In this document: positions 1-64,000 of the stretch, one piece after another
How the letters are laid out: every line of letters begins with the position of its first letter
Position numbering within the stretch: the stretch's first letter is position 1
NCBI RefSeq assembly: GCF_000336915.1
Contig: NZ_AOMD01000030.1
Coordinates: 62,509-126,508 of the forward strand
Direction: 5' to 3'
From: Halococcus saccharolyticus DSM 5350
GTDB taxonomy: Archaea; Halobacteriota; Halobacteria; Halobacteriales; Halococcaceae
DNA: 64,000 nucleotides
The notes under the pieces: generated by a model
What the model saw: only the letters and a program-made list of their open reading frames with translations
What the model was told of the DNA's origin: nothing
Database searches by the model: none
Made by a program: the position numbers and the translations under genes

Positions 1-1599
1 CAGTGCGCCCACGAGACCGAAGCCAGGCCCGGTCGATGTGGTCGTCGTCTCGGATGCGGTGCTGCCGACGACCTCCCCGCTGGAGTTTGCGGCTGTGGTC
101 GCTGTCTGCGTGCTTTCGGTCACCGCCGATTCCGTGGTCGGGCGTTGTGTTGCGGTCTCGGTGGCTGTTGTGGTCTCAGCAGTTGTTGCGGTCGCGGTCG
201 GTGTCGCTGTTGCGGTTGGCGTCGGCGTGGCGGTTGGCGTCGCTGTCGTGGTAGGCGTCGACGTTGCGGTTGCCGTCTCGGTGGGCGTGGGAGTAGGCGT
301 TGCAGTCGGCGTTGCTGTGGCCGTTTTTCGGTCCGGAACGTCGCCGAGCGAATCCGGATCGACCTCCTCGCCATCGATGAACACTCGCGCGTCGCCATCG
401 AGTTCGAGACCCGTCACTTCGCCATCGACGAGGTAGGCGTCGCCGCCACCGCCGAGCCGGCCATCGATGCGCGAGTTCGAGATGTCATCAACGTCCCTGT
501 CGACGGTGACACCCTCATCGTCGATCGGCGCGCCGTGGCTCTCGCCGCTCCGCTCGACCTGTCCCTCGTAGCCAACCCGGTAGGTGACTTTGTTCTCGGG
601 GCTGCCGCCGATGATGACGAGCCTATCGGTGTTGCTCGACGTTTCGGTTGGAGCGGTGGTCGGCGTCGTCGGAGCCGTCAGTCCTTCACCCGAAACAGTA
701 ACGGAGTACGGACTGAATCCGAAACCGGGTCCAGGGGAACTGGACACATACTCTCGATCGCTCGTCACACGGATGTAGTAAGTGCCTTCTTCGACAGACT
801 CCGTAACCACCGACGCGCTCTGTGCCCCAGCATATTCACTCGTCTGGTTCACCCCTTCTGATTGGTCCGGAAGCTGATGCACTTCACTCACCCTCTCACC
901 AGCAGAGTTGAATACATCGACCGAGAGGGGCGCTTTGATTTCTGGGCTCAACTTGAACAGGCTTTCGAGTGTCGCGTTGATCGTTGCTCCATCGTTCGCA
1001 TCAACGACGAACCAGTCCGTTTCGGTAGCTGGTGTCAGGGTAGTAGCGACTGGCTCTCCCGGAGTTATTGGAGCAGCAGCGGCTCGGGCGTTGTTTGGTT
1101 CGAGTTGACTCTCTCGTGCTACCTGGGCATGGAAGCTGTACTCACTGGACCCGGCAGTGCCACCGCGATTCACAAGACGAATGTAGTACGTCCCTGACTT
1201 TTCAGCAGTGATGCCAGTGGGTCGCAAATCACCGTAGCTGCCGAACTCAGCCAACTGTTGACCATCTGGTCCGACGAGGAACGCTCTCTTCTCCCCCATA
1301 CCGACGTATGCCCACGCTCGAATTGCCTGTCCAGCTTCGACCTCGAACGAATACCAGTCTTCTTCGTCACCGGGACCGAACACCGCTGGCTCCGATCGAT
1401 TCACGAACGCGCTGACGGACGCTTCGGAAACACCCTCGACGGCAGTCGGCTGGAACGAAAGTCGTGTCGCGTTTTCGCGGCCGTCGTTCGGCTCGCCGTC
1501 CGTTCCGTCCTGGGCCACGACTACCGTCGAGAACGAACAGAGAACGAGCAGACAGACCGCCGCTACAGCCACCCAAACACCAATATTCCTTCGTTTCAT
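1..1599 (-). CDS. Secreted PPC-domain surface protein with start of a PGF-CTERM signal (partial at C-terminus)
   Basis: Reading frame open from an ATG at 1599 down to the window edge (533 codons seen, no stop). It starts MKRRNIGVWVAVAAVCLLV, a clear signal peptide ending near VVVAQ. Two bacterial pre-peptidase C-terminal (PPC)-like domains follow, each with the hallmark pairs: DEEDWYSFEV...GTYYIRL (about residues 80-165) and ETDWFVVDA...EGTYYIRV (about 195-275). After a region of unknown fold comes a long Thr/Pro/Ala low-complexity stretch (about 420-490, TPTATPTPT type), a likely O-glycosylated cell-wall spacer. The last codons read TSTGPGFGLVGAL, the opening of a PGF-CTERM sorting signal, so archaeosortase A processing and lipid anchoring are expected. 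The final transmembrane segment and basic tail lie outside the window. PPC domains are often beside proteases, but no protease domain is visible. Function is inferred as a cell-surface protein. Confidence 0.85.
   Translation of the reverse strand, partial: MKRRNIGVWVAVAAVCLLVLCSFSTVVVAQDGTDGEPNDGRENATRLSFQPTAVEGVSEASVSAFVNRSEPAVFGPGDEEDWYSFEVEAGQAIRAWAYVGMGEKRAFLVGPDGQQLAEFGSYGDLRPTGITAEKSGTYYIRLVNRGGTAGSSEYSFHAQVARESQLEPNNARAAAAPITPGEPVATTLTPATETDWFVVDANDGATINATLESLFKLSPEIKAPLSVDVFNSAGERVSEVHQLPDQSEGVNQTSEYAGAQSASVVTESVEEGTYYIRVTSDREYVSSSPGPGFGFSPYSVTVSGEGLTAPTTPTTAPTETSSNTDRLVIIGGSPENKVTYRVGYEGQVERSGESHGAPIDDEGVTVDRDVDDISNSRIDGRLGGGGDAYLVDGEVTGLELDGDARVFIDGEEVDPDSLGDVPDRKTATATPTATPTPTPTETATATSTPTTTATPTATPTPTATATPTATATTAETTTATETATQRPTTESAVTESTQTATTAANSSGEVVGSTASETTTTSTGPGFGLVGAL
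120..330 (-). repeat. Low-complexity Thr/Pro/Ala-coding repeat
   Basis: Degenerate hexanucleotide-like repetition (gttgcggtc/ggcgtc units on the plus strand) encodes the TATPT-type spacer of the surface protein on the minus strand. It explains the long spurious open frames seen on both strands here. Confidence 0.8.
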
Positions 1600-1663
1600 G
1601 CGCTGATGACCGCCGATTCACCTTCTCACGGAATAAGCTTTCTCCGTTCGGCTTCTCTCTCCG

Positions 1664-2143
1664 TCAGGGCATGTAGCGCACGCTCACCACGCCCTCGTCG
1701 TCGGCACGCACTTCGACACGCTCGACGCCGAGATCGGCCGCCCGTACCAGCGTCGCCTCATCGCCTAATACGTCCGCAACCGCATCGTCGGTCTGATCGG
1801 GCGGTACCGTGAGAACGTGAATTTCGCCGATACCCGCCCGCTCGCGTCGAGTGAGATCGCCTTGCTCCTGATCGGCGGCGATCTCGCGTTCTTGGGTCGT
1901 GGGTGGCTCCGGACTCCGTTCGACGGTCAGCGATCGTCGGTCTTCGATCTCGCGAAGTTCCCACGCCACTTCCAGGGGTGGTTCGGGCGCGATGGTGGCC
2001 TCGATCGCCTCGTCCGCCGCCAGCGCGTCGCCATCCGGATCGGGGTTCGTGGCGAGCGTATGGACCTGGCCATCCGCGGTGTCTTTCAGTACTACGGAAT
2101 CGTCGTCGGCGTGCGTGACGAGAAAGGTTCCGTGCTTTGCCAT
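1664..2143 (-). CDS. DUF5812 family protein
   Basis: 159 residues starting MAKHGTFLVTHADDDSVVLKD. The pattern of an N-terminal FLVTHAD, a central APEPPLEVAWEL, and a C-terminal GEIHVLTVPPDQ followed by ERVEVRADDEGVVSVRYMP matches the haloarchaeal DUF5812 family as I recall it. There is no signal peptide or membrane segment; it is acidic and probably cytosolic. No catalytic motif is recognisable and no function is known. It sits between the surface-protein gene and a membrane-protein gene, all on the minus strand, with about 64-nt gaps that leave room for separate promoters. Confidence 0.75.
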   Translation of the reverse strand: MAKHGTFLVTHADDDSVVLKDTADGQVHTLATNPDPDGDALAADEAIEATIAPEPPLEVAWELREIEDRRSLTVERSPEPPTTQEREIAADQEQGDLTRRERAGIGEIHVLTVPPDQTDDAVADVLGDEATLVRAADLGVERVEVRADDEGVVSVRYMP

Positions 2144-2207
2144 ACCGTCGCTTCGGTCGCCACCCGATTGATGCTTTCCGGTCCGTCGTGGCCGGATGAC
2201 AGCCCAG

Positions 2208-2783
2208 TCACCTCGTGTATCGGTGTGCCACCCAGATCAGCCCAGCGGCGAGCACTGGCGGTGCGAGGCCGGCGAGCTGTGGCAGCGCGTAGAACCACCC
2301 CACGAGCGGTGCGAGCGCCCCGTTGACGGACTCCTGTTGACCTGGTGGCACCGAGATCAGGAGACCACAGTACAGCGAGCCGAAGTAGACGAACCCGGCG
2401 ATCCCGAGCGCCGCGTCGTAGCGTGCCGTCGAGCCCTCGCGGCGGTGGCGGCGCGCGACCAGGAGGATCGGCGCGAGCATCGGTCCGACCACGAACAGCC
2501 CGACCACCACGTAAAACGCCCGCGAGAGGGTCAACGAACCGCCGCCCGTCCCGGTCGCGGTCGCGCCGAACACCGTGACGAGTGCGAGCGCCATCAACAC
2601 CGTCACCAGGACGGTTGCGAGCGTGCCGACGATCGCATACCCTCTGAACAGCCGGGACCCACTCGCTCGGAACGCGTAGGGGATCGCGGTCAGCAGCCCC
2701 GAGTACGTTGTCCCGCCGTCACCCTGCTCGCCGACCCCGTTGGTCCCCTCGGAACCCTCTACCGTACCGGAGCCGTCGGCCAT
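2208..2783 (-). CDS. Haloarchaeal multi-pass membrane protein, function unknown
   Basis: 191 residues. A Gly/Glu-rich cytosolic N-terminus of about 30 residues precedes hydrophobic segments near 48-72 (YAIVGTLATVLVTVLMALAL), 85-108 (AFYVVVGLFVVGPMLAPILL), 122-143 and 155-185, so about four transmembrane helices. The ARRHRREG loop after helix 2 is the likely cytosolic basic loop. No transporter or enzyme motif is visible. It is divergent from pgi, from which it is separated by 75 nt. Assigned only as a conserved-looking integral membrane protein. Confidence 0.65.
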   Translation of the reverse strand: MADGSGTVEGSEGTNGVGEQGDGGTTYSGLLTAIPYAFRASGSRLFRGYAIVGTLATVLVTVLMALALVTVFGATATGTGGGSLTLSRAFYVVVGLFVVGPMLAPILLVARRHRREGSTARYDAALGIAGFVYFGSLYCGLLISVPPGQQESVNGALAPLVGWFYALPQLAGLAPPVLAAGLIWVAHRYTR

Positions 2784-2829
2784 GCCGGAGATCGGGTGGC
2801 CGGGCGATTAAGCGCCGCGGTCGACAACG

Positions 2830-2838
2830 ACTTTACCA
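2830..2838 (+). promoter_or_regulatory. Box A (TATA) of pgi
   Basis: ACTTTACCA is centred about 26 nt before the pgi ATG. That spacing predicts transcription starting at or next to the start codon (leaderless mRNA). Confidence 0.5.
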
Positions 2839-2858
2839 CGGGGTGAGCCACCCCACCT

Positions 2859-4145
2859 ATGAAAATCGATATCGGCAACGCGCTCGCCGCCGAGGCCAGC
2901 CCGGGTATCTCGCGGGACGCGCTCGACCGACTCGACGACCGGGTCGCGACCTGTCACGACCGGATCGAACGCGGCCGCGACGCCGACGAGTTCGGCTACG
3001 CCGCGCTGAACCTCCCTCACACTACTGATCCCGACACGATCACCGAAGCAGTTTCCCCCCTTCAAGGGGCCGAACACGTCCTCGTCGTCGGGATCGGCGG
3101 GAGCGCGCTCGGCGCGGCCACGATCGCGGGCGCACTCGGTGACTCCCGAGTTCACACCCTCGACAACGTCGATCCCGAACACGTCTCGCGCACCCTCGAC
3201 GCGCTTCCGCTCGAGGATACAGTACTGAACGTCGTTTCGCGGTCGGGGACCACCGCCGAGACGCTCGCGAACTTCCTCGTGGTCCGCGAGGCGTACGAGG
3301 ATGCGGGCGTCGACTGGACCGATCGGACTGTGGTGACCACCGGTGAGTCGGGCCCGCTCCGCGATCTCGCCGAGACTCACGACCTGCCCGCACTCACCGT
3401 TCCAGACGGGGTGCCGGGTCGCTTCTCTGCACTCTCCGCTGTGGGTTTCGTCCCGGCAGCGATCCGTGGCCACGACATCGAGGCCGTGCTCGACGGCGGC
3501 CGGCGCGCAGCCGACCTCTCGGGGTCGCTGTTCGAGACACCTGCCTACGCCTACGGTGCGATCGCGTACGCGCTCGACATCCGGGGTGCGGCGGTCAACG
3601 CGATGATGCCCTACGCCGAACCCCTCGAACCGTTTGCGGAGTGGTTCGCCCAGCTCTGGGCCGAAAGTTTGGGGAAAGACGGCCTCGGTCAGCTCCCTAC
3701 CCGGGCGCTCGGCGCGACCGACCAGCACTCACAGCTCCAGCGCTACCGGGCGGGCCCGGCGAACACGCTCGTGACCCTCGTCCGGCCGCGCGAGCGCCCC
3801 AATCGCGAGATACCGGCGACCGACCGCGAGGAACTTGCCTACCTCGGCGGCACGGATCTCGGCGACCTGCTCGACGCGGAGTTCGACGCCACCGAGGCGA
3901 GCCTCGCGGCCGCCGACCGACCGTCCGTTCGCATCGAACTCGACCGGCTCGACGAGCGCGCGGTTGGCGAACTGCTCTACACGATGGAGGCCGCGTGCGT
4001 GCTCGCTGGCGAACTCTACGGCATCGAGACCTTCACCCAGCCCGCGGTCGAGTGGGGAAAGCGCGCGGCGCGCGGGCTGCTCGGTGGCGGTGAGTTCGCG
4101 GAGGCCGACGCCGTGGCCGACAAGGCCGAACTCGTCGTCGAGTGA
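2859..4145 (+). CDS. pgi: Glucose-6-phosphate isomerase
   Basis: 428 residues, close to the length of archaeal/bacterial short PGI-superfamily enzymes. It interconverts glucose 6-phosphate and fructose 6-phosphate in the cytosol, serving gluconeogenesis and sugar breakdown in haloarchaea. Diagnostic segments are VGIGGSALG (77-85, phosphate loop), SRSGTTAET (127-135, the SIS-fold phosphosugar site) and FAEWFAQLWAESLGKDG with QHSQLQ further on (PGI signature region and catalytic base area). The ATG at 2859 is chosen because the box A is 26 nt upstream and no earlier in-frame start fits. It is transcribed alone, divergent from the membrane-protein gene. Confidence 0.95.
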   Translation: MKIDIGNALAAEASPGISRDALDRLDDRVATCHDRIERGRDADEFGYAALNLPHTTDPDTITEAVSPLQGAEHVLVVGIGGSALGAATIAGALGDSRVHTLDNVDPEHVSRTLDALPLEDTVLNVVSRSGTTAETLANFLVVREAYEDAGVDWTDRTVVTTGESGPLRDLAETHDLPALTVPDGVPGRFSALSAVGFVPAAIRGHDIEAVLDGGRRAADLSGSLFETPAYAYGAIAYALDIRGAAVNAMMPYAEPLEPFAEWFAQLWAESLGKDGLGQLPTRALGATDQHSQLQRYRAGPANTLVTLVRPRERPNREIPATDREELAYLGGTDLGDLLDAEFDATEASLAAADRPSVRIELDRLDERAVGELLYTMEAACVLAGELYGIETFTQPAVEWGKRAARGLLGGGEFAEADAVADKAELVVE

Positions 4146-4223
4146 ACACGACTAGGGAAGTCCAGGCCGACCGACGAAAGATCACAGGACGTATTCGCTC
4201 GCCGTTCCAAGGCGGTGTAACAC

Positions 4224-4988
4224 ATGGCGTCGGATCATCGGGAGTCTGCGGGTGTCGATGGCCGGAGCGCGCTCCTCGATCTCCTGTCGGCGATCGCGGT
4301 CGTCGCGCTCGCCATTCTCCTTGGGGGGCTCGTCGCGTCGATCGCCCTCGCCGCGCTCGACGCGCTCGGGATCGCCGGGCGCGACTCCACCATTGCCTAC
4401 GTCGTCAGCTCGATCGCCCAGTTCGTCGGCTTCGGGATCGCAGTCGCCGCGTATCTCTCGCTCGCCGACGCGTGGTCGGTGCTGCGGGCACGCGCGCTCG
4501 ATCTCGCGAGCGTCGGCTGGATCGTCGCCGGTGTCGTCATCCTTCTGATCGTCTCGACCGGTGTCGGCGCCATCCTCTCACAGTTCGGGATCGTGCCCGC
4601 CACGAACCAGGTCATCGCGATGGGCCAGCAGAACCCGGTCGTGTTCCTCTACATGATTCCGATCACGCTGCTGTTCGTCGCTCCCTTCGAGGAACTCGTC
4701 TTCCGGGGGGCTGCCCAGGGACTGCTCCGACGGGCGTTCGGCCCGGTGATCGCGATCGCGATCGCGAGCGCGCTGTTCGGGGCGGTCCATCTGATCGCGC
4801 TCATCGGCGGCGGCACCGGCCAACTGGCGTACGTCGTCGTCGCAGCGCTGCTCGGCGTGATCCTCGGTGGGATCTACGAACGCACCAAAAACCTCGTCGT
4901 ACCGATCGTCGTCCACGGACTCTACAACGCTACCCTGTTCGCGATCCAGTGGGTGGACGCGACCGGAAGCGCGACCGGGCTGCTGTAG
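4224..4988 (+). CDS. CPBP family intramembrane metalloprotease
   Basis: 254 residues with about eight hydrophobic segments. The CPBP (CAAX protease and bacteriocin-processing, Abi) signature is complete: EELVFR (156-161, motif 1 Glu-Glu...Arg), FGAVH (185-189, motif 2 His) and HGLYN (231-235, motif 3 His...Asn). These residues make up the glutamate/histidine active site of the Rce1-type intramembrane proteases. In haloarchaea such proteins are common, and substrates (prenylated peptides or other membrane proteins) are mostly unknown. It is a monocistronic plus-strand gene 78 nt after pgi, with the stop 21 nt from the convergent nob1 stop. Confidence 0.9.
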   Translation: MASDHRESAGVDGRSALLDLLSAIAVVALAILLGGLVASIALAALDALGIAGRDSTIAYVVSSIAQFVGFGIAVAAYLSLADAWSVLRARALDLASVGWIVAGVVILLIVSTGVGAILSQFGIVPATNQVIAMGQQNPVVFLYMIPITLLFVAPFEELVFRGAAQGLLRRAFGPVIAIAIASALFGAVHLIALIGGGTGQLAYVVVAALLGVILGGIYERTKNLVVPIVVHGLYNATLFAIQWVDATGSATGLL

Positions 4989-5009
4989 GTCGAAAATCGC
5001 TCGTCGCGG

Positions 5010-5468
5010 CTACGATGGGTTCTTCCGCGCGAGGTCGCTGCCACAGATCGGACACCGATCCTTGTTCTCGTCGAACTCGCGGCCACAGCCGGCACACTGG
5101 AAGCGCCAGTCGCGCTCCTCGGTGATCCCCTCGCGCGCGATGAGTTCGATCCGCACGTCGAGGCGCTCGGCGACGTTCTGCATCGCGTAGTCGTCGGTCA
5201 CGAGCCGTGCGTCGAGTTCGAACGCCGCCGCGAGGAGTCGGACGTCGGTGGTCGAGAGCTCCGCCGCGTCGCCGCTCTCGCGGGCGGTACGCTCGACCCG
5301 TTCGACGACCGCCTCCTCGGGGACGTGGATGTACATTCCGCCGCCTTCGAGCGCGTCGAAGCGGTAGGCGCTCTCGCCGTCGAGCTCGGCTTCGACTGCA
5401 GGGACCGTCGCGATGTCTCCGTCGGCGTCGTACTCGTGGATGAACGCCGAGGCGTCGAGGAGTTCCAT
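5010..5468 (-). CDS. nob1: NOB1-like PIN-domain rRNA endonuclease
   Basis: 152 residues from the ATG at 5468. The N-terminal PIN domain carries the metal-binding acids Asp5 (ELLDASAFIHEY), Asp75 (STTDVRLLAAA) and the VTDDYAMQN pair. The C-terminal zinc ribbon has Cys125, 128, 139 and 142 (CAGCGREF...CPICGS). This domain order is that of archaeal NOB1, which cuts the 3' end of pre-16S rRNA in ribosome assembly. I prefer the ATG at 5468 over an in-frame GTG one codon earlier because it overlaps the PRC-barrel stop by one base (TGATG), implying translational coupling. The gene is close to infB and also in the window with an rRNA operon, fitting a translation role. Confidence 0.9.
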   Translation of the reverse strand: MELLDASAFIHEYDADGDIATVPAVEAELDGESAYRFDALEGGGMYIHVPEEAVVERVERTARESGDAAELSTTDVRLLAAAFELDARLVTDDYAMQNVAERLDVRIELIAREGITEERDWRFQCAGCGREFDENKDRCPICGSDLARKNPS

Positions 5469-5710
5469 CACCGACCGACGACGATGTGGTCTTTGACCGC
5501 CTGGACGCTGCCGATCGGGACCGTGTACCGGCCCTCGTCGTCACGCTCGAGGTCGATCTGCCCCTCGGCCTCGTTTCGGGGCGTGATGACGAGATCGTGG
5601 AGCTGTCCCGTCTCGGAGTCGAGCGTCACAGTCGAGAGCGTGCCGAGCTCGGTTCCATCCGAGCCCATGACGGCTTTGTCGAGCAGGCTCCGTGCGAGTA
5701 CGTCCGGCAT
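5468..5710 (-). CDS. PRC-barrel domain protein
   Basis: 80 residues starting MPDVLARSLLDKAVMGSDG. One PRC-barrel fold: the beta strands are seen as LLDKAVMGSDGTELGTLSTV, GQLHDLVITP and GRYTVPIGSVQAVKDHIVV. PRC-barrel proteins in archaea are linked to RNA processing, ribosome maturation and cell-division factors; no enzyme activity is expected. The frame is open 12 codons further upstream (to 5746), but the sequence there is itself the box A, so the internal ATG at 5710 is the right start. Coupled to nob1 by a one-base stop/start overlap, so the two are one transcript. Confidence 0.85.
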   Translation of the reverse strand: MPDVLARSLLDKAVMGSDGTELGTLSTVTLDSETGQLHDLVITPRNEAEGQIDLERDDEGRYTVPIGSVQAVKDHIVVGR

Positions 5711-5732
5711 ACCCGGTCTACTGGGGGCTGTC

Positions 5733-5740
5733 ATTATAAA
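5733..5740 (-). promoter_or_regulatory. Box A (TTTATAAT) of the PRC-barrel-nob1 operon
   Basis: TTTATAAT on the minus strand is centred 26-27 nt before the ATG at 5710. The textbook spacing for archaeal promoters predicts a leaderless transcript and settles the start codon. Confidence 0.7.
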
Positions 5741-5863
5741 CACCACGGAGGCTCCGAGGGACGAACACGATGGGTCGACGCGATCGTCACGACCCGCGTG
5801 ACGACGAACTTAACTACGGCCGTCGGCTGTATCACACAACGAGTTTCTCTCGGGTGAGTGCCT

Positions 5864-7681
5864 ATGTCTGAGACACACACGGACGCCGACGCGGCCGACG
5901 CCACAGGTGAGACGCTTCGAACACCGATCGTCGCCGTGCTCGGTCACGTCGACCACGGCAAGACCAGCCTGCTCGATCGGATCCGGGGCTCGACGGTGAT
6001 CGAGGGCGAGGCGGGCGCGATCACCCAGCACATCGGCGCGACCGCCGTGCCCCTCGAAACCGTCTCCGAGATCGCGGGCTCGCTGGTCGATCCGACCGAC
6101 TTCGACCTTCCCGGTCTGCTGTTCATCGACACGCCAGGTCACCACTCTTTCTCGACGCTGCGCTCTCGGGGTGGTGCGCTCGCGGACATCGCGATCCTCG
6201 TGATCGACGTCAACGACGGGTTTCAGCCCCAGACCATCGAAGCGATCGACATCCTCCAGCGGACCGAGACGCCGTTCGTCGTGGCGGCGAACAAGGTCGA
6301 CACGACGCCGGGCTGGAACCCACAGGAGAACACCCCGATTCAGCAGAGCTACGACGCCCAGTCCGATCGCGCGCGCTCGACGCTCGACGAGCGCCTCTAC
6401 GACCTCATCGGCGACCTCTCGGATCACGACTTCTCGGCGGACATGTACTGGCGCGTACAAAACTTCGCCAACAACGTCGGCGTCGTCCCAGTGAGCGCCG
6501 AAACCGGCGAGGGCGTTCCCGACCTTCTCACCGTTTTGATGGGCCTCTCCCAGCGCTATCTCAAGGACGCGATGGCGATCGATGTCGACGGACCGGGCGC
6601 AGGCACAGTGTTGGAGGTCAAGGAACAGAAGGGGTTCGGGACGGCGATCGACGTGGTGCTCTACGACGGCACAGTGACGGCGGACGACACGATCGTGGTC
6701 GGCGGCACGGGCGATCCGATCGTGACCGACGTGCGCGCGCTGCTCCAGCCCCGGCCGCTCGCCGAAATCCGTACCGAAAAGCGGTTCGAGGAGGTCGACT
6801 CCGTGACCGCGGCGGCGGGACTGAAGATCGCCGCACCCGATCTCGACGACGCGATGGCGGGCGCGCCGGTTCGGGTGCTCGGGAACCGCGAGCGCGAGGA
6901 CGTCGTGACGGAAGTCGAGGCCGAACTCGCCGCCCTCGGCGTTACCACCGAAGAGCAGGGTGTCGTCGTCAAGGCAGACACACTCGGGAGCCTCGAAGCG
7001 CTCGCGGACGCGTTCGGTGAGGCCGAGATTCCGATCGTGCGCGCGGAGGTCGGCGACGTCGCGCCCCGCGACGTGACAGTGGCGAGCACTGCCGACGAGG
7101 AGCGCCACGAGACCGTGATCGCCTTTTCGGTCGACGTGCTCGACGACGCCGCAGACCGGGCCGACACCGAAGGGGTCCGGATCTTCGAGAGCGACGTGAT
7201 ATACCGGCTGGTCGAGGAGTACGAGGAGTTCATCGAAGAGCGCGAGCGCGCCCAGCAGGACGCGATCCTCGACAACATCGCCCGTCCCGCCCGATTCCGA
7301 CTGCTCCCGGATCACACGTTCCGCCAGAACGATCCCGCCGTGGTCGGTGTCGAAGTCATGACGGGGACCCTGAAGCAGAACTCGCGCGTGGTGAACTTCG
7401 AGGGCAACCAGCCCGAGCGCCTCGGCCAAGTCAAAGGGATCCAAGAGCAGGGCGAGGACGTCGACCAGGCTCGCGCGGGCGAGCGCGTCAGCGTCGCCAT
7501 CGACGGTCCCACGGTCGGTCGCCAGATCGAAGAGGGCGACGAGCTGTGGTCGGAGATTCCCGAAAAACATGCGAAAGTGCTGGAACAGGAACTCACCGAC
7601 GACATTCCGGCCGACGAACTCGAAGCGCTCCACGTCTATCTCGACAAACACCGCCAACGCGACCCCTTCTGGGGGAAGTAG
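5864..7681 (+). CDS. infB: Translation initiation factor IF-2 (aIF2/IF5B type)
   Basis: 605 residues. A GTPase that promotes subunit joining in archaeal translation initiation. The G domain shows G1 GHVDHGKT (27-34), G3 DTPGHHSF, G4 NKVD and a [11 protein letters not shown]-like G5 region. Beta-barrel domains and the long C-terminal helix follow, as expected for archaeal/eukaryal IF5B. There is no long bacterial N-terminal extension and no intein. I take ATG 5864 rather than the GTG two codons before it because a GGTGAG Shine-Dalgarno-like element ends 5 nt upstream of this ATG. Confidence 0.96.
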
Positions 7682-7743
7682 CCCGGGTTGCACACGCAGT
7701 AATAATATTTAATTAGCCGGCGCGAGTCACTGCGACGTGAACG

Positions 7744-7995
7744 ATGACTCGCTCCAGCCAGCACGACGACACGGATGGGCCGGTCGTCGAATTCGTCCGT
7801 GAGCGTCGGCCGACGGTCGCGGACGCGGACCTCGTGCTCCTCGTCCTCCCCACGCTGCTCGTCGTGGGCTGGGCTGCTGGCGTCGTGTCGAGTGCGTCGC
7901 TGCCGGCGGCGCTCGCGGTCGCGATGGTTCCTGCACTCGCCACGCTCGGCTACGCGCTGTTTTACGATCCGCCAAGTGGAGCGTACGCGAACTGA
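7744..7995 (+). CDS. Small two-helix membrane protein
   Basis: 83 residues: a hydrophilic, acidic N-terminus of about 25 residues, then two adjacent hydrophobic segments (DLVLLVLPTLLVVGWAAGVV and LAVAMVPALATLGYALFY) ending in DPPSGAYAN. An AT-rich box A (TAATATTTAATT, about 7702-7713) lies about 36 nt upstream, giving a leader of about ten nucleotides. No motif suggests function. The acidic N-terminus and good codon use support it as a real gene. Confidence 0.65.
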   Translation: MTRSSQHDDTDGPVVEFVRERRPTVADADLVLLVLPTLLVVGWAAGVVSSASLPAALAVAMVPALATLGYALFYDPPSGAYAN

Positions 7996-8202
7996 GTCGT
8001 CGCTGCTATCAATTGTCGGCGCTAGAGCGGTTCCTGTGTATCCTGCCACACCCGACGGCCCCTGTGGATCGTGAGAGTCCCGCGGTGATCGTTGTCATCG
8101 ACCCACGACTCGGCGTGTTGACGGAGTGAACGAGTCGAACAAAATCAGCTCTCAACAACCCATTTCAGGGGTATCGTATGATCCAACTCGCACCGATTGC
8201 GA

Positions 8203-8592
8203 TTACTGGGCGACCGGCGCGATCGCGTCCTCGACGGCCTGTTTGACCTGGAGCGCGGCGGTCGCGGCGAGCTGGTGGGCGACTTCGTCGCGGTCCTCGT
8301 CGGGGATGCCGTCGACGAGCTCCTCGGCGTCGGGGGTGAAGCCCGCGCTCACGGCCGGGCCGACGGGCGGCTGGACCGCGATCGTTCCTTCAGGACCGTC
8401 GGTGCCGGCGACGATCTGTGCACCGACGACGTACTCGTCGGGGAGGAACTCGCGGGTCCGGGCCGCCACCGTGTCGAGCCCCGCGCGGAGCTCGCGACGC
8501 TCGTCGGCCGAGAGCTCCGGAACATCGGCGCTCGCGCGCTGCCCAGCGGCGGTCGCGTCCGGCCGGCCCGCGTAGGGCGTGTTTCCGTTCAT
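8203..8592 (-). CDS. DUF5811 family protein
   Basis: 129 residues starting MNGNTPYAGRPDATAAG. The opening segment, the central ELRAGLDTVAARTREFLPDEYVVGA and the C-terminal QLAATAALQVKQAVEDAI match the haloarchaeal DUF5811 family as I recall it. Soluble and acidic with two predicted amphipathic helices. A T-rich box (GTTTTTGACT, minus strand near 8622) lies about 30 nt before the start. It follows pdaD in the same direction with a 45-nt gap, so the two may share a transcript. Function unknown. Confidence 0.75.
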   Translation of the reverse strand: MNGNTPYAGRPDATAAGQRASADVPELSADERRELRAGLDTVAARTREFLPDEYVVGAQIVAGTDGPEGTIAVQPPVGPAVSAGFTPDAEELVDGIPDEDRDEVAHQLAATAALQVKQAVEDAIAPVAQ

Positions 8593-8637
8593 AAGAAGGA
8601 CAGGAACGGTACGAGCGCCCCAGTCAAAAACCTCCCG

Positions 8638-9192
8638 CTACAGGATCGGCTCGCTCTCGCCGTAGACCGCGAGCACGATCGCCGTCACGAACCGTCCCGA
8701 ATCGTCCTCATCGGCCGTCCTATCGGCGGTTTCGATCACGATTGCCTCGTCGTCGAACGACCACTCGCGGAGGTCCCGGCCCGCCGCCAATCCCGTCGTG
8801 ACTGTCTCGCGGACGCTCGCCGGATCGACACCCGATGCCTCGTAGAAGATCCCGCGACCCGCCTCCGCGACCGACCAGCCGAGTCCGGCAGTGGCCACGG
8901 CCGCGTCCGCCGGCTCCACGTCGTCGGACGCTGCGCTGCCCGTCACGCTGGCCGCTCCATCACCGGCGCGCGCTTCGACGGTGGCACGCGCCTCGACCAC
9001 GGTGAGACGCTCACCGACCGGGCCGAGATCGGGCGCAGTGTCGTGGCGTTCGATGTCGCTACCGGCGGGGATCATCGAGGAGACCGAGACGAGGTTGTAG
9101 TTGTGAACGCCCGCGTCGGCGAGTGCCGTGTCGTACGACGCCATCGCCGTCGGTCCCCGGCCCGTGCCGGCGACGATTCTGATGGTACTCAT
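8638..9192 (-). CDS. pdaD: Pyruvoyl-dependent arginine decarboxylase
   Basis: 184 residues, slightly longer than the Methanocaldococcus enzyme (about 165). It makes agmatine from arginine, the first step of archaeal polyamine synthesis and the source of the agmatine used to modify tRNA-Ile. The self-cleavage motif is seen in NYNLVSVSSMIPAG: cleavage is expected between Ser38 and Ser39, turning Ser39 into the pyruvoyl cofactor and splitting the protein into a short beta and a long alpha chain. The extra length is an insert rich in Ala/Asp near 75-105 (EARAGDGAASVTGSAASDD). Catalytic Glu near FYEASGVDP agrees with the family. Confidence 0.88.
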   Translation of the reverse strand: MSTIRIVAGTGRGPTAMASYDTALADAGVHNYNLVSVSSMIPAGSDIERHDTAPDLGPVGERLTVVEARATVEARAGDGAASVTGSAASDDVEPADAAVATAGLGWSVAEAGRGIFYEASGVDPASVRETVTTGLAAGRDLREWSFDDEAIVIETADRTADEDDSGRFVTAIVLAVYGESEPIL

Positions 9193-9279
9193 GGTCGGAC
9201 GAAGTGGAGCGCGGGCGAGAAGGGTTGTGATTTCGGGATAGTACTCTCGGTCCGGTCCGTCAGGTAGCTCGGTCTACTG

Positions 9280-10497
9280 TTAGTGGAACGCGATCGGTTC
9301 GGCCGCGGTGTCCTCGTCCGTGATCTTCTCCAGGGCCGCCTCGAAGTCGGCCATCCGGACCTCGGTACGGTCGTCTCGGATGGCGAACATCCCGGCTTCG
9401 GTCGCGAGGCTCTCGATCTCCGCACCGCTCCGTCCCGCGGTCAGTTCGGCGAGTTCCTCGAAGTCGACATCGTCGGCGAGGGTCGTTCCACGGGTGTGGA
9501 TCTGGAAGATCTGTTCGCGACCCTCGGCGTCCGGCTCGGGGACCTCGATGAGCCGATCGAACCGTCCGGGGCGGAGGATGGCGGGATCGAGCATGTCGAA
9601 GCGGTTGGTGGCGGCGATGATCGAGACGTCACCGCGCTCGTCGAACCCGTCCATCTCGTTCAACAGCTGCATCATCGTGCGCTGGACCTCGGCGTCGCCC
9701 GACGTTTTGGAGTCGGTGCGTTTGGCGGCGACCGCGTCGAGCTCGTCGATGAAGATCACTGCGGGCTCGTGCTCGTTCGCGAGCTCGAACAGGTCCCGGA
9801 CGAGGCGCGCGCCCTCGCCGATGAACTTCCGGACGAGTTCGGAGCCCGCCATCTTGATGAAGGTGGCGTCGGTGCCGTTCGCCACTGCCTTCGCGAGCAT
9901 CGTCTTGCCGGTGCCGGGCGGTCCGTGGAGCAACACGCCCGTCGGCGGCTCGATCCCCACCGTATCGAAGCGTTCGGGATCGAGCAGAGGGAGTTCGACG
10001 GCTTCGCGTACCTCGCGGATCTGGTCGTCGATCCCGCCGATGTCGCCGTAGCTCACCTGCGGGCGGGTGTCGACCTGCATCGCCTGGGCGCGCGCGTCGG
10101 TCTCGCTCGAAAGGGTCTGCTGGACGCTGAAGGAATCGTTGACAGCGACCCGATCGCCGTTGTCGACTTCCTCTTCGATCGTCGGCGAGATCTCGGTCAG
10201 CACCTCCTGGTTGTTACCATGCTGGCGCACGATCGCGCCCTCGTCGGTCAGCTCCTCGACCGTGGCGACGTACAGTGAGGAGGTCTTGAGCGTCTCGTTC
10301 TCGCGCTGGAGCTGCCCCGCCTCGTTTTCGAGCTCCTCGCGGCGCGCCTCGGCCTCGTCGAGCCGCTCGGCCAGCTCGTCGTGGACCTGCGCGATCTCCG
10401 CGAGATGCTCGTCGAGCGCCGACACCCGCTCGGCGTCCGTGAGTTCGGGGTCGAGATCGAGCCGGGGACGGTCCGGGAGGGACGGGCTGTGTGACAT
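9280..10497 (-). CDS. pan: Proteasome-activating nucleotidase (PAN)
   Basis: 405 residues. The hexameric AAA+ ATPase that unfolds substrates for the 20S proteasome. Domains in order: N-terminal coiled coil (about 28-75, heptads such as LAEIAQVHDELAERLDEAEA), OB domain (about 76-150), AAA+ domain with Walker A GPPGTGKT (192-199), Walker B VIFIDE (247-252), arginine fingers RPGR (309-312), and a small helical lid. The C-terminus is PIAFH, so the gate-opening HbYX motif is present only in altered form (Ala-Phe-His). A box A (ACTTTTAACG, near 10527 on the minus strand) sits about 30 nt before the start. Confidence 0.94.
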   Translation of the reverse strand: MSHSPSLPDRPRLDLDPELTDAERVSALDEHLAEIAQVHDELAERLDEAEARREELENEAGQLQRENETLKTSSLYVATVEELTDEGAIVRQHGNNQEVLTEISPTIEEEVDNGDRVAVNDSFSVQQTLSSETDARAQAMQVDTRPQVSYGDIGGIDDQIREVREAVELPLLDPERFDTVGIEPPTGVLLHGPPGTGKTMLAKAVANGTDATFIKMAGSELVRKFIGEGARLVRDLFELANEHEPAVIFIDELDAVAAKRTDSKTSGDAEVQRTMMQLLNEMDGFDERGDVSIIAATNRFDMLDPAILRPGRFDRLIEVPEPDAEGREQIFQIHTRGTTLADDVDFEELAELTAGRSGAEIESLATEAGMFAIRDDRTEVRMADFEAALEKITDEDTAAEPIAFH

Positions 10498-10560
10498 TCG
10501 ATACGGATAATAACGGGCCGTGCGTTAAAAGTCCCTTTGGGTTCGGGAGAATTATGAGGC

Positions 10561-12351
10561 TCAGATCAGCTCCGCGAACTCGGTCAGCGCATCGTCGTAG
10601 GCATCCAGTGCTGACTCGATCGGGTCGGCGGTCGTCATGTCGACGCCGGCCTCCCGGAGAAGATCGATCGGATAGCCGTGTGAGCCCGATTCGAGGAACT
10701 CCCGGTAGGGTTTCGCGGCTGCCTCGCCCTCCTCTTGGATGCCCTCGGCGAGTGCGACCGCCGCCGAGATTCCGGTGGCGTACTGGTAGACGTAAAACGC
10801 TCGGTAGAAGTGCGGGATCCGCATCCACTCGCGGGCGATCCGATCGTCGACCGCACTCGTCGCGTAGTACTCCTCCTTCAGCCCGCGATAGAGGTCGTCG
10901 AGCCGATCCGGTGTGAGCGCCTCGCCGTCCTCGACCAGCTCGTGGGTCTTCTTCTCGAACTCCGCGAACATCGTCTGACGAAAGAGCGTCGATCTGAACC
11001 GTTCGAGGTACTCGTTCAGCACGTGGCGGCGGAAGGTGTCGTCCTCGACGGTGTCGAGCAGATGGTTGGTCAGGAGCGCCTCGTTAACTGTGGAGGCGAC
11101 TTCGGCGACGAAGATCTCGTAGCCCCCATACACATAGGGCTGGGTCTCGCTCGCGAGCTGGGTGTGCAGTGAGTGGCCGAGCTCGTGGGCCAACGTGTAC
11201 ATCGAACCGATGTCGTCCTGATAGTTCATCAGGATGTACGGCTGGGAGTCGTAGGTCCCCCCCGAATAGGCCCCCGACTGTTTGCCGACACTCTCGTAGA
11301 CGTCGACCCACCGCGAGTCGAGCCCCTCCGTGAGTCGGTTCTGGTAGTCGTCACCGAGCGGCGCGACCGCCTCGATGACGTGCTCCTCGGCCTCCTCGTA
11401 GGGTACCTCCGGACTCTCGTCATCGGCCAGTGGCATATAGACGTCCCACATCCGGAGTTCGTCGACGCCGAGCGCCTCTCCTTTGAGATCGGCGTGGCGC
11501 TGCAACAGATCGAGATTTTCGTGTACTGTGTCGATCAGGGTGTCGTACACCGAGACCGGAATGTTCGCGCCGTCGAGCGACGCCTCGCGTGCGGTGTCGT
11601 AGTTGCGGGCCTCGGCGAGTTTGACGTCCGCTTTCACGCTGTTGTGGTGGGCCGTCCCGACCGCGTTGCGGACCTCGGTCCACTCGTCGTAGAACTGCTC
11701 GTAGACCTCCCGGCGAAAGTCGCGGTCGGGGCGCTTCTGGAGGGTGGTGAAGTTACTCAGCGAGATCTCGACCGGCTCACCGTCCGGATCCTCGACCGCA
11801 GGGAAATCCATGTCGGCGTTCGTCAGGAGGCTGTAGACCTCGCTCGCCCCGCCCGTGACTTCGCTGAGGTCCGCGAGCAGTTCCTCGATCTCGGCCGAGC
11901 GGGTGTGGGGTTTCATCCGGAGCACGTCGTCGAAGTAGTGCTCGTAGGTCGCGAGATCGGATTCTTCCTCGATCATCGCGTCGAGCTCCTCGCGCGTGCA
12001 GTTCTGGAGTTCGGGTTCGATGAAACTCGCCGCGCTCCGCGCGTCGGTGGCGAGCGTGTTCGCCCGCGAGGCGAGCGCTTGGTAGTGCTGGTCGGCCGTG
12101 TCTTCGTCGCTACGGAGCCTGGCGTAGGCGGTGACGTTTGCGACCTCTCGCATGAGTTCCTCGCGGGTTTCGAGCGTCGCGAGCAGGGTCGCGGCGCTCT
12201 CAGTCGTCCGCCCTTCGTAGGCCGCGAGATCGTCGAGGCGTGCCTCGACCGCGTCGAAGGCCTCCTCCCACGCCTCGTCCGAGGCGAAGAGGTCGCCCAA
12301 ATCCCACGTGTACTCGGTGTCGATCTCGCCACGTTCGGGAACCGAACTCAT
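10561..12351 (-). CDS. pepF: Oligoendopeptidase F (M3B zinc metallopeptidase)
   Basis: 596 residues from ATG 12351 (MSSVPERGEIDTEYTWDLG). The frame continues open for 86 codons upstream, but that part looks like non-coding DNA and the N-terminus chosen aligns with the family opening (TxWDLxDLF). The zinc site is HELGH (389-393) inside AHELGHSLHTQ, with a downstream Glu in YEIFVAEVAS as third ligand. The tail FYRAFYVYQYATGISAA is typical of PepF. It degrades cytosolic peptides of roughly 7-20 residues, a plausible step after the proteasome, whose activator gene pan lies directly downstream (63 nt). Confidence 0.93.
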   Translation of the reverse strand: MSSVPERGEIDTEYTWDLGDLFASDEAWEEAFDAVEARLDDLAAYEGRTTESAATLLATLETREELMREVANVTAYARLRSDEDTADQHYQALASRANTLATDARSAASFIEPELQNCTREELDAMIEEESDLATYEHYFDDVLRMKPHTRSAEIEELLADLSEVTGGASEVYSLLTNADMDFPAVEDPDGEPVEISLSNFTTLQKRPDRDFRREVYEQFYDEWTEVRNAVGTAHHNSVKADVKLAEARNYDTAREASLDGANIPVSVYDTLIDTVHENLDLLQRHADLKGEALGVDELRMWDVYMPLADDESPEVPYEEAEEHVIEAVAPLGDDYQNRLTEGLDSRWVDVYESVGKQSGAYSGGTYDSQPYILMNYQDDIGSMYTLAHELGHSLHTQLASETQPYVYGGYEIFVAEVASTVNEALLTNHLLDTVEDDTFRRHVLNEYLERFRSTLFRQTMFAEFEKKTHELVEDGEALTPDRLDDLYRGLKEEYYATSAVDDRIAREWMRIPHFYRAFYVYQYATGISAAVALAEGIQEEGEAAAKPYREFLESGSHGYPIDLLREAGVDMTTADPIESALDAYDDALTEFAELI

Positions 12352-12627
12352 GGGCAAGTGTTGCGAGGGGACCGAAGTAAGCCTTCCCACACACGAGCGG
12401 TCTCCGATATCATCACGAAACCGCGCCCGTCGACGCCAGCGGTTGGGACACCTGCCGTCGGTGCGACTGGGACACCGGCCCGGCAGCTCCCTGAGCGACA
12501 ACGTCCGGTGGTCGTGTGTCGTCGTCCTCCGGCCGATCGCCACATCGGATCGGGTGGCACTCTTCGTGACGGGAGAACGATATACTCTTGAACCCGGCCA
12601 AGAACACACGATCTGACGACACGCTCG

Positions 12628-12873
12628 ATGGATTACCAGAACGAGGGCACTGTCGGGGAGCTATCGCCGCTCGCGTGGCGGCTGCTACGGGTCGCTGCGG
12701 GCTACGAACAGCGAACGATCGAGCGCGAAGTCGACGATCTGCTGCAGGCCCACGTCTCGATGCTCGAAAGCGGCACCCGTGCGCTCTCGGCCTCACGAAA
12801 GAACGCGCTCTTCGAGCTCTACGCTGCCGAACTCGATCCCGATCAGATCCGCGCCATCGTCGAGCACTTCTAA
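12628..12873 (+). CDS. Conserved small helical protein, function unknown
   Basis: 81 residues (MDYQNEGTVGELSPLAWRLLRVAAG...). No signal or membrane segment; predicted mostly helical, with a balanced charge pattern and a C-terminal LDPDQIRAIVEHF helix. It resembles short conserved haloarchaeal proteins I have seen but cannot name. A box A (GATATACTC, near 12583) is about 45 nt upstream, giving a leader near 19 nt. The 276 nt before it, up to the pepF start, contain nothing else I can support. Confidence 0.7.
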   Translation: MDYQNEGTVGELSPLAWRLLRVAAGYEQRTIEREVDDLLQAHVSMLESGTRALSASRKNALFELYAAELDPDQIRAIVEHF

Positions 12874-12909
12874 CTGCGTGGGGTTCGCTGACACAGCTAT
12901 CAAAAACGA

Positions 12910-12917
12910 TTTATAAT
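12910..12917 (+). promoter_or_regulatory. Box A (TTTATAAT) of the SLC13 gene
   Basis: TTTATAAT centred about 30 nt before ATG 12944. It predicts a start of transcription near 12940 and so an almost leaderless mRNA beginning at the ATG, not at the GTG 15 nt earlier. Confidence 0.6.
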
Positions 12918-12943
12918 GGCTTGCCGAGGTGGTGTCTGTATCA

Positions 12944-14566
12944 ATGATACAGGCGTCGTCAGCCCGCGGACGCATCGTGATGTTCGTTCTCGCACTGCTC
13001 GGGACGGCCGTCATCGCTGGCCTTCCGACGCCGGGTGGTCTCTCGGTGCGCGGTCAGTTCGCGCTCGCGACGATGTTCTTCGCGGCCGTGCTCTGGATCT
13101 CCGGCGCACTGCCGCTGGCCGTGACTGCACTGTCGATCCCCATCCTACTGACTGGGTTCGGGGTCTACGCGAATCTCGACGAGGCGCTCGTGGGGTTCGC
13201 GGACCATCTCATCTTCCTGTTCATCGCTGGGTTCATGCTGGCGAACGCCCTCCAGAAGTACGACATTGACCGCCGCATCGCGCTGTGGATCATGTCGGTC
13301 ATGGGCTCGTCGCCCCGGCGGCTCGTTCTCGCGGTGATGGTGGCGACGGCGTTTCTCTCGATGTGGGTATCGAACACCGCCACCGCGGCGATGATGACGC
13401 CCATCGCGCTGGGGGTGCTCTCACAGATCCTCGGTCGTGAGGGTGTCGCGGCAGCCACGGCGACGGCCGACGAAATGGACGCCGAGATGAGCGCGGACGG
13501 CGGCGTCGCGTCGGTCGCGGAGCCATCCGGCGACGAGTTCCATAATATCCAGGTCTCGATCCTCCTCGGCACCGCCTACGCAGCGAGCGTCGGCGGCGTC
13601 GGCACCCTCATCGGGACGCCACCGAACGCGGTGCTCGCCTCCCAACTCAACGAGATCCTCGGCTACGAGATCGGCTTCGCCCAGTGGCTGCTCATCGGAC
13701 TCCCGATCGTCGTCGTCACTCTCCCGATCGTCTGGTACGTGCTCACGTTCGTGCTCTACCCGCCGCGTGTCGACGACGTGAGCGATGCGCGCGCGGAGGC
13801 TAAACAGTATCTCGCCGACGAGGGACCGCTCGAACCGCGCGGCAAACGTGTTGCAGTCATCTTCACTGTGACGGCGCTCCTGTGGGTCGTCGGCGGCCTC
13901 GGCGATTTCATCACCCCCGTGCTCCCCGACGCGTGGGGTGTCACGCTGTTCGGCGGTGACGGAACGAGCGTCTTCGGCGTCGATGGCCACCAGGGGCTGT
14001 TGTACTACGTCATGGTGGGGATGCTGTCCATTCCGGCGCTCGTCCTCGCCGACACGATGGAGTGGGACGAACTCGCCGACATCGACTGGGGAACCATCCT
14101 GCTGTTCGGCGGCGGGATCGCGCTGGCCGATGCGCTCGCCGCGACCGGTGCGACGAGGTGGATCGCCGATACGGTCTTCCGATCGCTGACGGGCACTCCC
14201 ATCCTCCTGGTCGTCGCCGTCGTCGTCCTGCTGGTCATCTTCCTGACCGAAATGACGTCGAACACGGCGACGTCGACCATCATCGTCCCTATACTCATCA
14301 GCATCGGCAGCGTCTTCGCGGCCACACTCGGACTCACCGACGTCGCCGCCGCCGTGTTCCTCTCGGTGTCGGGGGCCATCGCTGCGAGTTTCGCGTTCGC
14401 GCTGCCGGTCGCTACCCCGCCGAACGCCATCGTCTTCGGGAGCGGCTACCTCAAACAGCGCCAGATGATGCGCGCCGGCGTGGTGTTGAACCTCCTCATG
14501 ACGGCGATCCTCACGGTCCTCATCTGGCTGCTGTTCCAGTTCGTCTGGCCGCACATCCTCTGGTGA
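12944..14566 (+). CDS. SLC13/DASS family anion:sodium symporter
   Basis: 540 residues with about 12 hydrophobic segments. The family's two paired Ser-Asn-Thr motifs are present in the repeated halves: SMWVSNTATAAMMTP (first half, near 143) and TEMTSNTATSTIIVPI (second half). These form the sodium and carboxylate sites. A matching pair TPPNA appears after each (GTPPNAVLASQL; ATPPNAIVFGSG). Substrates in the family include C4-dicarboxylates, citrate and sulfate; the sequence alone does not decide. A hydrophilic acidic insert (ADEMDAEMSADGG, about 172-195) separates helices. Start chosen at ATG 12944 from the promoter position. Confidence 0.9.
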   Translation: MIQASSARGRIVMFVLALLGTAVIAGLPTPGGLSVRGQFALATMFFAAVLWISGALPLAVTALSIPILLTGFGVYANLDEALVGFADHLIFLFIAGFMLANALQKYDIDRRIALWIMSVMGSSPRRLVLAVMVATAFLSMWVSNTATAAMMTPIALGVLSQILGREGVAAATATADEMDAEMSADGGVASVAEPSGDEFHNIQVSILLGTAYAASVGGVGTLIGTPPNAVLASQLNEILGYEIGFAQWLLIGLPIVVVTLPIVWYVLTFVLYPPRVDDVSDARAEAKQYLADEGPLEPRGKRVAVIFTVTALLWVVGGLGDFITPVLPDAWGVTLFGGDGTSVFGVDGHQGLLYYVMVGMLSIPALVLADTMEWDELADIDWGTILLFGGGIALADALAATGATRWIADTVFRSLTGTPILLVVAVVVLLVIFLTEMTSNTATSTIIVPILISIGSVFAATLGLTDVAAAVFLSVSGAIAASFAFALPVATPPNAIVFGSGYLKQRQMMRAGVVLNLLMTAILTVLIWLLFQFVWPHILW

Positions 14567-14651
14567 CGTCCCCTGTTTCCACTCGAACGCCCCGAACGTC
14601 CCCGACTCCACGGCCGCCGGGATTTTTGCCCGCTGCGTACCTCCACCGTGC

Positions 14652-16013
14652 ATGGACGAGACCGCCGACCCCGCCCTCGGTGCGGCGTGGCGCGACGAGT
14701 TCCCGTGGCAGTTTCTGACCCGACTGTGTGAGATCGACGACCGCCTCGGCGGCCATCCGGGCGAGCGTCGGGCCGCCGATCTCGTCGCCAACGGGTTGGA
14801 AAGCGCCGGAATCGACCCCACGATCGAGCCCTTCGAGATGCAGCGCTGGACGCGCGGACACGCAGAACTCGCCGTTAGCGCGCCCGCGGATGCCCGGAAC
14901 GGTCTCGGGGCGGACGAGTCGACCGACCGGACCTTCGAGACGGTCGCGCTGCCGTACTCGCCCGCCGGCGATGTCCACGCCGACCTGGTCGACGTCGGTC
15001 ACGGCACGCCCGACGAGATCGACGCAGCCGATGTTGGGGGGAAGGTGGCGCTTGCGAGCACCGACTCACCGTCGGACGAGCGCCGAGTTCACCGGATGGA
15101 GAAGCTCGGCCACGCCGCGGCCGCCGGCGCGGCGGCGTTCGTCTTTCACAACCACCGCCCCGGTCAGCTTCCCCCTACTGGGGCGCTCCGGTTCGATCAC
15201 GAGGCCGCGATCCCCGGAATCGGTGTGAGTCACGAGACCGGTACGTGGCTCACCGAGTACGCCGACCGCGGTGCGAACGCGTCGGTTACTGTGGAGGCGA
15301 CGACCGAGCAAGGCGAGAGTCAGAACGTCGTCGGCCATCTCGGCCCCGATACCGACGAGGAGATCGTGCTGCTCGCCCACTACGACGCTCACGACGTCGC
15401 GGAGGGCGCGCTCGACAACGGCTGTGGCATCGCGGTCGCGGTCGCCGCCGCCCGAATCCTCGTCGATTTGGACCTCGACTGCGGGGTTCGAGTGGCGGGC
15501 GTGGGCTGTGAGGAACTCGGCTTGATGGGCAGCGCGGCGCTCGCCGAGGCCGTCGATCTCGACCGCATGCGGGCGGTCGTCAACGTCGACGGGGCCGGCC
15601 GACATCGCGATCTCCACGCGATCACCCACACCGCCGACGCGATGGCGGACGTGGCCGAGCGTGTGAGTGATCTCACTGCTCATCCGATCTCGGTGAGCGA
15701 TCGGCCCCATCCCTACAGCGACCACTGGCCGTTTCTCCACGAGGGCGTGTCGGCGCTCCAGCTCCACAGCCACCGCGCGGGCGAAACCTCGCGCTGGGAG
15801 CGCGGCTGGACTCACACCCGGGCCGACACCCGTGACAAGGCCGACTCGCGTATCCTCCGCGAGCACGCGATGCTCGCCGCGCTCCTCGTCCGCGAACTCA
15901 CGGCCGCCGATCCCGACCGCGTCGACACCGACGCCCTCCGCGCGCGCCTCCAAGAGGACGGCGCGGAGCCGGGGATGCGCGCGGCGGGCGTCTGGCCCGA
16001 CGGCTGGGAGTGA
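14652..16013 (+). CDS. M28 family zinc aminopeptidase with PA domain
   Basis: 453 residues. An N-terminal helical region and a protease-associated (PA) segment near 100-200 (DVGGKVALASTDSPSDERR...AAAGAAAFVFHNHRPG) precede the M28 catalytic core. Metal ligands are visible in order: HYDAHD (His/Asp), LDNGCGIAVAVAAAR (bridging Asp), GCEELGLMGS (Glu-Glu, base and ligand), NVDGAG (Asp) and the final His in LQLHSH. This is the co-catalytic two-zinc site. There is no signal peptide, so it probably trims peptides in the cytosol. Transcribed alone after the SLC13 gene. Confidence 0.9.
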   Translation: MDETADPALGAAWRDEFPWQFLTRLCEIDDRLGGHPGERRAADLVANGLESAGIDPTIEPFEMQRWTRGHAELAVSAPADARNGLGADESTDRTFETVALPYSPAGDVHADLVDVGHGTPDEIDAADVGGKVALASTDSPSDERRVHRMEKLGHAAAAGAAAFVFHNHRPGQLPPTGALRFDHEAAIPGIGVSHETGTWLTEYADRGANASVTVEATTEQGESQNVVGHLGPDTDEEIVLLAHYDAHDVAEGALDNGCGIAVAVAAARILVDLDLDCGVRVAGVGCEELGLMGSAALAEAVDLDRMRAVVNVDGAGRHRDLHAITHTADAMADVAERVSDLTAHPISVSDRPHPYSDHWPFLHEGVSALQLHSHRAGETSRWERGWTHTRADTRDKADSRILREHAMLAALLVRELTAADPDRVDTDALRARLQEDGAEPGMRAAGVWPDGWE

Positions 16014-16025
16014 TCGCCGCCCCGC

Positions 16026-16220
16026 TCAGGCTCGGAGCTTTCGGTACGAGACCCACACCGCCGCGAGGGCCGCGACGCCCCCGATCACGAACGCCACGGG
16101 CTGACCCGATCCACCCCACTCCCAGCCCAGAAACGTGGATCCGAACAGAGCGATGAGCACCACGGCGACCCCGATGACGGTACCGATCGTCGATGAATCG
16201 CGTTCGAACACGGACGCCAT
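16026..16220 (-). CDS. Small two-helix membrane protein
   Basis: 64 residues: a short polar start (MASVFERDSSTIG), a hydrophobic helix TVIGVAVVLIALFGSTFLG, a polar turn, a second helix PVAFVIGGVAALAAVWV and the basic tail SYRKLRA. A box A (AATTTTATTG, minus strand centred near 16247) is 27 nt before the ATG, supporting a leaderless gene. No known function. Convergent with the M28 peptidase gene, 12 nt apart. Confidence 0.6.
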   Translation of the reverse strand: MASVFERDSSTIGTVIGVAVVLIALFGSTFLGWEWGGSGQPVAFVIGGVAALAAVWVSYRKLRA

Positions 16221-16398
16221 ACGAGAACTAGTGATCTGGCCGACAATAAAATTTCGCCGATATCACATATATTCGATGCGAGAACTCGATCCTGGCCGAC
16301 GTTCTCGACTGCGACGCCCTCCTTGGGATGACGGGTGAGTACCGGCGAGCGAGACGATGCGTTTCGATGGCTGTAGACCAGCACACGTTCTCGCGATC

Positions 16399-17226
16399 TC
16401 ACTCGCCGATTCCGTTTCGTACCGAACCCGCAACCCGTCCGTCCACCACGGCCGCGACCCGGCGCTGTTCGAAGACTTCGCGCGCGCTCGCTGCGGCTTC
16501 GGTGTCGATCCGGAAATCGAGATCGGGGTACGAAACATCGGTCAGCACGAGCGCTGCGGCGGATGCGGGACCGATGCCCTCGGGCCCCGAAAGCGGTGCG
16601 GGCGAGAGCACTCGACCGATCTTCGAGAGCGGGGCCGTGTCGGCTGCGACTTCCTCGACGAGCGCGACGACCCGCCGGACGAGCTGGCGCGAGAAGCCGC
16701 CCGCACGGAGTTCGATCACGAGGAACTCGCCGTCCGATTCGATCGCTGGATCGAGCGTCCGAACGGTCCCGTTATCGTCCGGCGTGAGGTTGTGAAAATC
16801 GTGTTCGCCCGAGAGTTCCGACAGCGCCTCGCGCGCCCGGTCGATGTCGGCGTCGGGCGCGTGGAGGTGGTAGGTGTACGTCCGTGACGTGGCATCGTGG
16901 GTGGCGTGAAACCCCGCTGGAGCGTCGGCTGACGCCCACGCCCGGATCGACGCCGGGAGTTCACCGTTTAGCGCCGCAGGCGTGAGCCACTCGGGGGACT
17001 CGAACGCCATCGTCTGTGCGACCGCCGAGACGCCCGCGTCGGTCCGGCCCGCGGCGGCGTACGTCGGTGGTTTGTCGGCAGTCGGGCCGAGCACGTCCAG
17101 ATCGCGGAGCGCATCGAAAACCCTCTCCTCGACGGTCGGAACGTCGGGCTGACGCTGGAAGCCGCGAAACGGCCGGCCGTCGTAGGCTACCCGGAACGCG
17201 CGCAGTCCGCGACCGTCGTCGTCCAT
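16399..17226 (-). CDS. truA: tRNA pseudouridine synthase A
   Basis: 275 residues. It converts uridines 38-40 of the tRNA anticodon arm to pseudouridine. The N-terminal FRVAYDGRPFRGFQRQP and the catalytic motif AAAGRTDAGVSAVAQ with nucleophile Asp63 are typical TruA. TSRTYTYHL and the C-terminal GGFSRQLVRRVVALV follow. Somewhat compact compared with other archaeal TruA. Its ATG overlaps the hisS stop by one base (TGATG), so the two genes are translated from one message. Confidence 0.93.
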   Translation of the reverse strand: MDDDGRGLRAFRVAYDGRPFRGFQRQPDVPTVEERVFDALRDLDVLGPTADKPPTYAAAGRTDAGVSAVAQTMAFESPEWLTPAALNGELPASIRAWASADAPAGFHATHDATSRTYTYHLHAPDADIDRAREALSELSGEHDFHNLTPDDNGTVRTLDPAIESDGEFLVIELRAGGFSRQLVRRVVALVEEVAADTAPLSKIGRVLSPAPLSGPEGIGPASAAALVLTDVSYPDLDFRIDTEAAASAREVFEQRRVAAVVDGRVAGSVRNGIGE

Positions 17227-18530
17227 CAGGCGAGGTCGTCGTAGGTCGGCCGCTCGTGCTCGCCGGGGAACGACTCGACCGGCACCTGAGCCTGATCGCC
17301 CGACTCCATGTCCTTCACCGTGACCTGGCCCTCCGCGAGATCCTGCTCGCCCACGATCACCACGGTCTCAGCGTTGATCGAATCCGCGTACTCCAGCTGT
17401 GCGCCGAAGCTCCGGCCCGCGACGTCGGTCTCGACGACGTTGCCCCGCCCTCTGAGATCGCGGACGACGCGGGCGGCCGTCGGACGGGTGTCACCGATCT
17501 GGAGGACGTAGTAGTCGGTCGTCACCCTCTCCTCGGGCCAGACGCCCGCACGCTGACAGAGCAGCGAGAGCGGCGCGAGTCCCGGCGCGACGCCGACGGC
17601 GGGCATCGGCTGGCCGCCGAACCCCTCGATCAGGTCGTCGTACCGACCGCCGCCGAACACCGACCGACTCACCTCTCCTGTGGAGTCGAAGCACTCGAAG
17701 ACCACTCCCGTGTAGTAATCCAGCCCGCGGGCAGTGTCGAGCGAGAGCGTGCAGTACTCGCGCGCGCCGAGGTCGTCGGCAGCGTCGAGCACGTTCCGAA
17801 GGTTCGTGACCGCGCTCTCGACCTGTTCCGAGCCGGCGAACGCCACGAGGTCGTCGAGGTCGTCCTCAGGGGTCTCGAGCAGTCCGTCGAACTCCTCCGC
17901 TTGGCCATCCGAGAGCCCAGCGTCGGCGAGGAGGCCGTGGTACTCGCCGACTTCGAGCTTTTCGCGCTTGTCGACCGCCCGGATCGCGGCCCCGGTGTCG
18001 ACCTCGCCCTCGAACGATGCGAGCAGCCCGCCGAGGACATCGCGGTGGCTCACCCGGAAGTCGAAGTCCTCGCTCGTGAGCCCCAGTTCGGTGAGCGCGT
18101 CGGCGGCGTAGGCGAGCACCTCGGCGTCTGCTGCCGGCTCGGCTGAGCCGAAGATGTCGACGTTGGTCTGGTAGAACTCGCGGAACCGGCCCTGCTGGAC
18201 CTGCTCGTACCGCCAGAACGGTCGTGTCGAGAACCACTTCACGGGTTTCGAGAGCTCCTGCTGTTTGGCGACCACCATCCGAGCGACGGTCGGGGTGAGT
18301 TCGGGCGTCATCGCCACGTCACGGCCGCCCTGATCGGTGAACGAGTAGAGCTCCTCGACGATCTCCACACCGCTCTTGTCGACGTACATCTCGGTGCGTT
18401 CGAGTGCCGGCGTCCCGACCTCGCGGAAGCCGTAGCGCACGGCGGTCTCTTCGAGTGTGTCGATGACGGCCCGCCGGGCACTCATTTCGCCCGGATAGAA
18501 ATCGCGAAAGCCCTTGGTGCGGTCGTACAT
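17226..18530 (-). CDS. hisS: Histidyl-tRNA synthetase
   Basis: 434 residues from ATG 18530 (MYDRTKGFRDFYPGEM); 16 codons of open frame before it read as unlikely protein. Class II synthetase: motif 1 region VGTPALERTEMYVDKSG, motif 2 FWRYEQVQQGRFREFYQ, histidine A motif ARGLDYYTGVVFE and motif 3 GGGRYDDLIEGFGG. The C-terminal anticodon-binding domain starts near YYVLQIGDT. It charges tRNA-His. It lies between the PDCD5 gene (48 nt downstream of this gene's start, same strand) and truA, to which it is coupled. Confidence 0.96.
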   Translation of the reverse strand: MYDRTKGFRDFYPGEMSARRAVIDTLEETAVRYGFREVGTPALERTEMYVDKSGVEIVEELYSFTDQGGRDVAMTPELTPTVARMVVAKQQELSKPVKWFSTRPFWRYEQVQQGRFREFYQTNVDIFGSAEPAADAEVLAYAADALTELGLTSEDFDFRVSHRDVLGGLLASFEGEVDTGAAIRAVDKREKLEVGEYHGLLADAGLSDGQAEEFDGLLETPEDDLDDLVAFAGSEQVESAVTNLRNVLDAADDLGAREYCTLSLDTARGLDYYTGVVFECFDSTGEVSRSVFGGGRYDDLIEGFGGQPMPAVGVAPGLAPLSLLCQRAGVWPEERVTTDYYVLQIGDTRPTAARVVRDLRGRGNVVETDVAGRSFGAQLEYADSINAETVVIVGEQDLAEGQVTVKDMESGDQAQVPVESFPGEHERPTYDDLA

Positions 18531-18578
18531 ACCGGCGAGTGGCGAGCCCGCGCTTGAAGCCTTTCGGTTGTTCCGCAC

Positions 18579-18935
18579 TCAGCGGCGCTTGATGTCGAAG
18601 CTCTGCTGGTCGGGTTTGAGCTCTTGGAGGAGCTGGCGCATCTGGTCTTCGTCGATCTTGTCGCCGAGCCGGCCGCTCCGCGCGAGCGCGATCACCTGCT
18701 GTTCGACCTGCTCGCCGAAGTCGGGTTTCGACATCTTGACCGAGTTGAGCCGCTTGCGCGCACCGTCGGTGAGATGCTGGCGGAGCTGGGCCTTCTTCTG
18801 GGCCTCGGCCTGTTCCTGCTGGGCTTTCATCGCCTCCTCGCGGTCGCCGCCCTCCCCACCCTGCTGTTCCTGGAGCTGTTCGAGCTTCTCCTGGCGGAGC
18901 TGTTCGAGTTCGTCGTCGTCGGGTGAGCCGCTCAT
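18579..18935 (-). CDS. PDCD5-family DNA-binding protein
   Basis: 118 residues. The acidic N-terminus and Gln/Glu-rich helix ([15 protein letters not shown] type) lead into the PDCD5/TFAR19 core: [21 protein letters not shown], a three-helix bundle, and the C-terminal [17 protein letters not shown]. Archaeal members are abundant small proteins thought to bind DNA or act as chaperone partners; the real role is not settled. First gene of a likely PDCD5-hisS-truA run on the minus strand. The adjacent 12-bp inverted repeat (19017-19048) lies about 80 nt upstream of its start. Confidence 0.9.
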
Positions 18936-19016
18936 ACGTCATAGTACGGCTACCCGAACAAAAACCCGGCGGACGCTCCTGTCCGATTTCCCCTTCCCTA
19001 TCGCCCGTTCGGATCG

Positions 19017-19048
19017 AAATTCACGAATTCACGTGCATTCGTGAATTT
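19017..19048. promoter_or_regulatory. Perfect 12-bp inverted repeat between lpdA and the PDCD5 gene
   Basis: Arms AAATTCACGAAT (19017-19028) and ATTCGTGAATTT (19037-19048) pair without mismatch around the 8-nt centre TCACGTGC, itself containing CACGTG. It begins 3 nt after the lpdA stop and ends about 80 nt before the PDCD5 start. It could be a transcription terminator for lpdA (no strong T-run follows) or a dimeric regulator site. Confidence 0.6.
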
Positions 19049-19051
19049 CAC

Positions 19052-20476
19052 TCACCGATTGAGGGTGTGGATCGCCTTGCCTCGGGCGTTCTCGACGGCT
19101 TCCATCACGGCCTCGCCGAGGGTCGGATGGGTGTGGATGGTCGCGGCGATGTCCTCCAGGGTCGCACCCATCTCGATCGCGAGGCCGAACTCCGCGATCA
19201 TCTCGGAAGCCTCCGGCGCGACGATCTGCGCACCGAGGATGAATCCTGCATCATCGTCGGCGACCACGCGGACGAACCCCTCGGTCTCGCCGAGCGTGAG
19301 CGCACGCCCGCTCGCCTGCATCGGCATCTCGCCGACGACCGGCGAGAACCCTGCCTCCTTGGCCTCCGCCTCGGTCATTCCGACGGTGCCGATCTCTGGG
19401 TCGGTAAAGACGGCAGCGGGCACGCTCTGGTAGTCGAGCGCGGCTGGTTCGCCCGCGATGACCTCGGCGGCGACCTCGCCTTCCTTCATCCCCTTGTGGG
19501 CGAGCATCGGCTCGCCCGCGACGTCGCCGACCGCGAAGACGTGCTCGATGTCGGTTCGCGCGCGGTCGTCGGTGTCGAGGAACCCGCCCTCGCCTGGTTC
19601 GAGCCCCACCGCGTCGAGGTTCAGGGTGTCGGTCACGGGTTCGCGCCCGACCGCGACGAGCGCCTTCTCCGCACCGAACTCCGACACGTCGCCGTCTTCG
19701 TTTTCGGTCCTGACGGTGATCCCGTCGCCGGATTCCTCCCACTCGCTCGCGGCCTCGCCGAAATGGAAGTCGATCCCCAACTCTTCGGCCCGGCTCTTGA
19801 CGACGCGCGCGACGTCGTCCTCGTAGGCGGGCAACGCGGAATCGAGCATCTCGACGATGGTGACGTCGGTACCGAGCTTGGCGAACACGGTGGAGAGCTC
19901 CATCCCGATGTAGCCCGCACCGACGACCACGAGGCTCTCGGGCACGGTGTCGAGCGCGAGCGCGTCGCGCGAGGAGATGACGTGCTCACCGTCGAACTCG
20001 AAGTTCGGGACCTCGATCGGGCGCGAGCCGGTAGCGACGATGGCGTGTTCGAAATCGATGGATTCGGAGCCCTGACCATCGCCGCTGTGGGCCACCCGAA
20101 CGGTGTTCTCGCCCGCGAACTCCGCGCGACCTTCGACGAGGTTCACACCATTAGCCTTACAGAGCTTCTCGACGCCGCTGGTGAGCTGATCGACGATCTC
20201 GTCCTTCCAGCCCACCATCGCGCTCAGATCGACCGCGGGATCGGCGTGGATGCCCATCGCCTCGGCTTCGCTTGCATCGTGGGCGACGTCGGTCGCCGAG
20301 ATTAGCGCTTTCGAAGGGATGCAGCCGTGGTTCAGACAGGTCCCGCCGTAGGCGTCCTTCTCGACGAGGGTGACGTCGAGGTCCAACTGGCCGGCGCGGA
20401 TGGCGGCGACGTAGCCGCCAGGCCCCGCGCCGATGATCAGTACGTCGGTTCCGGTTGTTACGTCGCCAACGACCAT
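19052..20476 (-). CDS. lpdA: Dihydrolipoyl dehydrogenase (E3)
   Basis: 474 residues from ATG 20476. It reoxidises the dihydrolipoyl groups of E2 with NAD+. The N-terminal FAD Rossmann motif VLIIGAGPGGYVAA, the redox-active disulfide GGTCLNHGCIPSKAL, the second Rossmann motif VVVGAGYIGMELS (NAD), and the C-terminal dimer interface with HTHPTLGEA (His-Glu catalytic dyad) are all intact. It ends the cluster lipA, E1alpha, E1beta, E2, lpdA. A 130-nt gap separates it from E2, so it may also have its own promoter. Confidence 0.96.
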   Translation of the reverse strand: MVVGDVTTGTDVLIIGAGPGGYVAAIRAGQLDLDVTLVEKDAYGGTCLNHGCIPSKALISATDVAHDASEAEAMGIHADPAVDLSAMVGWKDEIVDQLTSGVEKLCKANGVNLVEGRAEFAGENTVRVAHSGDGQGSESIDFEHAIVATGSRPIEVPNFEFDGEHVISSRDALALDTVPESLVVVGAGYIGMELSTVFAKLGTDVTIVEMLDSALPAYEDDVARVVKSRAEELGIDFHFGEAASEWEESGDGITVRTENEDGDVSEFGAEKALVAVGREPVTDTLNLDAVGLEPGEGGFLDTDDRARTDIEHVFAVGDVAGEPMLAHKGMKEGEVAAEVIAGEPAALDYQSVPAAVFTDPEIGTVGMTEAEAKEAGFSPVVGEMPMQASGRALTLGETEGFVRVVADDDAGFILGAQIVAPEASEMIAEFGLAIEMGATLEDIAATIHTHPTLGEAVMEAVENARGKAIHTLNR

Positions 20477-20615
20477 GCACGGCAAAACTCGCCGCTGCGT
20501 GAAAAACCAGGTGGGTTTCGTCGCCCGATCTCTGCGTCGTGGTTAGTGCGGGCACTCTCCAGGCTCTGATGCCAAAACCCGAGTACGAGTCGAAACCAGC
20601 GAGAGCCGAGAACCG

Positions 20616-22193
20616 CTATTCGAGCAGCAGTCGGTTCGGGTGCTCGAGGTACTCCTCGACCTTGTTCGTGAACTGTGCGGCGATCGCGCCGTCGAGCACC
20701 CGGTGATCGAAGGAGAGTGAGACTGTCATCACGTGGCGCGGCACTACTTCACCGTCGACGACGCGTGGCTTCTCCTTGATCGCGCCGAGCGCGAGGATCG
20801 CGACCTCGGGATGGTTGACGATCGGGGTGGCATACTCGCCGCCGATCGCGCCGACGTTGGTGATGGTGAAGGTGCCGCCCTGCATCTCCTCGCGCGAAAT
20901 CGAGCGTTCGCGCGCCTTCTCGACCAGCTCGTTCATCTCCGAGGCGAGCTGGAGCAGAGTCTTGTTGCCAGCGTCACCCACGACGGGAACCATCAGCCCC
21001 GCGTCGGTCGCCGCCGCCACGCCGACGTTGTAATACTTCTTCTGGACGATTTCCTCGCTTTCCTCGTCGAGCATCGCGTTCACCATCGGGAACTCCCGGA
21101 GCGCGGCGACACACGCCTTCATTACAAATGGCATGTACGACAGCGAGATGCCGCGCTCGGCCGCGACTTCCTTCAGCTCCCCGCGGGTCTCGACCAGTTC
21201 GGTGACGTCGACCTCGTCGTGGTGGGTGACGTGGGGCGCGGTGAACTTCGAGGCCTCCATCTGCTGGCCGATGGTCCGGCGCACCCCGCGATACGGGATC
21301 CGTTCTTCCTGCGCTCCCGCACCCGACTCACCCGCCGCGATCGCGGCCGTGTCGGCCGCCTGCGCCTCCTGCTGGGCCTCGGCGTACGCCTCGACTGCCG
21401 CCGGCGAGACGAACGCCTCGCCGTCGCGCTCCTCGTCGGTCGGCACGTGGTCGATGTCGACGCCCGCCTCCTCGGCGAGACGTCGCGTCGCGGGTGCGGC
21501 GAGCGTGCGGTCGCGGTCCGCGGCGGACGGTGCGGACGCCTGGCCGGCACCGCCGCCGGCCGCTCCACCGCTTTCGGCGGTTGTGCCGGCTTCGTCGGAC
21601 ACGTCTGAGACGGCCGACGTGACCTCCTCCCCGCCCGTTCCGTCGTCCTCGGCGGCTTCGCCCGCCTCGCTCGCGCCGCCTTCGGCGGCCGCACGAACGT
21701 CGTGTTCACTCACCCGGCCGCCGGGGCCCGATCCCTCGACGGTCGCGATGTCGATCCCCTGCTCGCGCGCGAGCCGACGGGCGCTCGGTGCGGCGAAGAC
21801 CCGTCCGTCGGCGGTCGACACTTCGCCGCCCTGGCCTGCCTCTGCACCGGCTTGGGCTGCTTCGCCCTCTGCTCCGTCGGCATCGGTCTCGGTCGCGGTG
21901 TCGGTCCGCGTCTCGGTCGACTCCTCCTGGCCTGTCGCGTCCGTTTCGTCCTCGCCCTCCACGGCGAACGTGATGATGACGTCGCCGACGGGCACCATCT
22001 CGCCCTCCTCGGCGCGGATCTCCTGGACTGTGCCGTTCACCGGCGATGGGACATCGACCACCGCTTTGTCGGTCTCGACCTCGGCGACCGGCTGATCCTC
22101 CTCCACCGTGTCGCCCGTCTCGACCAGCCACGCGACGATCTCGCCCTCGGCGACGCCCTCGCCGACGTCGGGCAGTTTGAACTCACGGACCAT
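20616..22193 (-). CDS. Dihydrolipoamide acyltransferase (E2) with one lipoyl and two peripheral-subunit-binding domains
   Basis: 525 residues from ATG 22193; the longer open frame upstream overlaps E1beta and is not coding. Domains: a lipoyl domain (1-80) with the lipoylated lysine in VETDKAVVDVPSP, an Asp/Glu/Thr/Ala-rich linker, a first E1/E3-binding domain (AAPSARRLAREQGIDIATVEGSGPGG style, about 137-172), a Gly/Ala linker, a second such domain (AAPATRRLAEEAGVDIDHV, about 235-275), and the catalytic domain (about 300-525) with HxxxDG in SFDHRVLDGAIAAQF. The second binding domain lacks the usual GxGPxGRV ending. The E1beta stop is 1 nt upstream, so translation is coupled. Acyl substrate cannot be read from sequence. 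Confidence 0.94.
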   Translation of the reverse strand: MVREFKLPDVGEGVAEGEIVAWLVETGDTVEEDQPVAEVETDKAVVDVPSPVNGTVQEIRAEEGEMVPVGDVIITFAVEGEDETDATGQEESTETRTDTATETDADGAEGEAAQAGAEAGQGGEVSTADGRVFAAPSARRLAREQGIDIATVEGSGPGGRVSEHDVRAAAEGGASEAGEAAEDDGTGGEEVTSAVSDVSDEAGTTAESGGAAGGGAGQASAPSAADRDRTLAAPATRRLAEEAGVDIDHVPTDEERDGEAFVSPAAVEAYAEAQQEAQAADTAAIAAGESGAGAQEERIPYRGVRRTIGQQMEASKFTAPHVTHHDEVDVTELVETRGELKEVAAERGISLSYMPFVMKACVAALREFPMVNAMLDEESEEIVQKKYYNVGVAAATDAGLMVPVVGDAGNKTLLQLASEMNELVEKARERSISREEMQGGTFTITNVGAIGGEYATPIVNHPEVAILALGAIKEKPRVVDGEVVPRHVMTVSLSFDHRVLDGAIAAQFTNKVEEYLEHPNRLLLE

Positions 22194-22194
22194 T

Positions 22195-23208
22195 TCAGAA
22201 CTCCGCGGCCTCCCGGATTCCGTCGGTGATCCGCGCCGCCTCGGGGAGGTAGTAGTCCTCCAGCGCGTACAGCGGGAACGGCGTATCGAAGCCCGTGACG
22301 CGCTTGATCGGGGCTTCCTGATACATGAGCGCCTCCTCCTGGATCGTCGAGGTGATCTCGCCAGCGAGGCCCCCCGTTTTGGGAGCCTCGTGAACCACCG
22401 CGGCGCGTCCCGTCTTCTTGAACGATTCGAGAATGGTTTCCTCGTCGAGCGGCGAGAGCGTGCGGAGGTCGACCACTTCCGCGTCGATCCCCTCCTCGGC
22501 GAGGTCCTCGGCGGCCTCAATGGTCGGGCGGGTCATTGCGCCCCACGTGAACACCGACACATCACTCCCTTCTCGGCGGACGGCGGCCTCGCCGAGCGGC
22601 ACGGTGTAGGACTCGTCGGGGACCTCCTCGCGGAACGCCCGGTAGATGAGTTTGGGTTCGAGGAACATCACGGGATCGGGGTCGCGGATCGCCGACGCGA
22701 GCAGTCCCTTGGTGTCGTACGGCGTTGAGGGGATCACGACCTTGAGGCCTGGCTCGTGAACGAAGAAGGCCTCTTTCGATTCGGAGTGGTGTTCGGGCGC
22801 ACGAATCCCGCCGCCGTACGGCGCACGAATCACCATCGGGCAGGTGTACCGTCCCCGAGAACGGGTCCGGAGTCGGGCGGCGTGGCTCACGATCTGGTCG
22901 AACCCCGGGTAGATGAACCCGAGGAACTGGATCTCGGGCACCGGCCGGAGGCCGTACGCCGACATCCCGACCGCCGTTCCGATGATCCCCGACTCGGCCA
23001 GCGGCGTGTCGATCACGCGGTCGTCGCCGAACTCGTCGTAGAGTCCCTGTGTGGCGCGGAATACACCACCGTTCTTCCCCACGTCCTCGCCCATCACGAG
23101 CACGTCCTCGTTCCGCTCCATCTCGCCGTACAGCCCGTCCCGGACGGCCTGCACGAGCGTCAGGTTCTGCGTCTCTCCCTCCACGTCAGTCTGTTGTGCT
23201 TCGCTCAT
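22195..23208 (-). CDS. 2-oxoacid dehydrogenase E1 component, beta subunit
   Basis: 337 residues. It forms the alpha2beta2 thiamine-diphosphate decarboxylase with E1alpha. Typical segments are VMGEDVGKNGGVFRATQGL (start of the pyrimidine-binding domain), DTPLAESGIIGTAVGMSA, and the C-terminal transketolase domain with VVHEAPKTGGLAGEI. The start lies 3 nt after the E1alpha stop. E1alpha, E1beta and E2 are therefore one tight unit. Haloarchaea oxidise pyruvate through a ferredoxin oxidoreductase, so the substrate here may be another 2-oxoacid such as a branched-chain one. Confidence 0.95.
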   Translation of the reverse strand: MSEAQQTDVEGETQNLTLVQAVRDGLYGEMERNEDVLVMGEDVGKNGGVFRATQGLYDEFGDDRVIDTPLAESGIIGTAVGMSAYGLRPVPEIQFLGFIYPGFDQIVSHAARLRTRSRGRYTCPMVIRAPYGGGIRAPEHHSESKEAFFVHEPGLKVVIPSTPYDTKGLLASAIRDPDPVMFLEPKLIYRAFREEVPDESYTVPLGEAAVRREGSDVSVFTWGAMTRPTIEAAEDLAEEGIDAEVVDLRTLSPLDEETILESFKKTGRAAVVHEAPKTGGLAGEITSTIQEEALMYQEAPIKRVTGFDTPFPLYALEDYYLPEAARITDGIREAAEF

Positions 23209-23211
23209 GAG

Positions 23212-24315
23212 TTATTCGAGAAGTTCGTCGTCGCCGTGGGTGTCGCGTAGCCGTTCGAGATAGCGCCGCTGTTCTTCGAGTCGTTTGGGCATGTCCGCGT
23301 AGACGTGCGCGAACATCTCCTCGGGATCGGGCCGGTCGTACGCCTCGGCGGCGTCGATCGCGTCGGCCACTTCGTCCTCGATCTCCTCCTCGATCGCGTC
23401 GATCCGCTCGTCGTCGAGGAGGCCCTGGTTTTCGAGGTACGTCTCCAGACGGGGGATCGGGTCCTTCGCTTTCCACTCCTCGACCTCCTCGTCGTCGCGG
23501 TAGACCGAGGGATCGTCGGCGGTGGTGTGCGCGCCGAAGCGGTACTGGACCGCCTCGATCATCGTCGGCCGGAGCTGATCCTCGTCGGGATCCTTCGCCT
23601 TCTCGATCGCGCGCCGCGTGACCTCGTACACGGCGAGCGGGTCCATCCCGTCGACCTGGATCCCCTCGAACCCGTAGGCGTCGGCCTTCTGGGCCAGCGT
23701 CGCCGCCGCGGACTGGCGTTCCCGGGGAACCGAGATCGCCCACTGGTTGTTGTTACAGAAGAAGATGTTGGGGGTGTCGAACACCCCGGCGAAGTTCAGT
23801 GCCTCGTGGAAGTCGCCCTCGCTGGTCGCGCCGTCGCCGAAGTAACAGAGGAAGGCCTTGTTCTCGCCTTTGAGCTTCGAGGCCCACGCCGCGCCGGTCG
23901 CGTGGGGAAGTTGGGTCGCGATCGGCACCGCGGGCGTGAAGATGTTGGCGTCGTCTTCCTCGTAGCCGACCTCGTGGCCCATCCAGTAGAGCAGGGTACG
24001 CTCCAGGGAGAACCCCCGGATCATCGACGCGCCGTGCTCGCGATAGCTCGGGAACAGCCAGTCGTCGTCGGCGAGCGCGTGGGCGCTGCCGACCTGTGCG
24101 CCCTCCTGGCCCGACAGCGGTGGGTAGGTCCCCATCCGCCCTTGGCGCTGGAGGGAAACGGCGCGTTGATCGAAGTGGCGAACCAGGCGCATCTCGCGGT
24201 ACATCCCCACGAGGGTCTCCTCGTCAAGGTCGGGCGGCTCCACGCCCTCGCGTACCTCGCCGTCCTCGTCGAGGATCCCGAAGCGCTCGCCGGGGTCGCG
24301 CTGTAGCGTACTCAC
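23212..24315 (-). CDS. 2-oxoacid dehydrogenase E1 component, alpha subunit
   Basis: 367 residues from a GTG at 24315 ([19 protein letters not shown]). The frame is open to 24399, but related proteins begin at this position, and a box A (GGATATAACC, near 24364) about 49 nt upstream fits a short leader. The thiamine-diphosphate motif runs from [19 protein letters not shown] to NNNQWAIS, and the phosphoserine-loop-like [15 protein letters not shown] is present. The N-terminal [20 protein letters not shown] is the usual E1alpha opening. First gene of the E1alpha-E1beta-E2 unit. Confidence 0.94.
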
Positions 24316-24540
24316 GGGCAAAGCCACCTCGCTGACATACCAACCGACTCGGCCGCCTCGGTTATATCCCTTTTGTAAATGACTTTCCGTGGCTGCCAAT
24401 CTTGCCAGCCACGCTCGGATAGTTGCTGTTCGTCCGATTTTCGGCCGGAAAAACGACGATCGTCAGCGTCAATCGCGCTCGCTTCGATCGAGCGTCGCCA
24501 CTCCCGAGCGCGATCGGTCGTGGCCGTTCTCGTCCGGTGT

Positions 24541-25491
24541 TCACACCGACCGCGAGGCGGCGCGTGCCGTCGTCCGCGCCTCCTCGACCGACCGTCCCTC
24601 TCGAATTACTGCGTCGACGAACAGTTCGCCCGCCTTGTACGACGATCGCACCATTGGGCCGCTGGCACAGTAGAGGAAGTCGAGGTCGTCCTCGGCGACC
24701 GCTCGCCACGTCTCGAACTTGTCGGGGTGGACGTACGAGCCGACCTCCAGATGGCTCCGCGAGGGCTGGAGATACTGACCGAGGGTGACGACGTCGACGT
24801 CGGCCTCGCGGAGGTCGGTGAGCGTCTGGTACACCTCGTGGTCGTACTCGCCGAGACCGAGCATGATCGAGGTCTTGGTGTAGATGTCGGACTCGCGTTC
24901 GACCTGTTCCAGTACGGAAAGGGACTGCTCGTAGTTCGCCCGGCGGTCCCGGACGGGCCACTGGAGGCGCTCGACGGTCTCGATGTTGTGGGCGATCACG
25001 TCGGGTTCTGCGTCGATGATCTTCCGGACGCAGTCGGGATCGCCCTGGAAGTCGGGGATCAGCACCTCGACGAGGATCTCGGGGTCGCGCTGCTTGATCG
25101 CCGCGATGGTCCGCGCGAAGTGGCTTGCGCCCTGGTCGTCGAGATCGTCGCGGTCGACCGACGTGAGGACGACGTAATCGAGACCGATTTCGGCTACCGC
25201 CTCCGCAACGTTTGCGGGTTCGTCGGGATCGAGCGGCCCCATTCCGCCAGTCTCGACGTCACAGAAATTACAGCCGCGCGAGCACCGCTCGCCCATCAGC
25301 ATGAACGTCGCGGTCCCCGGACCGCTGCCGGCTCCGTCCCCGCCGGACCAACACTCGCCCATATTGGGGCAGTTGGCCTCCTCGCAGACGGTGTGGAGGT
25401 CGCGCTCGCGGAGCGTGCGCTTGATCTCGGTGAATCGCTCCCCCGAGGGCGGTCGGGTCCTGAGCCAGTCGGGCTTGCGCGCGCGACTCAT
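24541..25491 (-). CDS. lipA: Lipoyl synthase
   Basis: 316 residues from ATG 25491. Radical SAM enzyme that inserts two sulfurs into octanoyl groups on lipoyl domains. Both iron-sulfur sites are intact: the auxiliary cluster Cys36, Cys41, Cys47 (CEEANCPNMGECW) and the SAM cluster Cys70, Cys74, Cys77 (CSRGCNFC). The C-terminal RSSYKAGE supplies the Ser of the RSSY motif that ligates the auxiliary cluster. It lies 225 nt upstream of E1alpha on the same strand, so the cofactor maker and its E2 client are neighbours; no lipB/lplA gene is in the window. Confidence 0.95.
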   Translation of the reverse strand: MSRARKPDWLRTRPPSGERFTEIKRTLRERDLHTVCEEANCPNMGECWSGGDGAGSGPGTATFMLMGERCSRGCNFCDVETGGMGPLDPDEPANVAEAVAEIGLDYVVLTSVDRDDLDDQGASHFARTIAAIKQRDPEILVEVLIPDFQGDPDCVRKIIDAEPDVIAHNIETVERLQWPVRDRRANYEQSLSVLEQVERESDIYTKTSIMLGLGEYDHEVYQTLTDLREADVDVVTLGQYLQPSRSHLEVGSYVHPDKFETWRAVAEDDLDFLYCASGPMVRSSYKAGELFVDAVIREGRSVEEARTTARAASRSV

Positions 25492-25649
25492 TGTTCGCTC
25501 TCGGGACCGCGCCGGCAAAAGCGTGGGGTTCGTCGATGCGCGCGCTGTCGGGCGACGGACTGTGAGACACACCGATCCGCGATAACTTCGATCCGTCGAA
25601 CACGGGGGAAAATTAATCAACGGTACCGTACACAGCTACTCCCAACGCA

Positions 25650-27062
25650 ATGTTCGACCTCTCGCCCGAGGAAATCACCGAGGGCTCGTTGGCGCGCGCG
25701 CTCGTCACGCTCGCCGCCCCGTTGCTCGTGCAGAACCTCGTTTTGGTCGTCCAGCAGGCGGTCGACCTGTTCTGGCTCGGTCGGCTGAGCTCGACTGCGG
25801 TCGCCGCGGTCGGGCTTGCGCTGCCGATTCTCGCGCTGCTGTTCGCGCTGACGATCACCGCTCCGTTCGTCGGCACCCAGGTGCTGGTCTCCCAGCGGAT
25901 CGGCGGTGAGGACGTCCCCGCCGCGCGACGGACCGCCGCCACGGGGCTCGGTCTCGCGCTCGTGCTCGGGGTTGGCGGCGGTGCGGTCCTCTGGGCCAGC
26001 GCGCGCCCGCTAACCGATCTTCTCACGCTCGCCCAGGGAGGTGCTGGTGGCGAGGTGACGCGGCTCGCGACCGTTTATCTCGGCGTGCTCGCGCTCGGGC
26101 TCCCTTTCGCCGCCGCGAGCGATGCGGTCGAGGGGGCGTTCATCGGGTGGGGTGACTCGCGTGCGCCACTGTACATTTCGATCGCCACTGTGGCAGTGAA
26201 TCTGGGACTCGACCCCGTGTTGATCTTCGGGTGGGGTCCCGCGCCTGCGCTCGGCGTCCAGGGCGCGGCGTTCGCCACGGTTGCTGGCTACGGGGCCGGC
26301 CTCACGCTCGCGCTCGGCCTCGCACTCGCCGGCCGGAACGGCGGGATGTACTCGCGCGCGGCCGCAAGGTTCGATCGTGACGAACTCCGCGAACTCCTCG
26401 ACGTCGGCGCGCCGGTCGCGGGCCAGGGCGCGGTCAGACAGGTCGTTCGGGTGCTGATCGTCGCGATCGCGTTCGCCGCCGGCGGTGCGGCGGGCCTCGC
26501 AGCGTACACCGTGGGCGCACGGATCGCCTCGATCGCGTTCGTCCCGGCGATCGGGCTCCAGCAGGCCACCCAGAGCGTCGTGGGCCAGAACCTCGGTGCC
26601 GAGCTGCCCGAGCGCGCGCGGCGTGCGACCTACCTCGGGGTGGCGATCGCGGCCGTCGGGCTCGGTGTGATCGGCGCGATCCAATGGTTCGTACCGACCG
26701 CGATCGCCACCACGTTCGCCCCCGAACTCACCGACCGCGCACTCGCGTTCTCGGTCGACTATCTCCGGATCCTCGCGTACGGCTACCCTGCGATCGGGGT
26801 GGCGTACATCTTCGAGGCGGGCTTCAACGGCGCGCGGCGTACCAGAACGAGCTTCGTCGCGACAGTGCTCCAGTTCTGGGCCGTCCGACTCCCGATCGCG
26901 GCGGGGGCTGGCGTGCTGCTGGGCGTCGGTATCGACGCGGTGTTCTGGGCGGTCACGATCTCGAATATCTCGGCCGCGATCGGGCTCGCACTCTACTATC
27001 GTCACGAAATGTCGAGCGGCATGCTTCAGTGCGCGACCGAACGCGCTACCGCCGCGGACTGA
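25650..27062 (+). CDS. MATE family multidrug/toxin exporter
   Basis: 470 residues with 12 hydrophobic segments in two homologous halves. It starts MFDLSPEEITEGSLARALVT, with the family motif LAAPLLVQNLVLVVQQAVD and the MATE loop VDLFWLGRLSSTAVAAVGLA; the second half repeats it (LLDVGAPVAGQGAVRQVVRVL). A sodium- or proton-driven antiporter exporting cationic or other toxic compounds; the substrate is unknown. A box A (AAAATTAATC, near 25614) is 36 nt upstream. Divergent from lipA. Confidence 0.92.
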   Translation: MFDLSPEEITEGSLARALVTLAAPLLVQNLVLVVQQAVDLFWLGRLSSTAVAAVGLALPILALLFALTITAPFVGTQVLVSQRIGGEDVPAARRTAATGLGLALVLGVGGGAVLWASARPLTDLLTLAQGGAGGEVTRLATVYLGVLALGLPFAAASDAVEGAFIGWGDSRAPLYISIATVAVNLGLDPVLIFGWGPAPALGVQGAAFATVAGYGAGLTLALGLALAGRNGGMYSRAAARFDRDELRELLDVGAPVAGQGAVRQVVRVLIVAIAFAAGGAAGLAAYTVGARIASIAFVPAIGLQQATQSVVGQNLGAELPERARRATYLGVAIAAVGLGVIGAIQWFVPTAIATTFAPELTDRALAFSVDYLRILAYGYPAIGVAYIFEAGFNGARRTRTSFVATVLQFWAVRLPIAAGAGVLLGVGIDAVFWAVTISNISAAIGLALYYRHEMSSGMLQCATERATAAD

Positions 27063-27106
27063 ATGCCGGGCAATCACTGATTACGCCGGACGACGAACCT
27101 TCCTCC

Positions 27107-27526
27107 ATGAGTACACCGGCAGCGTCCACGGGACGGCTTCGACGGGGGTGGGACTACTACCGCCGCTACACGAAACGACGAACCGGCGTTCACGCGGCGG
27201 CGGCAGCCGCGCTGACAGCGTTCGGGCTGCTGGCCACCGTCCACCGCGGGTTCATCGCCGTCGCGATTGCGTCGTACCTCCTTCCACCGATCTATCTCTA
27301 TCTCACTGGCGACGAGATCGCTGGCGACGAACGAACGGAGACCCGCGTCGATCGGGGTACTCGGCGCAGCGCCGTCGGGGACGCCGATGCTGACGCGGAC
27401 GCGGACGGCACCGACGGCGACGGCGACGCCGACGCGGATGGCGGGGATACCGACACTGACTCGGACGGTCCGGACACGGATACGGACTCCGACGGTGTCG
27501 ACACCGATTCGGATTCGGACGGGTAG
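27107..27526 (+). CDS. Two-helix membrane protein with Asp/Ser/Gly-rich acidic tail
   Basis: 139 residues from ATG 27107 (MSTPAASTGRLRRGWDYYRRY). A basic N-terminal region (YYRRYTKRRTGVH) is followed by a hydrophobic stretch of about 45 residues that can span the membrane twice (AAAAAALTAFGLLATV and GFIAVAIASYLLPPIYLYL). The last 50 residues are almost only Asp, Ser, Gly, Thr and Ala in DSDG/DADAD repeats. The basic head and acidic tail both face the cytosol if two helices span. Acidic tails of this type are a haloarchaeal trait and may be disordered, calcium-binding or simply low-complexity. Function unknown. Confidence 0.7.
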   Translation: MSTPAASTGRLRRGWDYYRRYTKRRTGVHAAAAAALTAFGLLATVHRGFIAVAIASYLLPPIYLYLTGDEIAGDERTETRVDRGTRRSAVGDADADADADGTDGDGDADADGGDTDTDSDGPDTDTDSDGVDTDSDSDG

Positions 27527-27658
27527 TCATATGTCGCCTTGAACAACTCTTCTGACTACCACCACGGGTGTTTCCAGCCGTGTCACCGAGTCGGATCGAG
27601 CGCCCGAGCGACGGGTAAGGAAACGCCTTTGGCCGCCCCACACCCAGCGTCAGATCAC

Positions 27659-27853
27659 GTGAATACTGTCGTTTCGTTCCGCTCACGACGCACTCATGCG
27701 AAGCACTCCCGGGAGTGCTTCGCATGAACGCCGTTGCCTCACTTCGTTCGCAACGGACTCACGACGATCGCCTCCGGAGGCGATCGCCGTGAACACCGTC
27801 GTTTCGCTCCGCTCACGACGAGCTCATGGGGATTGCTCCTCGGAGCAATCCCC
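27659..27853 (+). repeat. Three exact-spacing 65-nt tandem units, each with two hairpins, ending at a helicase start codon
   Basis: Units start at 27659, 27724 and 27789 with (A/G)TGAA(C/T), and the next 65-nt step lands on the helicase ATG at 27854. Each unit has a first stem about 7 nt in (stems 27668-72/27685-89, 27731-37/27750-56, 27797-802/27815-20) around a 12-nt loop, then a long near-perfect palindrome (27695-27726, 27765-27786, 27825-27856). Primary sequence differs between units while pairing is kept. The last palindrome includes the start codon. Confidence 0.75.
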
Positions 27854-30184
27854 ATGAACGTCGCCGAAACCGTTCCGGAGTTCGCCGACGCGTTCGCCTT
27901 CGAGTCGTTCAACCGGATGCAGCGCGAGGCGCTGCCGGCGATCTTGGAGGGCGACGAGAACGTGGTCGCGAGCGCGCCCACGGCGTCGGGCAAGACCGCG
28001 CTCGCCGAACTCGCTATCTGCAAGTGTCTCGACGCGGGCGGCACAGCCCTCTTCATCGCGCCGCTGCGCGCGCTCACCAACGAGAAGGAATCCGAGTGGG
28101 AGCGCTTCGAGGACCTCGGCTATTCGGTGTACGTCGTCACCGGCGAGCGCGATCTCAACCCTCGCAGAGCGGAGCGCGCGGATATCCTCGTGATGACTCC
28201 TGAAAAAGTGGACTCGGCCACCCGGAAACACGATTCCCCCAGATACGGGTTCATCACCGACGTCGCGTGCTGTGTGATCGACGAGGTCCACCTGCTCGAC
28301 TCCGAGCGGCGGGGCAGCGTGCTCGAAGTCACGATCTCGCGGCTCCGACGGCTCTCGGCACCCAGAATCGTCGCGCTCTCGGCCACGATGCCAAACGTCG
28401 ACGAGGTCGCCGCCTGGCTCGACGCACCGCCCGAGACGACGTTCGACTTCGGCGAAGAGTACCGGCCCGTGGAACTCGAAGCCGACGTTCGGACCTACAC
28501 CCACGGCGAGAACGCCTTCGCCGACAAGTACCGCCGGCTGTACCGCGCGCTCGATCTCGCGGAGGAACACATCCGCGACGACGGCCAGGCGCTCGTCTTC
28601 GTCGCCTCCCGCCAGGATACCGTCCGCGCCGCGGAGAAAGCGCGGGACGAACTCGCCTCGCGGGACGTCCCGATCGGTGCGCGCGGCGACTACGATTTCC
28701 ACACCGAGACCCAGATCCTCGAAAACCAGACCCTCCGGAACTCGGCGCTCGACGGCGTCGCCTTCCACCACGCCGGCCTCTCGAAGTCCGACAAGGATCA
28801 CGTCGAGGAGTGGTTCCGGCAGGGGAAAATACAACTCCTCTTTTCGACCTCGACGCTCGCGTGGGGGGTGAATCTCCCCGCCCGGTGTGTCGTGATCCGA
28901 GACACCAAATACCACGACCCCTTGGAGGGCGAGGTCGACATGAGTCCGCTCGACGTACTCCAGATGCTCGGACGGGCGGGCCGGCCCGGCTACGACGACG
29001 CGGGCTACGCGCACGTGGTCTGTGACGGGAGCGACGCCGAGAAGTATCGTCGTCTGCTCCGCGACGGGAAGGCGATCGAATCACACCTCACTGCGGACCT
29101 CGACACCCACCTCAACGCCGAAATCGCGATGGGCACGATCGGGGATGTCGGCGACGTGATGGACTGGCTCGAAACCACGTTCGGGTTCGTTCGTGCGCGG
29201 AGCAGTTCGAACCCCGACGCGGTCGAGGAACTGCGCGAGCGGGTCCGCGAGACGCTCGCCGAACTCCGGGAGCGCGGATTCGTCGCAACCGACGACCTCC
29301 GGGTGTCGGCCACGCCGCTCGGAACGCTCGCCTCTGCCTACTATCTCCGACTCCCGACCGCGAGCCGGTTCGAGGAGCTCGCAGGGACCGATCCCGATAC
29401 TGACGAAATTCTCGAAACCGTCGCTGCCAGCGCGGAGTTCGACAGCGTGAACGCACGGCAGGCCGAACGCGACGCCATCGACGACGTGCTCGGCACCCGG
29501 GGATCGGACCTCGATTCGGGTGTCCGCAAGGTGCTCGCGATCCTCGAAGCCAGCACGACCGGTTCGACCCCCACCGAGCTCGGGAGCGACGCGTGGGTCA
29601 TCCGACAGAACGCGCTCCGGCTGCTCGCGGCGCTTCGGGCGTTCCTCGATCGGTTCGGTGGGCCACGCGAAGCGAACCGCGCGAGTTGCGTGGCCGCACG
29701 CGTCGAGAACGGCGTGAGCGAGGACGCCGCCGCGCTCACCGCGATCGACGGCGTCGGACCGGGTCGGGCGAGCAAGCTCGCCGGCGAGGGTATCGAGACG
29801 CCCGCCGACCTCGTCGCCGCCGGCACCGCGGGGCTCGTCGACGCCGGACTGAGCGAGGGTGTCGCCGAGCGCGTCGTCGAGAGCGCGCGCGAGTTGCCCC
29901 GTATCGATGTCGAGTGGGGGGAGTTCCCCGAACGGATCGCGCGCGGCGAGAACGATCCCCGCGAGGTCACGATCACGAACCACGCCGGTGGCGCGCGTGC
30001 CGGTATCCGGGTCACGGTGAACGATGTCGAGATGACCGCGACCGACTCCTATCTCGGCAGCGAGACAGTACCCGTGCCGGTGTTCGGTGGCGACCCCGAT
30101 ACGCTCACCTTCGCCGTCGAGGTGATCTTCCCCGAACTCCCGCTCGAACCGATCACCGAAACCAGAACTGTGTGGGTCGACTGA
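27854..30184 (+). CDS. Ski2/Brr2-like DEAD/DEAH helicase with HhH and Sec63-type C-terminus
   Basis: 776 residues from ATG 27854 (MNVAETVPEFADAFAFESFN). Superfamily 2 motor: motif I APTASGKT (41-48), Ia APLRALTNEK, motif II DEVH (143-146), motif III SATMPN, and motif VI QMLGRAGRPG. Between them is the winged-helix and ratchet region. A helix-hairpin-helix (LTAIDGVGPGRASKLAGEGI) near 670 and a beta-rich C-terminal Sec63-like domain (ITNHAGGARAGIRVTVNDVE) complete the protein. It is related to Hel308 but lacks Hel308's usual N-terminus; haloarchaea encode this family in addition to Hel308. Role probably in nucleic-acid unwinding or RNP remodelling. Its start codon is inside a perfect hairpin (see repeat). 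Confidence 0.9.
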   Translation: MNVAETVPEFADAFAFESFNRMQREALPAILEGDENVVASAPTASGKTALAELAICKCLDAGGTALFIAPLRALTNEKESEWERFEDLGYSVYVVTGERDLNPRRAERADILVMTPEKVDSATRKHDSPRYGFITDVACCVIDEVHLLDSERRGSVLEVTISRLRRLSAPRIVALSATMPNVDEVAAWLDAPPETTFDFGEEYRPVELEADVRTYTHGENAFADKYRRLYRALDLAEEHIRDDGQALVFVASRQDTVRAAEKARDELASRDVPIGARGDYDFHTETQILENQTLRNSALDGVAFHHAGLSKSDKDHVEEWFRQGKIQLLFSTSTLAWGVNLPARCVVIRDTKYHDPLEGEVDMSPLDVLQMLGRAGRPGYDDAGYAHVVCDGSDAEKYRRLLRDGKAIESHLTADLDTHLNAEIAMGTIGDVGDVMDWLETTFGFVRARSSSNPDAVEELRERVRETLAELRERGFVATDDLRVSATPLGTLASAYYLRLPTASRFEELAGTDPDTDEILETVAASAEFDSVNARQAERDAIDDVLGTRGSDLDSGVRKVLAILEASTTGSTPTELGSDAWVIRQNALRLLAALRAFLDRFGGPREANRASCVAARVENGVSEDAAALTAIDGVGPGRASKLAGEGIETPADLVAAGTAGLVDAGLSEGVAERVVESARELPRIDVEWGEFPERIARGENDPREVTITNHAGGARAGIRVTVNDVEMTATDSYLGSETVPVPVFGGDPDTLTFAVEVIFPELPLEPITETRTVWVD

Positions 30185-30205
30185 CTGCTTTCGCGTCGAT
30201 CCTCG

Positions 30206-30868
30206 TTACCGTGCGAGCAACGCAGCCCTGAGCTCCTGGGGGCCTTCGACCACCGTATCCGCCGCCGCGAGATCGAGTTCTTTCGCGTCCGCGCCACGGT
30301 AGCCGATACAGGACATTCCGGCCGCCGTGGCCGACGCCACGCCGTGGGTCGAATCCTCGACCGCGACGCATTCCGCGGGATCGACGCCGAGTTCGTCGGC
30401 CGCGTGACGGTAGACGTGAGGTTCGGGCTTGCCGGGCCCGTCCACGTCCTCGGCCGAGACGGTCGCGTCGAAGCCCGTCAGTTCGAACCGATCGCACACG
30501 AGGTCGATCCATTCGGGCGGCGACGAGGAGACGATCGCGAGGCGCGTCCCCCGATCCCGGAGCGTGCCACAGAGGTCGCGAAAGCCGTCCATGAGCGCGG
30601 CGCGCTTGGTGTATACCTCGCGGGCGGCTTCTTCGTAGATCCCAAGGAACTCCTCGCGATCGACGCTCACGCCGTACTCGTCGTCGAGGTAGTCGTAGAC
30701 CTCGCGGTAGTTCATCCCGGTGATCTCGGCAGCCTGAAGGTCGGGAACGCCCGCTGCAGGGAAGATCCGTTCCTCCTCGATGTCGGCCCAGTAGCGCTCG
30801 GAATCAACGATCACGCCGTCCATGTCGAAAAGTACAGCTTTGCTAATACTCGCCTCGTCAGCAGCCAT
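30206..30868 (-). CDS. HAD-family phosphatase (phosphoglucomutase-like subfamily)
   Basis: 220 residues from ATG 30868 (MAADEASISKAVLFDMDGVIVDS). Catalytic pair Asp15 and Asp17 in FDMDGVIVDSE, the helical cap following, motif II Ser in AIVSSSPPEW, the Lys in PGKPEPHVYRHAADELG and the final acids CVAVEDSTHGV. Subfamily I HADs of this kind remove phosphate from small sugars or isomerise beta-glucose 1-phosphate. The substrate cannot be told from sequence. It is the last core gene before the integrated element; the integrase stop is 50 nt away. Confidence 0.85.
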   Translation of the reverse strand: MAADEASISKAVLFDMDGVIVDSERYWADIEEERIFPAAGVPDLQAAEITGMNYREVYDYLDDEYGVSVDREEFLGIYEEAAREVYTKRAALMDGFRDLCGTLRDRGTRLAIVSSSPPEWIDLVCDRFELTGFDATVSAEDVDGPGKPEPHVYRHAADELGVDPAECVAVEDSTHGVASATAAGMSCIGYRGADAKELDLAAADTVVEGPQELRAALLAR

Positions 30869-30917
30869 TATTCGGTCGAGCACCCAAGTCAGGAAGTAGA
30901 TTCTGGTTCGGGTCTGC

Positions 30918-32045
30918 TCACACTCTGAGCTTGTAGATGTTTTCGAGATACAGGTCCGCTATGTCCTCGTAGTAGGTGTGGATGTAGCTGTCAATCGGGC
31001 CGGGGTCGTCAGTCGTCGCGCCACCCGGTTTGTCACCACGCATATACCGAACGAGGTCACGATTTAGGTCCTGCTCGACACGCCAATACGTCGTAAACCT
31101 GTGCCGGCCATAGTGACTCGTCACACCCCGGTGACGCTCCGTCTCGGCATATTCTGGATGGAAAGCACGTTTCCATGCCCGATTGATTGATTGTTTCCGG
31201 AGCTTGCCGTTTGCTTGTTTCGAGAGAAACAGCCACTGCGAACCGCTATCCGGGCGAACGAGTAGATACCGAACCAGTACGTGTCGTGTCTCGTCGTCAA
31301 GCGGCAGCAGACGTGGCCGCTGTGACTTGTTTCCTTCTCGCTCATGTGGGATATACAGTACGTTCTCACGGCCATCGAGCATCGGGTTCGTTCCCATGTC
31401 TGGGTAGTTACGTAGCACCTCACTGTTTTGGATAGAGAGGTCGGCCAACTGGATATTGCACAGTTCGGTTGCTCTCGCCCCGATCTTCAGCTGTAGAACT
31501 ATCACTGCGCGGTCACGGAGGTGCGCAACCCCGTCGAGCACGTCGCGGAGTTCGTCCATTGGGATACGGGGTGGTTCCTTCGTCTCCGGTGCGGTAAATG
31601 AAACCTTCGAGCGGGCGAGTTGTATCGGGTTGTAGTCCTGTGGATGGGGAAACGCCGGGTCATCCTGCCAGTACGTGTATGCGACGTTCAGCTTCCGGAG
31701 CTTTGCTTTCACCGTTTCTGGGTGGTTCGATTTCCCCTCCTCCGCGAGTTCATATCGGATGAACCGCTTCACGTGTTCCTCATTCGGGCAAGCAGGATGC
31801 CGGCCTTCGCTTTCCATATGCTCACGCCATTCCTGAAACGTGGCGTCGTATCGCTTCCGCGTACTTTCCACGAGTTCGCGTGCGTCAAGCACTTCGGACG
31901 CAACGATTGCGAACGGGTCTATCTCGGTGCTTTCGAAGGTAGTGGCGTGCGCTGCGAGAGGGTCCACATCGCGGTCGAACGCTTCTGCGAGTGCTCTTCG
32001 CTGTGCATCTGTCCGATTCTCCATCGTCTCGGATGTGTCGCTCAT
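30918..32045 (-). CDS. Tyrosine recombinase (integrase)
   Basis: 375 residues from ATG 32045. An N-terminal core-binding (SAM-like) domain (about 58-145, TRKRYDATFQEWREHM...) and a catalytic domain (about 160-375). Catalytic residues visible: Arg191 (GARATELCN), a beta-hairpin Lys near 240 (EGNKSQRPRLLPL), the HxxR box at 311-314 (SHYGRHRF) and the Tyr in SYIHTYYEDI (354-359; exact nucleophile not decided). It catalyses site-specific integration/excision of the element. Its start overlaps the stop of the upstream helper by 4 nt (ATGA), which makes it the last gene of a four-gene operon. Confidence 0.92.
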   Translation of the reverse strand: MSDTSETMENRTDAQRRALAEAFDRDVDPLAAHATTFESTEIDPFAIVASEVLDARELVESTRKRYDATFQEWREHMESEGRHPACPNEEHVKRFIRYELAEEGKSNHPETVKAKLRKLNVAYTYWQDDPAFPHPQDYNPIQLARSKVSFTAPETKEPPRIPMDELRDVLDGVAHLRDRAVIVLQLKIGARATELCNIQLADLSIQNSEVLRNYPDMGTNPMLDGRENVLYIPHEREGNKSQRPRLLPLDDETRHVLVRYLLVRPDSGSQWLFLSKQANGKLRKQSINRAWKRAFHPEYAETERHRGVTSHYGRHRFTTYWRVEQDLNRDLVRYMRGDKPGGATTDDPGPIDSYIHTYYEDIADLYLENIYKLRV

Positions 32046-32521
32046 GTGCTCCCTCCTGTTGGTTTGCCGCGTATTTTTTCGGCCCAAACCTTGCTGGCCG
32101 CGTCGTACTCCGCGGCAGCCATCAGAACTGGATGATAGGTGTGGGGGTGGTCTGTGTGCCACTGTAGCCAACGGTAGAAATCCTCGATTCGCACCCAATA
32201 CGGAGTATATGCCGACCACAACGCGAGCTGGTCCAGTAGGCTCTCAAACCACGCGTTCACGTCTTCCGGAGTGGCAAGGGCGTGATGACGGCCTCGGTCG
32301 TCCATGTGTGCCTTCCAACGGCGCTCGACAAGCCGCGTGTCCTTCTTGAACTTGTCAGAGCTTCCCCGCTCCCACAGGTGGGTTTCGAGGTATTCGTCCC
32401 ATACATCACGGCCGTCGTAGGCGGCCGCGTGCTGGTAGAAACGATAACGATCCGGCACCTCGTCAAGCGTCTTGTAGACACCCATGCGATCGTGTGGGTC
32501 TGTGGATTTGCTTTTCGCCAC
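32042..32521 (-). CDS. Stand-alone core-binding (SAM-like) domain protein of the integrase operon
   Basis: 159 residues from a GTG at 32521, directly abutting the upstream gene's TAA. There is no catalytic domain. The segment RLVERRWKAHMDDRGRHHA and the later EDFYRWLQWHTD...HPVLMAAAEYDAA parallel, in order and spacing, the integrase's own YDATFQEWREHMESEGRHPA and AYTYWQDDPAFPHPQDYNPIQLA. It therefore looks like a duplicate of the integrase DNA-arm domain made as a separate protein. It probably helps the integrase bind arm-type sites or controls direction. Alternative: a decayed integrase remnant, but intact frame and coupled starts argue against decay. Confidence 0.75.
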   Translation of the reverse strand: MAKSKSTDPHDRMGVYKTLDEVPDRYRFYQHAAAYDGRDVWDEYLETHLWERGSSDKFKKDTRLVERRWKAHMDDRGRHHALATPEDVNAWFESLLDQLALWSAYTPYWVRIEDFYRWLQWHTDHPHTYHPVLMAAAEYDAASKVWAEKIRGKPTGGST

Positions 32522-32971
32522 TTACATCACTTCCCTACTACCGACGTTCGTGGGGTAGTATTGGTCGTCTTCGACGCGGAGCGCGTCATCTTCTAAGTCC
32601 TCGATGTGTCGGTTTACTCGTTCAGGAGCAGTATCTACCACCCTTTGAACTATCTGACCGAACGAAGTGCCTGGGTTCTGCTCGACGTAGCGCCGGACGG
32701 CAGCACGCTCGCCACGATGCACCTGTTCTTCGAGTTCGGCGACCCGTTCGCGGGTCCGATCGAGTTCGTCCTTTAGGTCATTTCGCTGATCGCGAAGTTC
32801 TCGGTTTGTTTCGTCTGGCTCGACACTCGCATCGAACTTTTTCATCCCGGCTTCGACCATCGCCTGCATGAACTCGCTTACCGACATATCGAACTCATTG
32901 GCCCGCTGTTTCCAGCGGTCGTACTGGTCGCTCGTTGGGTAGGCCATAGCGGGCTGTGTGTCGACAGTCAT
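32522..32971 (-). CDS. Coiled-coil protein with C-terminal winged-helix-like region
   Basis: 149 residues. The N-terminal YPTSDQYDRWKQRANEFDMSVSEFMQAMVEAG resembles a ribbon-helix-helix-like segment often found in haloarchaeal plasmid proteins. A coiled coil of about 45 residues follows (NRELRDQRNDLKDELDRTRERVAELEEQ), then a small helix-turn-helix-like part (TSFGQIVQRVVDTAPERVNRHIEDLEDDALRVE). It is probably a DNA-binding dimer acting in regulation, excision or partition. The start overlaps the upstream stop by 4 nt; its own stop touches the next GTG. Confidence 0.75.
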   Translation of the reverse strand: MTVDTQPAMAYPTSDQYDRWKQRANEFDMSVSEFMQAMVEAGMKKFDASVEPDETNRELRDQRNDLKDELDRTRERVAELEEQVHRGERAAVRRYVEQNPGTSFGQIVQRVVDTAPERVNRHIEDLEDDALRVEDDQYYPTNVGSREVM

Positions 32972-33591
32972 TCGCTGTCACTCTCCGGTATTTCTTGCTT
33001 ATCTGGCGGCTGAAGCGGTATCTCGTTGGGATCAATTACTCCGTTCTCTATCAGTCGTCGTAGCTCATCGAATTCGAGTGATTCGCCACGCTCGTATTTC
33101 CCGATCGCATTTGTCACAAGCCGTCCCTCCGTATCTATCTCGAGCACGATTTCGTTCAACTCTGTATCTCCATCCATTCGATCCAATCCACGTTCGATAC
33201 CCTCCATGAGCAATCCGCGGAATCCTTCGCTGCTGAAGTCGGGATTAGGCCACCGATACTGCTGATACAGCAATCCTATGAGCGCGACACATGCGTCATG
33301 TATCTCTGGATCCGCATGAAGCGTGCCCGCGGCTTTCTCCCTGCGATTATACCGTCGATCTTCTTCGGTCTCTTTGACAAATGTCTGGTCTCGTTCGGAA
33401 GGCGACCAATTGTCGAAGAGGACGCGAAAGTCAAGCAACGCGTTTCGGACACGCTGGCGGAGTCGACGACGGTACTGACGATCATGCTTTTGATCGCTCG
33501 AACCGGTCAGCAAGTCCCAATCTCTGTCCGTCAAAATCCCGCGACTGCGATCTCTATCGTAGGCTTCTGCTGAATCGGCATCTTCCGTCAC
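32968..33591 (-). CDS. Haloarchaeal element-associated protein, first gene of the integrase operon
   Basis: 207 residues from a GTG at 33591 (MTEDADSAEAYDRDRSRGIL). The N-terminal part SRGILTDRDWDLLTGSSDQ...RQYRRRLRQRVRNALLDFRVLF is a motif I recall from many haloarchaeal provirus and plasmid proteins. The rest is acidic with no clear fold. The longer open frame to 33684 crosses the divergent promoter and is rejected. Box A AATATACTT is about 31 nt upstream. Its partner genes suggest a regulator or structural factor for the integrase operon; no activity can be stated. Confidence 0.7.
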   Translation of the reverse strand: MTEDADSAEAYDRDRSRGILTDRDWDLLTGSSDQKHDRQYRRRLRQRVRNALLDFRVLFDNWSPSERDQTFVKETEEDRRYNRREKAAGTLHADPEIHDACVALIGLLYQQYRWPNPDFSSEGFRGLLMEGIERGLDRMDGDTELNEIVLEIDTEGRLVTNAIGKYERGESLEFDELRRLIENGVIDPNEIPLQPPDKQEIPESDSE

Positions 33592-33616
33592 ATACAAACG
33601 TAACGGAGTCACGCTC

Positions 33617-33627
33617 AAGTATATTCC
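33617..33627. promoter_or_regulatory. Shared, bidirectional box A of the integrase and primase operons
   Basis: AAGTATATTCC is nearly symmetric. Read rightward its centre is 26 nt before the ATG of the RHH gene; read leftward it is about 31 nt before the GTG at 33591. One TATA element thus can serve both arms of the element, the 56-nt gap having room for little else. Confidence 0.55.
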
Positions 33628-33647
33628 GGTGAATAGGTCCACCTGCA

Positions 33648-33809
33648 ATGGCACCGACCGAAAGGACCCAGAGGCCGCGGACAACCATCACGGTCCAGCG
33701 AGACCTGTACAAGCGGCTCGAAGGGCTAAAGCCGTACAAAAGTATGAGCTACAATGAATTCCTCTCGGAGCTGGCAGATACGTACGAACAAGGAGTTCAG
33801 GATCAATGA
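33648..33809 (+). CDS. Ribbon-helix-helix DNA-binding protein
   Basis: 53 residues, MAPTERTQRPRTTITVQRDL.... The beta-strand TTITVQRDLYKRLEGLKPYKSMSYNEFLSELAD is a typical short ribbon-helix-helix (MetJ/CopG-type) fold: strand, helix LYKRLEGL, turn and helix YNEFLSEL. It likely binds the shared promoter and autoregulates both divergent operons. First gene of a five-gene chain, overlapping the next start by 4 nt. Box A spacing predicts leaderless translation. Confidence 0.8.
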   Translation: MAPTERTQRPRTTITVQRDLYKRLEGLKPYKSMSYNEFLSELADTYEQGVQDQ

Positions 33810-33946
33810 ATCGAAAGAACGTCACCGACCCCCACGGGTATCAAGCGAGTGGGTCGGCAACGTCCTACAGCACGAGTCACACGCTCGGTCTCGTCCGGGC
33901 AAGGAATTTGGCTCACCCGGTCGACCGGAGGTGGACCCGTGACTGA
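33806..33946 (+). CDS. Small hypothetical protein (46 aa)
   Basis: 46 residues from an ATG overlapping the RHH stop (ATGA): MNRKNVTDPHGYQASGSATS.... It is polar and basic, with an arginine-rich C-terminal third (RARNLAHPVDRRWTRD). No fold or motif is recognised. Its support is only the exact ATGA coupling upstream and the overlap with the next GTG downstream, which is the arrangement of the whole operon. Confidence 0.45.
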   Translation: MNRKNVTDPHGYQASGSATSYSTSHTLGLVRARNLAHPVDRRWTRD

Positions 33947-34151
33947 CGCTTGTCACCCGAGGCACAAATCCGTTTCGCGGACGGCTCGACTCGCTCGTGA
34001 CTCCGACAACGACCCACTCGGAGTAGCGATGTTTCTCGCCACGGTCGATCTCCGCGCGCTCGAACTCGACCTCACAGGCGTCGACCGGGTGCAGTACACG
34101 GTTACGGACGGACACCTCATGCTCGACACCGTCACGGAGGGGATTCGATGA
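33939..34151 (+). CDS. Small hypothetical protein (70 aa)
   Basis: 70 residues from a GTG at 33939 (MTDACHPRHKSVSRTARLAR). The second half, MFLATVDLRALELDLTGVDR and YTVTDGHLMLDTV, looks like an alternating beta structure with a hydrophobic core. No family recognised. It overlaps the gene before it by 8 nt and the gene after it by 4 nt, consistent with translational coupling in the operon. Confidence 0.5.
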   Translation: MTDACHPRHKSVSRTARLARDSDNDPLGVAMFLATVDLRALELDLTGVDRVQYTVTDGHLMLDTVTEGIR

Positions 34152-34306
34152 GCCGCGCCTTCTACTGTCCGGATTGTAAAACCATCCACGTCGTCGATCA
34201 CCGAGGCCGCCAGAAACCGGAAGACGATCAAGAAGCGGATATAGACTTCATCTGTGGTCGCTCCGTGGAACTCATCCGCTCGCTCCGGTTGAGAGGGAAA
34301 AGATGA
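34148..34306 (+). CDS. Small Cys-containing protein (52 aa), possible zinc-binding
   Basis: 52 residues: MSRAFYCPDCKTIHVVDHRG and ending ELIRSLRLRGKR. One CxxC (CPDC) with a nearby His and a third Cys (DFICGRS) gives a potential C-C-H-C metal site in a tiny fold. The basic tail fits nucleic-acid binding. ATGA overlaps with both neighbours. It directly precedes the primase/helicase gene and may be its accessory factor. Confidence 0.55.
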   Translation: MSRAFYCPDCKTIHVVDHRGRQKPEDDQEADIDFICGRSVELIRSLRLRGKR

Positions 34307-36360
34307 CTGCATACGAGTACGCTCCGGAACTCAAGGAACGAGACCGATGGATCTGCTGGCGGTACGAGAAGCAAGACGGCGAACGGACGGACTCGCCGAT
34401 AGCTCCGTACGACAGCACAACGTACGCGAGCGTTTCTGCCCCGGAGACATGGGGAAGTTACGAGGTAACGGTCAAGTATCATAATAGTAGTGACACGAAC
34501 ACCGATGGAGTCGCATACGTTCTCGGCCCCGACGATCCCGTTGCAATTGCGGATCTCCTGGGCTGCACTGATCCCGAGTCGCCAAACACCGAGAAATGGG
34601 CGCTGGACATAATGATGGATCTCCCCAGCTACACCGAGGTACTACCGACGGAGTCGGATCTTCGTGTGTTTGTGCTCGGATCTGTGCCCGAAGGTCGCAG
34701 TCGTCAGGAGCAGGAGCGAACCCTTGACGCCCTTGACGGCTGTTCGAGGGGTCCCGCAGTCGAATTATACGACGAGGGTGAATATGTACGGTTCACGGGT
34801 AATTCTCTCGAAGCCGTCCCTGAATCGGTCGAAGAGCACCAAGGTGGCCTCAACGAAGTATACGCCGAATACATTGCTGGAAATAGTGAGAACAAAATAA
34901 CAGGTACCTCAACGCAGGGCAGCACGGGAGTCCCCACCCAACTCACCCCGAAAAACGTCGTGAAGGCCGCAGGTAAAAACCCGAACGAAAACGACCTTGG
35001 CAACCTCTCCGATCGAATGAAGGCAGGGGCGATATGGAAGCTGATCGAACGCTCCGACAGCATTCACCTCTGCGTACGTCGTGACAACGCCGCTCTGTTG
35101 GCGTTCGACGACGGTATCTGGAAGCCTGAAGCCAAACGTACACTCCGGCACGCCGCACGTCGGGCTCTGGGTTCTATTCACTACGGGAAACATATCGTCT
35201 CCGAATTGGAAGAGCAAGCGAAGAGCGATCCTGACTCTGAGGTCAAGCCCGAGGATCTCGGCCTCGAAACTAGCTACGTAGCTGTCGAGAATGGCTTGCT
35301 TGATCTCGAAGCGGCTGCCAACGGAGACGAGAATGCAGTCCGCGAACTCCGTCCTGAGAACTATGCGCTCACTCGATTGCCGGTTGAGTATGATCCGACC
35401 GCCGAATATGACGAGTGGGCTGATCTCGTCGAGGAGTGGGCGGAGGATGGCAAAGTCGACGCGCTGCAGGAGTATGTCGGATACTGCCTGCATATCGGTG
35501 ATCTGCCGATCCATCGCGCCTTGATGCTTGTTGGCTCTGGGGCGAACGGAAAGGGAACGTTCCTGGCGGTCGTTCGCGCATTACTCGGTCCGGAAAATAC
35601 GTCGTCAGTCGAACTACAGACGCTCGCCAGCGAACGAGACGCAGTAGCTGACATGTATGGTTCACTCGCTAACATCGATGATGACCTCTCTGCCCGAAAA
35701 CTCAACGCCGGGCTAGGAACGTTCAAGAAGCTCGTCGCTGGGGATCGTGTGCGGGCACGGAGACTCTACGAGGATGCGTTCGAGTACAAAGCCATGGGGA
35801 AGCACCTCTATGCCGCGAACGAGGTCCCCCAAGTCGACGTTCCCGACGATGACGAAGCGTTTTGGCGGCGGTGGCTCCTCATCGAATTCCCGAACCATTA
35901 TCCACCAAGTGAGCGGGACCCCGAACTCCGTGACCGTCTCAGCGAATCGGAGAGCCTTTCGGGTGTCCTCAACTGGGCGATTGAGGGATGGAATCGGCTA
36001 CGTGATCAGGAGTATTTCACCAATGAGGAACAGCTCGCTCACGACAAACGCCGGCGCTGGCAAGCATGGGGCGACTCCGTCGACGAGTTCATCAGCGAGT
36101 GTGTCGAGAACGATCCCAACGCCGAGCGGCTCACGACCGGTGAAGCGCACCAGCAATACCAAGCATGGTGCCGCGAGAATAACAGGAACACAGTGGGACA
36201 GCGGCAGTTCACGAACACGCTCAAGAACGAAGACGTTGGGTACGGAAAGCACCGGATCGACGGGACCTCCACCCTTGGCTATGACGAACTCGGACTATCC
36301 GACATCGGCACAGAACTCGACGGTGGGACCGAGGACTCAAACCGAGGGATGAGCTTCTAA
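34303..36360 (+). CDS. P4/D5-type primase-helicase with degenerate PrimPol domain
   Basis: 685 residues. N-terminal PrimPol (AEP)-like region (1-170), D5 N-terminal domain (about 245-400) and SF3 helicase with Walker A GSGANGKGT (411-419), DD sequence of Walker B in LANIDDDLSA, and a C-terminal winged-helix region (from about 600). In haloarchaeal relatives the primase motifs read VDLDDC and SPSGTGLH; here the equivalent segments are ADLLGC (83-88) and LPTESDLR (114-121). The second and third acids and the catalytic His are replaced, so priming is probably lost and the protein may act as a replicative helicase only. Last gene of the RHH operon (4-nt overlap). Codon use is lower in GC than the flanking core genes. 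Confidence 0.88.
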   Translation: MTAYEYAPELKERDRWICWRYEKQDGERTDSPIAPYDSTTYASVSAPETWGSYEVTVKYHNSSDTNTDGVAYVLGPDDPVAIADLLGCTDPESPNTEKWALDIMMDLPSYTEVLPTESDLRVFVLGSVPEGRSRQEQERTLDALDGCSRGPAVELYDEGEYVRFTGNSLEAVPESVEEHQGGLNEVYAEYIAGNSENKITGTSTQGSTGVPTQLTPKNVVKAAGKNPNENDLGNLSDRMKAGAIWKLIERSDSIHLCVRRDNAALLAFDDGIWKPEAKRTLRHAARRALGSIHYGKHIVSELEEQAKSDPDSEVKPEDLGLETSYVAVENGLLDLEAAANGDENAVRELRPENYALTRLPVEYDPTAEYDEWADLVEEWAEDGKVDALQEYVGYCLHIGDLPIHRALMLVGSGANGKGTFLAVVRALLGPENTSSVELQTLASERDAVADMYGSLANIDDDLSARKLNAGLGTFKKLVAGDRVRARRLYEDAFEYKAMGKHLYAANEVPQVDVPDDDEAFWRRWLLIEFPNHYPPSERDPELRDRLSESESLSGVLNWAIEGWNRLRDQEYFTNEEQLAHDKRRRWQAWGDSVDEFISECVENDPNAERLTTGEAHQQYQAWCRENNRNTVGQRQFTNTLKNEDVGYGKHRIDGTSTLGYDELGLSDIGTELDGGTEDSNRGMSF

Positions 36361-36823
36361 GAGCCTTCCCGGTTCGCTTCTGTTACGCTGGTTCACGGCG
36401 ACGACGCGTCATCGTCAGCTATGATAACTCGATTCCCTGACAGATATGGTGCTTGTGGTGCATGGGCGGCGGAAATTTGCGATGAAGGTGATGTGGATGC
36501 AGGAGAGTACGCAGAAAAGATGCGGAAGGGATGCACCACATCCACCACACCAGTCTAGAAAATCACATCAGTGCCAGCATGAATGCTCGCAATGCAGTCG
36601 AGAGCGCTCCACATCATCCATTCCCATCTGACGTGTCGGCCAACACTCACGGTCACGTTGAGGAGTTACGCTATTCGGACTAAGCTCTCGACGGGCTCGA
36701 AGTGCCTCGTCTCGAAACGTTTTCGACACAGGCCAGGTAGGTCCGTACACTATCGAGTGCGTGGAGGGTACTTCGGATCAGGAGTGGCGAGGGACTAAAG
36801 AAGGTCGCAGCCTATTTTCAAAT
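36361..36823. other. 463-nt gap after the primase operon, no gene
   Basis: No supportable coding region on either strand. It holds a 10-bp inverted repeat (TGTGGTGCAT 36454-36463, ATGCACCACA 36531-36540) with further CCAC/GTGG clusters to 36553. Such repeats next to a replication helicase could be an initiation or recombination site, but nothing in sequence proves it. Confidence 0.4.
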
Positions 36824-37180
36824 ATGTCTCAGCCGGCATCTATTCCGATTTCGGAAGCTATCGAGAGCGCCGTCGGCGCGAATGATCGAACGCGCCGCGA
36901 GGATATTCGCTACCTCCGCCATCACGTCTCTGACGAGGAGCTATTCGTAGAGGTCGGACTCCCTGGTGGAGCATCTGGTGGAGCCGAAAGCATGATTGGA
37001 TACTCGTCCGTAATCGCCAAGGGACTTCTCAAGAACTGTGCCGGCGACAGGACAGTCCATCTCGCGCTCGTACTCGCCGGTGACAGGCTCGCGCGTTTGA
37101 CCGTGACTCCCGAAAGCGCCGACCTCAACGATTCCGAAGCCTTCCGACAGCAGTGCACGCACTCTCTACGCGTGGATTGA
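36824..37180 (+). CDS. Hypothetical protein (118 aa)
   Basis: 118 residues from ATG 36824 (MSQPASIPISEAIESAVGAN). A helical N-terminus (TRREDIRYLRHHVSDEE) is followed by a Gly/Ala-rich segment and the strands VHLALVLAGDRLARLTVTPE. The start at 36824 is chosen over upstream codons because the sequence before it is not protein-like. No family recognised. It sits between the replication operon and the AT-rich block and has intermediate base composition. Confidence 0.6.
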   Translation: MSQPASIPISEAIESAVGANDRTRREDIRYLRHHVSDEELFVEVGLPGGASGGAESMIGYSSVIAKGLLKNCAGDRTVHLALVLAGDRLARLTVTPESADLNDSEAFRQQCTHSLRVD

Positions 37181-37858
37181 GCGGGCGGGTATACTGACCG
37201 CATTCTTTCGTGGATCTCGCGACCGGGTAGCTGGGGGTCGACCGGATTGATCCTGAGTGCTCGCAACCCCTTCGGGGGTCATCCTGCCGGTCCTTGTTAT
37301 TATCTAATGGTAACACCCATTATCTTGCATATGCTGCCAGCGCTTTCCCTACCGGCTCACCCCAAAGCTCCCGGATTCAAGAATGTTCACTCGTAGTGAA
37401 CAGCCGGATGTCGGTTCTCTTTATATACTCTGGAATTCACACTCTCTTATTCACTTTCTATATTCCTCGCTCACTTTGCACCGACCATCGCCAATCATCT
37501 ACGGGCAATGTATCCCTGATAATTGCCGGTGAAACCAAGTGACTACAGCCTCACAACTAGCCAAGCTTAGCAGCATATTGGAACAGGATAGTCGCCGGAG
37601 GTGGACTTTACAGACCTCCAGTGGCCGAATTAGGGACAAGACCGGAACCCTTCACCAGCGGAGGTATCCGGTAGTGGGCAGTTTTCTCTCGTCGCACATC
37701 ACTCTTTTCCCGCTTTCTGCTGCCCGTGAGGCGCAACCGTAATCAGAGGACCGTCAGCGGCCTACAGTAGCCTGTAATACGCTTTCCACCTCGACAACGT
37801 TGAGAGACCACGCAGAAATAGCTACCGACGCTCATGCCTCATTCTGAGGGCATTGGGC
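37181..37858. other. 678-nt AT-rich gap with an operator-like palindrome, no supported gene
   Basis: Composition shifts to AT-rich after about 37290. TGTTCACT-CGT-AGTGAACA (37384-37402) is a perfect 8-bp palindrome with a 3-nt centre, of the type bound by dimeric regulators. A TATA-like TTTATATAC follows at about 37419. A 67-codon GTG frame at 37539-37742 is the only candidate gene and is weak. The convergent radical SAM gene ends at 37859. Confidence 0.5.
37266..37294 (+). terminator. UUCG-tetraloop hairpin and AT-rich run
   Basis: ACCCC TTCG GGGGT (37266-37279) forms a five-pair stem with an extra-stable UUCG loop. An AT-rich run (TTGTTATTATC) follows from 37294, so it may end the 36824-37180 transcript. 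Confidence 0.5.
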
Positions 37859-39079
37859 CTACGATGGGAGCGATGGATCAGCGATGTTCTCAGGTGAAAC
37901 CGCAGTACGTTGTTCTTTTAGCGACTTTGCTTGACTCTCACCCACTGATTTGATTACCTGCTTGTCTGGCCAAACATGAACATCGACATCGTGCTTTGCA
38001 CCGAGTTCTTCTGCCCACTGCATCTGTTGTATGGAATATTTGACCCAATACTCTCGATCGTTACTGATCTTTTTAAGTTCATCAGCCAGATGGTCTTTTC
38101 CGGCTTCCTCAGCTGCCTTTATGGTCATCTGAAAATTCCCTCCTCTTGGATTAATCGGTTCTTGGAACACAACTTCAGCATCAAGATTGGCAAATTCCTC
38201 TATGAGATTGTCAAATTCTTCATATGTTTGTGTTGGGTATGTAGGTGACATAGAAACATATACTGGAATACCTGCCTGACTTATTTTCCGCAAGGCTTCT
38301 AATCTGGCTGAAGGTGGGGGTGCTCCCGGCTCAATAGCTTTCACCTGCTTATCATCAAGACAGGGGATAGACGAGCCTACACGAATTAATTCTCCATCTC
38401 GCTTCTCGCTCAGTTCAATACCGCGCTGAAATACGTCTATGTCCCGTGCGACAGCAGGACTACGCGTAAGAATCCGGACCGGGAATCCTCTGCTGATAAG
38501 TTCAATGATGCAACCCCGTGTTATTTGCGCTGCACGACGATCTTGGTAACAATCTGTTCCACTTGAGATCATCACTACTCCTCGTCCCCGGTTGGTTGTT
38601 TTCCATTTTTGTTTTCGGCCTAATTTTCGAGCAAGCCGTTCAGGCAAGTCATCTCTATACAACAAATAGGAACCCCAGTCAGTCTGCCCATCTGATACAG
38701 ACGCTTGCTCAGAAAGCATATCCTGGCGTGCAGTAATGTTTGGCGTACTTGGGACGTAGCAAAATTTGCAACCATGACTACATCCTGTGGCAACGTTAAT
38801 CACGTAGTCGCACAGGCTTTTGTGGTAAAGTCCTGACTCACTAAGAACGACTTTAGCGGGGTCTGTAGTATGCTCAACACCGTTTTTGGTCGTACTCTCC
38901 TGATCAATTGCACATTCCCAACAAAGAATATCTCCTTGATAGGTTGCACTAAACCGTTCTGCGATCTCGTTTCCACATGAAGCACATTTGTGACCAGTAG
39001 CAAGAACGTCTATTCGTTCTAGTGGGTCCCCTTTTTTACGGCTCTTTTCACGGATAGCGTCCAATGTGGATTTATTCAA
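37859..39079 (-). CDS. Radical SAM protein with N-terminal four-Cys zinc ribbon (copy 1 of TcmP module)
   Basis: 406 residues. Start is a TTG at 39079; the in-frame stop lies six codons upstream, no ATG precedes the conserved part, and a GAGAAGG Shine-Dalgarno-like element is 8 nt before it. Zinc ribbon Cys32, Cys35, Cys53, Cys56 (CASCGNE...LCWEC). Radical SAM cluster Cys100, Cys104, Cys107 (CSHGCKFC). Further conserved blocks are YVINVATG, SSGTDCYQDRRAAQITRG and VRILTRSPAVARDIDVF, placing it near the SplB/Rv2578c-type branch. Strongly similar to the gene at 40345-41772, with TcmP between them. It probably modifies a nucleic acid, nucleotide or TcmP-linked substrate by a 5'-deoxyadenosyl radical. 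AT-rich codon use marks it as acquired. Confidence 0.85.
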   Translation of the reverse strand: MNKSTLDAIREKSRKKGDPLERIDVLATGHKCASCGNEIAERFSATYQGDILCWECAIDQESTTKNGVEHTTDPAKVVLSESGLYHKSLCDYVINVATGCSHGCKFCYVPSTPNITARQDMLSEQASVSDGQTDWGSYLLYRDDLPERLARKLGRKQKWKTTNRGRGVVMISSGTDCYQDRRAAQITRGCIIELISRGFPVRILTRSPAVARDIDVFQRGIELSEKRDGELIRVGSSIPCLDDKQVKAIEPGAPPPSARLEALRKISQAGIPVYVSMSPTYPTQTYEEFDNLIEEFANLDAEVVFQEPINPRGGNFQMTIKAAEEAGKDHLADELKKISNDREYWVKYSIQQMQWAEELGAKHDVDVHVWPDKQVIKSVGESQAKSLKEQRTAVSPENIADPSLPS

Positions 39080-39149
39080 GTATTTGACCTTCTCTTATTT
39101 CCAAATTCATGTCCTTGCCCAATGAACTTTGCCATTGATAACCAGAGTG

Positions 39150-40160
39150 CTAAAAGCTATCGAGAGAAGATTGGCCACTGCCATCCTCATCATCGGGAAG
39201 GTACTGATCCATAGTAGCTCTATCGCCTCGAATAACCTCCAACATTTCGTCCACATCTGCCCCATCAACCGCCTCCACGAAATCCCTCACATAGTCAACT
39301 GCATCAATGTAACCGCTTCCTCGATTTGTTTCACGGGTTCCGTATATCATGTCATATTCATAGTTCCGTCCTCCGCTATCCACGTTTGCCACCACCTTTT
39401 TTTCCTTCTCAACACCTGTTAACCTCTCACAATATTTTTCTCGAAGTGTTTGTTTGTTCTTCTCCTCCGTATCCCACATGTTTCCGCCATAGAACCGATT
39501 CATTGCTGACTCGCTGTCTGTGTGATGGGCGGTGCGAACGATATTTGATGTAGGGAAGTTGATCAAAAGATCTCCGGTAGGTGTGGGAGCTACTTTCTCA
39601 ATTCCATCGTCCCATTCAACGTCCAGCCCTTGATTATCAATAAATGTGAAGTGGTTGAAACTAGGGCCATTCGGGTTTTCATACGCTATATCCCACATAT
39701 CATTCACGACCTCTCTCAGTTGCTCGTTGGCATCTCCTTCATACACTTGATATGCCTCGGGTACAGTAACATCAACCATAGAATTTTCAAAAACTTCATC
39801 CAAGCGGCGTCTAAGTGCATCTGCCTTGTCCGGATCGTTCTCAATAAAATACATTTTAGTGAATGGCTCAGTAGCATTCTTTGCTGCAATAACTGGTGAT
39901 CCCAAGAAGCAGTCACCCTGATCACCATAGACAGAAACACCCGAGCCGGCTAATGCATCAATATAAAAGAAATCGTCCATATGTTGTGATATGACCTTTG
40001 TATACATGTTGGTGGTCGCTGCGTGGAGGATCAATTTTAGGGCTGACCAGGGCCCAAACTCATTGAATTGGTTTGGGGCTACGCCTTTCAACTCGTCAGC
40101 GTTGTCCCGTAGGTCTTCTACTCGATCTTTCACCCATTCTCTGCGGGGTACAGAAGGCAT
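39150..40160 (-). CDS. tcmP: TcmP-family protein (three-Cys-motif partner), Rossmann methyltransferase-like
   Basis: 336 residues from ATG 40160 (MPSVPRREWVKDRVEDLRDN); an upstream in-frame ATG at 40208 lies before the box A and is rejected. The family is named for always sitting beside a protein with a three-Cys (radical-SAM-like) motif. A class I methyltransferase-like fold is suggested by FFYIDALAGSG (64-74, motif I), MYFIENDPDKADALRRRL (motif II acid), YEGDANE (140-146) and FTFIDNQGLDVEW (171-183, motif IV). The GSPVIAAK and DLLINFPTSNIVRT stretches are typical of TcmP. Activity is unproven. Flanked on both sides by paralogous radical SAM genes in the same orientation. Confidence 0.85.
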   Translation of the reverse strand: MPSVPRREWVKDRVEDLRDNADELKGVAPNQFNEFGPWSALKLILHAATTNMYTKVISQHMDDFFYIDALAGSGVSVYGDQGDCFLGSPVIAAKNATEPFTKMYFIENDPDKADALRRRLDEVFENSMVDVTVPEAYQVYEGDANEQLREVVNDMWDIAYENPNGPSFNHFTFIDNQGLDVEWDDGIEKVAPTPTGDLLINFPTSNIVRTAHHTDSESAMNRFYGGNMWDTEEKNKQTLREKYCERLTGVEKEKKVVANVDSGGRNYEYDMIYGTRETNRGSGYIDAVDYVRDFVEAVDGADVDEMLEVIRGDRATMDQYLPDDEDGSGQSSLDSF

Positions 40161-40181
40161 AAACTGTTGTGACGAGCATAG

Positions 40182-40194
40182 AATAATATAATTT
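40182..40194 (-). promoter_or_regulatory. Box A of tcmP
   Basis: AAATTATATTATT on the minus strand is centred about 28 nt before ATG 40160. This predicts a leaderless mRNA and its own promoter, apart from the upstream radical SAM gene. Confidence 0.6.
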
Positions 40195-40344
40195 GGTGTA
40201 ATCTTCATGCTCTAAATAGTTGAATAAACCATAATGTCATTTGTCGAACTATCATATCACAACAGCCATCTTTGTCCCTTATGGACGTGCCAAATTATAT
40301 TCCCTAGACAATTCTGGCTCCACTCTTCTTTCAACAACCACAAT

Positions 40345-41772
40345 TCACCTGAGCTTTGAAGGTTTCACCAAGTGTTCAATCTCTGAATAATCATCAAAGA
40401 GAGGCGATTGTGCTGAACTTTTACCCGAAGCCGGTTCATCTCCAAGTGGCTCCGGGGAGATAGCTTGCCGCATTGCTGCCAATTGATCTCGTAAGGATCC
40501 ACTGGTAGCTTTCAGTAATTCTCGATCCGGCCATGAGTGGATTGGAGGCGCGTTCAGTCTTTGACCTTCTTTCTGAACTAAATTGAGATGTTTTAGACTA
40601 TACTCCACCCAATTTTGCGGATATTGAAGACGTTGAAATTCCTTCGCATGCTCTTCAAATCCACTGTTCTCAAGAGTTTCAACCATAATTTCAAAATTGG
40701 AGCCTCGAGGGTTGATTGGCTCATGAAAGACGACGCTGGGCTGTAGCGCTTTGAAACGAGTCAAGAGCTGGTGGATTTCTTTCTGGTTCATAGATGGATA
40801 TGTAGGTGACATAGATACATAGAGGGGAACTTTAGTACGGAGGCTATCTAGCATTTTCCATCGCTTTAGTGGAGGTGGCGCACCTGGTTCTAACGCCTTG
40901 ACCATGTCTTCGTTAAATGATGGAATTGACGATCCGATCGTAAGAGTATCGGAAAATTCTGAGAAAAGATCGGCATCCCTCGCTGCTATAGTGCTTCTAG
41001 TGAGTATTCTTGTTGGTATTTCTTTCGAGCATAGCTCACGTACAACTCCTCTAGTTATTTGAGCGGCTCGACGATCTTGATATGGGTCTGTTCCACTTGA
41101 AATCATAACTATGCCACGTCCTCGATCGGTCTTTCGCCAGTTTCCGAAATCGCTTTCCTCTAACTCCAAGCTCAGTCTTTCGGGGAGGTCATCTCGATAT
41201 AAGAGGTAGCTTCCCCACTCTCGTTGAAGATCGCTCACTTCTGCTTGGTTGTTCAGCATTTCTTCACGTGCTTTATACCCCGCAGTAGTTGGCACATAAC
41301 AGAACTTACAGCCATGTCTACACCCTGTCGCGACGTTTATGACGTAGTCACAGAGGCTTTTTTCATAGAGGTGGGATTGGCTGTATGTCGCCTTAGTTGG
41401 GTCTGTGTTGACGCGAACACCTGCTTCTGTTCCCTCTGTTTCTCTTGTAGCTGCACAGTCCCAGCAAAGAAGATTTCCTCGGGGATCAGCAGCGAAACGG
41501 TTTTTGATTTCTTTTCCACAATTTGCGCAAGGTGCGCCTATATTTGTGAGATCAATTCGTTCATTGTGTTCATATTCTGCCTGCCGTAGCTGGTCTAAAG
41601 TTGGGAAGTCTCCAAACTTTTCAAGGATTTTTCCTTCTCCATCCTCAATATAGTAGTCTCGATGGAAGCTATCATCGGCTTCCCAACTAGTTTCAAGACG
41701 CATTGTTCCCCTTGAACTGTAGCTTTGCACTTCAGCCCCAAAGTTCCCCGGTAACCACTGTGAAAGTGACAT
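40345..41772 (-). CDS. Radical SAM protein with N-terminal extension and four-Cys zinc ribbon (copy 2 of TcmP module)
   Basis: 475 residues. An extra N-terminal stretch of about 50-70 residues (RLETSWEADDSFHRDYYIED) has no counterpart in copy 1. Then zinc ribbon Cys82, Cys85, Cys103, Cys106 (CANCGKE...LCWDC) and the radical SAM site Cys151, Cys155, Cys158 (CRHGCKFC). Shared blocks with copy 1: LCDYVINVATG, EWGSYLLYRDDLPERL, SSGTDPYQDRRAAQITRG, RILTRS, YVSMSPTYPS, EPINPRG. It is the first gene of the module and has a TATA-like GATATAGC (41803-41810) 35 nt upstream. The two copies probably work on related targets or form a heterodimer with TcmP. Confidence 0.85.
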   Translation of the reverse strand: MSLSQWLPGNFGAEVQSYSSRGTMRLETSWEADDSFHRDYYIEDGEGKILEKFGDFPTLDQLRQAEYEHNERIDLTNIGAPCANCGKEIKNRFAADPRGNLLCWDCAATRETEGTEAGVRVNTDPTKATYSQSHLYEKSLCDYVINVATGCRHGCKFCYVPTTAGYKAREEMLNNQAEVSDLQREWGSYLLYRDDLPERLSLELEESDFGNWRKTDRGRGIVMISSGTDPYQDRRAAQITRGVVRELCSKEIPTRILTRSTIAARDADLFSEFSDTLTIGSSIPSFNEDMVKALEPGAPPPLKRWKMLDSLRTKVPLYVSMSPTYPSMNQKEIHQLLTRFKALQPSVVFHEPINPRGSNFEIMVETLENSGFEEHAKEFQRLQYPQNWVEYSLKHLNLVQKEGQRLNAPPIHSWPDRELLKATSGSLRDQLAAMRQAISPEPLGDEPASGKSSAQSPLFDDYSEIEHLVKPSKLR

Positions 41773-42101
41773 AGCATCATTGAAGACACAATTCCCAGCA
41801 GGAGCTATATCCCCTGTTTAGGTTTAATCAGAGTTTATGTCAGGACCATGTGTGGACACATTCTAGCCCCGCTGGTATTGTAGTCAAGGCTGGCACGCGT
41901 TTTGGAAGTTTAACCAATATGACTGCAGACAGAAATTTGTCACATCGCCCGATTCTCAGATGAGCAAATTCACTAATACATTTCAGCTTCTCATGTCGAA
42001 CAGCACTGCGTCCATGAACGCGCTACTCGCAGCCCCGGCAAAGCGCTTCCCGTTCGTCCCCGTACGAAGGTTTACGGCCGAGGCCGAAACCACTCCGGAT
42101 C
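41773..42101. other. 329-nt boundary gap, AT-rich to GC-rich, no gene
   Basis: The first 200 nt are AT-rich like the TcmP block. From about 42000 the sequence returns to core composition, so the right edge of the foreign DNA lies here. A TTTACGG box (42070-42076) about 30 nt before ATG 42102 is the likely promoter of the next gene. I found no direct repeat of the left end of the element. Confidence 0.5.
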
Positions 42102-42839
42102 ATGTCCGACGGCATTCGGGTGTTCGCCGGCGACTGCACGACGACCTTCGCGGGCGACCCACCCCGCGAGCAGCGCGGCGATGTCGTGGTGGTGATCAAA
42201 CCCGACGACACGGTGCTGGTCCACGACTGCGACGGCTACCAACCCGTGGCGTGGCTCACCCGCCCCGAGATGCTCGCCTACGACGGCACAAGTACGGGGG
42301 AGTTTTCGCTGGTCGCCATCGACGGCGATTCGCGGCTCCGGGTCGTCGCCAACGATCGGTACGGACTCGCACGCTACCCCGCCTCCGTCGCCGGCGCGCC
42401 GGTCGGGACCTGCCCCGACTGCGATGGCGCGCTCGTCCGCGCGGACGGCGCGGTGACGTGTCTCGACTGCGAGGCGCGCTACGGCCTGCCGGCGGGTGCG
42501 GACGTGCTTGACGACCGCTGCGAGGCGTGTGGTCTCCCGACGATGCGCGCCGAGCGCGGGCGCGCATTCACGCTCTGTATCGATCGGGAGTGCGAGTCAC
42601 TCGACGACGAAGTGAAAGACGCGTTCGACCGCGCGTGGGACTGCCCCGACTGCGACGGCGATCTCCGGGTAATCCGTCAGGGCGGGCTGCTCGTCGGCTG
42701 TGACGAGTATCCGGACTGCGAGACCGCCTTCTCGTTTCCGACCGGCGTCGTCGACGGTGAGTGTGGCTGTGGGCTGCCAGAGTTCGTGACGGACTCCGGA
42801 CAGCGGTGTCTCGATGCGACCTGCGAGCGCGCCGGCTGA
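42102..42839 (+). CDS. NucS N-terminal-like (DUF91) and multi-zinc-ribbon protein
   Basis: 245 residues. The first 90 residues resemble the N-terminal dimerisation/DNA-binding part of NucS (RGDVVVVIKPDDTVLVHDCDGYQPVAWL). The nuclease core with its catalytic Asp/Glu is not present. The rest holds four Cys pairs arranged as C4 zinc ribbons: CPDCDGAL...CLDC (about 106-125), CEACGLP...CIDREC (about 142-165), CPDCDGDL...CDEYPDC (topoisomerase C4-type, about 183-206) and CGCGLPEF...CLDATC (about 223-241). A single-stranded or structured DNA binding role is inferred. It starts a plus-strand pair with endA (77 nt). Confidence 0.75.
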   Translation: MSDGIRVFAGDCTTTFAGDPPREQRGDVVVVIKPDDTVLVHDCDGYQPVAWLTRPEMLAYDGTSTGEFSLVAIDGDSRLRVVANDRYGLARYPASVAGAPVGTCPDCDGALVRADGAVTCLDCEARYGLPAGADVLDDRCEACGLPTMRAERGRAFTLCIDRECESLDDEVKDAFDRAWDCPDCDGDLRVIRQGGLLVGCDEYPDCETAFSFPTGVVDGECGCGLPEFVTDSGQRCLDATCERAG

Positions 42840-42916
42840 GTGCGGTCTGGTCCTGCTGACGCGCCAGACCGGCGTGGATCACAGTCCCTATGTCCGCCCG
42901 TAGTCCGACACCGGGT

Positions 42917-43990
42917 ATGGAAGGACGGCTCGATGGCGACGTCGTTCGCGTCGGGGGCGACGCCCGCCAACGCTACTACGACTCCAGCGGGTACGGCCGC
43001 CCCACGGGCGAGGGCGTCGCGCTCGCGCCTGTCGAGGCCGCCCACCTGCTCTTTCGCGGCGATCTCGACGCGGTCGACGGACTGGGATTTCGGGAGTTTC
43101 TCGCCATCGAGGACCGCCTCGTCGTCCGATTTTTGGTCTATCGGGACTTCCGCGAGCGGGGATTCTACCTCTCGCCCGCGCGCGAGGGCTGGGTCGACGC
43201 CAGCGCCCTCTCATCCGACGCCACCCCCGACAGCCACGGCGGTGACGCCGACGCCCAGGCCGGTCCCGATCTGATCGTCTATCCGCAGGGGAAGGGGCCG
43301 TGGGACGACACGATCGCTTACCGAATCTGGGTCGTCGGCGAGCGCGAGCCGATCACGGCGTCGAGTCTCGGGAAGTGCGTCCTCGCGGTCGTCGACGAGG
43401 AGAGCGAGATCACGTATCTCGACACCTCCTGTCCCACCATCGATGGATCGACGACGAACGTCCTGCCGACGACCGTCTCGGGCGATCTCCTCGCCGATCG
43501 TGCGATCCTCTGGAATCCGCCCGACGGACTGTACGAAGCGGCCTTTTACGGCCAGCGCCTCGCCGGCCGTGGGGCCGAGGGCGGTCCGCTCCAGCTCTCG
43601 CTGGTCGAGACCGCATATCTCCTCGGCGAGAGTGTCATCGATCTCGGCGTCGATCTCGCCACGGTCGTCGAACGCGGTCGACGGGTCGAGGGCGAGCGGT
43701 TCGACCGCCGGCTCGCGGTGTACACGACGCTTCGCGAAGCGGGCCTCGTCCCGAAGACCGGGTTCAAGTTCGGAGCCGATTTCCGGACCTACGCCGACGT
43801 CGAGAGCGTCGACGACCTCGGCCACTCTGAGCGGCTCGTCCGAGTGCTGCCCGCCGACCACGCGTTCGCGCCGCGCGAACTTTCACTCGACGTCCGGCTG
43901 GCTGGCGGGGTCCACAAGCGGATGACGTTCGCGCTGACGACCCCAACCGGTGACGTCGACTGGCTCGCCGTCGAGCGGCTCACGCCCTGA
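42917..43990 (+). CDS. endA: tRNA-splicing endonuclease
   Basis: 357 residues from ATG 42917 (MEGRLDGDVVRVGGDARQRYY); nine codons of open frame upstream read as non-coding. It cuts the bulge-helix-bulge of archaeal pre-tRNAs and also the rRNA processing stems. It has the two-domain homodimer (alpha2) architecture: two repeats, of which only the C-terminal one keeps the triad, Tyr in FRTYADVES, His in PADHAFAPR and Lys in HKRMTFALT. The N-terminal copy (RYYDSSGYGRP) is the pseudo-catalytic half. The window's own 16S and 23S processing stems are likely substrates. Confidence 0.92.
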   Translation: MEGRLDGDVVRVGGDARQRYYDSSGYGRPTGEGVALAPVEAAHLLFRGDLDAVDGLGFREFLAIEDRLVVRFLVYRDFRERGFYLSPAREGWVDASALSSDATPDSHGGDADAQAGPDLIVYPQGKGPWDDTIAYRIWVVGEREPITASSLGKCVLAVVDEESEITYLDTSCPTIDGSTTNVLPTTVSGDLLADRAILWNPPDGLYEAAFYGQRLAGRGAEGGPLQLSLVETAYLLGESVIDLGVDLATVVERGRRVEGERFDRRLAVYTTLREAGLVPKTGFKFGADFRTYADVESVDDLGHSERLVRVLPADHAFAPRELSLDVRLAGGVHKRMTFALTTPTGDVDWLAVERLTP

Positions 43991-43994
43991 TGGG

Positions 43995-44702
43995 TCAGTG
44001 CTTCGGGACATACACCAGCGGGGCGTGGTGCCACGCCCACTGCACGTCGGGTCGGTCGGCGACCGTAAACGCGCTCCGCGGCCACGTCCCGAGCGTCTCG
44101 TAGATCCGTTCGCGTGAGAGCACGCTGTCGCCGTCGAGCAGCGCGCCGAACCGCTCTTCGTACTGGTCGGGATCAAACACGAACGGGTGGTCGGCGTTGG
44201 CGTGGGGGTCGTCGGCCGCGACGAGACAGAACTCGCGGGCGGCGCGGTTCATGTAGTTGCACACGAGTGCGCCGCCTGGCGCGACCGCCGCGTAGAGGTT
44301 TTCCAGTGCTCGCTCCACCTCCCGCACGTACTGGAGCGTGAAGTACGAGAACACGACGCCGAACTCACGGTCGGGGTCGAACGTCGGAAGCGTCGTTTGC
44401 TCGAAGCGGACGTTTTCGATGCCCTCGCGTGCCGCACGATCCCGGTTCCGTTCGACGACCGGCGCGGCCGTGTCGTAGCCGACCACCGACTCCGCGAGTC
44501 GATCGGCCGCCGCGAACGTCGTGACCCCGGCTCCACAGCCCACATCCGCAACGCCTGCCGGCGCGTCGAATCGCTCGACGAACTCACACAGTACGTCAGC
44601 CGCGTGGTGGGCGCTCGGACTCGCTTCCTCGCACTTCTCGTCGCTGACGTCGGTCCAGTATGCATCCCAGTCGAAGGTGTCTTCGGGTGCTCCGCTGCTC
44701 AT
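43995..44702 (-). CDS. Class I SAM-dependent methyltransferase
   Basis: 235 residues. SAM-binding motif I ADVGCGAGVTTFAAADRL, acidic motif II VVGYDTAAPVVERNRDRA, motif III-like FEQTTLPTFDPDREFGVVFSYFTLQYV and the late GGALVCNYMNRAAREF. Like UbiE/Tam-type small-molecule methyltransferases. Substrate unknown. Overlaps the upstream Nudix-like gene by 4 nt, so the two are one translation unit. Convergent with endA (4 nt apart). Confidence 0.85.
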   Translation of the reverse strand: MSSGAPEDTFDWDAYWTDVSDEKCEEASPSAHHAADVLCEFVERFDAPAGVADVGCGAGVTTFAAADRLAESVVGYDTAAPVVERNRDRAAREGIENVRFEQTTLPTFDPDREFGVVFSYFTLQYVREVERALENLYAAVAPGGALVCNYMNRAAREFCLVAADDPHANADHPFVFDPDQYEERFGALLDGDSVLSRERIYETLGTWPRSAFTVADRPDVQWAWHHAPLVYVPKH

Positions 44703-45253
44703 CCGTCCTCCCCGACGAACAGTTCGATGTCGGCATAGACTCCTCGCGCCTCGTCATCGAGCCAGGTCGGCATCGCGTCGAACCACCGGAGTTCCCACGA
44801 GTTGTCGTCACACACCCCGTCGAGAATCGCGTCGGAGTCGGCGAGCGATCCGCCGAAGACGACGTGGTGAGTCTGTGATTGCTTCTCGCCGTCAACGACG
44901 TGTTCCACCTCGCGGACCGCCCGCACGCCGTTGAGTGTCGTATCGGTACCGGTCATCTCCTCGATTAGCCACCGACCGACCGCTGCCCAATCCTCCTCTG
45001 GATCGACCGCCTCGTTCGGCAGGACTCCAAACTCGTCCTCGGAGTTGACGACGAGGAGTAATCGTTCATCGCCGTCGGTGATACCGACGACGACCCGCCC
45101 CGCGGCGTCGGTTTCACAGTGTTCCACGTCGTCGCGCTCGTACGTTCGTTGCTCGAACGCCACCCCACTCCGCTCGGCCACCGCTGCTGGATCCGTCACC
45201 GTCCACCTGTCGTCGCCCTTTCCGTCCACCGTGTCGGATGCGTGTCTTGTCAT
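44699..45253 (-). CDS. Nudix-like protein with degenerate Nudix box
   Basis: 184 residues. A Nudix-fold beta core is suggested by RVVVGITDGDERLLLVVNSED and the helical segment NEAVDPEEDWAAVGRWLIEE. The canonical box GX5EX7REUXEEXGU is only partly kept: Arg and the two Glu appear in GRWLIEEMTGTDTTL but the initial Gly-X5-Glu is altered. The TQTHHVVFGG strand and acid tail follow. Probably a Nudix relative with altered activity; it is coupled to the methyltransferase gene by an ATGA overlap. Confidence 0.55.
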   Translation of the reverse strand: MTRHASDTVDGKGDDRWTVTDPAAVAERSGVAFEQRTYERDDVEHCETDAAGRVVVGITDGDERLLLVVNSEDEFGVLPNEAVDPEEDWAAVGRWLIEEMTGTDTTLNGVRAVREVEHVVDGEKQSQTHHVVFGGSLADSDAILDGVCDDNSWELRWFDAMPTWLDDEARGVYADIELFVGEDG

Positions 45254-45484
45254 GATCGTGGCTGTCGCTACTCGCCGCTCGCTACCCCATAGCTAAATCG
45301 ACGCCACCGTGGCTCTCCGGTGGCTTCTCGGCGTATCAGCTGTTCCGATAAAAACTTGTCGACTATCGGAATTTTACTCTTCGCTTACTACTTCGCACGC
45401 CGTGGATTTAGTTCTTTCCCCGAGGTGTGAACGGTTGCGGGGAACGAACCCTTTTTGCGCGAACCTGCCCGATCCCGAGACGAA

Positions 45485-47167
45485 ATGGCCGACGATCACC
45501 GCGGCGGGGACGACGCCTCGCCTGAGCGCTCGGTGTCGGACGAGGGCGAGCGCTCTCGAAGCGACGACCGTGAGTCCCGTCGGACTGTGACGAACCCATC
45601 GGAACTTCGTTCCGACGGCGGGACCGCCACCGGAGCCGACGAGACGACGCTCGACCCGTGGGGTTCCTCGACGGTCGCCGATTATCGAAACCTGTTCGAG
45701 GAGTTCGGAATCGAGGAGTTCGACGACGTGCTCCCGAACGTGCCGGCTCCACACTACCTAATGCGTCGCGGGGTCATCTTCGGTCACCGCGATTACGACC
45801 GCGTGCTGGCGGCGCTCGATGCGGACGAGCCTGCTGCCGCGCTTTCCGGGTTCATGCCGACCGGCGATCCGCACATCGGCCACAAGCTGGTGTTCGACGA
45901 ACTGGTCTGGCACCAGGAACGCGGCGCGGACAGTTATGGACTGATCGCCGATCTCGAAGCCCACAGCGCACGCGGGCTCGACTGGGACGAGATCGACGAA
46001 CACGCCCGCGATTACCTCCTCTCGCTCATCGCGCTCGGGTTCGATCCCGAGGAGGGCGAGCTCTACCGCCAGTCAGACAACCGGCAGCTCCAGGATCTCG
46101 CCTTCGAACTCGGCGTCGAGACCAACCTCTCGGAGCTCGAAAGCATCTACGGGTTCGGCGGCGAGACCGACGTCTCGCACATGCAGTCGGTCGTGACCCA
46201 GATGGCGGACATCCTCTATCCCCAACTCGACGAGCCGAAACCCACAGTGATCCCGGTCGGTCCGGACCAGGACCCCCACGTTCGTCTCGCACGCGACCTC
46301 GCGGCGCGGATGCGGTTTTTCGGGGTGACGGCGGCGTACGCGAGCTTCGAGGCCGATCCTGAGGAACGCCACCTCATCGCTGCGGCCTACGAGGCACTCT
46401 CATCGGACCCTGAACCTGGGACCGAGGACGACGCGGAGCCTGTCCGGTGTATTGAGGCCGCCGACTGGCTTGCGGATCAGGCCGAGGCCGACGCCGACGA
46501 TGGTGCTTCGGATGACACCACTCGCGAGAGCGCCATCGAGAAGCTCCGCGCCGCCGGCAAGGAGCCGCTCAGGCCTCGGACACGATTCCTCGATCGCAAC
46601 GCGACCGATGAGGCGTTTTCGGCGCTCATCGAGGCTATCGACGGCGAGAAACGCGTCTACGACGAACACATCGACAGCTTCGATCTCGCGCTCGACGCGG
46701 CCGACGACCTCGCGCGCGAGGTCGAACTCGACCACGGCGGTTACGGCTTCCTCGCACCGTCGTCGATCTACCATCGGTTCATGACCGGACTCACCGGAGG
46801 AAAGATGTCCTCGTCGATCCCGGCGAGTCACATCAGCCTGCTCGACGATCCCGAGACGGGCTACGACAAGGTGAAATCCGCGACGACGGGCGGACGCGAG
46901 ACGGCCGAACTCCAGCGCGAACTCGGCGGCGAGGCCGACGAGTGTCCGGTCTACGAGCTCTACGCCTATCTCCTCGCTGCGGACGACGACGAGTTCGCCA
47001 CTCGCGTGTACGAGGAGTGTACCGGCGGTGAGCGCCTCTGTGGTGGGTGCAAGGAACAGGCCGCCGAACTGATGGCTGAGTTCCTCGAAGACCATCAGGA
47101 GAAACGCGCGGAGGCCGAAGAGGTCCTCGACGGACTCGATATCGACCTCGACACTGAACGAGCATAG
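45485..47167 (+). CDS. trpS: Tryptophanyl-tRNA synthetase
   Basis: 560 residues from ATG 45485 (MADDHRGGDDASPERSVSDE); ten upstream codons are not conserved-looking. Class I signature: the HIGH motif in SGFMPTGDPHIGHKLVFDEL and KMSSS in GGKMSSSIPASHISLLD. The N-terminal 65 residues are an acidic, Ser/Thr-rich extension typical of haloarchaeal copies. It also carries an acidic insert (DPEPGTEDDAEPV...ADADDGASDDTTRE) that lengthens it. It charges tRNA-Trp. A CCTTTTTG box lies about 32 nt before the start. Confidence 0.95.
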   Translation: MADDHRGGDDASPERSVSDEGERSRSDDRESRRTVTNPSELRSDGGTATGADETTLDPWGSSTVADYRNLFEEFGIEEFDDVLPNVPAPHYLMRRGVIFGHRDYDRVLAALDADEPAAALSGFMPTGDPHIGHKLVFDELVWHQERGADSYGLIADLEAHSARGLDWDEIDEHARDYLLSLIALGFDPEEGELYRQSDNRQLQDLAFELGVETNLSELESIYGFGGETDVSHMQSVVTQMADILYPQLDEPKPTVIPVGPDQDPHVRLARDLAARMRFFGVTAAYASFEADPEERHLIAAAYEALSSDPEPGTEDDAEPVRCIEAADWLADQAEADADDGASDDTTRESAIEKLRAAGKEPLRPRTRFLDRNATDEAFSALIEAIDGEKRVYDEHIDSFDLALDAADDLAREVELDHGGYGFLAPSSIYHRFMTGLTGGKMSSSIPASHISLLDDPETGYDKVKSATTGGRETAELQRELGGEADECPVYELYAYLLAADDDEFATRVYEECTGGERLCGGCKEQAAELMAEFLEDHQEKRAEAEEVLDGLDIDLDTERA

Positions 47168-47350
47168 CGGCCATCGAGAACCGAAATCGGCGCTCTTCAC
47201 CGTCGGTCGAATCGATTTCCATGCGACCTCGTTACCGGGTCTGGTGATTACGGCCGACTCGTCGCAACCTAATCCGGCACAAATGAGAACCGCAGGCCAC
47301 GTACCTCCCCAACCGATTCGCTCGCTCCCTACGGTCGCTCACTCATCCCT

Positions 47351-47386
47351 CGCGCGAGTCGCACGCCTCCGGCGTGCTCCCGCGCG
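47351..47386. terminator. Long GC-rich hairpin between convergent trpS and FNR genes
   Basis: Inner stem GCACGCC (47361-47367)/GGCGTGC (47371-47377) with a 3-nt loop, extended by CGCGCG (47351-47356)/CGCGCG (47381-47386) across a small internal loop. Placed in the 253-nt space where both genes end, so it can stop transcription from either side. The surrounding 47168-47420 has no gene. Confidence 0.5.
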
Positions 47387-47420
47387 CCACTGCAACCGTG
47401 GGACGGCTTTTCGATGAATC

Positions 47421-48479
47421 TCACCCGTAGCTCTCTTCCTCGTAGTAGAGGTCCGGGACGCCGAGCGGTTCGATCACTTCCCGGACGCTGCTGCACATTG
47501 CGCCGATACCGCAGACGTACACCTCGGCGTTCGTCGGGTCGATCCGCGCGTCGATGTCTTCGGTAGGCTCGCTGCCGACGAACTCCGTGGTGTCGGGCGG
47601 CAGTGTGTCGGTGTCGACGCAGTCGGGATCGAGATATTTCAGGAGGGTGTGCTGGACGTATTCGGTCTCACCGTCCCAGTTGCCCATATACTCCTCCCGG
47701 CTGCACGTCATGACTGGATGGAAGTTGTCGTGCTCGGCGGCGAGGTCGAGAAACGCCTCGCGGTAGGGAAGATCGTCCTTCCACGACGAGCCGAGGAACA
47801 GCCAGACGTCGCGTTTCTCGCCCTCGCACTCGTCGAGGCCTTCCTCGAAGGTGTAGTCGATCATGCTCTTGAACGGGGCCGCGCCGGTCCCGGTTGCGAC
47901 GAACACGAGGTCGCGCTCGGAGGGGTCCTGGAGCATGAACTCGTCGCCGTAGGGGCCGCGAACGAAGATGTCGTCGCCCTCGACGGTGCGATCACAGAGG
48001 TCGGGCGTGAGTTCCCCGCCGGGAACACGTCGGATACAGAGTTCGAGCTCCTCACGGTTCGGCGAACTCGCGATCGAGTAGACCCGCGGTGCCTCCTCTT
48101 CGTAGCTGATTCTCACATATTGGCCCGGAACGAACTCGAACGGCTCCTCGGGTCGGAAGCGGAGCCGGAGCAACGACGGGTACGATCGCTCGGTCCGCTC
48201 ACGGAGCGCCTCGACCTTCGACGCCATCGTCTCGGCGAGATGGTCCTTACCCGTCGCCGCGAGCCGCTCGATGGCGTCGTCCCACGCGTCAGCATCGGTC
48301 ACATCGCCCGGCGGCTCGTCGCCGACGTTCTCGACGAGCATCTCGCGGTCGGCGTCGAGCGCCGCCTCGATCTCGTCGTCACGCTCGCGATCCATCGCTG
48401 TCGTGGACGTCACGACCGCATGCTGGTTCTCGATCTCTGCCTCGTCCGCCTGTGCCCGGGAGAGACGTTTCGGGGCCAT
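47421..48479 (-). CDS. FNR-type FAD/NAD(P) oxidoreductase
   Basis: 352 residues from ATG 48479; an upstream in-frame GTG at 48506 is possible. A charged helical N-terminus of about 105 residues precedes a ferredoxin-reductase-like FAD domain with RVYSIASSPN (FAD-binding RxYS) and the nucleotide domain with FVATGTGAAPFKSM and VYVCGIGAMCSSVREV. No plant-type 2Fe-2S domain is fused. Electron partner and exact reaction are unknown; a ferredoxin or a small redox protein in the haloarchaeal cytosol is plausible. Convergent with trpS, divergent from pheS. Confidence 0.85.
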   Translation of the reverse strand: MAPKRLSRAQADEAEIENQHAVVTSTTAMDRERDDEIEAALDADREMLVENVGDEPPGDVTDADAWDDAIERLAATGKDHLAETMASKVEALRERTERSYPSLLRLRFRPEEPFEFVPGQYVRISYEEEAPRVYSIASSPNREELELCIRRVPGGELTPDLCDRTVEGDDIFVRGPYGDEFMLQDPSERDLVFVATGTGAAPFKSMIDYTFEEGLDECEGEKRDVWLFLGSSWKDDLPYREAFLDLAAEHDNFHPVMTCSREEYMGNWDGETEYVQHTLLKYLDPDCVDTDTLPPDTTEFVGSEPTEDIDARIDPTNAEVYVCGIGAMCSSVREVIEPLGVPDLYYEEESYG

Positions 48480-48783
48480 CTGTCGTTTGTCGGGTCGCAC
48501 TCGCACTTGTTAGCTCTTCTGTGGAGTCGACCGGGACTGATCGGCCGTGGCCCGCGTTCTCCCGACCCGGAAGACTTTTGCCGGAGAACCCGTCACCACG
48601 TGACATGGCAGCCGAACCTCGCGTCGGACGCCCTGGAGACCGGCCATCGACTGCGGCTCGGCGGTTCGGCGTTCGCTTTTTCTTCGCGAGCTAACGGGCG
48701 GTGGAGTCCGCGGTGGTTGCGGGCGAACCCGCTCGGTCGGCATCGGAACCGTTAGTTGAACGACCCTCGGTACACTCCACATC
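48480..48783. other. 304-nt divergent gap before pheS, no gene
   Basis: Holds the promoters of the FNR gene (minus) and pheS (plus). I see no strong box A at the usual distance from either start. A 29-codon ATG frame (48605-48694) exists but has no support. No T-box-like or other conserved leader is recognised. Confidence 0.4.
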
Positions 48784-50280
48784 ATGAAACTCCCCGCAGC
48801 ACAGGTCGCGGTGCTCGAAGCCGCGAGCGCGAACGACGCACAGCCGATGGATCACCTTGCCGAGACGGCCGACCTCGAACCCGCGACCGTCGCCGGTGCG
48901 GCGTTCGCCCTCGAAGAGGAGGGTCTCGTCGGCGTTACCGAACGCGTCGAGACCTCGGCGACGCTCACAGATGAAGGCCGGCAGTATCTCGAAAACGGCC
49001 TCCCCGAGACCGAACTCTTCAGAGTTGTTCGGGAGGCCGGCACCGAGACCGATCTCGGGAGCGCGATCGACGCGGCGGACCTCGACGGCCCGCAGGTCGA
49101 CATCGCGCTCTCGAACTACGCCCGAAAGGGGTACGGCTCGGTCGAAAGCGGAACGATCACCGCCGATCCGGACGCCGATCCGGACGACGACCCCGAGCGC
49201 CGCGTGCTCGCCGCGCTCGCCGACGGCGAATCGATCGCGGACGAGGCGGTGCTCGACCGACTCGGGAGTCGAAATCTAATCAACCGTCACGAGGACACCT
49301 ACCGAGAGGTGTGGCTCACCGACGACGGCATCACCGCACTGATGGAGGGGGTCGAAACCGCCGACACCGTTGGCGAGGTGACGCCCGAACTCCTCACTAC
49401 CGGCGAGTGGCGCGACGTCGAATTCGCCGAGTACAACGTCGAGGCCGACGCCGAGCAGGCTCATGGTGGACGGATTCACGTCCTTCGGCGGACGGCCGAG
49501 CGAGTGAAGGACGTGCTCGTCGGGATGGGGTTCGAGGAGATGGATGGGCCGCACGTCGACGCCGACTTCTGGATCAACGACTGCCTGTTCATGCCCCAGG
49601 ACCACCCCGCTAGAACCCATTGGGGGCGCTTCGAGATGGAGCAGCCAACCGAAATCGACGACCTGCCCGCGGACCTGGTCGAGCGCGTTCGCGCGGCCCA
49701 TCGCGACGGCGTCGACGACGGCGAGGGCTATCACTCGCCGTGGGACGAGTCGTTCGCGCGGAAGCTCGCGCTCCGGGGTCATACCACGTCGCTGTCGGCC
49801 CGCTACCTCTCGGGGCTCGAAGTCGGCGAGTTGGAGCCGCCACAGCGGTTCTTCAGCGTGGAGAAAGTGTACCGCAACGACACCCTCGATGCGACCCACC
49901 TCCTCGAGTTCTTCCAGATCGAGGGATTGGTGATGGCCGAGAACCTGTCGGTGCGGGACCTGATGGGGACTTTCACGGAGTTCTACGAGCAGTTCGGGAT
50001 CACCGACCTGGAGTTCAAACCGACCTACAACCCCTACACCGAGCCGAGCTTCGAGCTGTTCGGCGAACATCCCGTGACGGGCGAAATCGTCGAAATCGGC
50101 AATTCGGGACTCTTTCGGCCGGAGATGCTCGAACCGCTCGGCGTCGACTGTGACGTGATGGCGTGGGGGCTCGCCCTCGAACGCCTCCTGATGCTCACCC
50201 ACGGGTTCGAGGACATCAGAGATGTCCACGGCACGCTGGTGGACCTCGACTTCCTCCGGAACGCGGAGGTGGTGTACTGA
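48784..50280 (+). CDS. pheS: Phenylalanyl-tRNA synthetase alpha subunit
   Basis: 498 residues. The N-terminal third contains winged-helix DNA-binding-like domains as in archaeal/eukaryal PheS (AAQVAVLEAASAND style and AFALEEEGLVGVTERVE). The catalytic class II core shows GPHVDADFWINDCLFMPQDHPAR, motif 2 FFSVEKVYRNDTLDATHLLEF, and motif 3 region FELFGEHPVTGEIVEIGNSGLF followed by AWGLALERLLML. It makes the alpha2beta2 enzyme with PheT that charges tRNA-Phe. Its TGA overlaps the pheT ATG by one base. Confidence 0.96.
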   Translation: MKLPAAQVAVLEAASANDAQPMDHLAETADLEPATVAGAAFALEEEGLVGVTERVETSATLTDEGRQYLENGLPETELFRVVREAGTETDLGSAIDAADLDGPQVDIALSNYARKGYGSVESGTITADPDADPDDDPERRVLAALADGESIADEAVLDRLGSRNLINRHEDTYREVWLTDDGITALMEGVETADTVGEVTPELLTTGEWRDVEFAEYNVEADAEQAHGGRIHVLRRTAERVKDVLVGMGFEEMDGPHVDADFWINDCLFMPQDHPARTHWGRFEMEQPTEIDDLPADLVERVRAAHRDGVDDGEGYHSPWDESFARKLALRGHTTSLSARYLSGLEVGELEPPQRFFSVEKVYRNDTLDATHLLEFFQIEGLVMAENLSVRDLMGTFTEFYEQFGITDLEFKPTYNPYTEPSFELFGEHPVTGEIVEIGNSGLFRPEMLEPLGVDCDVMAWGLALERLLMLTHGFEDIRDVHGTLVDLDFLRNAEVVY

Positions 50281-52013
50281 TGGCCGTCGTCGACGTCGAT
50301 CCCGACGAGCTCCGGCGGTTCACCGGTCACGACGAGAAAAGCGACGGGGAACTCCGTGCGGACCTGTTCGAGCTCGGTCTCGAATACGAGGGCGAAACCG
50401 ACGAGGGGCTCATGCAGCTCGAATTCGAGGCCGATCGGCTGGATCGCCTCTCGGTCGAGGGGATCGCGCGCTCCCTGCGATACCAGTACGGCGACGATAG
50501 GGGTGTGTACGTCCCCCGGATCAACGACGCCGACTGGACGATCGAGGTCGATCCCTCGACGCCCGACGAACGGCCGTACGTCACCGGTGCGGTGATCAGG
50601 GGGCTCGACCTCGACGAGGCGGGGCTCGACTCGCTGATCCAGCTCCAGGAGAAACTCCACGCCACGATGGGCCGCGGGCGCGCGAAGGGTGCCATCGGGA
50701 TCCACGACCTCACAATGGTGAAAGGTCAGTCCCGCGCGGACGACGCGGACAACTCGATCACCTACCGGGGGATCGAACCCGACGAGGACAGCTTCGTCCC
50801 GCTCGACAGTCACGCCGAACTCACGCCCGCCGAAGTGCTCACCGAGCATCCGACCGGCGAGACCTACGCCGACCTGATCGCCGAGTACGAGCGCTATCCC
50901 GCGATCTACGACGATCTCGGGCTGTTCTCGTTCCCGCCCGTCATCAACGGTCGGCGGACCGAGGTGAACACCGAGAGTCGGGAGCTGTTCGTCGAACTCA
51001 CGGGGACCGACCAGTGGACCATCGACCGGATGTGCGCTATCATCTGCTACGCGCTCGACGCCCGCGGTGCGACGGTCGAGCGCGTGAACGTCGAATATCC
51101 CGATCGCACCCTCAACCGCCCCGACTTCGCCCTTTCCGAGAAGACCGTGGCCCACGAACGGATCGAACGCTCGCTCGGCGTCTCGCTCGACGAGCGCGAG
51201 GTGGTGGATCTCCTCGAACGATCGGGCCTCGACGCCGAGACGTCGGACAATGGCAGTGGGGACGGCGAAAACGACGCGGATCGGGTCTACGACGTGTCGA
51301 TCCCGCCCTACCGCGTGGACGTACTCCACCCGGTCGACGTGATCGACGACATCGGTCGCGCGTACGGGTTCAACGAACTGGAGCCGGAGTATCCCGACGT
51401 GAGCACTGTCGGCGGTCGTCACGAGCGTTCGCGCCACGAGCGCGCCATCCGGGACACCCTCGTGGGACTCGGGTTCGAGGACCTGCTCGATTTCCACCTC
51501 ATCGGCGAGACCGAAAACTTCGATCGGATGGGTCTCTCCCCGGACGACGAAGCGTTCGGCGCGGCCGAACCCACCACCATCGCGGAGCCGTACAGCCAGG
51601 AGTACGGGATGGTTCGGACCTGGGCGCTGCCCTCGCTCGTGATGGTTCTGGAGAACAACACCCACCGACGCTATCCCCAGGACCTCGCCGAAGTCGGGCT
51701 CGCCGCACATGTTGACGATACTGAAAACACCAACGTCACCGAGGAGCGTCACGTCGCCGGCGTGCTCGCGCGGACCGACGCCTCCTACGAGGACGCGAAG
51801 GGGAGGGTGAGCGCGCTCGCGCGCGCGTTCGATGTGTCCCTCGAAACATCCCCAACCGAGCACGCCTCGTTCATCGACGGTCGCGCCGCGAGCGTGGTGC
51901 TCGACGGCAAACAGGTGGGAATCGTCGGCGAACTCCATCCTGAAGTGTTGGTCGAGCACGGTCTCGAACTGCCCGTGGCGGCGTTCGAGTTCCGAGCCGA
52001 CGCGCTCCGGTAA
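50280..52013 (+). CDS. pheT: Phenylalanyl-tRNA synthetase beta subunit
   Basis: 577 residues from ATG 50280 (MAVVDVDPDELRRFTGHDEK), the archaeal type without the bacterial tRNA-binding N-terminal domain. It has B1-like, B3/B4 editing (FPPVINGRRTEVNTESRELF), B5 (FALSEKTVAHERIERSLG and VSIPPYRVDVLHPVDVIDDI) and the catalytic-like B6/B7 fold. It edits Tyr-tRNA-Phe and supports the alpha subunit. The start overlaps the pheS stop by one base, so the two are made in equal amounts. Ends 6 nt from convergent pyrD. Confidence 0.96.
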   Translation: MAVVDVDPDELRRFTGHDEKSDGELRADLFELGLEYEGETDEGLMQLEFEADRLDRLSVEGIARSLRYQYGDDRGVYVPRINDADWTIEVDPSTPDERPYVTGAVIRGLDLDEAGLDSLIQLQEKLHATMGRGRAKGAIGIHDLTMVKGQSRADDADNSITYRGIEPDEDSFVPLDSHAELTPAEVLTEHPTGETYADLIAEYERYPAIYDDLGLFSFPPVINGRRTEVNTESRELFVELTGTDQWTIDRMCAIICYALDARGATVERVNVEYPDRTLNRPDFALSEKTVAHERIERSLGVSLDEREVVDLLERSGLDAETSDNGSGDGENDADRVYDVSIPPYRVDVLHPVDVIDDIGRAYGFNELEPEYPDVSTVGGRHERSRHERAIRDTLVGLGFEDLLDFHLIGETENFDRMGLSPDDEAFGAAEPTTIAEPYSQEYGMVRTWALPSLVMVLENNTHRRYPQDLAEVGLAAHVDDTENTNVTEERHVAGVLARTDASYEDAKGRVSALARAFDVSLETSPTEHASFIDGRAASVVLDGKQVGIVGELHPEVLVEHGLELPVAAFEFRADALR

Positions 52014-52019
52014 CCCTCG

Positions 52020-53072
52020 TTATTCGAGATCGGCCCCGACTGCTTCGTCGACGCTGCCGAACCCGTCGCGCTCCAGTAGTTCGAGCAGTCCACGATTGAT
52101 GTCGCGCGCGAGCGACGGCCCCTGGTAGATGAGTCCGGTGTAGAGCTGCACCAGCGACGCGCCCGCGCGGAGCTTCCGATAGGCTCCCGCCGCGCTCGAC
52201 ACGCCGCCAACGCCGATCACCGGCACGTCGGTCCGCTCGGCGACGAACGCAACGGCTCGCGTCGCGCGCGCTTCGAGCGGCTTTCCCGACAGACCTCCTT
52301 CCTCGACGCGGTTCGGGCTTCGGAGCGACGCTGGCCGCTCGGTCGTGGTGTTCGTCGCGATTACACCATCGAGGTCCATCTCGTCGACCACTGCAAGCGC
52401 TTCCTCGACGGCATCGTCGGTGAGGTCGGGCGAGAGCTTCACGAGAAGCGGATCCGCGCCAGCGTCTTGGAGGGTCCCGAAGATATGTTCGAGATGATCG
52501 CGGTGCTGGAGATCGCGGAGGCCTGGCGTGTTCGGGCTCGACACGTTTACCACGAAGTACTCGCCCGCGGCACAGCGTTCGTAGGAGTATCGGTAGTCCG
52601 CGGCGGCCGCTTCGAGCGGCGTCGCTTTCGACTTCCCGATGTTGACGCCGACTGGAACGTTCGCGCGTGCGCGCGAGAGCCGATCGCCGATGCGGTCGGC
52701 ACCGTGGTTGTTGAACCCCATCCGATTGACGAGCGCGCCGTCCTCGGCCAGCCGGAAGAGCCGCGGACGCGGGTTGCCGTCCTGCGCCTCGGCAGTGACA
52801 CCGCCGACCTCGACGTGGCCGAAGCCGAGCTGGCCGAGCGCGCGCGGGACCTCGGCGTTCTTGTCGAAGCCGGCGGCGACACCGATCGGATTCGGAAAGT
52901 CGAGGCCGAATTCGGTGGTGGTGAGCCGATCGTCGTCGACGGTGTAGCGCGCGGCGAGTGCCGGCTCGATCGGGGTGTGTTGGGCGGTTTCGAGCAGTCT
53001 GTGGACGGTGCTGTGTGCGGATTCGGCTGGCAGGCGGAACAACAGCGGCTTACAAATATCGTAGACTCCCAT
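52020..53072 (-). CDS. pyrD: Dihydroorotate dehydrogenase (quinone), class 2
   Basis: 350 residues. It oxidises dihydroorotate to orotate in pyrimidine synthesis, passing electrons to membrane quinone. FMN site NPIGVAAGFDKNAEV, GFGHVEVGGVTAEAQDGNPRPR, the class 2 catalytic Ser in VNVSSPNTPGLRDLQ, and the C-terminal IGVGGVSSAAGAYRKLRAGA phosphate site. The N-terminal YDICKPLLFRLPAESAHSTVH is the amphipathic membrane-associating segment of class 2 enzymes. It is 36 nt downstream of the 65-residue gene on the same strand. Confidence 0.95.
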   Translation of the reverse strand: MGVYDICKPLLFRLPAESAHSTVHRLLETAQHTPIEPALAARYTVDDDRLTTTEFGLDFPNPIGVAAGFDKNAEVPRALGQLGFGHVEVGGVTAEAQDGNPRPRLFRLAEDGALVNRMGFNNHGADRIGDRLSRARANVPVGVNIGKSKATPLEAAAADYRYSYERCAAGEYFVVNVSSPNTPGLRDLQHRDHLEHIFGTLQDAGADPLLVKLSPDLTDDAVEEALAVVDEMDLDGVIATNTTTERPASLRSPNRVEEGGLSGKPLEARATRAVAFVAERTDVPVIGVGGVSSAAGAYRKLRAGASLVQLYTGLIYQGPSLARDINRGLLELLERDGFGSVDEAVGADLE

Positions 53073-53108
53073 GGTGCGCTTCAGGTCGAGCAGTCGTCGG
53101 CCCGTGGT

Positions 53109-53306
53109 TTAGAAGTCGTGTTCGACCTCGTCCTGATCGGCCTTCTGGATGATGATCTTGTCCTCCCGCACCCGAACGAACACTTCGTCGCCGATCGCCA
53201 TCCCCGCGACCGCCAGTTCGTCCTCGTGGAGGTTGACATGGACGTTGTGGTATTCGCCGTTCTCGTCCTTCGCCCCGCTGGGACTGAGCTTCTTTTTCCG
53301 TACCAT
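53109..53306 (-). CDS. Conserved small haloarchaeal protein, AbrB/SpoVT-like swapped-hairpin look
   Basis: 65 residues, MVRKKKLSPSGAKDENGEYH.... The strand pattern YHNVHVNLHEDELAVAGMAIGDEVFVRVREDKIIIQKAD is typical of an AbrB/SpoVT swapped-hairpin domain: a basic head, then the beta-loop-helix GDEVFVRVRED. It is probably a dimeric DNA-binding regulator or antitoxin-like protein. A box A GTTAAGTG is about 32 nt before the ATG. It heads the pyrD transcript. Confidence 0.7.
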   Translation of the reverse strand: MVRKKKLSPSGAKDENGEYHNVHVNLHEDELAVAGMAIGDEVFVRVREDKIIIQKADQDEVEHDF

Positions 53307-53530
53307 CCCGGTGTCTTATCCCGTCGTTCGATACAGGATACACTTAACCTTACGGTCCGACGACCGCCGCTCACCTGTATAGACGGGTATCCGGATCGCG
53401 GCCGTATATACTGCTGGGCAGACCCACGACGAATGTCCGGAGATTTCGTCGTCGTGTGGTCGTTCATGTGAATCACGAAACGACTCACCCCAACGACACC
53501 CACTCCTACCGAAATCGACCCCCGTCGCAG

Positions 53531-53546
53531 GGATATATTTATAGTG
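53531..53546 (+). promoter_or_regulatory. Box A of the MC1 gene
   Basis: GGATATATTTATAGTG contains overlapping TATA-like cores about 43 nt before ATG 53583, giving a leader of about 17 nt. It is one of the clearest promoters in the window, as expected for an abundant protein. Confidence 0.55.
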
Positions 53547-53582
53547 TGCCATGTGCTGGTTCAGCACGGAGTGGCAAAAACC

Positions 53583-53897
53583 ATGGCACGAGATACGGAC
53601 GACAAGCGAAACTTCGCGCTCCGCGGGGACGGCGACGACGAAACGAGCGTTTTCTCGGGGCGCACACCACGCCAGGCGGCGCTCAAGGCTGCCCGGCGGC
53701 TTGACGCTGCCGACGGGGAGGAGAATGCGAGCCGCGAGGAGCTCCGGCTCCGAGAGAAGGGGACACACAAGGTCCACATCTACGAGGGATGGGCGTGGAA
53801 CGAGGAGGCCCCGTCGGACAAACCCGACTGGATGCCGGACACCATCACCGAGGCCAACGTCTCGAAACAGGGGATCGAACACCTCGAGGCGCTCTGA
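53583..53897 (+). CDS. MC1-family non-histone chromosomal protein
   Basis: 104 residues from ATG 53583. MARDTDDKRNFALRGDGDDET opens the family, followed by the MC1 core: VFSGRTPRQAALKAARRLD, ELRLREKGTHKVHIYEGWAW and NVSKQGIEHLEAL. MC1 binds and sharply bends DNA; family members are abundant nucleoid proteins in methanogens and haloarchaea. The haloarchaeal copy carries an acidic loop (ADGEENAS). It is directly upstream of the rRNA operon, and a strong box A precedes it. Confidence 0.9.
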   Translation: MARDTDDKRNFALRGDGDDETSVFSGRTPRQAALKAARRLDAADGEENASREELRLREKGTHKVHIYEGWAWNEEAPSDKPDWMPDTITEANVSKQGIEHLEAL

Positions 53898-54216
53898 GGG
53901 CGTCACGCGACGAAATCCGTACAGGTTTCAGCCGGCGGCACGAGAAGCGAGTGCGCGGCCAGACACCCGACTCGACCGGACGCGCACGCGTGGGATGAGG
54001 AGTCGGCCTCCAGCCGCGCGACACTGTCCTTCGATTTCTCACACGACATGCGAGCCCTCGCTCGCATTGACTACCGACTCTTGGGACGATCTCACCAGAT
54101 CCTCGGGAGTATCGTTTCGGTACCAGAAATTTTTTCTGGGAATCCGTCAGTGAACTCTCTCCGAGAACTGGTCGCAGGAACCGAGTCACCAGAGCACAAA
54201 GCGGCCTTGAGTCGAC
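53898..54216. other. 319-nt gap between the MC1 gene and the first rRNA promoter, no gene
   Basis: No supportable coding region. A run ATTTTTTCT near 54128-54136 could end MC1 transcription. Some promoter-like sequence before P1 cannot be excluded. Confidence 0.4.
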
Positions 54217-54226
54217 GGGTTTATCC
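54217..54226 (+). promoter_or_regulatory. rRNA operon promoter P1
   Basis: GGGTTTATCC box A; the predicted start lies about 26 nt on, near 54249, in GAATGGAATGCGAACGG. That start-region sequence is repeated almost exactly at P2. Confidence 0.55.
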
Positions 54227-54296
54227 GTCAACCGCGATTCGAATGGAATGCGAACGGCCGGTCGGAATCGACCACCGGCCCGAAGACGATCCGACG

Positions 54297-54306
54297 CCCT
54301 TAAGTG
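54297..54306 (+). promoter_or_regulatory. rRNA operon promoter P2
   Basis: CGACGCCCTTAAGTGG, the haloarchaeal rRNA-type box A with its upstream CGACG element, followed about 26 nt on by CGGATGGAATGCAGAAAG. It duplicates the P1 layout. Confidence 0.65.
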
Positions 54307-54419
54307 GTACAGGGCACTCGGATGGAATGCAGAAAGCGAACGACACGGGAGGCCGTTCAACTCGGTCTCCGCTGCGGGCTTCCGGGGCGAGTTGGATTCG
54401 CCCCGGACACCCTTCGAAG

Positions 54420-54429
54420 GGTTTATACC
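54420..54429 (+). promoter_or_regulatory. rRNA operon promoter P3
   Basis: AGGGTTTATACCC box A close to P1's sequence, with a TTCGAA-containing upstream element; predicted start about 54450. It is the promoter nearest to 16S. Confidence 0.55.
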
Positions 54430-54504
54430 CTCGAACGGTGTACGATGAAGTCCGAAGGAAATGAGGATTCCGCCCCTGCGGTCCGCCGTCAAGACGGGAT
54501 CTGA

Positions 54505-54540
54505 TGTCAGCCCTGATAGTTCGGTGACACCCGGTTCGGT
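54505..54540 (+). other. 5' arm of the pre-16S processing stem
   Basis: Complementary with few mismatches to 56160-56195 after 16S; the core TCAGCCC-GATAGTTCG pairs across the whole 16S. Such stems carry the bulge-helix-bulge cut by the splicing endonuclease, encoded here by endA. Confidence 0.7.
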
Positions 54541-54625
54541 CCGCGGTGTCGCCGAGTGCGAACCCGATAGGTGAACACAACACCTTGTGTTCCCGCCTAA
54601 ACCCCCCGAGCCTTGTGCTCGGGAC

Positions 54626-56099
<1,474 letters not shown>

Positions 56100-56159
56100 A
56101 CAGAACGGGATCGGGCCGATGGCCCGACCCACACACGGTTCGCACACGGCGACTCGTGG

Positions 56160-56195
56160 TGCCGACCGGGCACCGACGAACTATCGGGGCTGACG
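56160..56195 (+). other. 3' arm of the pre-16S processing stem
   Basis: Pairs with 54505-54540 (shared core CGAACTATCGGGGCTGA). It lies 61 nt past the 16S end and 31 nt before the spacer tRNA. Confidence 0.7.
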
Positions 56196-56226
56196 TCTGT
56201 CCGACCAGCCTTCCTTCGTGGAAGGC

Positions 56227-56298
56227 GGGCCCATAGCTCAGTGGGAGAGTGCCTCCTTTGCAAGGAGGATGCCCTGGGTTCGAATCCCAGTGGGTCCA
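56227..56298 (+). tRNA. tRNA-Ala (anticodon TGC)
   Basis: 72 nt. Acceptor GGGCCCA pairs with TGGGTCC, discriminator A at 56298. Anticodon stem CCTCC/GGAGG with loop TTTGCAA gives TGC at 56259-56261. The T arm GGTTCGAATCC is standard. CCA is not encoded. Spacer tRNA of the rRNA operon, as usual in haloarchaea. Confidence 0.97.
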
Positions 56299-56448
56299 TG
56301 CGTCGACTCGATCCGAACCGCGGCCCTTAAGTGGGTCTCGGTGGTATGATCGAGTCCGACCGAACCGATGCACCACCCCGTGCGAGCGCGGGTGGGAAGG
56401 GTCAATACACGCACCATTCCACACCTGGGCGTGTAGATGAGACCGTGT

Positions 56449-56480
56449 GTACGTGCGATCCAGGCGTCCACTGGACCCGT
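56449..56480 (+). other. 5' arm of the pre-23S processing stem
   Basis: GTACGTGCGATCCAG (56449-56463) and CTGGACCCG (56471-56479) pair with CTGGATCGCACGTAC (59464-59478) and CGGGTCCAG (59448-59456) after 23S. The unpaired bases between the helices resemble a bulge-helix-bulge. Confidence 0.75.
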
Positions 56481-56510
56481 TCAGCGGGTTCATGGATTCT
56501 GTAGACGACC

Positions 56511-59414
<2,904 letters not shown>

Positions 59415-59447
59415 ACAGTCATAACGCATTGAATCCGTCCTGCTGGA

Positions 59448-59480
59448 CGGGTCCAGGCGCTAACTGGATCGCACGTACCA
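59448..59480 (+). other. 3' arm of the pre-23S processing stem
   Basis: Complement of 56449-56480 (CGGGTCCAG and CTGGATCGCACGTAC), so 23S is released from a long paired precursor stem. Confidence 0.75.
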
Positions 59481-59540
59481 TAGCCATACGCTGGCCTCAC
59501 CGATCGTCGGCTTCGCGCGGTTCGATTCCGCGGATCGGCA

Positions 59541-59658
59541 TTGAGGCGGCCATAGCGGCGGGGCAAACTCCCGTACCCATCCCGAACACGGCAGATAAGC
59601 CCGCCAGCGTTCCAGCGAGTACTGGAGTGCGCGAGCCTCTGGGAAAACTGCCTCGCAA
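59541..59658 (+). rRNA. rrfA: 5S ribosomal RNA
   Basis: About 118 nt. The core CCCGTACCCATCCCGAACACGG and GTACTGGAGTGCGCGAGCC match haloarchaeal 5S. Helix I is set by GAGGCGG (59543-59549) pairing with CTGCCTC (59648-59654), with one G-U pair. Ends are approximate. Confidence 0.93.
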
Positions 59659-59784
59659 GAGGGGCCAAGTACGAGCCCAGGAACGCAATCGGTAGTACAC
59701 GCTGGGTCCGTCCCGGTGGAACCCGAGACCGTTCCGTTACAACGGCTCGCAACTAGTGGTTCGCCGCCTTTCCATTCATACCTG

Positions 59785-59805
59785 AGGCACCGTTTCGGTG
59801 CCTCG
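59785..59805 (+). terminator. Hairpin after 5S (probable rRNA operon terminator or processing site)
   Basis: GAGGCACCG-TTT-CGGTGCCTC: a perfect 9-bp stem with a 3-nt loop, 127 nt after 5S and 80 nt before tRNA-Cys. A second stem CGGTAGC/GCTACCG (59836-59853, 4-nt loop) follows. tRNA-Cys may therefore be transcribed separately. Confidence 0.55.
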
Positions 59806-59884
59806 ACTCATCACTTCTCGAAGAGTGACAACGCTCGGTAGCAACCGCTACCGTTATCCCTTCGAGTTCAGTAGTATCAACTAT

Positions 59885-59960
59885 GCCAAGGTGGCAGAGT
59901 CCGGCCTAACGCAGCGGCCTGCAGAGCCGCCCATCGCCGGTTCAAATCCGGCCCTTGGCT
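59885..59960 (+). tRNA. tRNA-Cys (anticodon GCA)
   Basis: 76 nt. Acceptor GCCAAGG pairs with CCTTGGC; discriminator is T at 59960 (U73, a cysteine identity base). The anticodon stem GCGGC/GCCGC holds loop CTGCAGA, giving GCA at 59921-59923. CCA is not encoded. The usual distal tRNA of haloarchaeal rRNA operons. Confidence 0.97.
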
Positions 59961-60522
59961 TTCCGTACCGAGCATTTGCAGTTTTTGATCAACGTGTAAG
60001 CGCGATCCCGACTGCGACAGTTTTGTAGCAACCAGCATCTCACCCGCTGCCGTTCTGTTTTGACATCAACGAGCACGGATCTTCCGTGTCGGTCGTTCTC
60101 GATCATAACTGATAACCCAAAAACGATCTTTAGCTGTGCTAGTCATCGACGATCGATTGTTTCTTCCTTCTTCTTTTTGAACGAGATATCTCTCGACTTT
60201 GGTGAAATATGTGGTTAGAATTCGAGAGTAGTAACCTTTCACGCTCTAATTACACTCTCTCGGAAACTACGTTGTGGTGCTGTGCGATTCACTGTTTGTT
60301 ATCGATATTGTTGATCTGTGCGTATTTTTTTGAGGCGTATCCGCGATTTCTCCACGTTTTGGAGTGACATAGTCTCTCTCTCTGCTCTTGACCAGACAAG
60401 CGGTGGTCAGCAACAACGTATACCACCTCTGCTTGCGCTCGATTTCCATCCGTTCACCCGGTAGTGGGTCGTACAATCAGACACGAGCGTAGCTTTATCA
60501 CGCGCGCCGTACTGGCTGGTGT
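59961..60522. other. 562-nt AT-rich gap after the rRNA operon, no gene
   Basis: Contains T-runs (GTTTTTG near 59981, GTTTTG near 60020, CTTTTTG near 60173) that could end tRNA-Cys transcription. AT-rich between about 60090 and 60440. No open frame, RNA gene or repeat that I can support. The cofH box A lies at its end. Confidence 0.5.
60493..60499 (+). promoter_or_regulatory. Box A of cofH
   Basis: CTTTATC centred 26-27 nt before ATG 60523, predicting a leaderless cofH message. Confidence 0.55.
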
Positions 60523-61884
60523 ATGCTCGAACCCGCAAGCGGTGCAGCGTCAGGGAGTCCCGACACGATCGAGTTCGATCACGTGCCAGAGACCGACCAA
60601 GCGTTCGAGAACGCCCTCGCGAAGGCACGTGACGGCGAGCGCCTTTCTGTCGAAGACGGTGTGGCGCTCATCACGACGGGCTCCGACGTCGATGGTATCG
60701 ATACCGATCGAAAAGAGCGGGTGCTGGAGGCTGCCGATCGCCGTCGCGCTGAGGTCGTCGGCGAGGAAGTCACGTTCGTGGCGAACCTGAACAACAACGT
60801 TACCACGGCATGCAACACCGGCTGTCTGTTCTGCAACTTCAAAGATACTGCTGCGAACTTCGAGTCCGACTCTAACGTCGATCACGCCGGCTTCACGAAG
60901 ACCCTCGACGAGTCGCGCGAGGTCGTCCGCGACGCCGTCGATCGGGGCGTCTCCGAAGTGACGTCCGTCTCGGGGCTGCACCCGGGCCTTGCGCTCGACG
61001 ACGAGCATCACGAGATACTCCGATCGTTCGACAACCCGGCGAGCGACGTGAACTACAAACCACCCGAGCAGTACGAGACGCCGCCTGGAACCTACATCGA
61101 ACAGATGCGGGCGATGTCGGTCGGGGGCGTCCACCTCCACTCGATGACGCCCGAGGAGGCTTACCACGCCAATCGAGGTACCGATCGGAGCTACGAGACC
61201 GTCTACCGCCGGCTCGCCGACGCCGGCCTCGACTCGGCCCCCGGTACAGCCGCCGAAATCCTCGTCGACGAGGTGCGCGACGTCATCTGTCCCGGCAAGA
61301 TCGACACCGGGGAGTGGATCGCGGCGATGGAGGGCGCGGTCGCGGCGGGGTTGCCCGTCACGGCGACGATGATGTACGGCCATGTCGAGAACGAGCGCCA
61401 CCGCGTGCTGCATCTCGACCGCATCCGTCGGCTCCAGGACCGCACCGGTGCGATTACCGAGTTCGTGCCCCTCTCCTTCATATACCAGCAGACACCGCTG
61501 TACGAGCGCGGGATCGTCTCGGGCGGCGCGAGCGACGCCGAGGACGAACTCCTGATCGCCGTTTCTCGATTGTTTCTCGACAACGTCGATCACATCCAAT
61601 CGAGCTGGGTGAAGTTCGGCGACGAGAAGGGGCTGAAACTCCTGAACTGCGGCGCGGACGACTTCATGGGGACGATCCTCTCCGAGGAAATCACGAAGCG
61701 CGCCGGCGGAAGCTACGGCGAGTTCCGGTCGTTCGCCGACTACGTCGACATGATCTCGGCCATCGGCCGGGTACCGGTTGAGCGCTCGATGGACTACGAG
61801 GAGTGCCGACGGCTCGATCCCGACGCCAACCCGGTCGGCCCAGTTCTGGGGCCACGTGCCGACGGGACGCCGCTGCTCTCCTGA
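60523..61884 (+). CDS. cofH: FO synthase subunit 2 (5-amino-6-(D-ribitylamino)uracil--tyrosine 4-hydroxyphenyl transferase)
   Basis: 453 residues. Radical SAM enzyme that, with CofG, makes the F420 precursor FO from tyrosine and a ribityl-diaminouracil. The SAM cluster Cys motif is NTACNTGCLFCNF. Other hallmark blocks are GVSEVTSVSGLHPGLALDDE, VHLHSMTPEEAYHANRGT, LPVTATMMYGHVEN and SWVKFGDEKGLKLLNCGADDFMGT. The N-terminal 60 residues are an ordinary helix region. No cofG is in the window. The ATG at 60523 is 26-27 nt after a CTTTATC box A. Confidence 0.95.
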   Translation: MLEPASGAASGSPDTIEFDHVPETDQAFENALAKARDGERLSVEDGVALITTGSDVDGIDTDRKERVLEAADRRRAEVVGEEVTFVANLNNNVTTACNTGCLFCNFKDTAANFESDSNVDHAGFTKTLDESREVVRDAVDRGVSEVTSVSGLHPGLALDDEHHEILRSFDNPASDVNYKPPEQYETPPGTYIEQMRAMSVGGVHLHSMTPEEAYHANRGTDRSYETVYRRLADAGLDSAPGTAAEILVDEVRDVICPGKIDTGEWIAAMEGAVAAGLPVTATMMYGHVENERHRVLHLDRIRRLQDRTGAITEFVPLSFIYQQTPLYERGIVSGGASDAEDELLIAVSRLFLDNVDHIQSSWVKFGDEKGLKLLNCGADDFMGTILSEEITKRAGGSYGEFRSFADYVDMISAIGRVPVERSMDYEECRRLDPDANPVGPVLGPRADGTPLLS

Positions 61885-62009
61885 TCGTTACTGTCCGTTC
61901 GTTTCGGCTCTGCGTCGCGGCTCCGTTCGCCGGCCGTCGGTACTCGATCACCTGGTGTCCCACCACGATTCATGTGCGTCCGGAGCCATCCCTTCCGTGG
62001 TGCATTCGA

Positions 62010-62702
62010 ATGACCGACAACACGAACCAACCGGACGACACTACGAGCGGCGGGACCAGTTCGACCATCGAACTGCCGACCGTGACAGCGAACGACCTCG
62101 CGAATGCGTCGATGCCCTCCGAACGAGTCGGTTGTATCGTACTCGCCGCGGGAACGAGCAGCCGGTTCGGGGACGAGAACAAACTCCTCGCCGAGACCGA
62201 GGGCGAGGCCCTGGTGCGGCGCGCGGCGGCGACGGCGCTCGCGAGTCCCGTCGACGAGGTCGTGGTCGTGGTGGGTCACGAGGCGAGCGCGGTCCGCGAG
62301 GCGCTCTCGGGGCTGAACGTCGGGGTCGTGACGAACGACGACTACGAGGCAGGCCAGAGCACGTCGGTCCATGCGGGTGTGGTGGCTGCGCGCGAGCGCA
62401 ACTGGGACGCGGCGGTGTTCGCACTCGGGGATATGCCCCACGTCGATCCCGCCTCGATCGAGCGACTACTGAAAGCGTACGCAGCCGACCACGCCACGAT
62501 CCTCGCGGCGGCGTACGACCGAAAGCGCGGCAACCCCACCCTGTTCGACGCGGCCCACTTCGACGCACTCGCGGCGATCGAGGGCGATACCGGTGGTCGG
62601 GAGTTGATCGTCGGCAGCGACGATGCGGCTCTCGTCGAGACCGACGATCCCGGTGTGGTGCGTGACGTCGACCATCGAGACGACATCGATCGACTCGACT
62701 GA
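62010..62702 (+). CDS. MobA-like NTP-transferase (molybdenum-cofactor cytidylyl-/guanylyltransferase-like)
   Basis: 230 residues from ATG 62010; 35 hydrophilic residues precede the core and an internal ATG at 62112 (MPSERVGCIVLAAG) is an alternative start. The GT-A-like nucleotidyltransferase fold is seen in VGCIVLAAGTSSRFGDENKLLAE (P-loop-like LAAGxSxRFG), VVVVVGHEAS, VFALGDMPHVDPASIERLL (metal Asp) and AAYDRKRGNPTLFD. The family transfers CMP or GMP to molybdopterin, or couples other sugar/lipid nucleotides. The target here is uncertain. It follows cofH by 125 nt, but no F420-specific signature is visible. Confidence 0.75.
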   Translation: MTDNTNQPDDTTSGGTSSTIELPTVTANDLANASMPSERVGCIVLAAGTSSRFGDENKLLAETEGEALVRRAAATALASPVDEVVVVVGHEASAVREALSGLNVGVVTNDDYEAGQSTSVHAGVVAARERNWDAAVFALGDMPHVDPASIERLLKAYAADHATILAAAYDRKRGNPTLFDAAHFDALAAIEGDTGGRELIVGSDDAALVETDDPGVVRDVDHRDDIDRLD

Positions 62703-62973
62703 CTGCCGGGATCCCCCCTCGGCCCAGCGTTGCGGGGTCGTTACCGAACGGTACTTCGACGTCGTCGAAGCGACGACGACCGATACCCGCCGGAACGATC
62801 ATGAGGGCAACATTTTATGTGCGTCGAGCGTGGGATACCGGTCGGAGGTAGCGATTCGCACGATCCGGTGTGTGTTCATCGGGGCGCACAGCGGTGGCCA
62901 CGTCGCGCGGTGCGTGACACACGGCCCCTGGTGTGCGTCGAGCGGCATCGCTGCCACGCCACCAGGAGAACGC

Positions 62974-64000
62974 ATGAACGGAAGACGCTTAGCGACTACC
63001 GAACGGTTGATAGTAATTCACAGTCCGGACAGCGACGGCCCGCTCGAACGGGTCCGTGACGTCGCCGACGACCACGATATCGAGATGGCGGCGGTGCCAG
63101 TCGGCGACCCTATCGCGGACGTCGTCGACCGAACCAAGGAAACTTTTGGGGTGACTCTCGGCGGCGACGGCACGTTCTTCGAAGGAGTGCGTGCGTTCGC
63201 GCCGCGAGAGATCCCCTTCATCGGCGTGAACACCGGGACGCTCGCCTTCCTTGCGACCGTCTCCCCCGCCGACATCGAGCCCGCGCTTGAAGAGGCGCTC
63301 CAGGGTCATGCGACCGTCAACGAGCGCCAGCAGCTCCAGGTCACGGCCGACGGCATCGACAGTACAGGGATCAACGACGTGATGATCGAGCCGGTCCCGC
63401 CGGAGAACGCGTTCGACCGGAAGATCACCAGGCTCGAGGTGTTCGTCGACGGCGAGTACGTCGGCGAGTACGACGGCAGCGGCGTCGCGGTCGCGACCCC
63501 GACGGGCTCGACCGGCGTCTCGCTGTCGGCGGGCGGGCCAGTCCACTTCCCGAAGAACAACGGATCGCTTCAGGTCATCCCACTTCACACCCACCGGATG
63601 GGCGTGCGACCGCTGGTCGTCGACGCCACCTCGGAGATCGAGATCGTGTCGATGAGCGCGGCCAACCTCCTCGTCGACGGCGGCCGGGCACAGACCCAGC
63701 TCGACGCCGACGACGTGGTGACCGTCTCGGGCGCGGACGCGACCGCCAAGATCGTCACGACCAGCTACGACGACGACTTCTTCACCTCGGTCTCGGAGAA
63801 ACTCGGCTGGAGCGTCCGCGAGGATCGGGACGACCGTGGCAGCCACGAACTCGTCGCCGACCGTGATACCGGCGCGATCGAGGGTGCCGATCTGCTCACC
63901 CGCGCCCAGCGCGTTGCCGAGGAGGCCGCCAGGAGCGTGGGCGAACCGCTCCGGGAACTCCACGGCGAGACCGAGTCGGTCGAGCACAAATCCGACGCGG
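62974..64000 (+). CDS. NAD kinase fused to an inositol-monophosphatase-like domain (partial at 3' end)
   Basis: 342 codons to the window edge, no stop. The NAD(+) kinase domain (about 1-270) has TLGGDGTFFEGVR (GGDG phosphate site), IGVNTGTLAFLATV and ATPTGSTGVSLSAGGP. NADP is made by phosphorylating NAD. After a linker (about 270-300) the tail DLLTRAQRVAEEAARSVGEP and the following ETESVEHKSDA match the N-terminus of inositol-monophosphatase/NADP-phosphatase domains. Kinase plus phosphatase fusions are known in archaea (as in MJ0917). The 5' leader is long: an ATTTTATG box near 62815 implies about 130 nt, with an AGGAG element 6 nt before the ATG. Confidence 0.85.
   Translation, partial: MNGRRLATTERLIVIHSPDSDGPLERVRDVADDHDIEMAAVPVGDPIADVVDRTKETFGVTLGGDGTFFEGVRAFAPREIPFIGVNTGTLAFLATVSPADIEPALEEALQGHATVNERQQLQVTADGIDSTGINDVMIEPVPPENAFDRKITRLEVFVDGEYVGEYDGSGVAVATPTGSTGVSLSAGGPVHFPKNNGSLQVIPLHTHRMGVRPLVVDATSEIEIVSMSAANLLVDGGRAQTQLDADDVVTVSGADATAKIVTTSYDDDFFTSVSEKLGWSVREDRDDRGSHELVADRDTGAIEGADLLTRAQRVAEEAARSVGEPLRELHGETESVEHKSDA

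Follow-up and report, generated by a model that had tools for sequence, protein, structure and literature searches.

Within the window (the whole stretch of 64,000 nucleotides that was analyzed), the minus strand at positions 37859 to 41772 encodes two radical SAM proteins, rSAM-A (ORF 1) and rSAM-L (ORF 3), on either side of a TcmP-family protein (ORF 2) (Table 1). The earlier note on this DNA had described two paralogous radical SAM proteins with four-Cys ribbons and CxHGCKFC sites flanking TcmP on one strand, in DNA more AT-rich than the core genome. This description held, as all three ORFs are intact, the motifs are present, and the trio has a GC content of 45%, versus 66% for the core genome and 56% for the remainder of the element that carries it. 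No RNA was found in the 28- to 48-kb interval with Rfam.

The trio is cargo of an 11.2-kb integrated element (30839 to 41991), and the placement inside mobile DNA that the note had proposed was borne out. The element encodes an integrase and a primase-helicase and has imperfect 18-bp att sites. Its left att core falls within the 5′ part of the coding sequence of a HAD hydrolase gene (30206 to 30883, minus strand), and an empty integration site was seen in a sister genome of the same genus (G323, L169 866 to 883). Related modules were also found on plasmids.

Table 1. Positions of the genes, protein sites, and att cores in the window
Feature	Position	Strand	Description
Left att core CATGTCGAAAAGTACAGC	30821-30838		Matches the G323 empty site
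Tyrosine recombinase (integrase)	30918-32219	-	Pfam Phage_integrase, 4.3e-12
P4/D5-type primase-helicase	34303-36360	+	TIGR01613, 1e-47; Pfam DUF5906/D5_N
rSAM-A	37859-39079	-	Radical SAM protein, haloarchaeal A clade; 406 aa; TTG start
rSAM-A [4Fe-4S] site CSHGCKFC	38759-38782	-	Residues 100-107
rSAM-A DksA/TraR-type zinc ribbon	38912-38986	-	C-x2-C-x17-C-x2-C, residues 32-56; TraR and C4_traR matches
TcmP	39150-40208	-	352 aa; RlmJ-like methyltransferase family, DNQG subtype; likely start 40160
TcmP Asp191 (motif IV)	39636-39638	-	Counterpart of essential RlmJ Asp164; 44/44 members
TcmP Ser104 (GSP motif)	39897-39899	-	Counterpart of SAM-binding RlmJ Ser100; 44/44 members
TcmP Lys58	40035-40037	-	Counterpart of essential RlmJ Lys18; K in 43/44 members
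rSAM-L	40345-41772	-	Radical SAM protein, haloarchaeal L clade; 475 aa; likely start about 41703
rSAM-L [4Fe-4S] site CRHGCKFC	41299-41322	-	Residues 151-158
rSAM-L DksA/TraR-type zinc ribbon	41455-41529	-	C-x2-C-x17-C-x2-C, residues 82-106
Right att core CATGTCGAACAGCACTGC	41992-42009		Displaced 5′ end of the HAD gene alongside

Families, folds, and active sites of the three proteins

The two outer proteins belong to the radical SAM superfamily by their CxxxCxxC site and domain fold, with Pfam Radical_SAM domain matches in ORF 1 (9.7e-16) and ORF 3 (8.3e-9). They are paralogues with 49% identity, and all 55 relatives compared keep the three Cys and the His of the rSAM-A cluster site. We assigned their N-terminal ribbons to the DksA/TraR type because of the x17 spacing and weak TraR matches. 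The closest named families by sequence were PA0069 (4e-30), Rv2578c (1.4e-22), and Radical SAM mobile pair B (7.9e-15), with scores far below the respective family cut-offs (105 versus 360, 80 versus 430, and 55 versus 410). A Pfam search at an E value of 0.1 gave no PF07505 (DUF5131) match in either protein, PADLOC gave no convincing model match for either, and a PDB sequence search with the rSAM profile gave no match at 1e-3.

The predicted structure of rSAM-A (pLDDT, 94.4; pTM, 0.93) had spore photoproduct lyase (SPL) as its top PDB fold match (1.5e-6). SPL acts on nucleic acid, and its hydrogen-donor Cys140 lies about 43 residues past the cluster. Given this fold match and the sun-exposed habits of both haloarchaea and cyanobacteria, we considered SPL-like DNA repair against UV damage and judged it very unlikely. 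Both proteins scored below the cut-offs of the SPL models (26.0 and 19.1 versus 27 for PF20903; 16 and 15 versus 400 for TIGR04070). By sequence position, Cys is absent from residues 108 to 176 of rSAM-A (69 residues past the cluster) and 159 to 247 of rSAM-L (89 residues), the stretch in which the donor Cys of SPL falls. A patchy, mobile distribution and a swapped partner are also unlike a repair housekeeping gene.

ORF 2 exceeds the curated cut-off of TIGR04474 (93.2 versus 53 bits; E value, 2.5e-26) and, as membership in the TcmP family leads one to expect, is adjoined by radical-SAM-type (CxxxCxxC) proteins, here two of them. The solved structures nearest to its predicted model (pLDDT, 87.7) were the RNA methyltransferases RlmJ (4.6e-7) and Trm1, although TM-scores against PDB structures were modest (0.38 to 0.44). 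When mapped with MAFFT --add plus fold similarity, TcmP K58, S104, E123, D159, and D191 align to RlmJ K18, S100, E118, D143, and D164. Mutagenesis has defined the roles of the RlmJ residues in SAM and target-adenine binding and in catalysis (PMC3814359). An hhalign profile comparison of TcmP with RlmJ recovered the motif I segment alone, and a direct PDB sequence search with TcmP returned chance matches only. The earlier note had called TcmP methyltransferase-like, a proposal that it would have given up for a structure lacking a SAM pocket. The predicted fold is RlmJ-like and the residues of an RlmJ-like SAM and base pocket are retained, which makes a methyltransferase-like, nucleic-acid-directed role reasonable.

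This likeness is to the RlmJ-like methyltransferase fold and not to the RlmJ family proper, which is marked by DPPY and a Tyr4/His6 motif X tail. In TcmP, motif IV is DNQG instead of DPPY, RlmJ Tyr4 and His6 align to gaps, and Trp195 has no clear match; thus, TcmP could bind without methylating. Across the family, motif IV reads DNQG, DNQE, DNER, DPKG, DENG, or DPFG, with the Asp alone invariant. Such variability would suit a catalytically dead fold, an exchangeable adaptor that does no more than flip the base or recognize the target, with the rSAM pair doing all of the chemistry. We think this rather unlikely because the SAM-binding residues and the counterparts of the RlmJ catalytic pair K18/D164 are kept in 43 to 44 of 44 diverse members, which would be unusual for a dead enzyme.

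A constant radical SAM pair with an exchanged TcmP

Among 392 Halobacteria genomes, TcmP lay beside the SPL-like rSAM family in 24 of 24 cases, and in 21 of these, two rSAM copies were alongside. All 26 full-length TcmP genes from 146 cyanobacterial genomes adjoined a radical-SAM-type gene, which was DUF5131 in 21 cases and of the SPL-like rSAM family in 5. The usual partner according to the earlier note, one small Gp37/Gp68-type protein, is therefore right for those 21 cyanobacterial loci but not for Halobacteria, where the partner is consistently of the long SPL-like family. That the trio forms a co-occurring unit was confirmed by its recurrence in other genomes.

The two rSAM copies of a locus come from separate old clades. 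Every two-rSAM locus holds one L copy together with one A or S copy, and the L clade (26 rows in the rSAM tree) has a support of 100. Five of 50 full-length rSAM genes were found away from TcmP, some S-clade genes being without it, so the rSAM protein may also act independently.

TcmP without an rSAM-type gene was never seen (0 of 50 in the Halobacteria and cyanobacteria genomes searched), yet rSAM without TcmP exists. This is the pattern that a toxin-antitoxin-like pair would leave, in which one component is harmful without the other and TcmP is the harmful part. We give this explanation little credence, as two large oxygen-sensitive metalloenzymes would make an odd antitoxin and the fold suggests modification chemistry. 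The earlier note would also have counted it against its proposal if a member of the trio proved to be a pseudogene in relatives, and this occurred in a single relative (G058/L125), where a transposase splits TcmP while both rSAM genes are open. A split TcmP beside intact rSAM genes speaks against TcmP as the antidote to rSAM.

Comparison of seven Haloarcula loci separated the two parts of the module. The rSAM-S proteins are 87 to 96% identical and the rSAM-L proteins 85 to 95% identical, whereas TcmP at the same loci is only 21 to 33% identical between subfamilies and is sometimes inverted. DNA identity of 85 to 88% spans the roughly 2.5-kb rSAM pair and ends at the TcmP junction. In a second, independent case of exchange, the rSAM proteins are 81 to 83% identical and TcmP is about 33% identical. 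Taken together, the rSAM pair is the constant core of the module and TcmP is its exchanged part. Three findings go beyond the earlier note: the exchange, the obligate pairing of different rSAM clades, and the absence of any TcmP lacking an rSAM-type gene from the genomes searched. Exchange beside a constant pair also fits a specificity subunit, and in this respect it favors the dead-adaptor explanation.

Defence context and a model for the module

TcmP matched three PADLOC models of the defence candidate PDC-M41A (5.7e-17, 2.1e-12, and 1.7e-4). BREX adjoins a Nostoc plasmid pair, and BrxC, Cas3d, Orf5/HEC-06, and type IIG restriction-modification (RM) genes lie near haloarchaeal loci. These neighbors are suggestive, but matched control regions held defence genes too, as judged from PADLOC family tallies. 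One report lists the TcmP gene SMa2243 in a putative transcription unit together with the gene for the Hna helicase (PMC12445080). Phage records yielded two weak TcmP matches from Synechococcus and the rSAM of Acidianus two-tailed virus, and nothing else. We consider a defence role for the module plausible.

The same surroundings could be read in the opposite sense. If the module modified the nucleic acid of its own element, the element might evade host restriction or defence. Integrative elements and plasmids carry the module, the conserved unit contains no nuclease gene, and RM and BREX genes are nearby, all of which would agree with anti-restriction. However, the module also recurs at chromosomal sites next to defence genes, which fits defence cargo at least as well, and a DNA-marking enzyme does not obviously need a radical partner. 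We regard this anti-restriction explanation as improbable.

Our preferred explanation, which we hold with about even confidence, is that the trio is one mobile nucleic-acid-modification module in which the radical core stays constant and the RlmJ-like target subunit can be exchanged. TcmP, as an RlmJ-like SAM-dependent methyltransferase, would recognize a specific nucleic acid target (probably an RNA adenine) and would methylate the target base or at least flip it out. The L protein and its A or S partner, probably as a heterodimer, would then carry out radical chemistry at or next to the position chosen by TcmP, and a different TcmP would direct the same core to a new target. Borne by plasmids and integrative elements, such a module would most likely act in conflicts with viruses or rival elements. 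It might damage or recode the RNA or DNA of the invader (or the host) on infection, or it might mark self.

A bolder form of this model is possible, and we put it forward tentatively. The module may be a two-step base-hypermodification system of immunity or counter-immunity, in which the swappable TcmP picks and methylates a site, the constant and nonequivalent rSAM pair converts that site to an undescribed product, and specificity changes by the swap of one gene.

TcmP-rSAM pairs are widespread in archaea and bacteria, and our literature search found no functional study of TcmP, the SPL-like rSAM family, DUF5131, PDC-M41A, PA0069/Rv2578c, or radical SAM proteins in defence. A constant rSAM pair with an exchanged methyltransferase offers a first hypothesis on the mode of action that can be put to the test, and conservation of the RlmJ-type active site points to modified adenine as the product to assay. 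If the model is true, this would be a radical SAM nucleic-acid modification system with interchangeable specificity borne by mobile elements.

Relation to known systems

Each known system resembles the module in part. RlmJ, the 23S rRNA m6A2030 methyltransferase, and Trm1 are the best fold matches of TcmP, with SAM- and base-contacting residues conserved, but TcmP proteins differ from RlmJ in having DNQG, DPFG, or DPKG for DPPY, no Tyr4/His6 match, an obligate rSAM partner, and a mobile setting. Spore photoproduct lyase, the best fold match of rSAM-A, shares CxxxCxxC followed by Tyr; in contrast, the rSAM proteins here score below its cut-offs, lack a Cys in the donor stretch, have an added zinc ribbon, and nearly always accompany a methyltransferase. 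Radical SAM mobile pair A/B, going by its name, likewise consists of two rSAM proteins carried by mobile DNA, although scores far below cut-off separate our proteins from it and from the PA0069 and Rv2578c families. PDC-M41A, itself only a candidate, is shared through the three TcmP matches and not through the rSAM proteins, which PADLOC did not convincingly match. The TcmP/DUF5131 (Gp37-Gp68, PF07505) pairs are alike in that a three-Cys radical-SAM-type protein always adjoins TcmP. Unlike those pairs, the module described here has long SPL-like rSAM proteins, two nonequivalent zinc-ribbon paralogues, and a TcmP that is exchanged between loci.

The trio and the element that carries it

As the earlier note had claimed, two paralogous radical SAM (rSAM) proteins, 49% identical to each other, flank TcmP (partner protein of three-Cys-motif proteins) in three intact ORFs on one strand. 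We found a four-Cys zinc ribbon (C-x2-C-x17-C-x2-C) and a CxHGCKFC cluster site (CSHGCKFC and CRHGCKFC) in both, also as described. The ribbon has the spacing of the DksA/TraR finger, and matches to TraR were weak. The GC content of the trio is 45% versus 66% for the core, which bears out the AT-richness seen at first reading.

The trio lies between two 18-bp repeats together with an integrase and a primase-helicase. In a genome of the same genus (G323), both flanks are joined at exactly the 18-bp core; therefore, the 11.2 kb element is missing there, and the trio is cargo of this integrated element, where the earlier note had placed it. The element inserts at catalytic motif I of the HAD hydrolase gene and provides it with a new 5' end. 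The module was AT-richer than its flanks in 19 of the 26 haloarchaeal loci compared (mean difference, -6 points). A second lower-GC stretch of the window is probably the rRNA operon, not a foreign island.

Coordinates of the features discussed (in the window unless a compared locus, L, is named)
Feature	Position	Strand	Remarks
HAD hydrolase gene	30206-30883 and 41992-42110		
Imperfect 18-bp repeats bounding element	30821-30838 and 41992-42009		within conserved 5' end of HAD hydrolase gene
Integrase	30918-32219		
P4/D5 primase-helicase	34303-36360		
rSAM-A	37859-39079	minus	Pfam Radical_SAM
TcmP	39150-40208	minus	score well above NCBIfam cut-off
rSAM-L	40345-41772	minus	Pfam Radical_SAM
Second lower-GC stretch	53001-61000		holds tRNA-Ala (TGC) and tRNA-Cys
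Trio, Natribaculum longum plasmid	L005:10271-15281		
S-like rSAM, IMG/VR viral contig	L095:320-1411		near contig end
Split TcmP, G058	L125:6747-8682		DDE transposase at 7327-8181
Short ORF, plasmid pNG400	L173:3093-3602		IS transposases nearby
Acidianus two-tailed virus ORF301	L177:3908-4813		

Recurrence, pairing, and exchange

We searched 392 Halobacteria genomes independently, using an external TcmP model and our own rSAM profile. All 24 TcmP genes adjoined the rSAM family and 21 adjoined two copies, so the trio recurs in other genomes; 45 of 50 full-length rSAM genes adjoined TcmP. In 146 cyanobacterial genomes, every full-length TcmP gene (26/26) adjoined a radical-SAM-type gene, either DUF5131 (21/26) or the spore photoproduct lyase (SPL)-like rSAM family (5/26). 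No solitary full-length TcmP was found in either set. The Gp37/Gp68-type partner (DUF5131) that the earlier note considered usual is thus that of most cyanobacterial TcmP genes but not of Halobacteria, where SPL-like rSAM proteins stand beside TcmP at 24/24. Gene order and orientation differ among loci, so the linkage persists through rearrangement.

A tree of the rSAM family (quick method, SH-aLRT support) resolved three haloarchaeal clades, L (support, 100), A (94), and S (99), the first two with the zinc ribbon and the last without it. Every two-rSAM locus has one L plus one A or one S, with L and A in the window. This obligate pairing is one of the main new facts, and the two rSAM genes of a locus are not redundant.

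In seven Haloarcula loci, rSAM-S (87 to 96%) and rSAM-L (85 to 95%) are nearly constant, while the adjoining TcmP proteins come from different subfamilies (21 to 33% identical) and are sometimes in opposite orientation. Inside one subfamily, Haloarcula TcmP proteins are 68 to 98% identical, implying replacement, not fast evolution. DNA identity of 85 to 88% spans the ~2.5-kb rSAM pair and ends at the rSAM-S/TcmP junction. In an independent L-plus-A case (HArc-gm2 versus G058), the rSAM proteins are 81 to 83% and TcmP ~33% identical. TcmP has thus been exchanged beside a constant rSAM pair, also among the main new facts.

Several relatives were seen in other settings. The Natribaculum longum trio adjoins an unannotated AAA-ATPase and a downstream protein, McrB/McrC-like in appearance. 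ORF301, from a virus of hyperthermophilic archaea, is a distant rSAM homologue sharing 33% identity, and no TcmP gene is annotated next to it; the examined part of the IMG/VR contig held no TcmP. Several short Haloarcula ORFs (about 190 to 210 amino acids; L131 in G016, L132 in G050, and pNG400) are similar to rSAM-L in its C-terminal half alone and lack the Cys cluster; they are either degraded copies or form a domain family of their own.

Neighboring genes and a disrupted TcmP

The window TcmP matched the PADLOC candidate PDC-M41A. BrxC adjoins L113, Orf5/HEC-06 adjoins L103, and a type IIG RM-like protein adjoins L112; Cas3d lies near L115 and a Ppl-like ATPase near L108, and BREX adjoins a Nostoc plasmid pair. 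Control regions on the same contigs also held CRISPR and other matches, so enrichment near defense genes is suggestive only. A defense role, like the substrate and reaction of the module, is putative.

A pseudogene member in relatives, which the earlier note had named as counting against the module, was found in one: a transposase splits TcmP in G058, with both rSAM genes open. This is evidence against TcmP as an antidote to the rSAM proteins.

Likeness to known enzymes and systems

The rSAM-A model (pLDDT, 94.4; pTM, 0.93) was closest to spore photoproduct lyase (1.5e-6), yet the rSAM score falls under SPL cut-offs. SPL keeps a donor Cys in the stretch after the cluster; by sequence position, the matching rSAM stretch has no Cys. 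The nearest named families (PA0069, Rv2578c, and mobile pair B) all scored far under their cut-offs.

For the TcmP model (pLDDT, 87.7; pTM, 0.86), the closest solved structures were RlmJ (4.6e-7) and Trm1, with modest TM-scores of about 0.4. With RlmJ added to the TcmP alignment, RlmJ K18, S100, E118, D143, and D164 aligned to TcmP K58, S104, E123, D159, and D191. Among 44 TcmP proteins, K58 is kept in 43, S104 and D191 in all, and E123 as Glu or Asp in all. RlmJ binds SAM through S100, E118, and D143 and requires K18 and D164 at its target adenine (PMC3814359). TcmP thus retains counterparts of both residue sets, including the SAM pocket whose absence had been named beforehand as a sign against the proposal, but its motif IV in the window is DNQG versus DPPY in RlmJ. 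The conserved RlmJ-type pocket is another of the main new facts. From the model and alignment, we infer that TcmP is an enzyme of the RlmJ type whose target is a nucleic acid, most probably at an adenine, with methylation itself putative.

Taken together, the window module is real and poorly described, as the earlier note had suspected. It belongs with the TcmP/three-Cys pairs, which are known but themselves uncharacterized, as a new variant.
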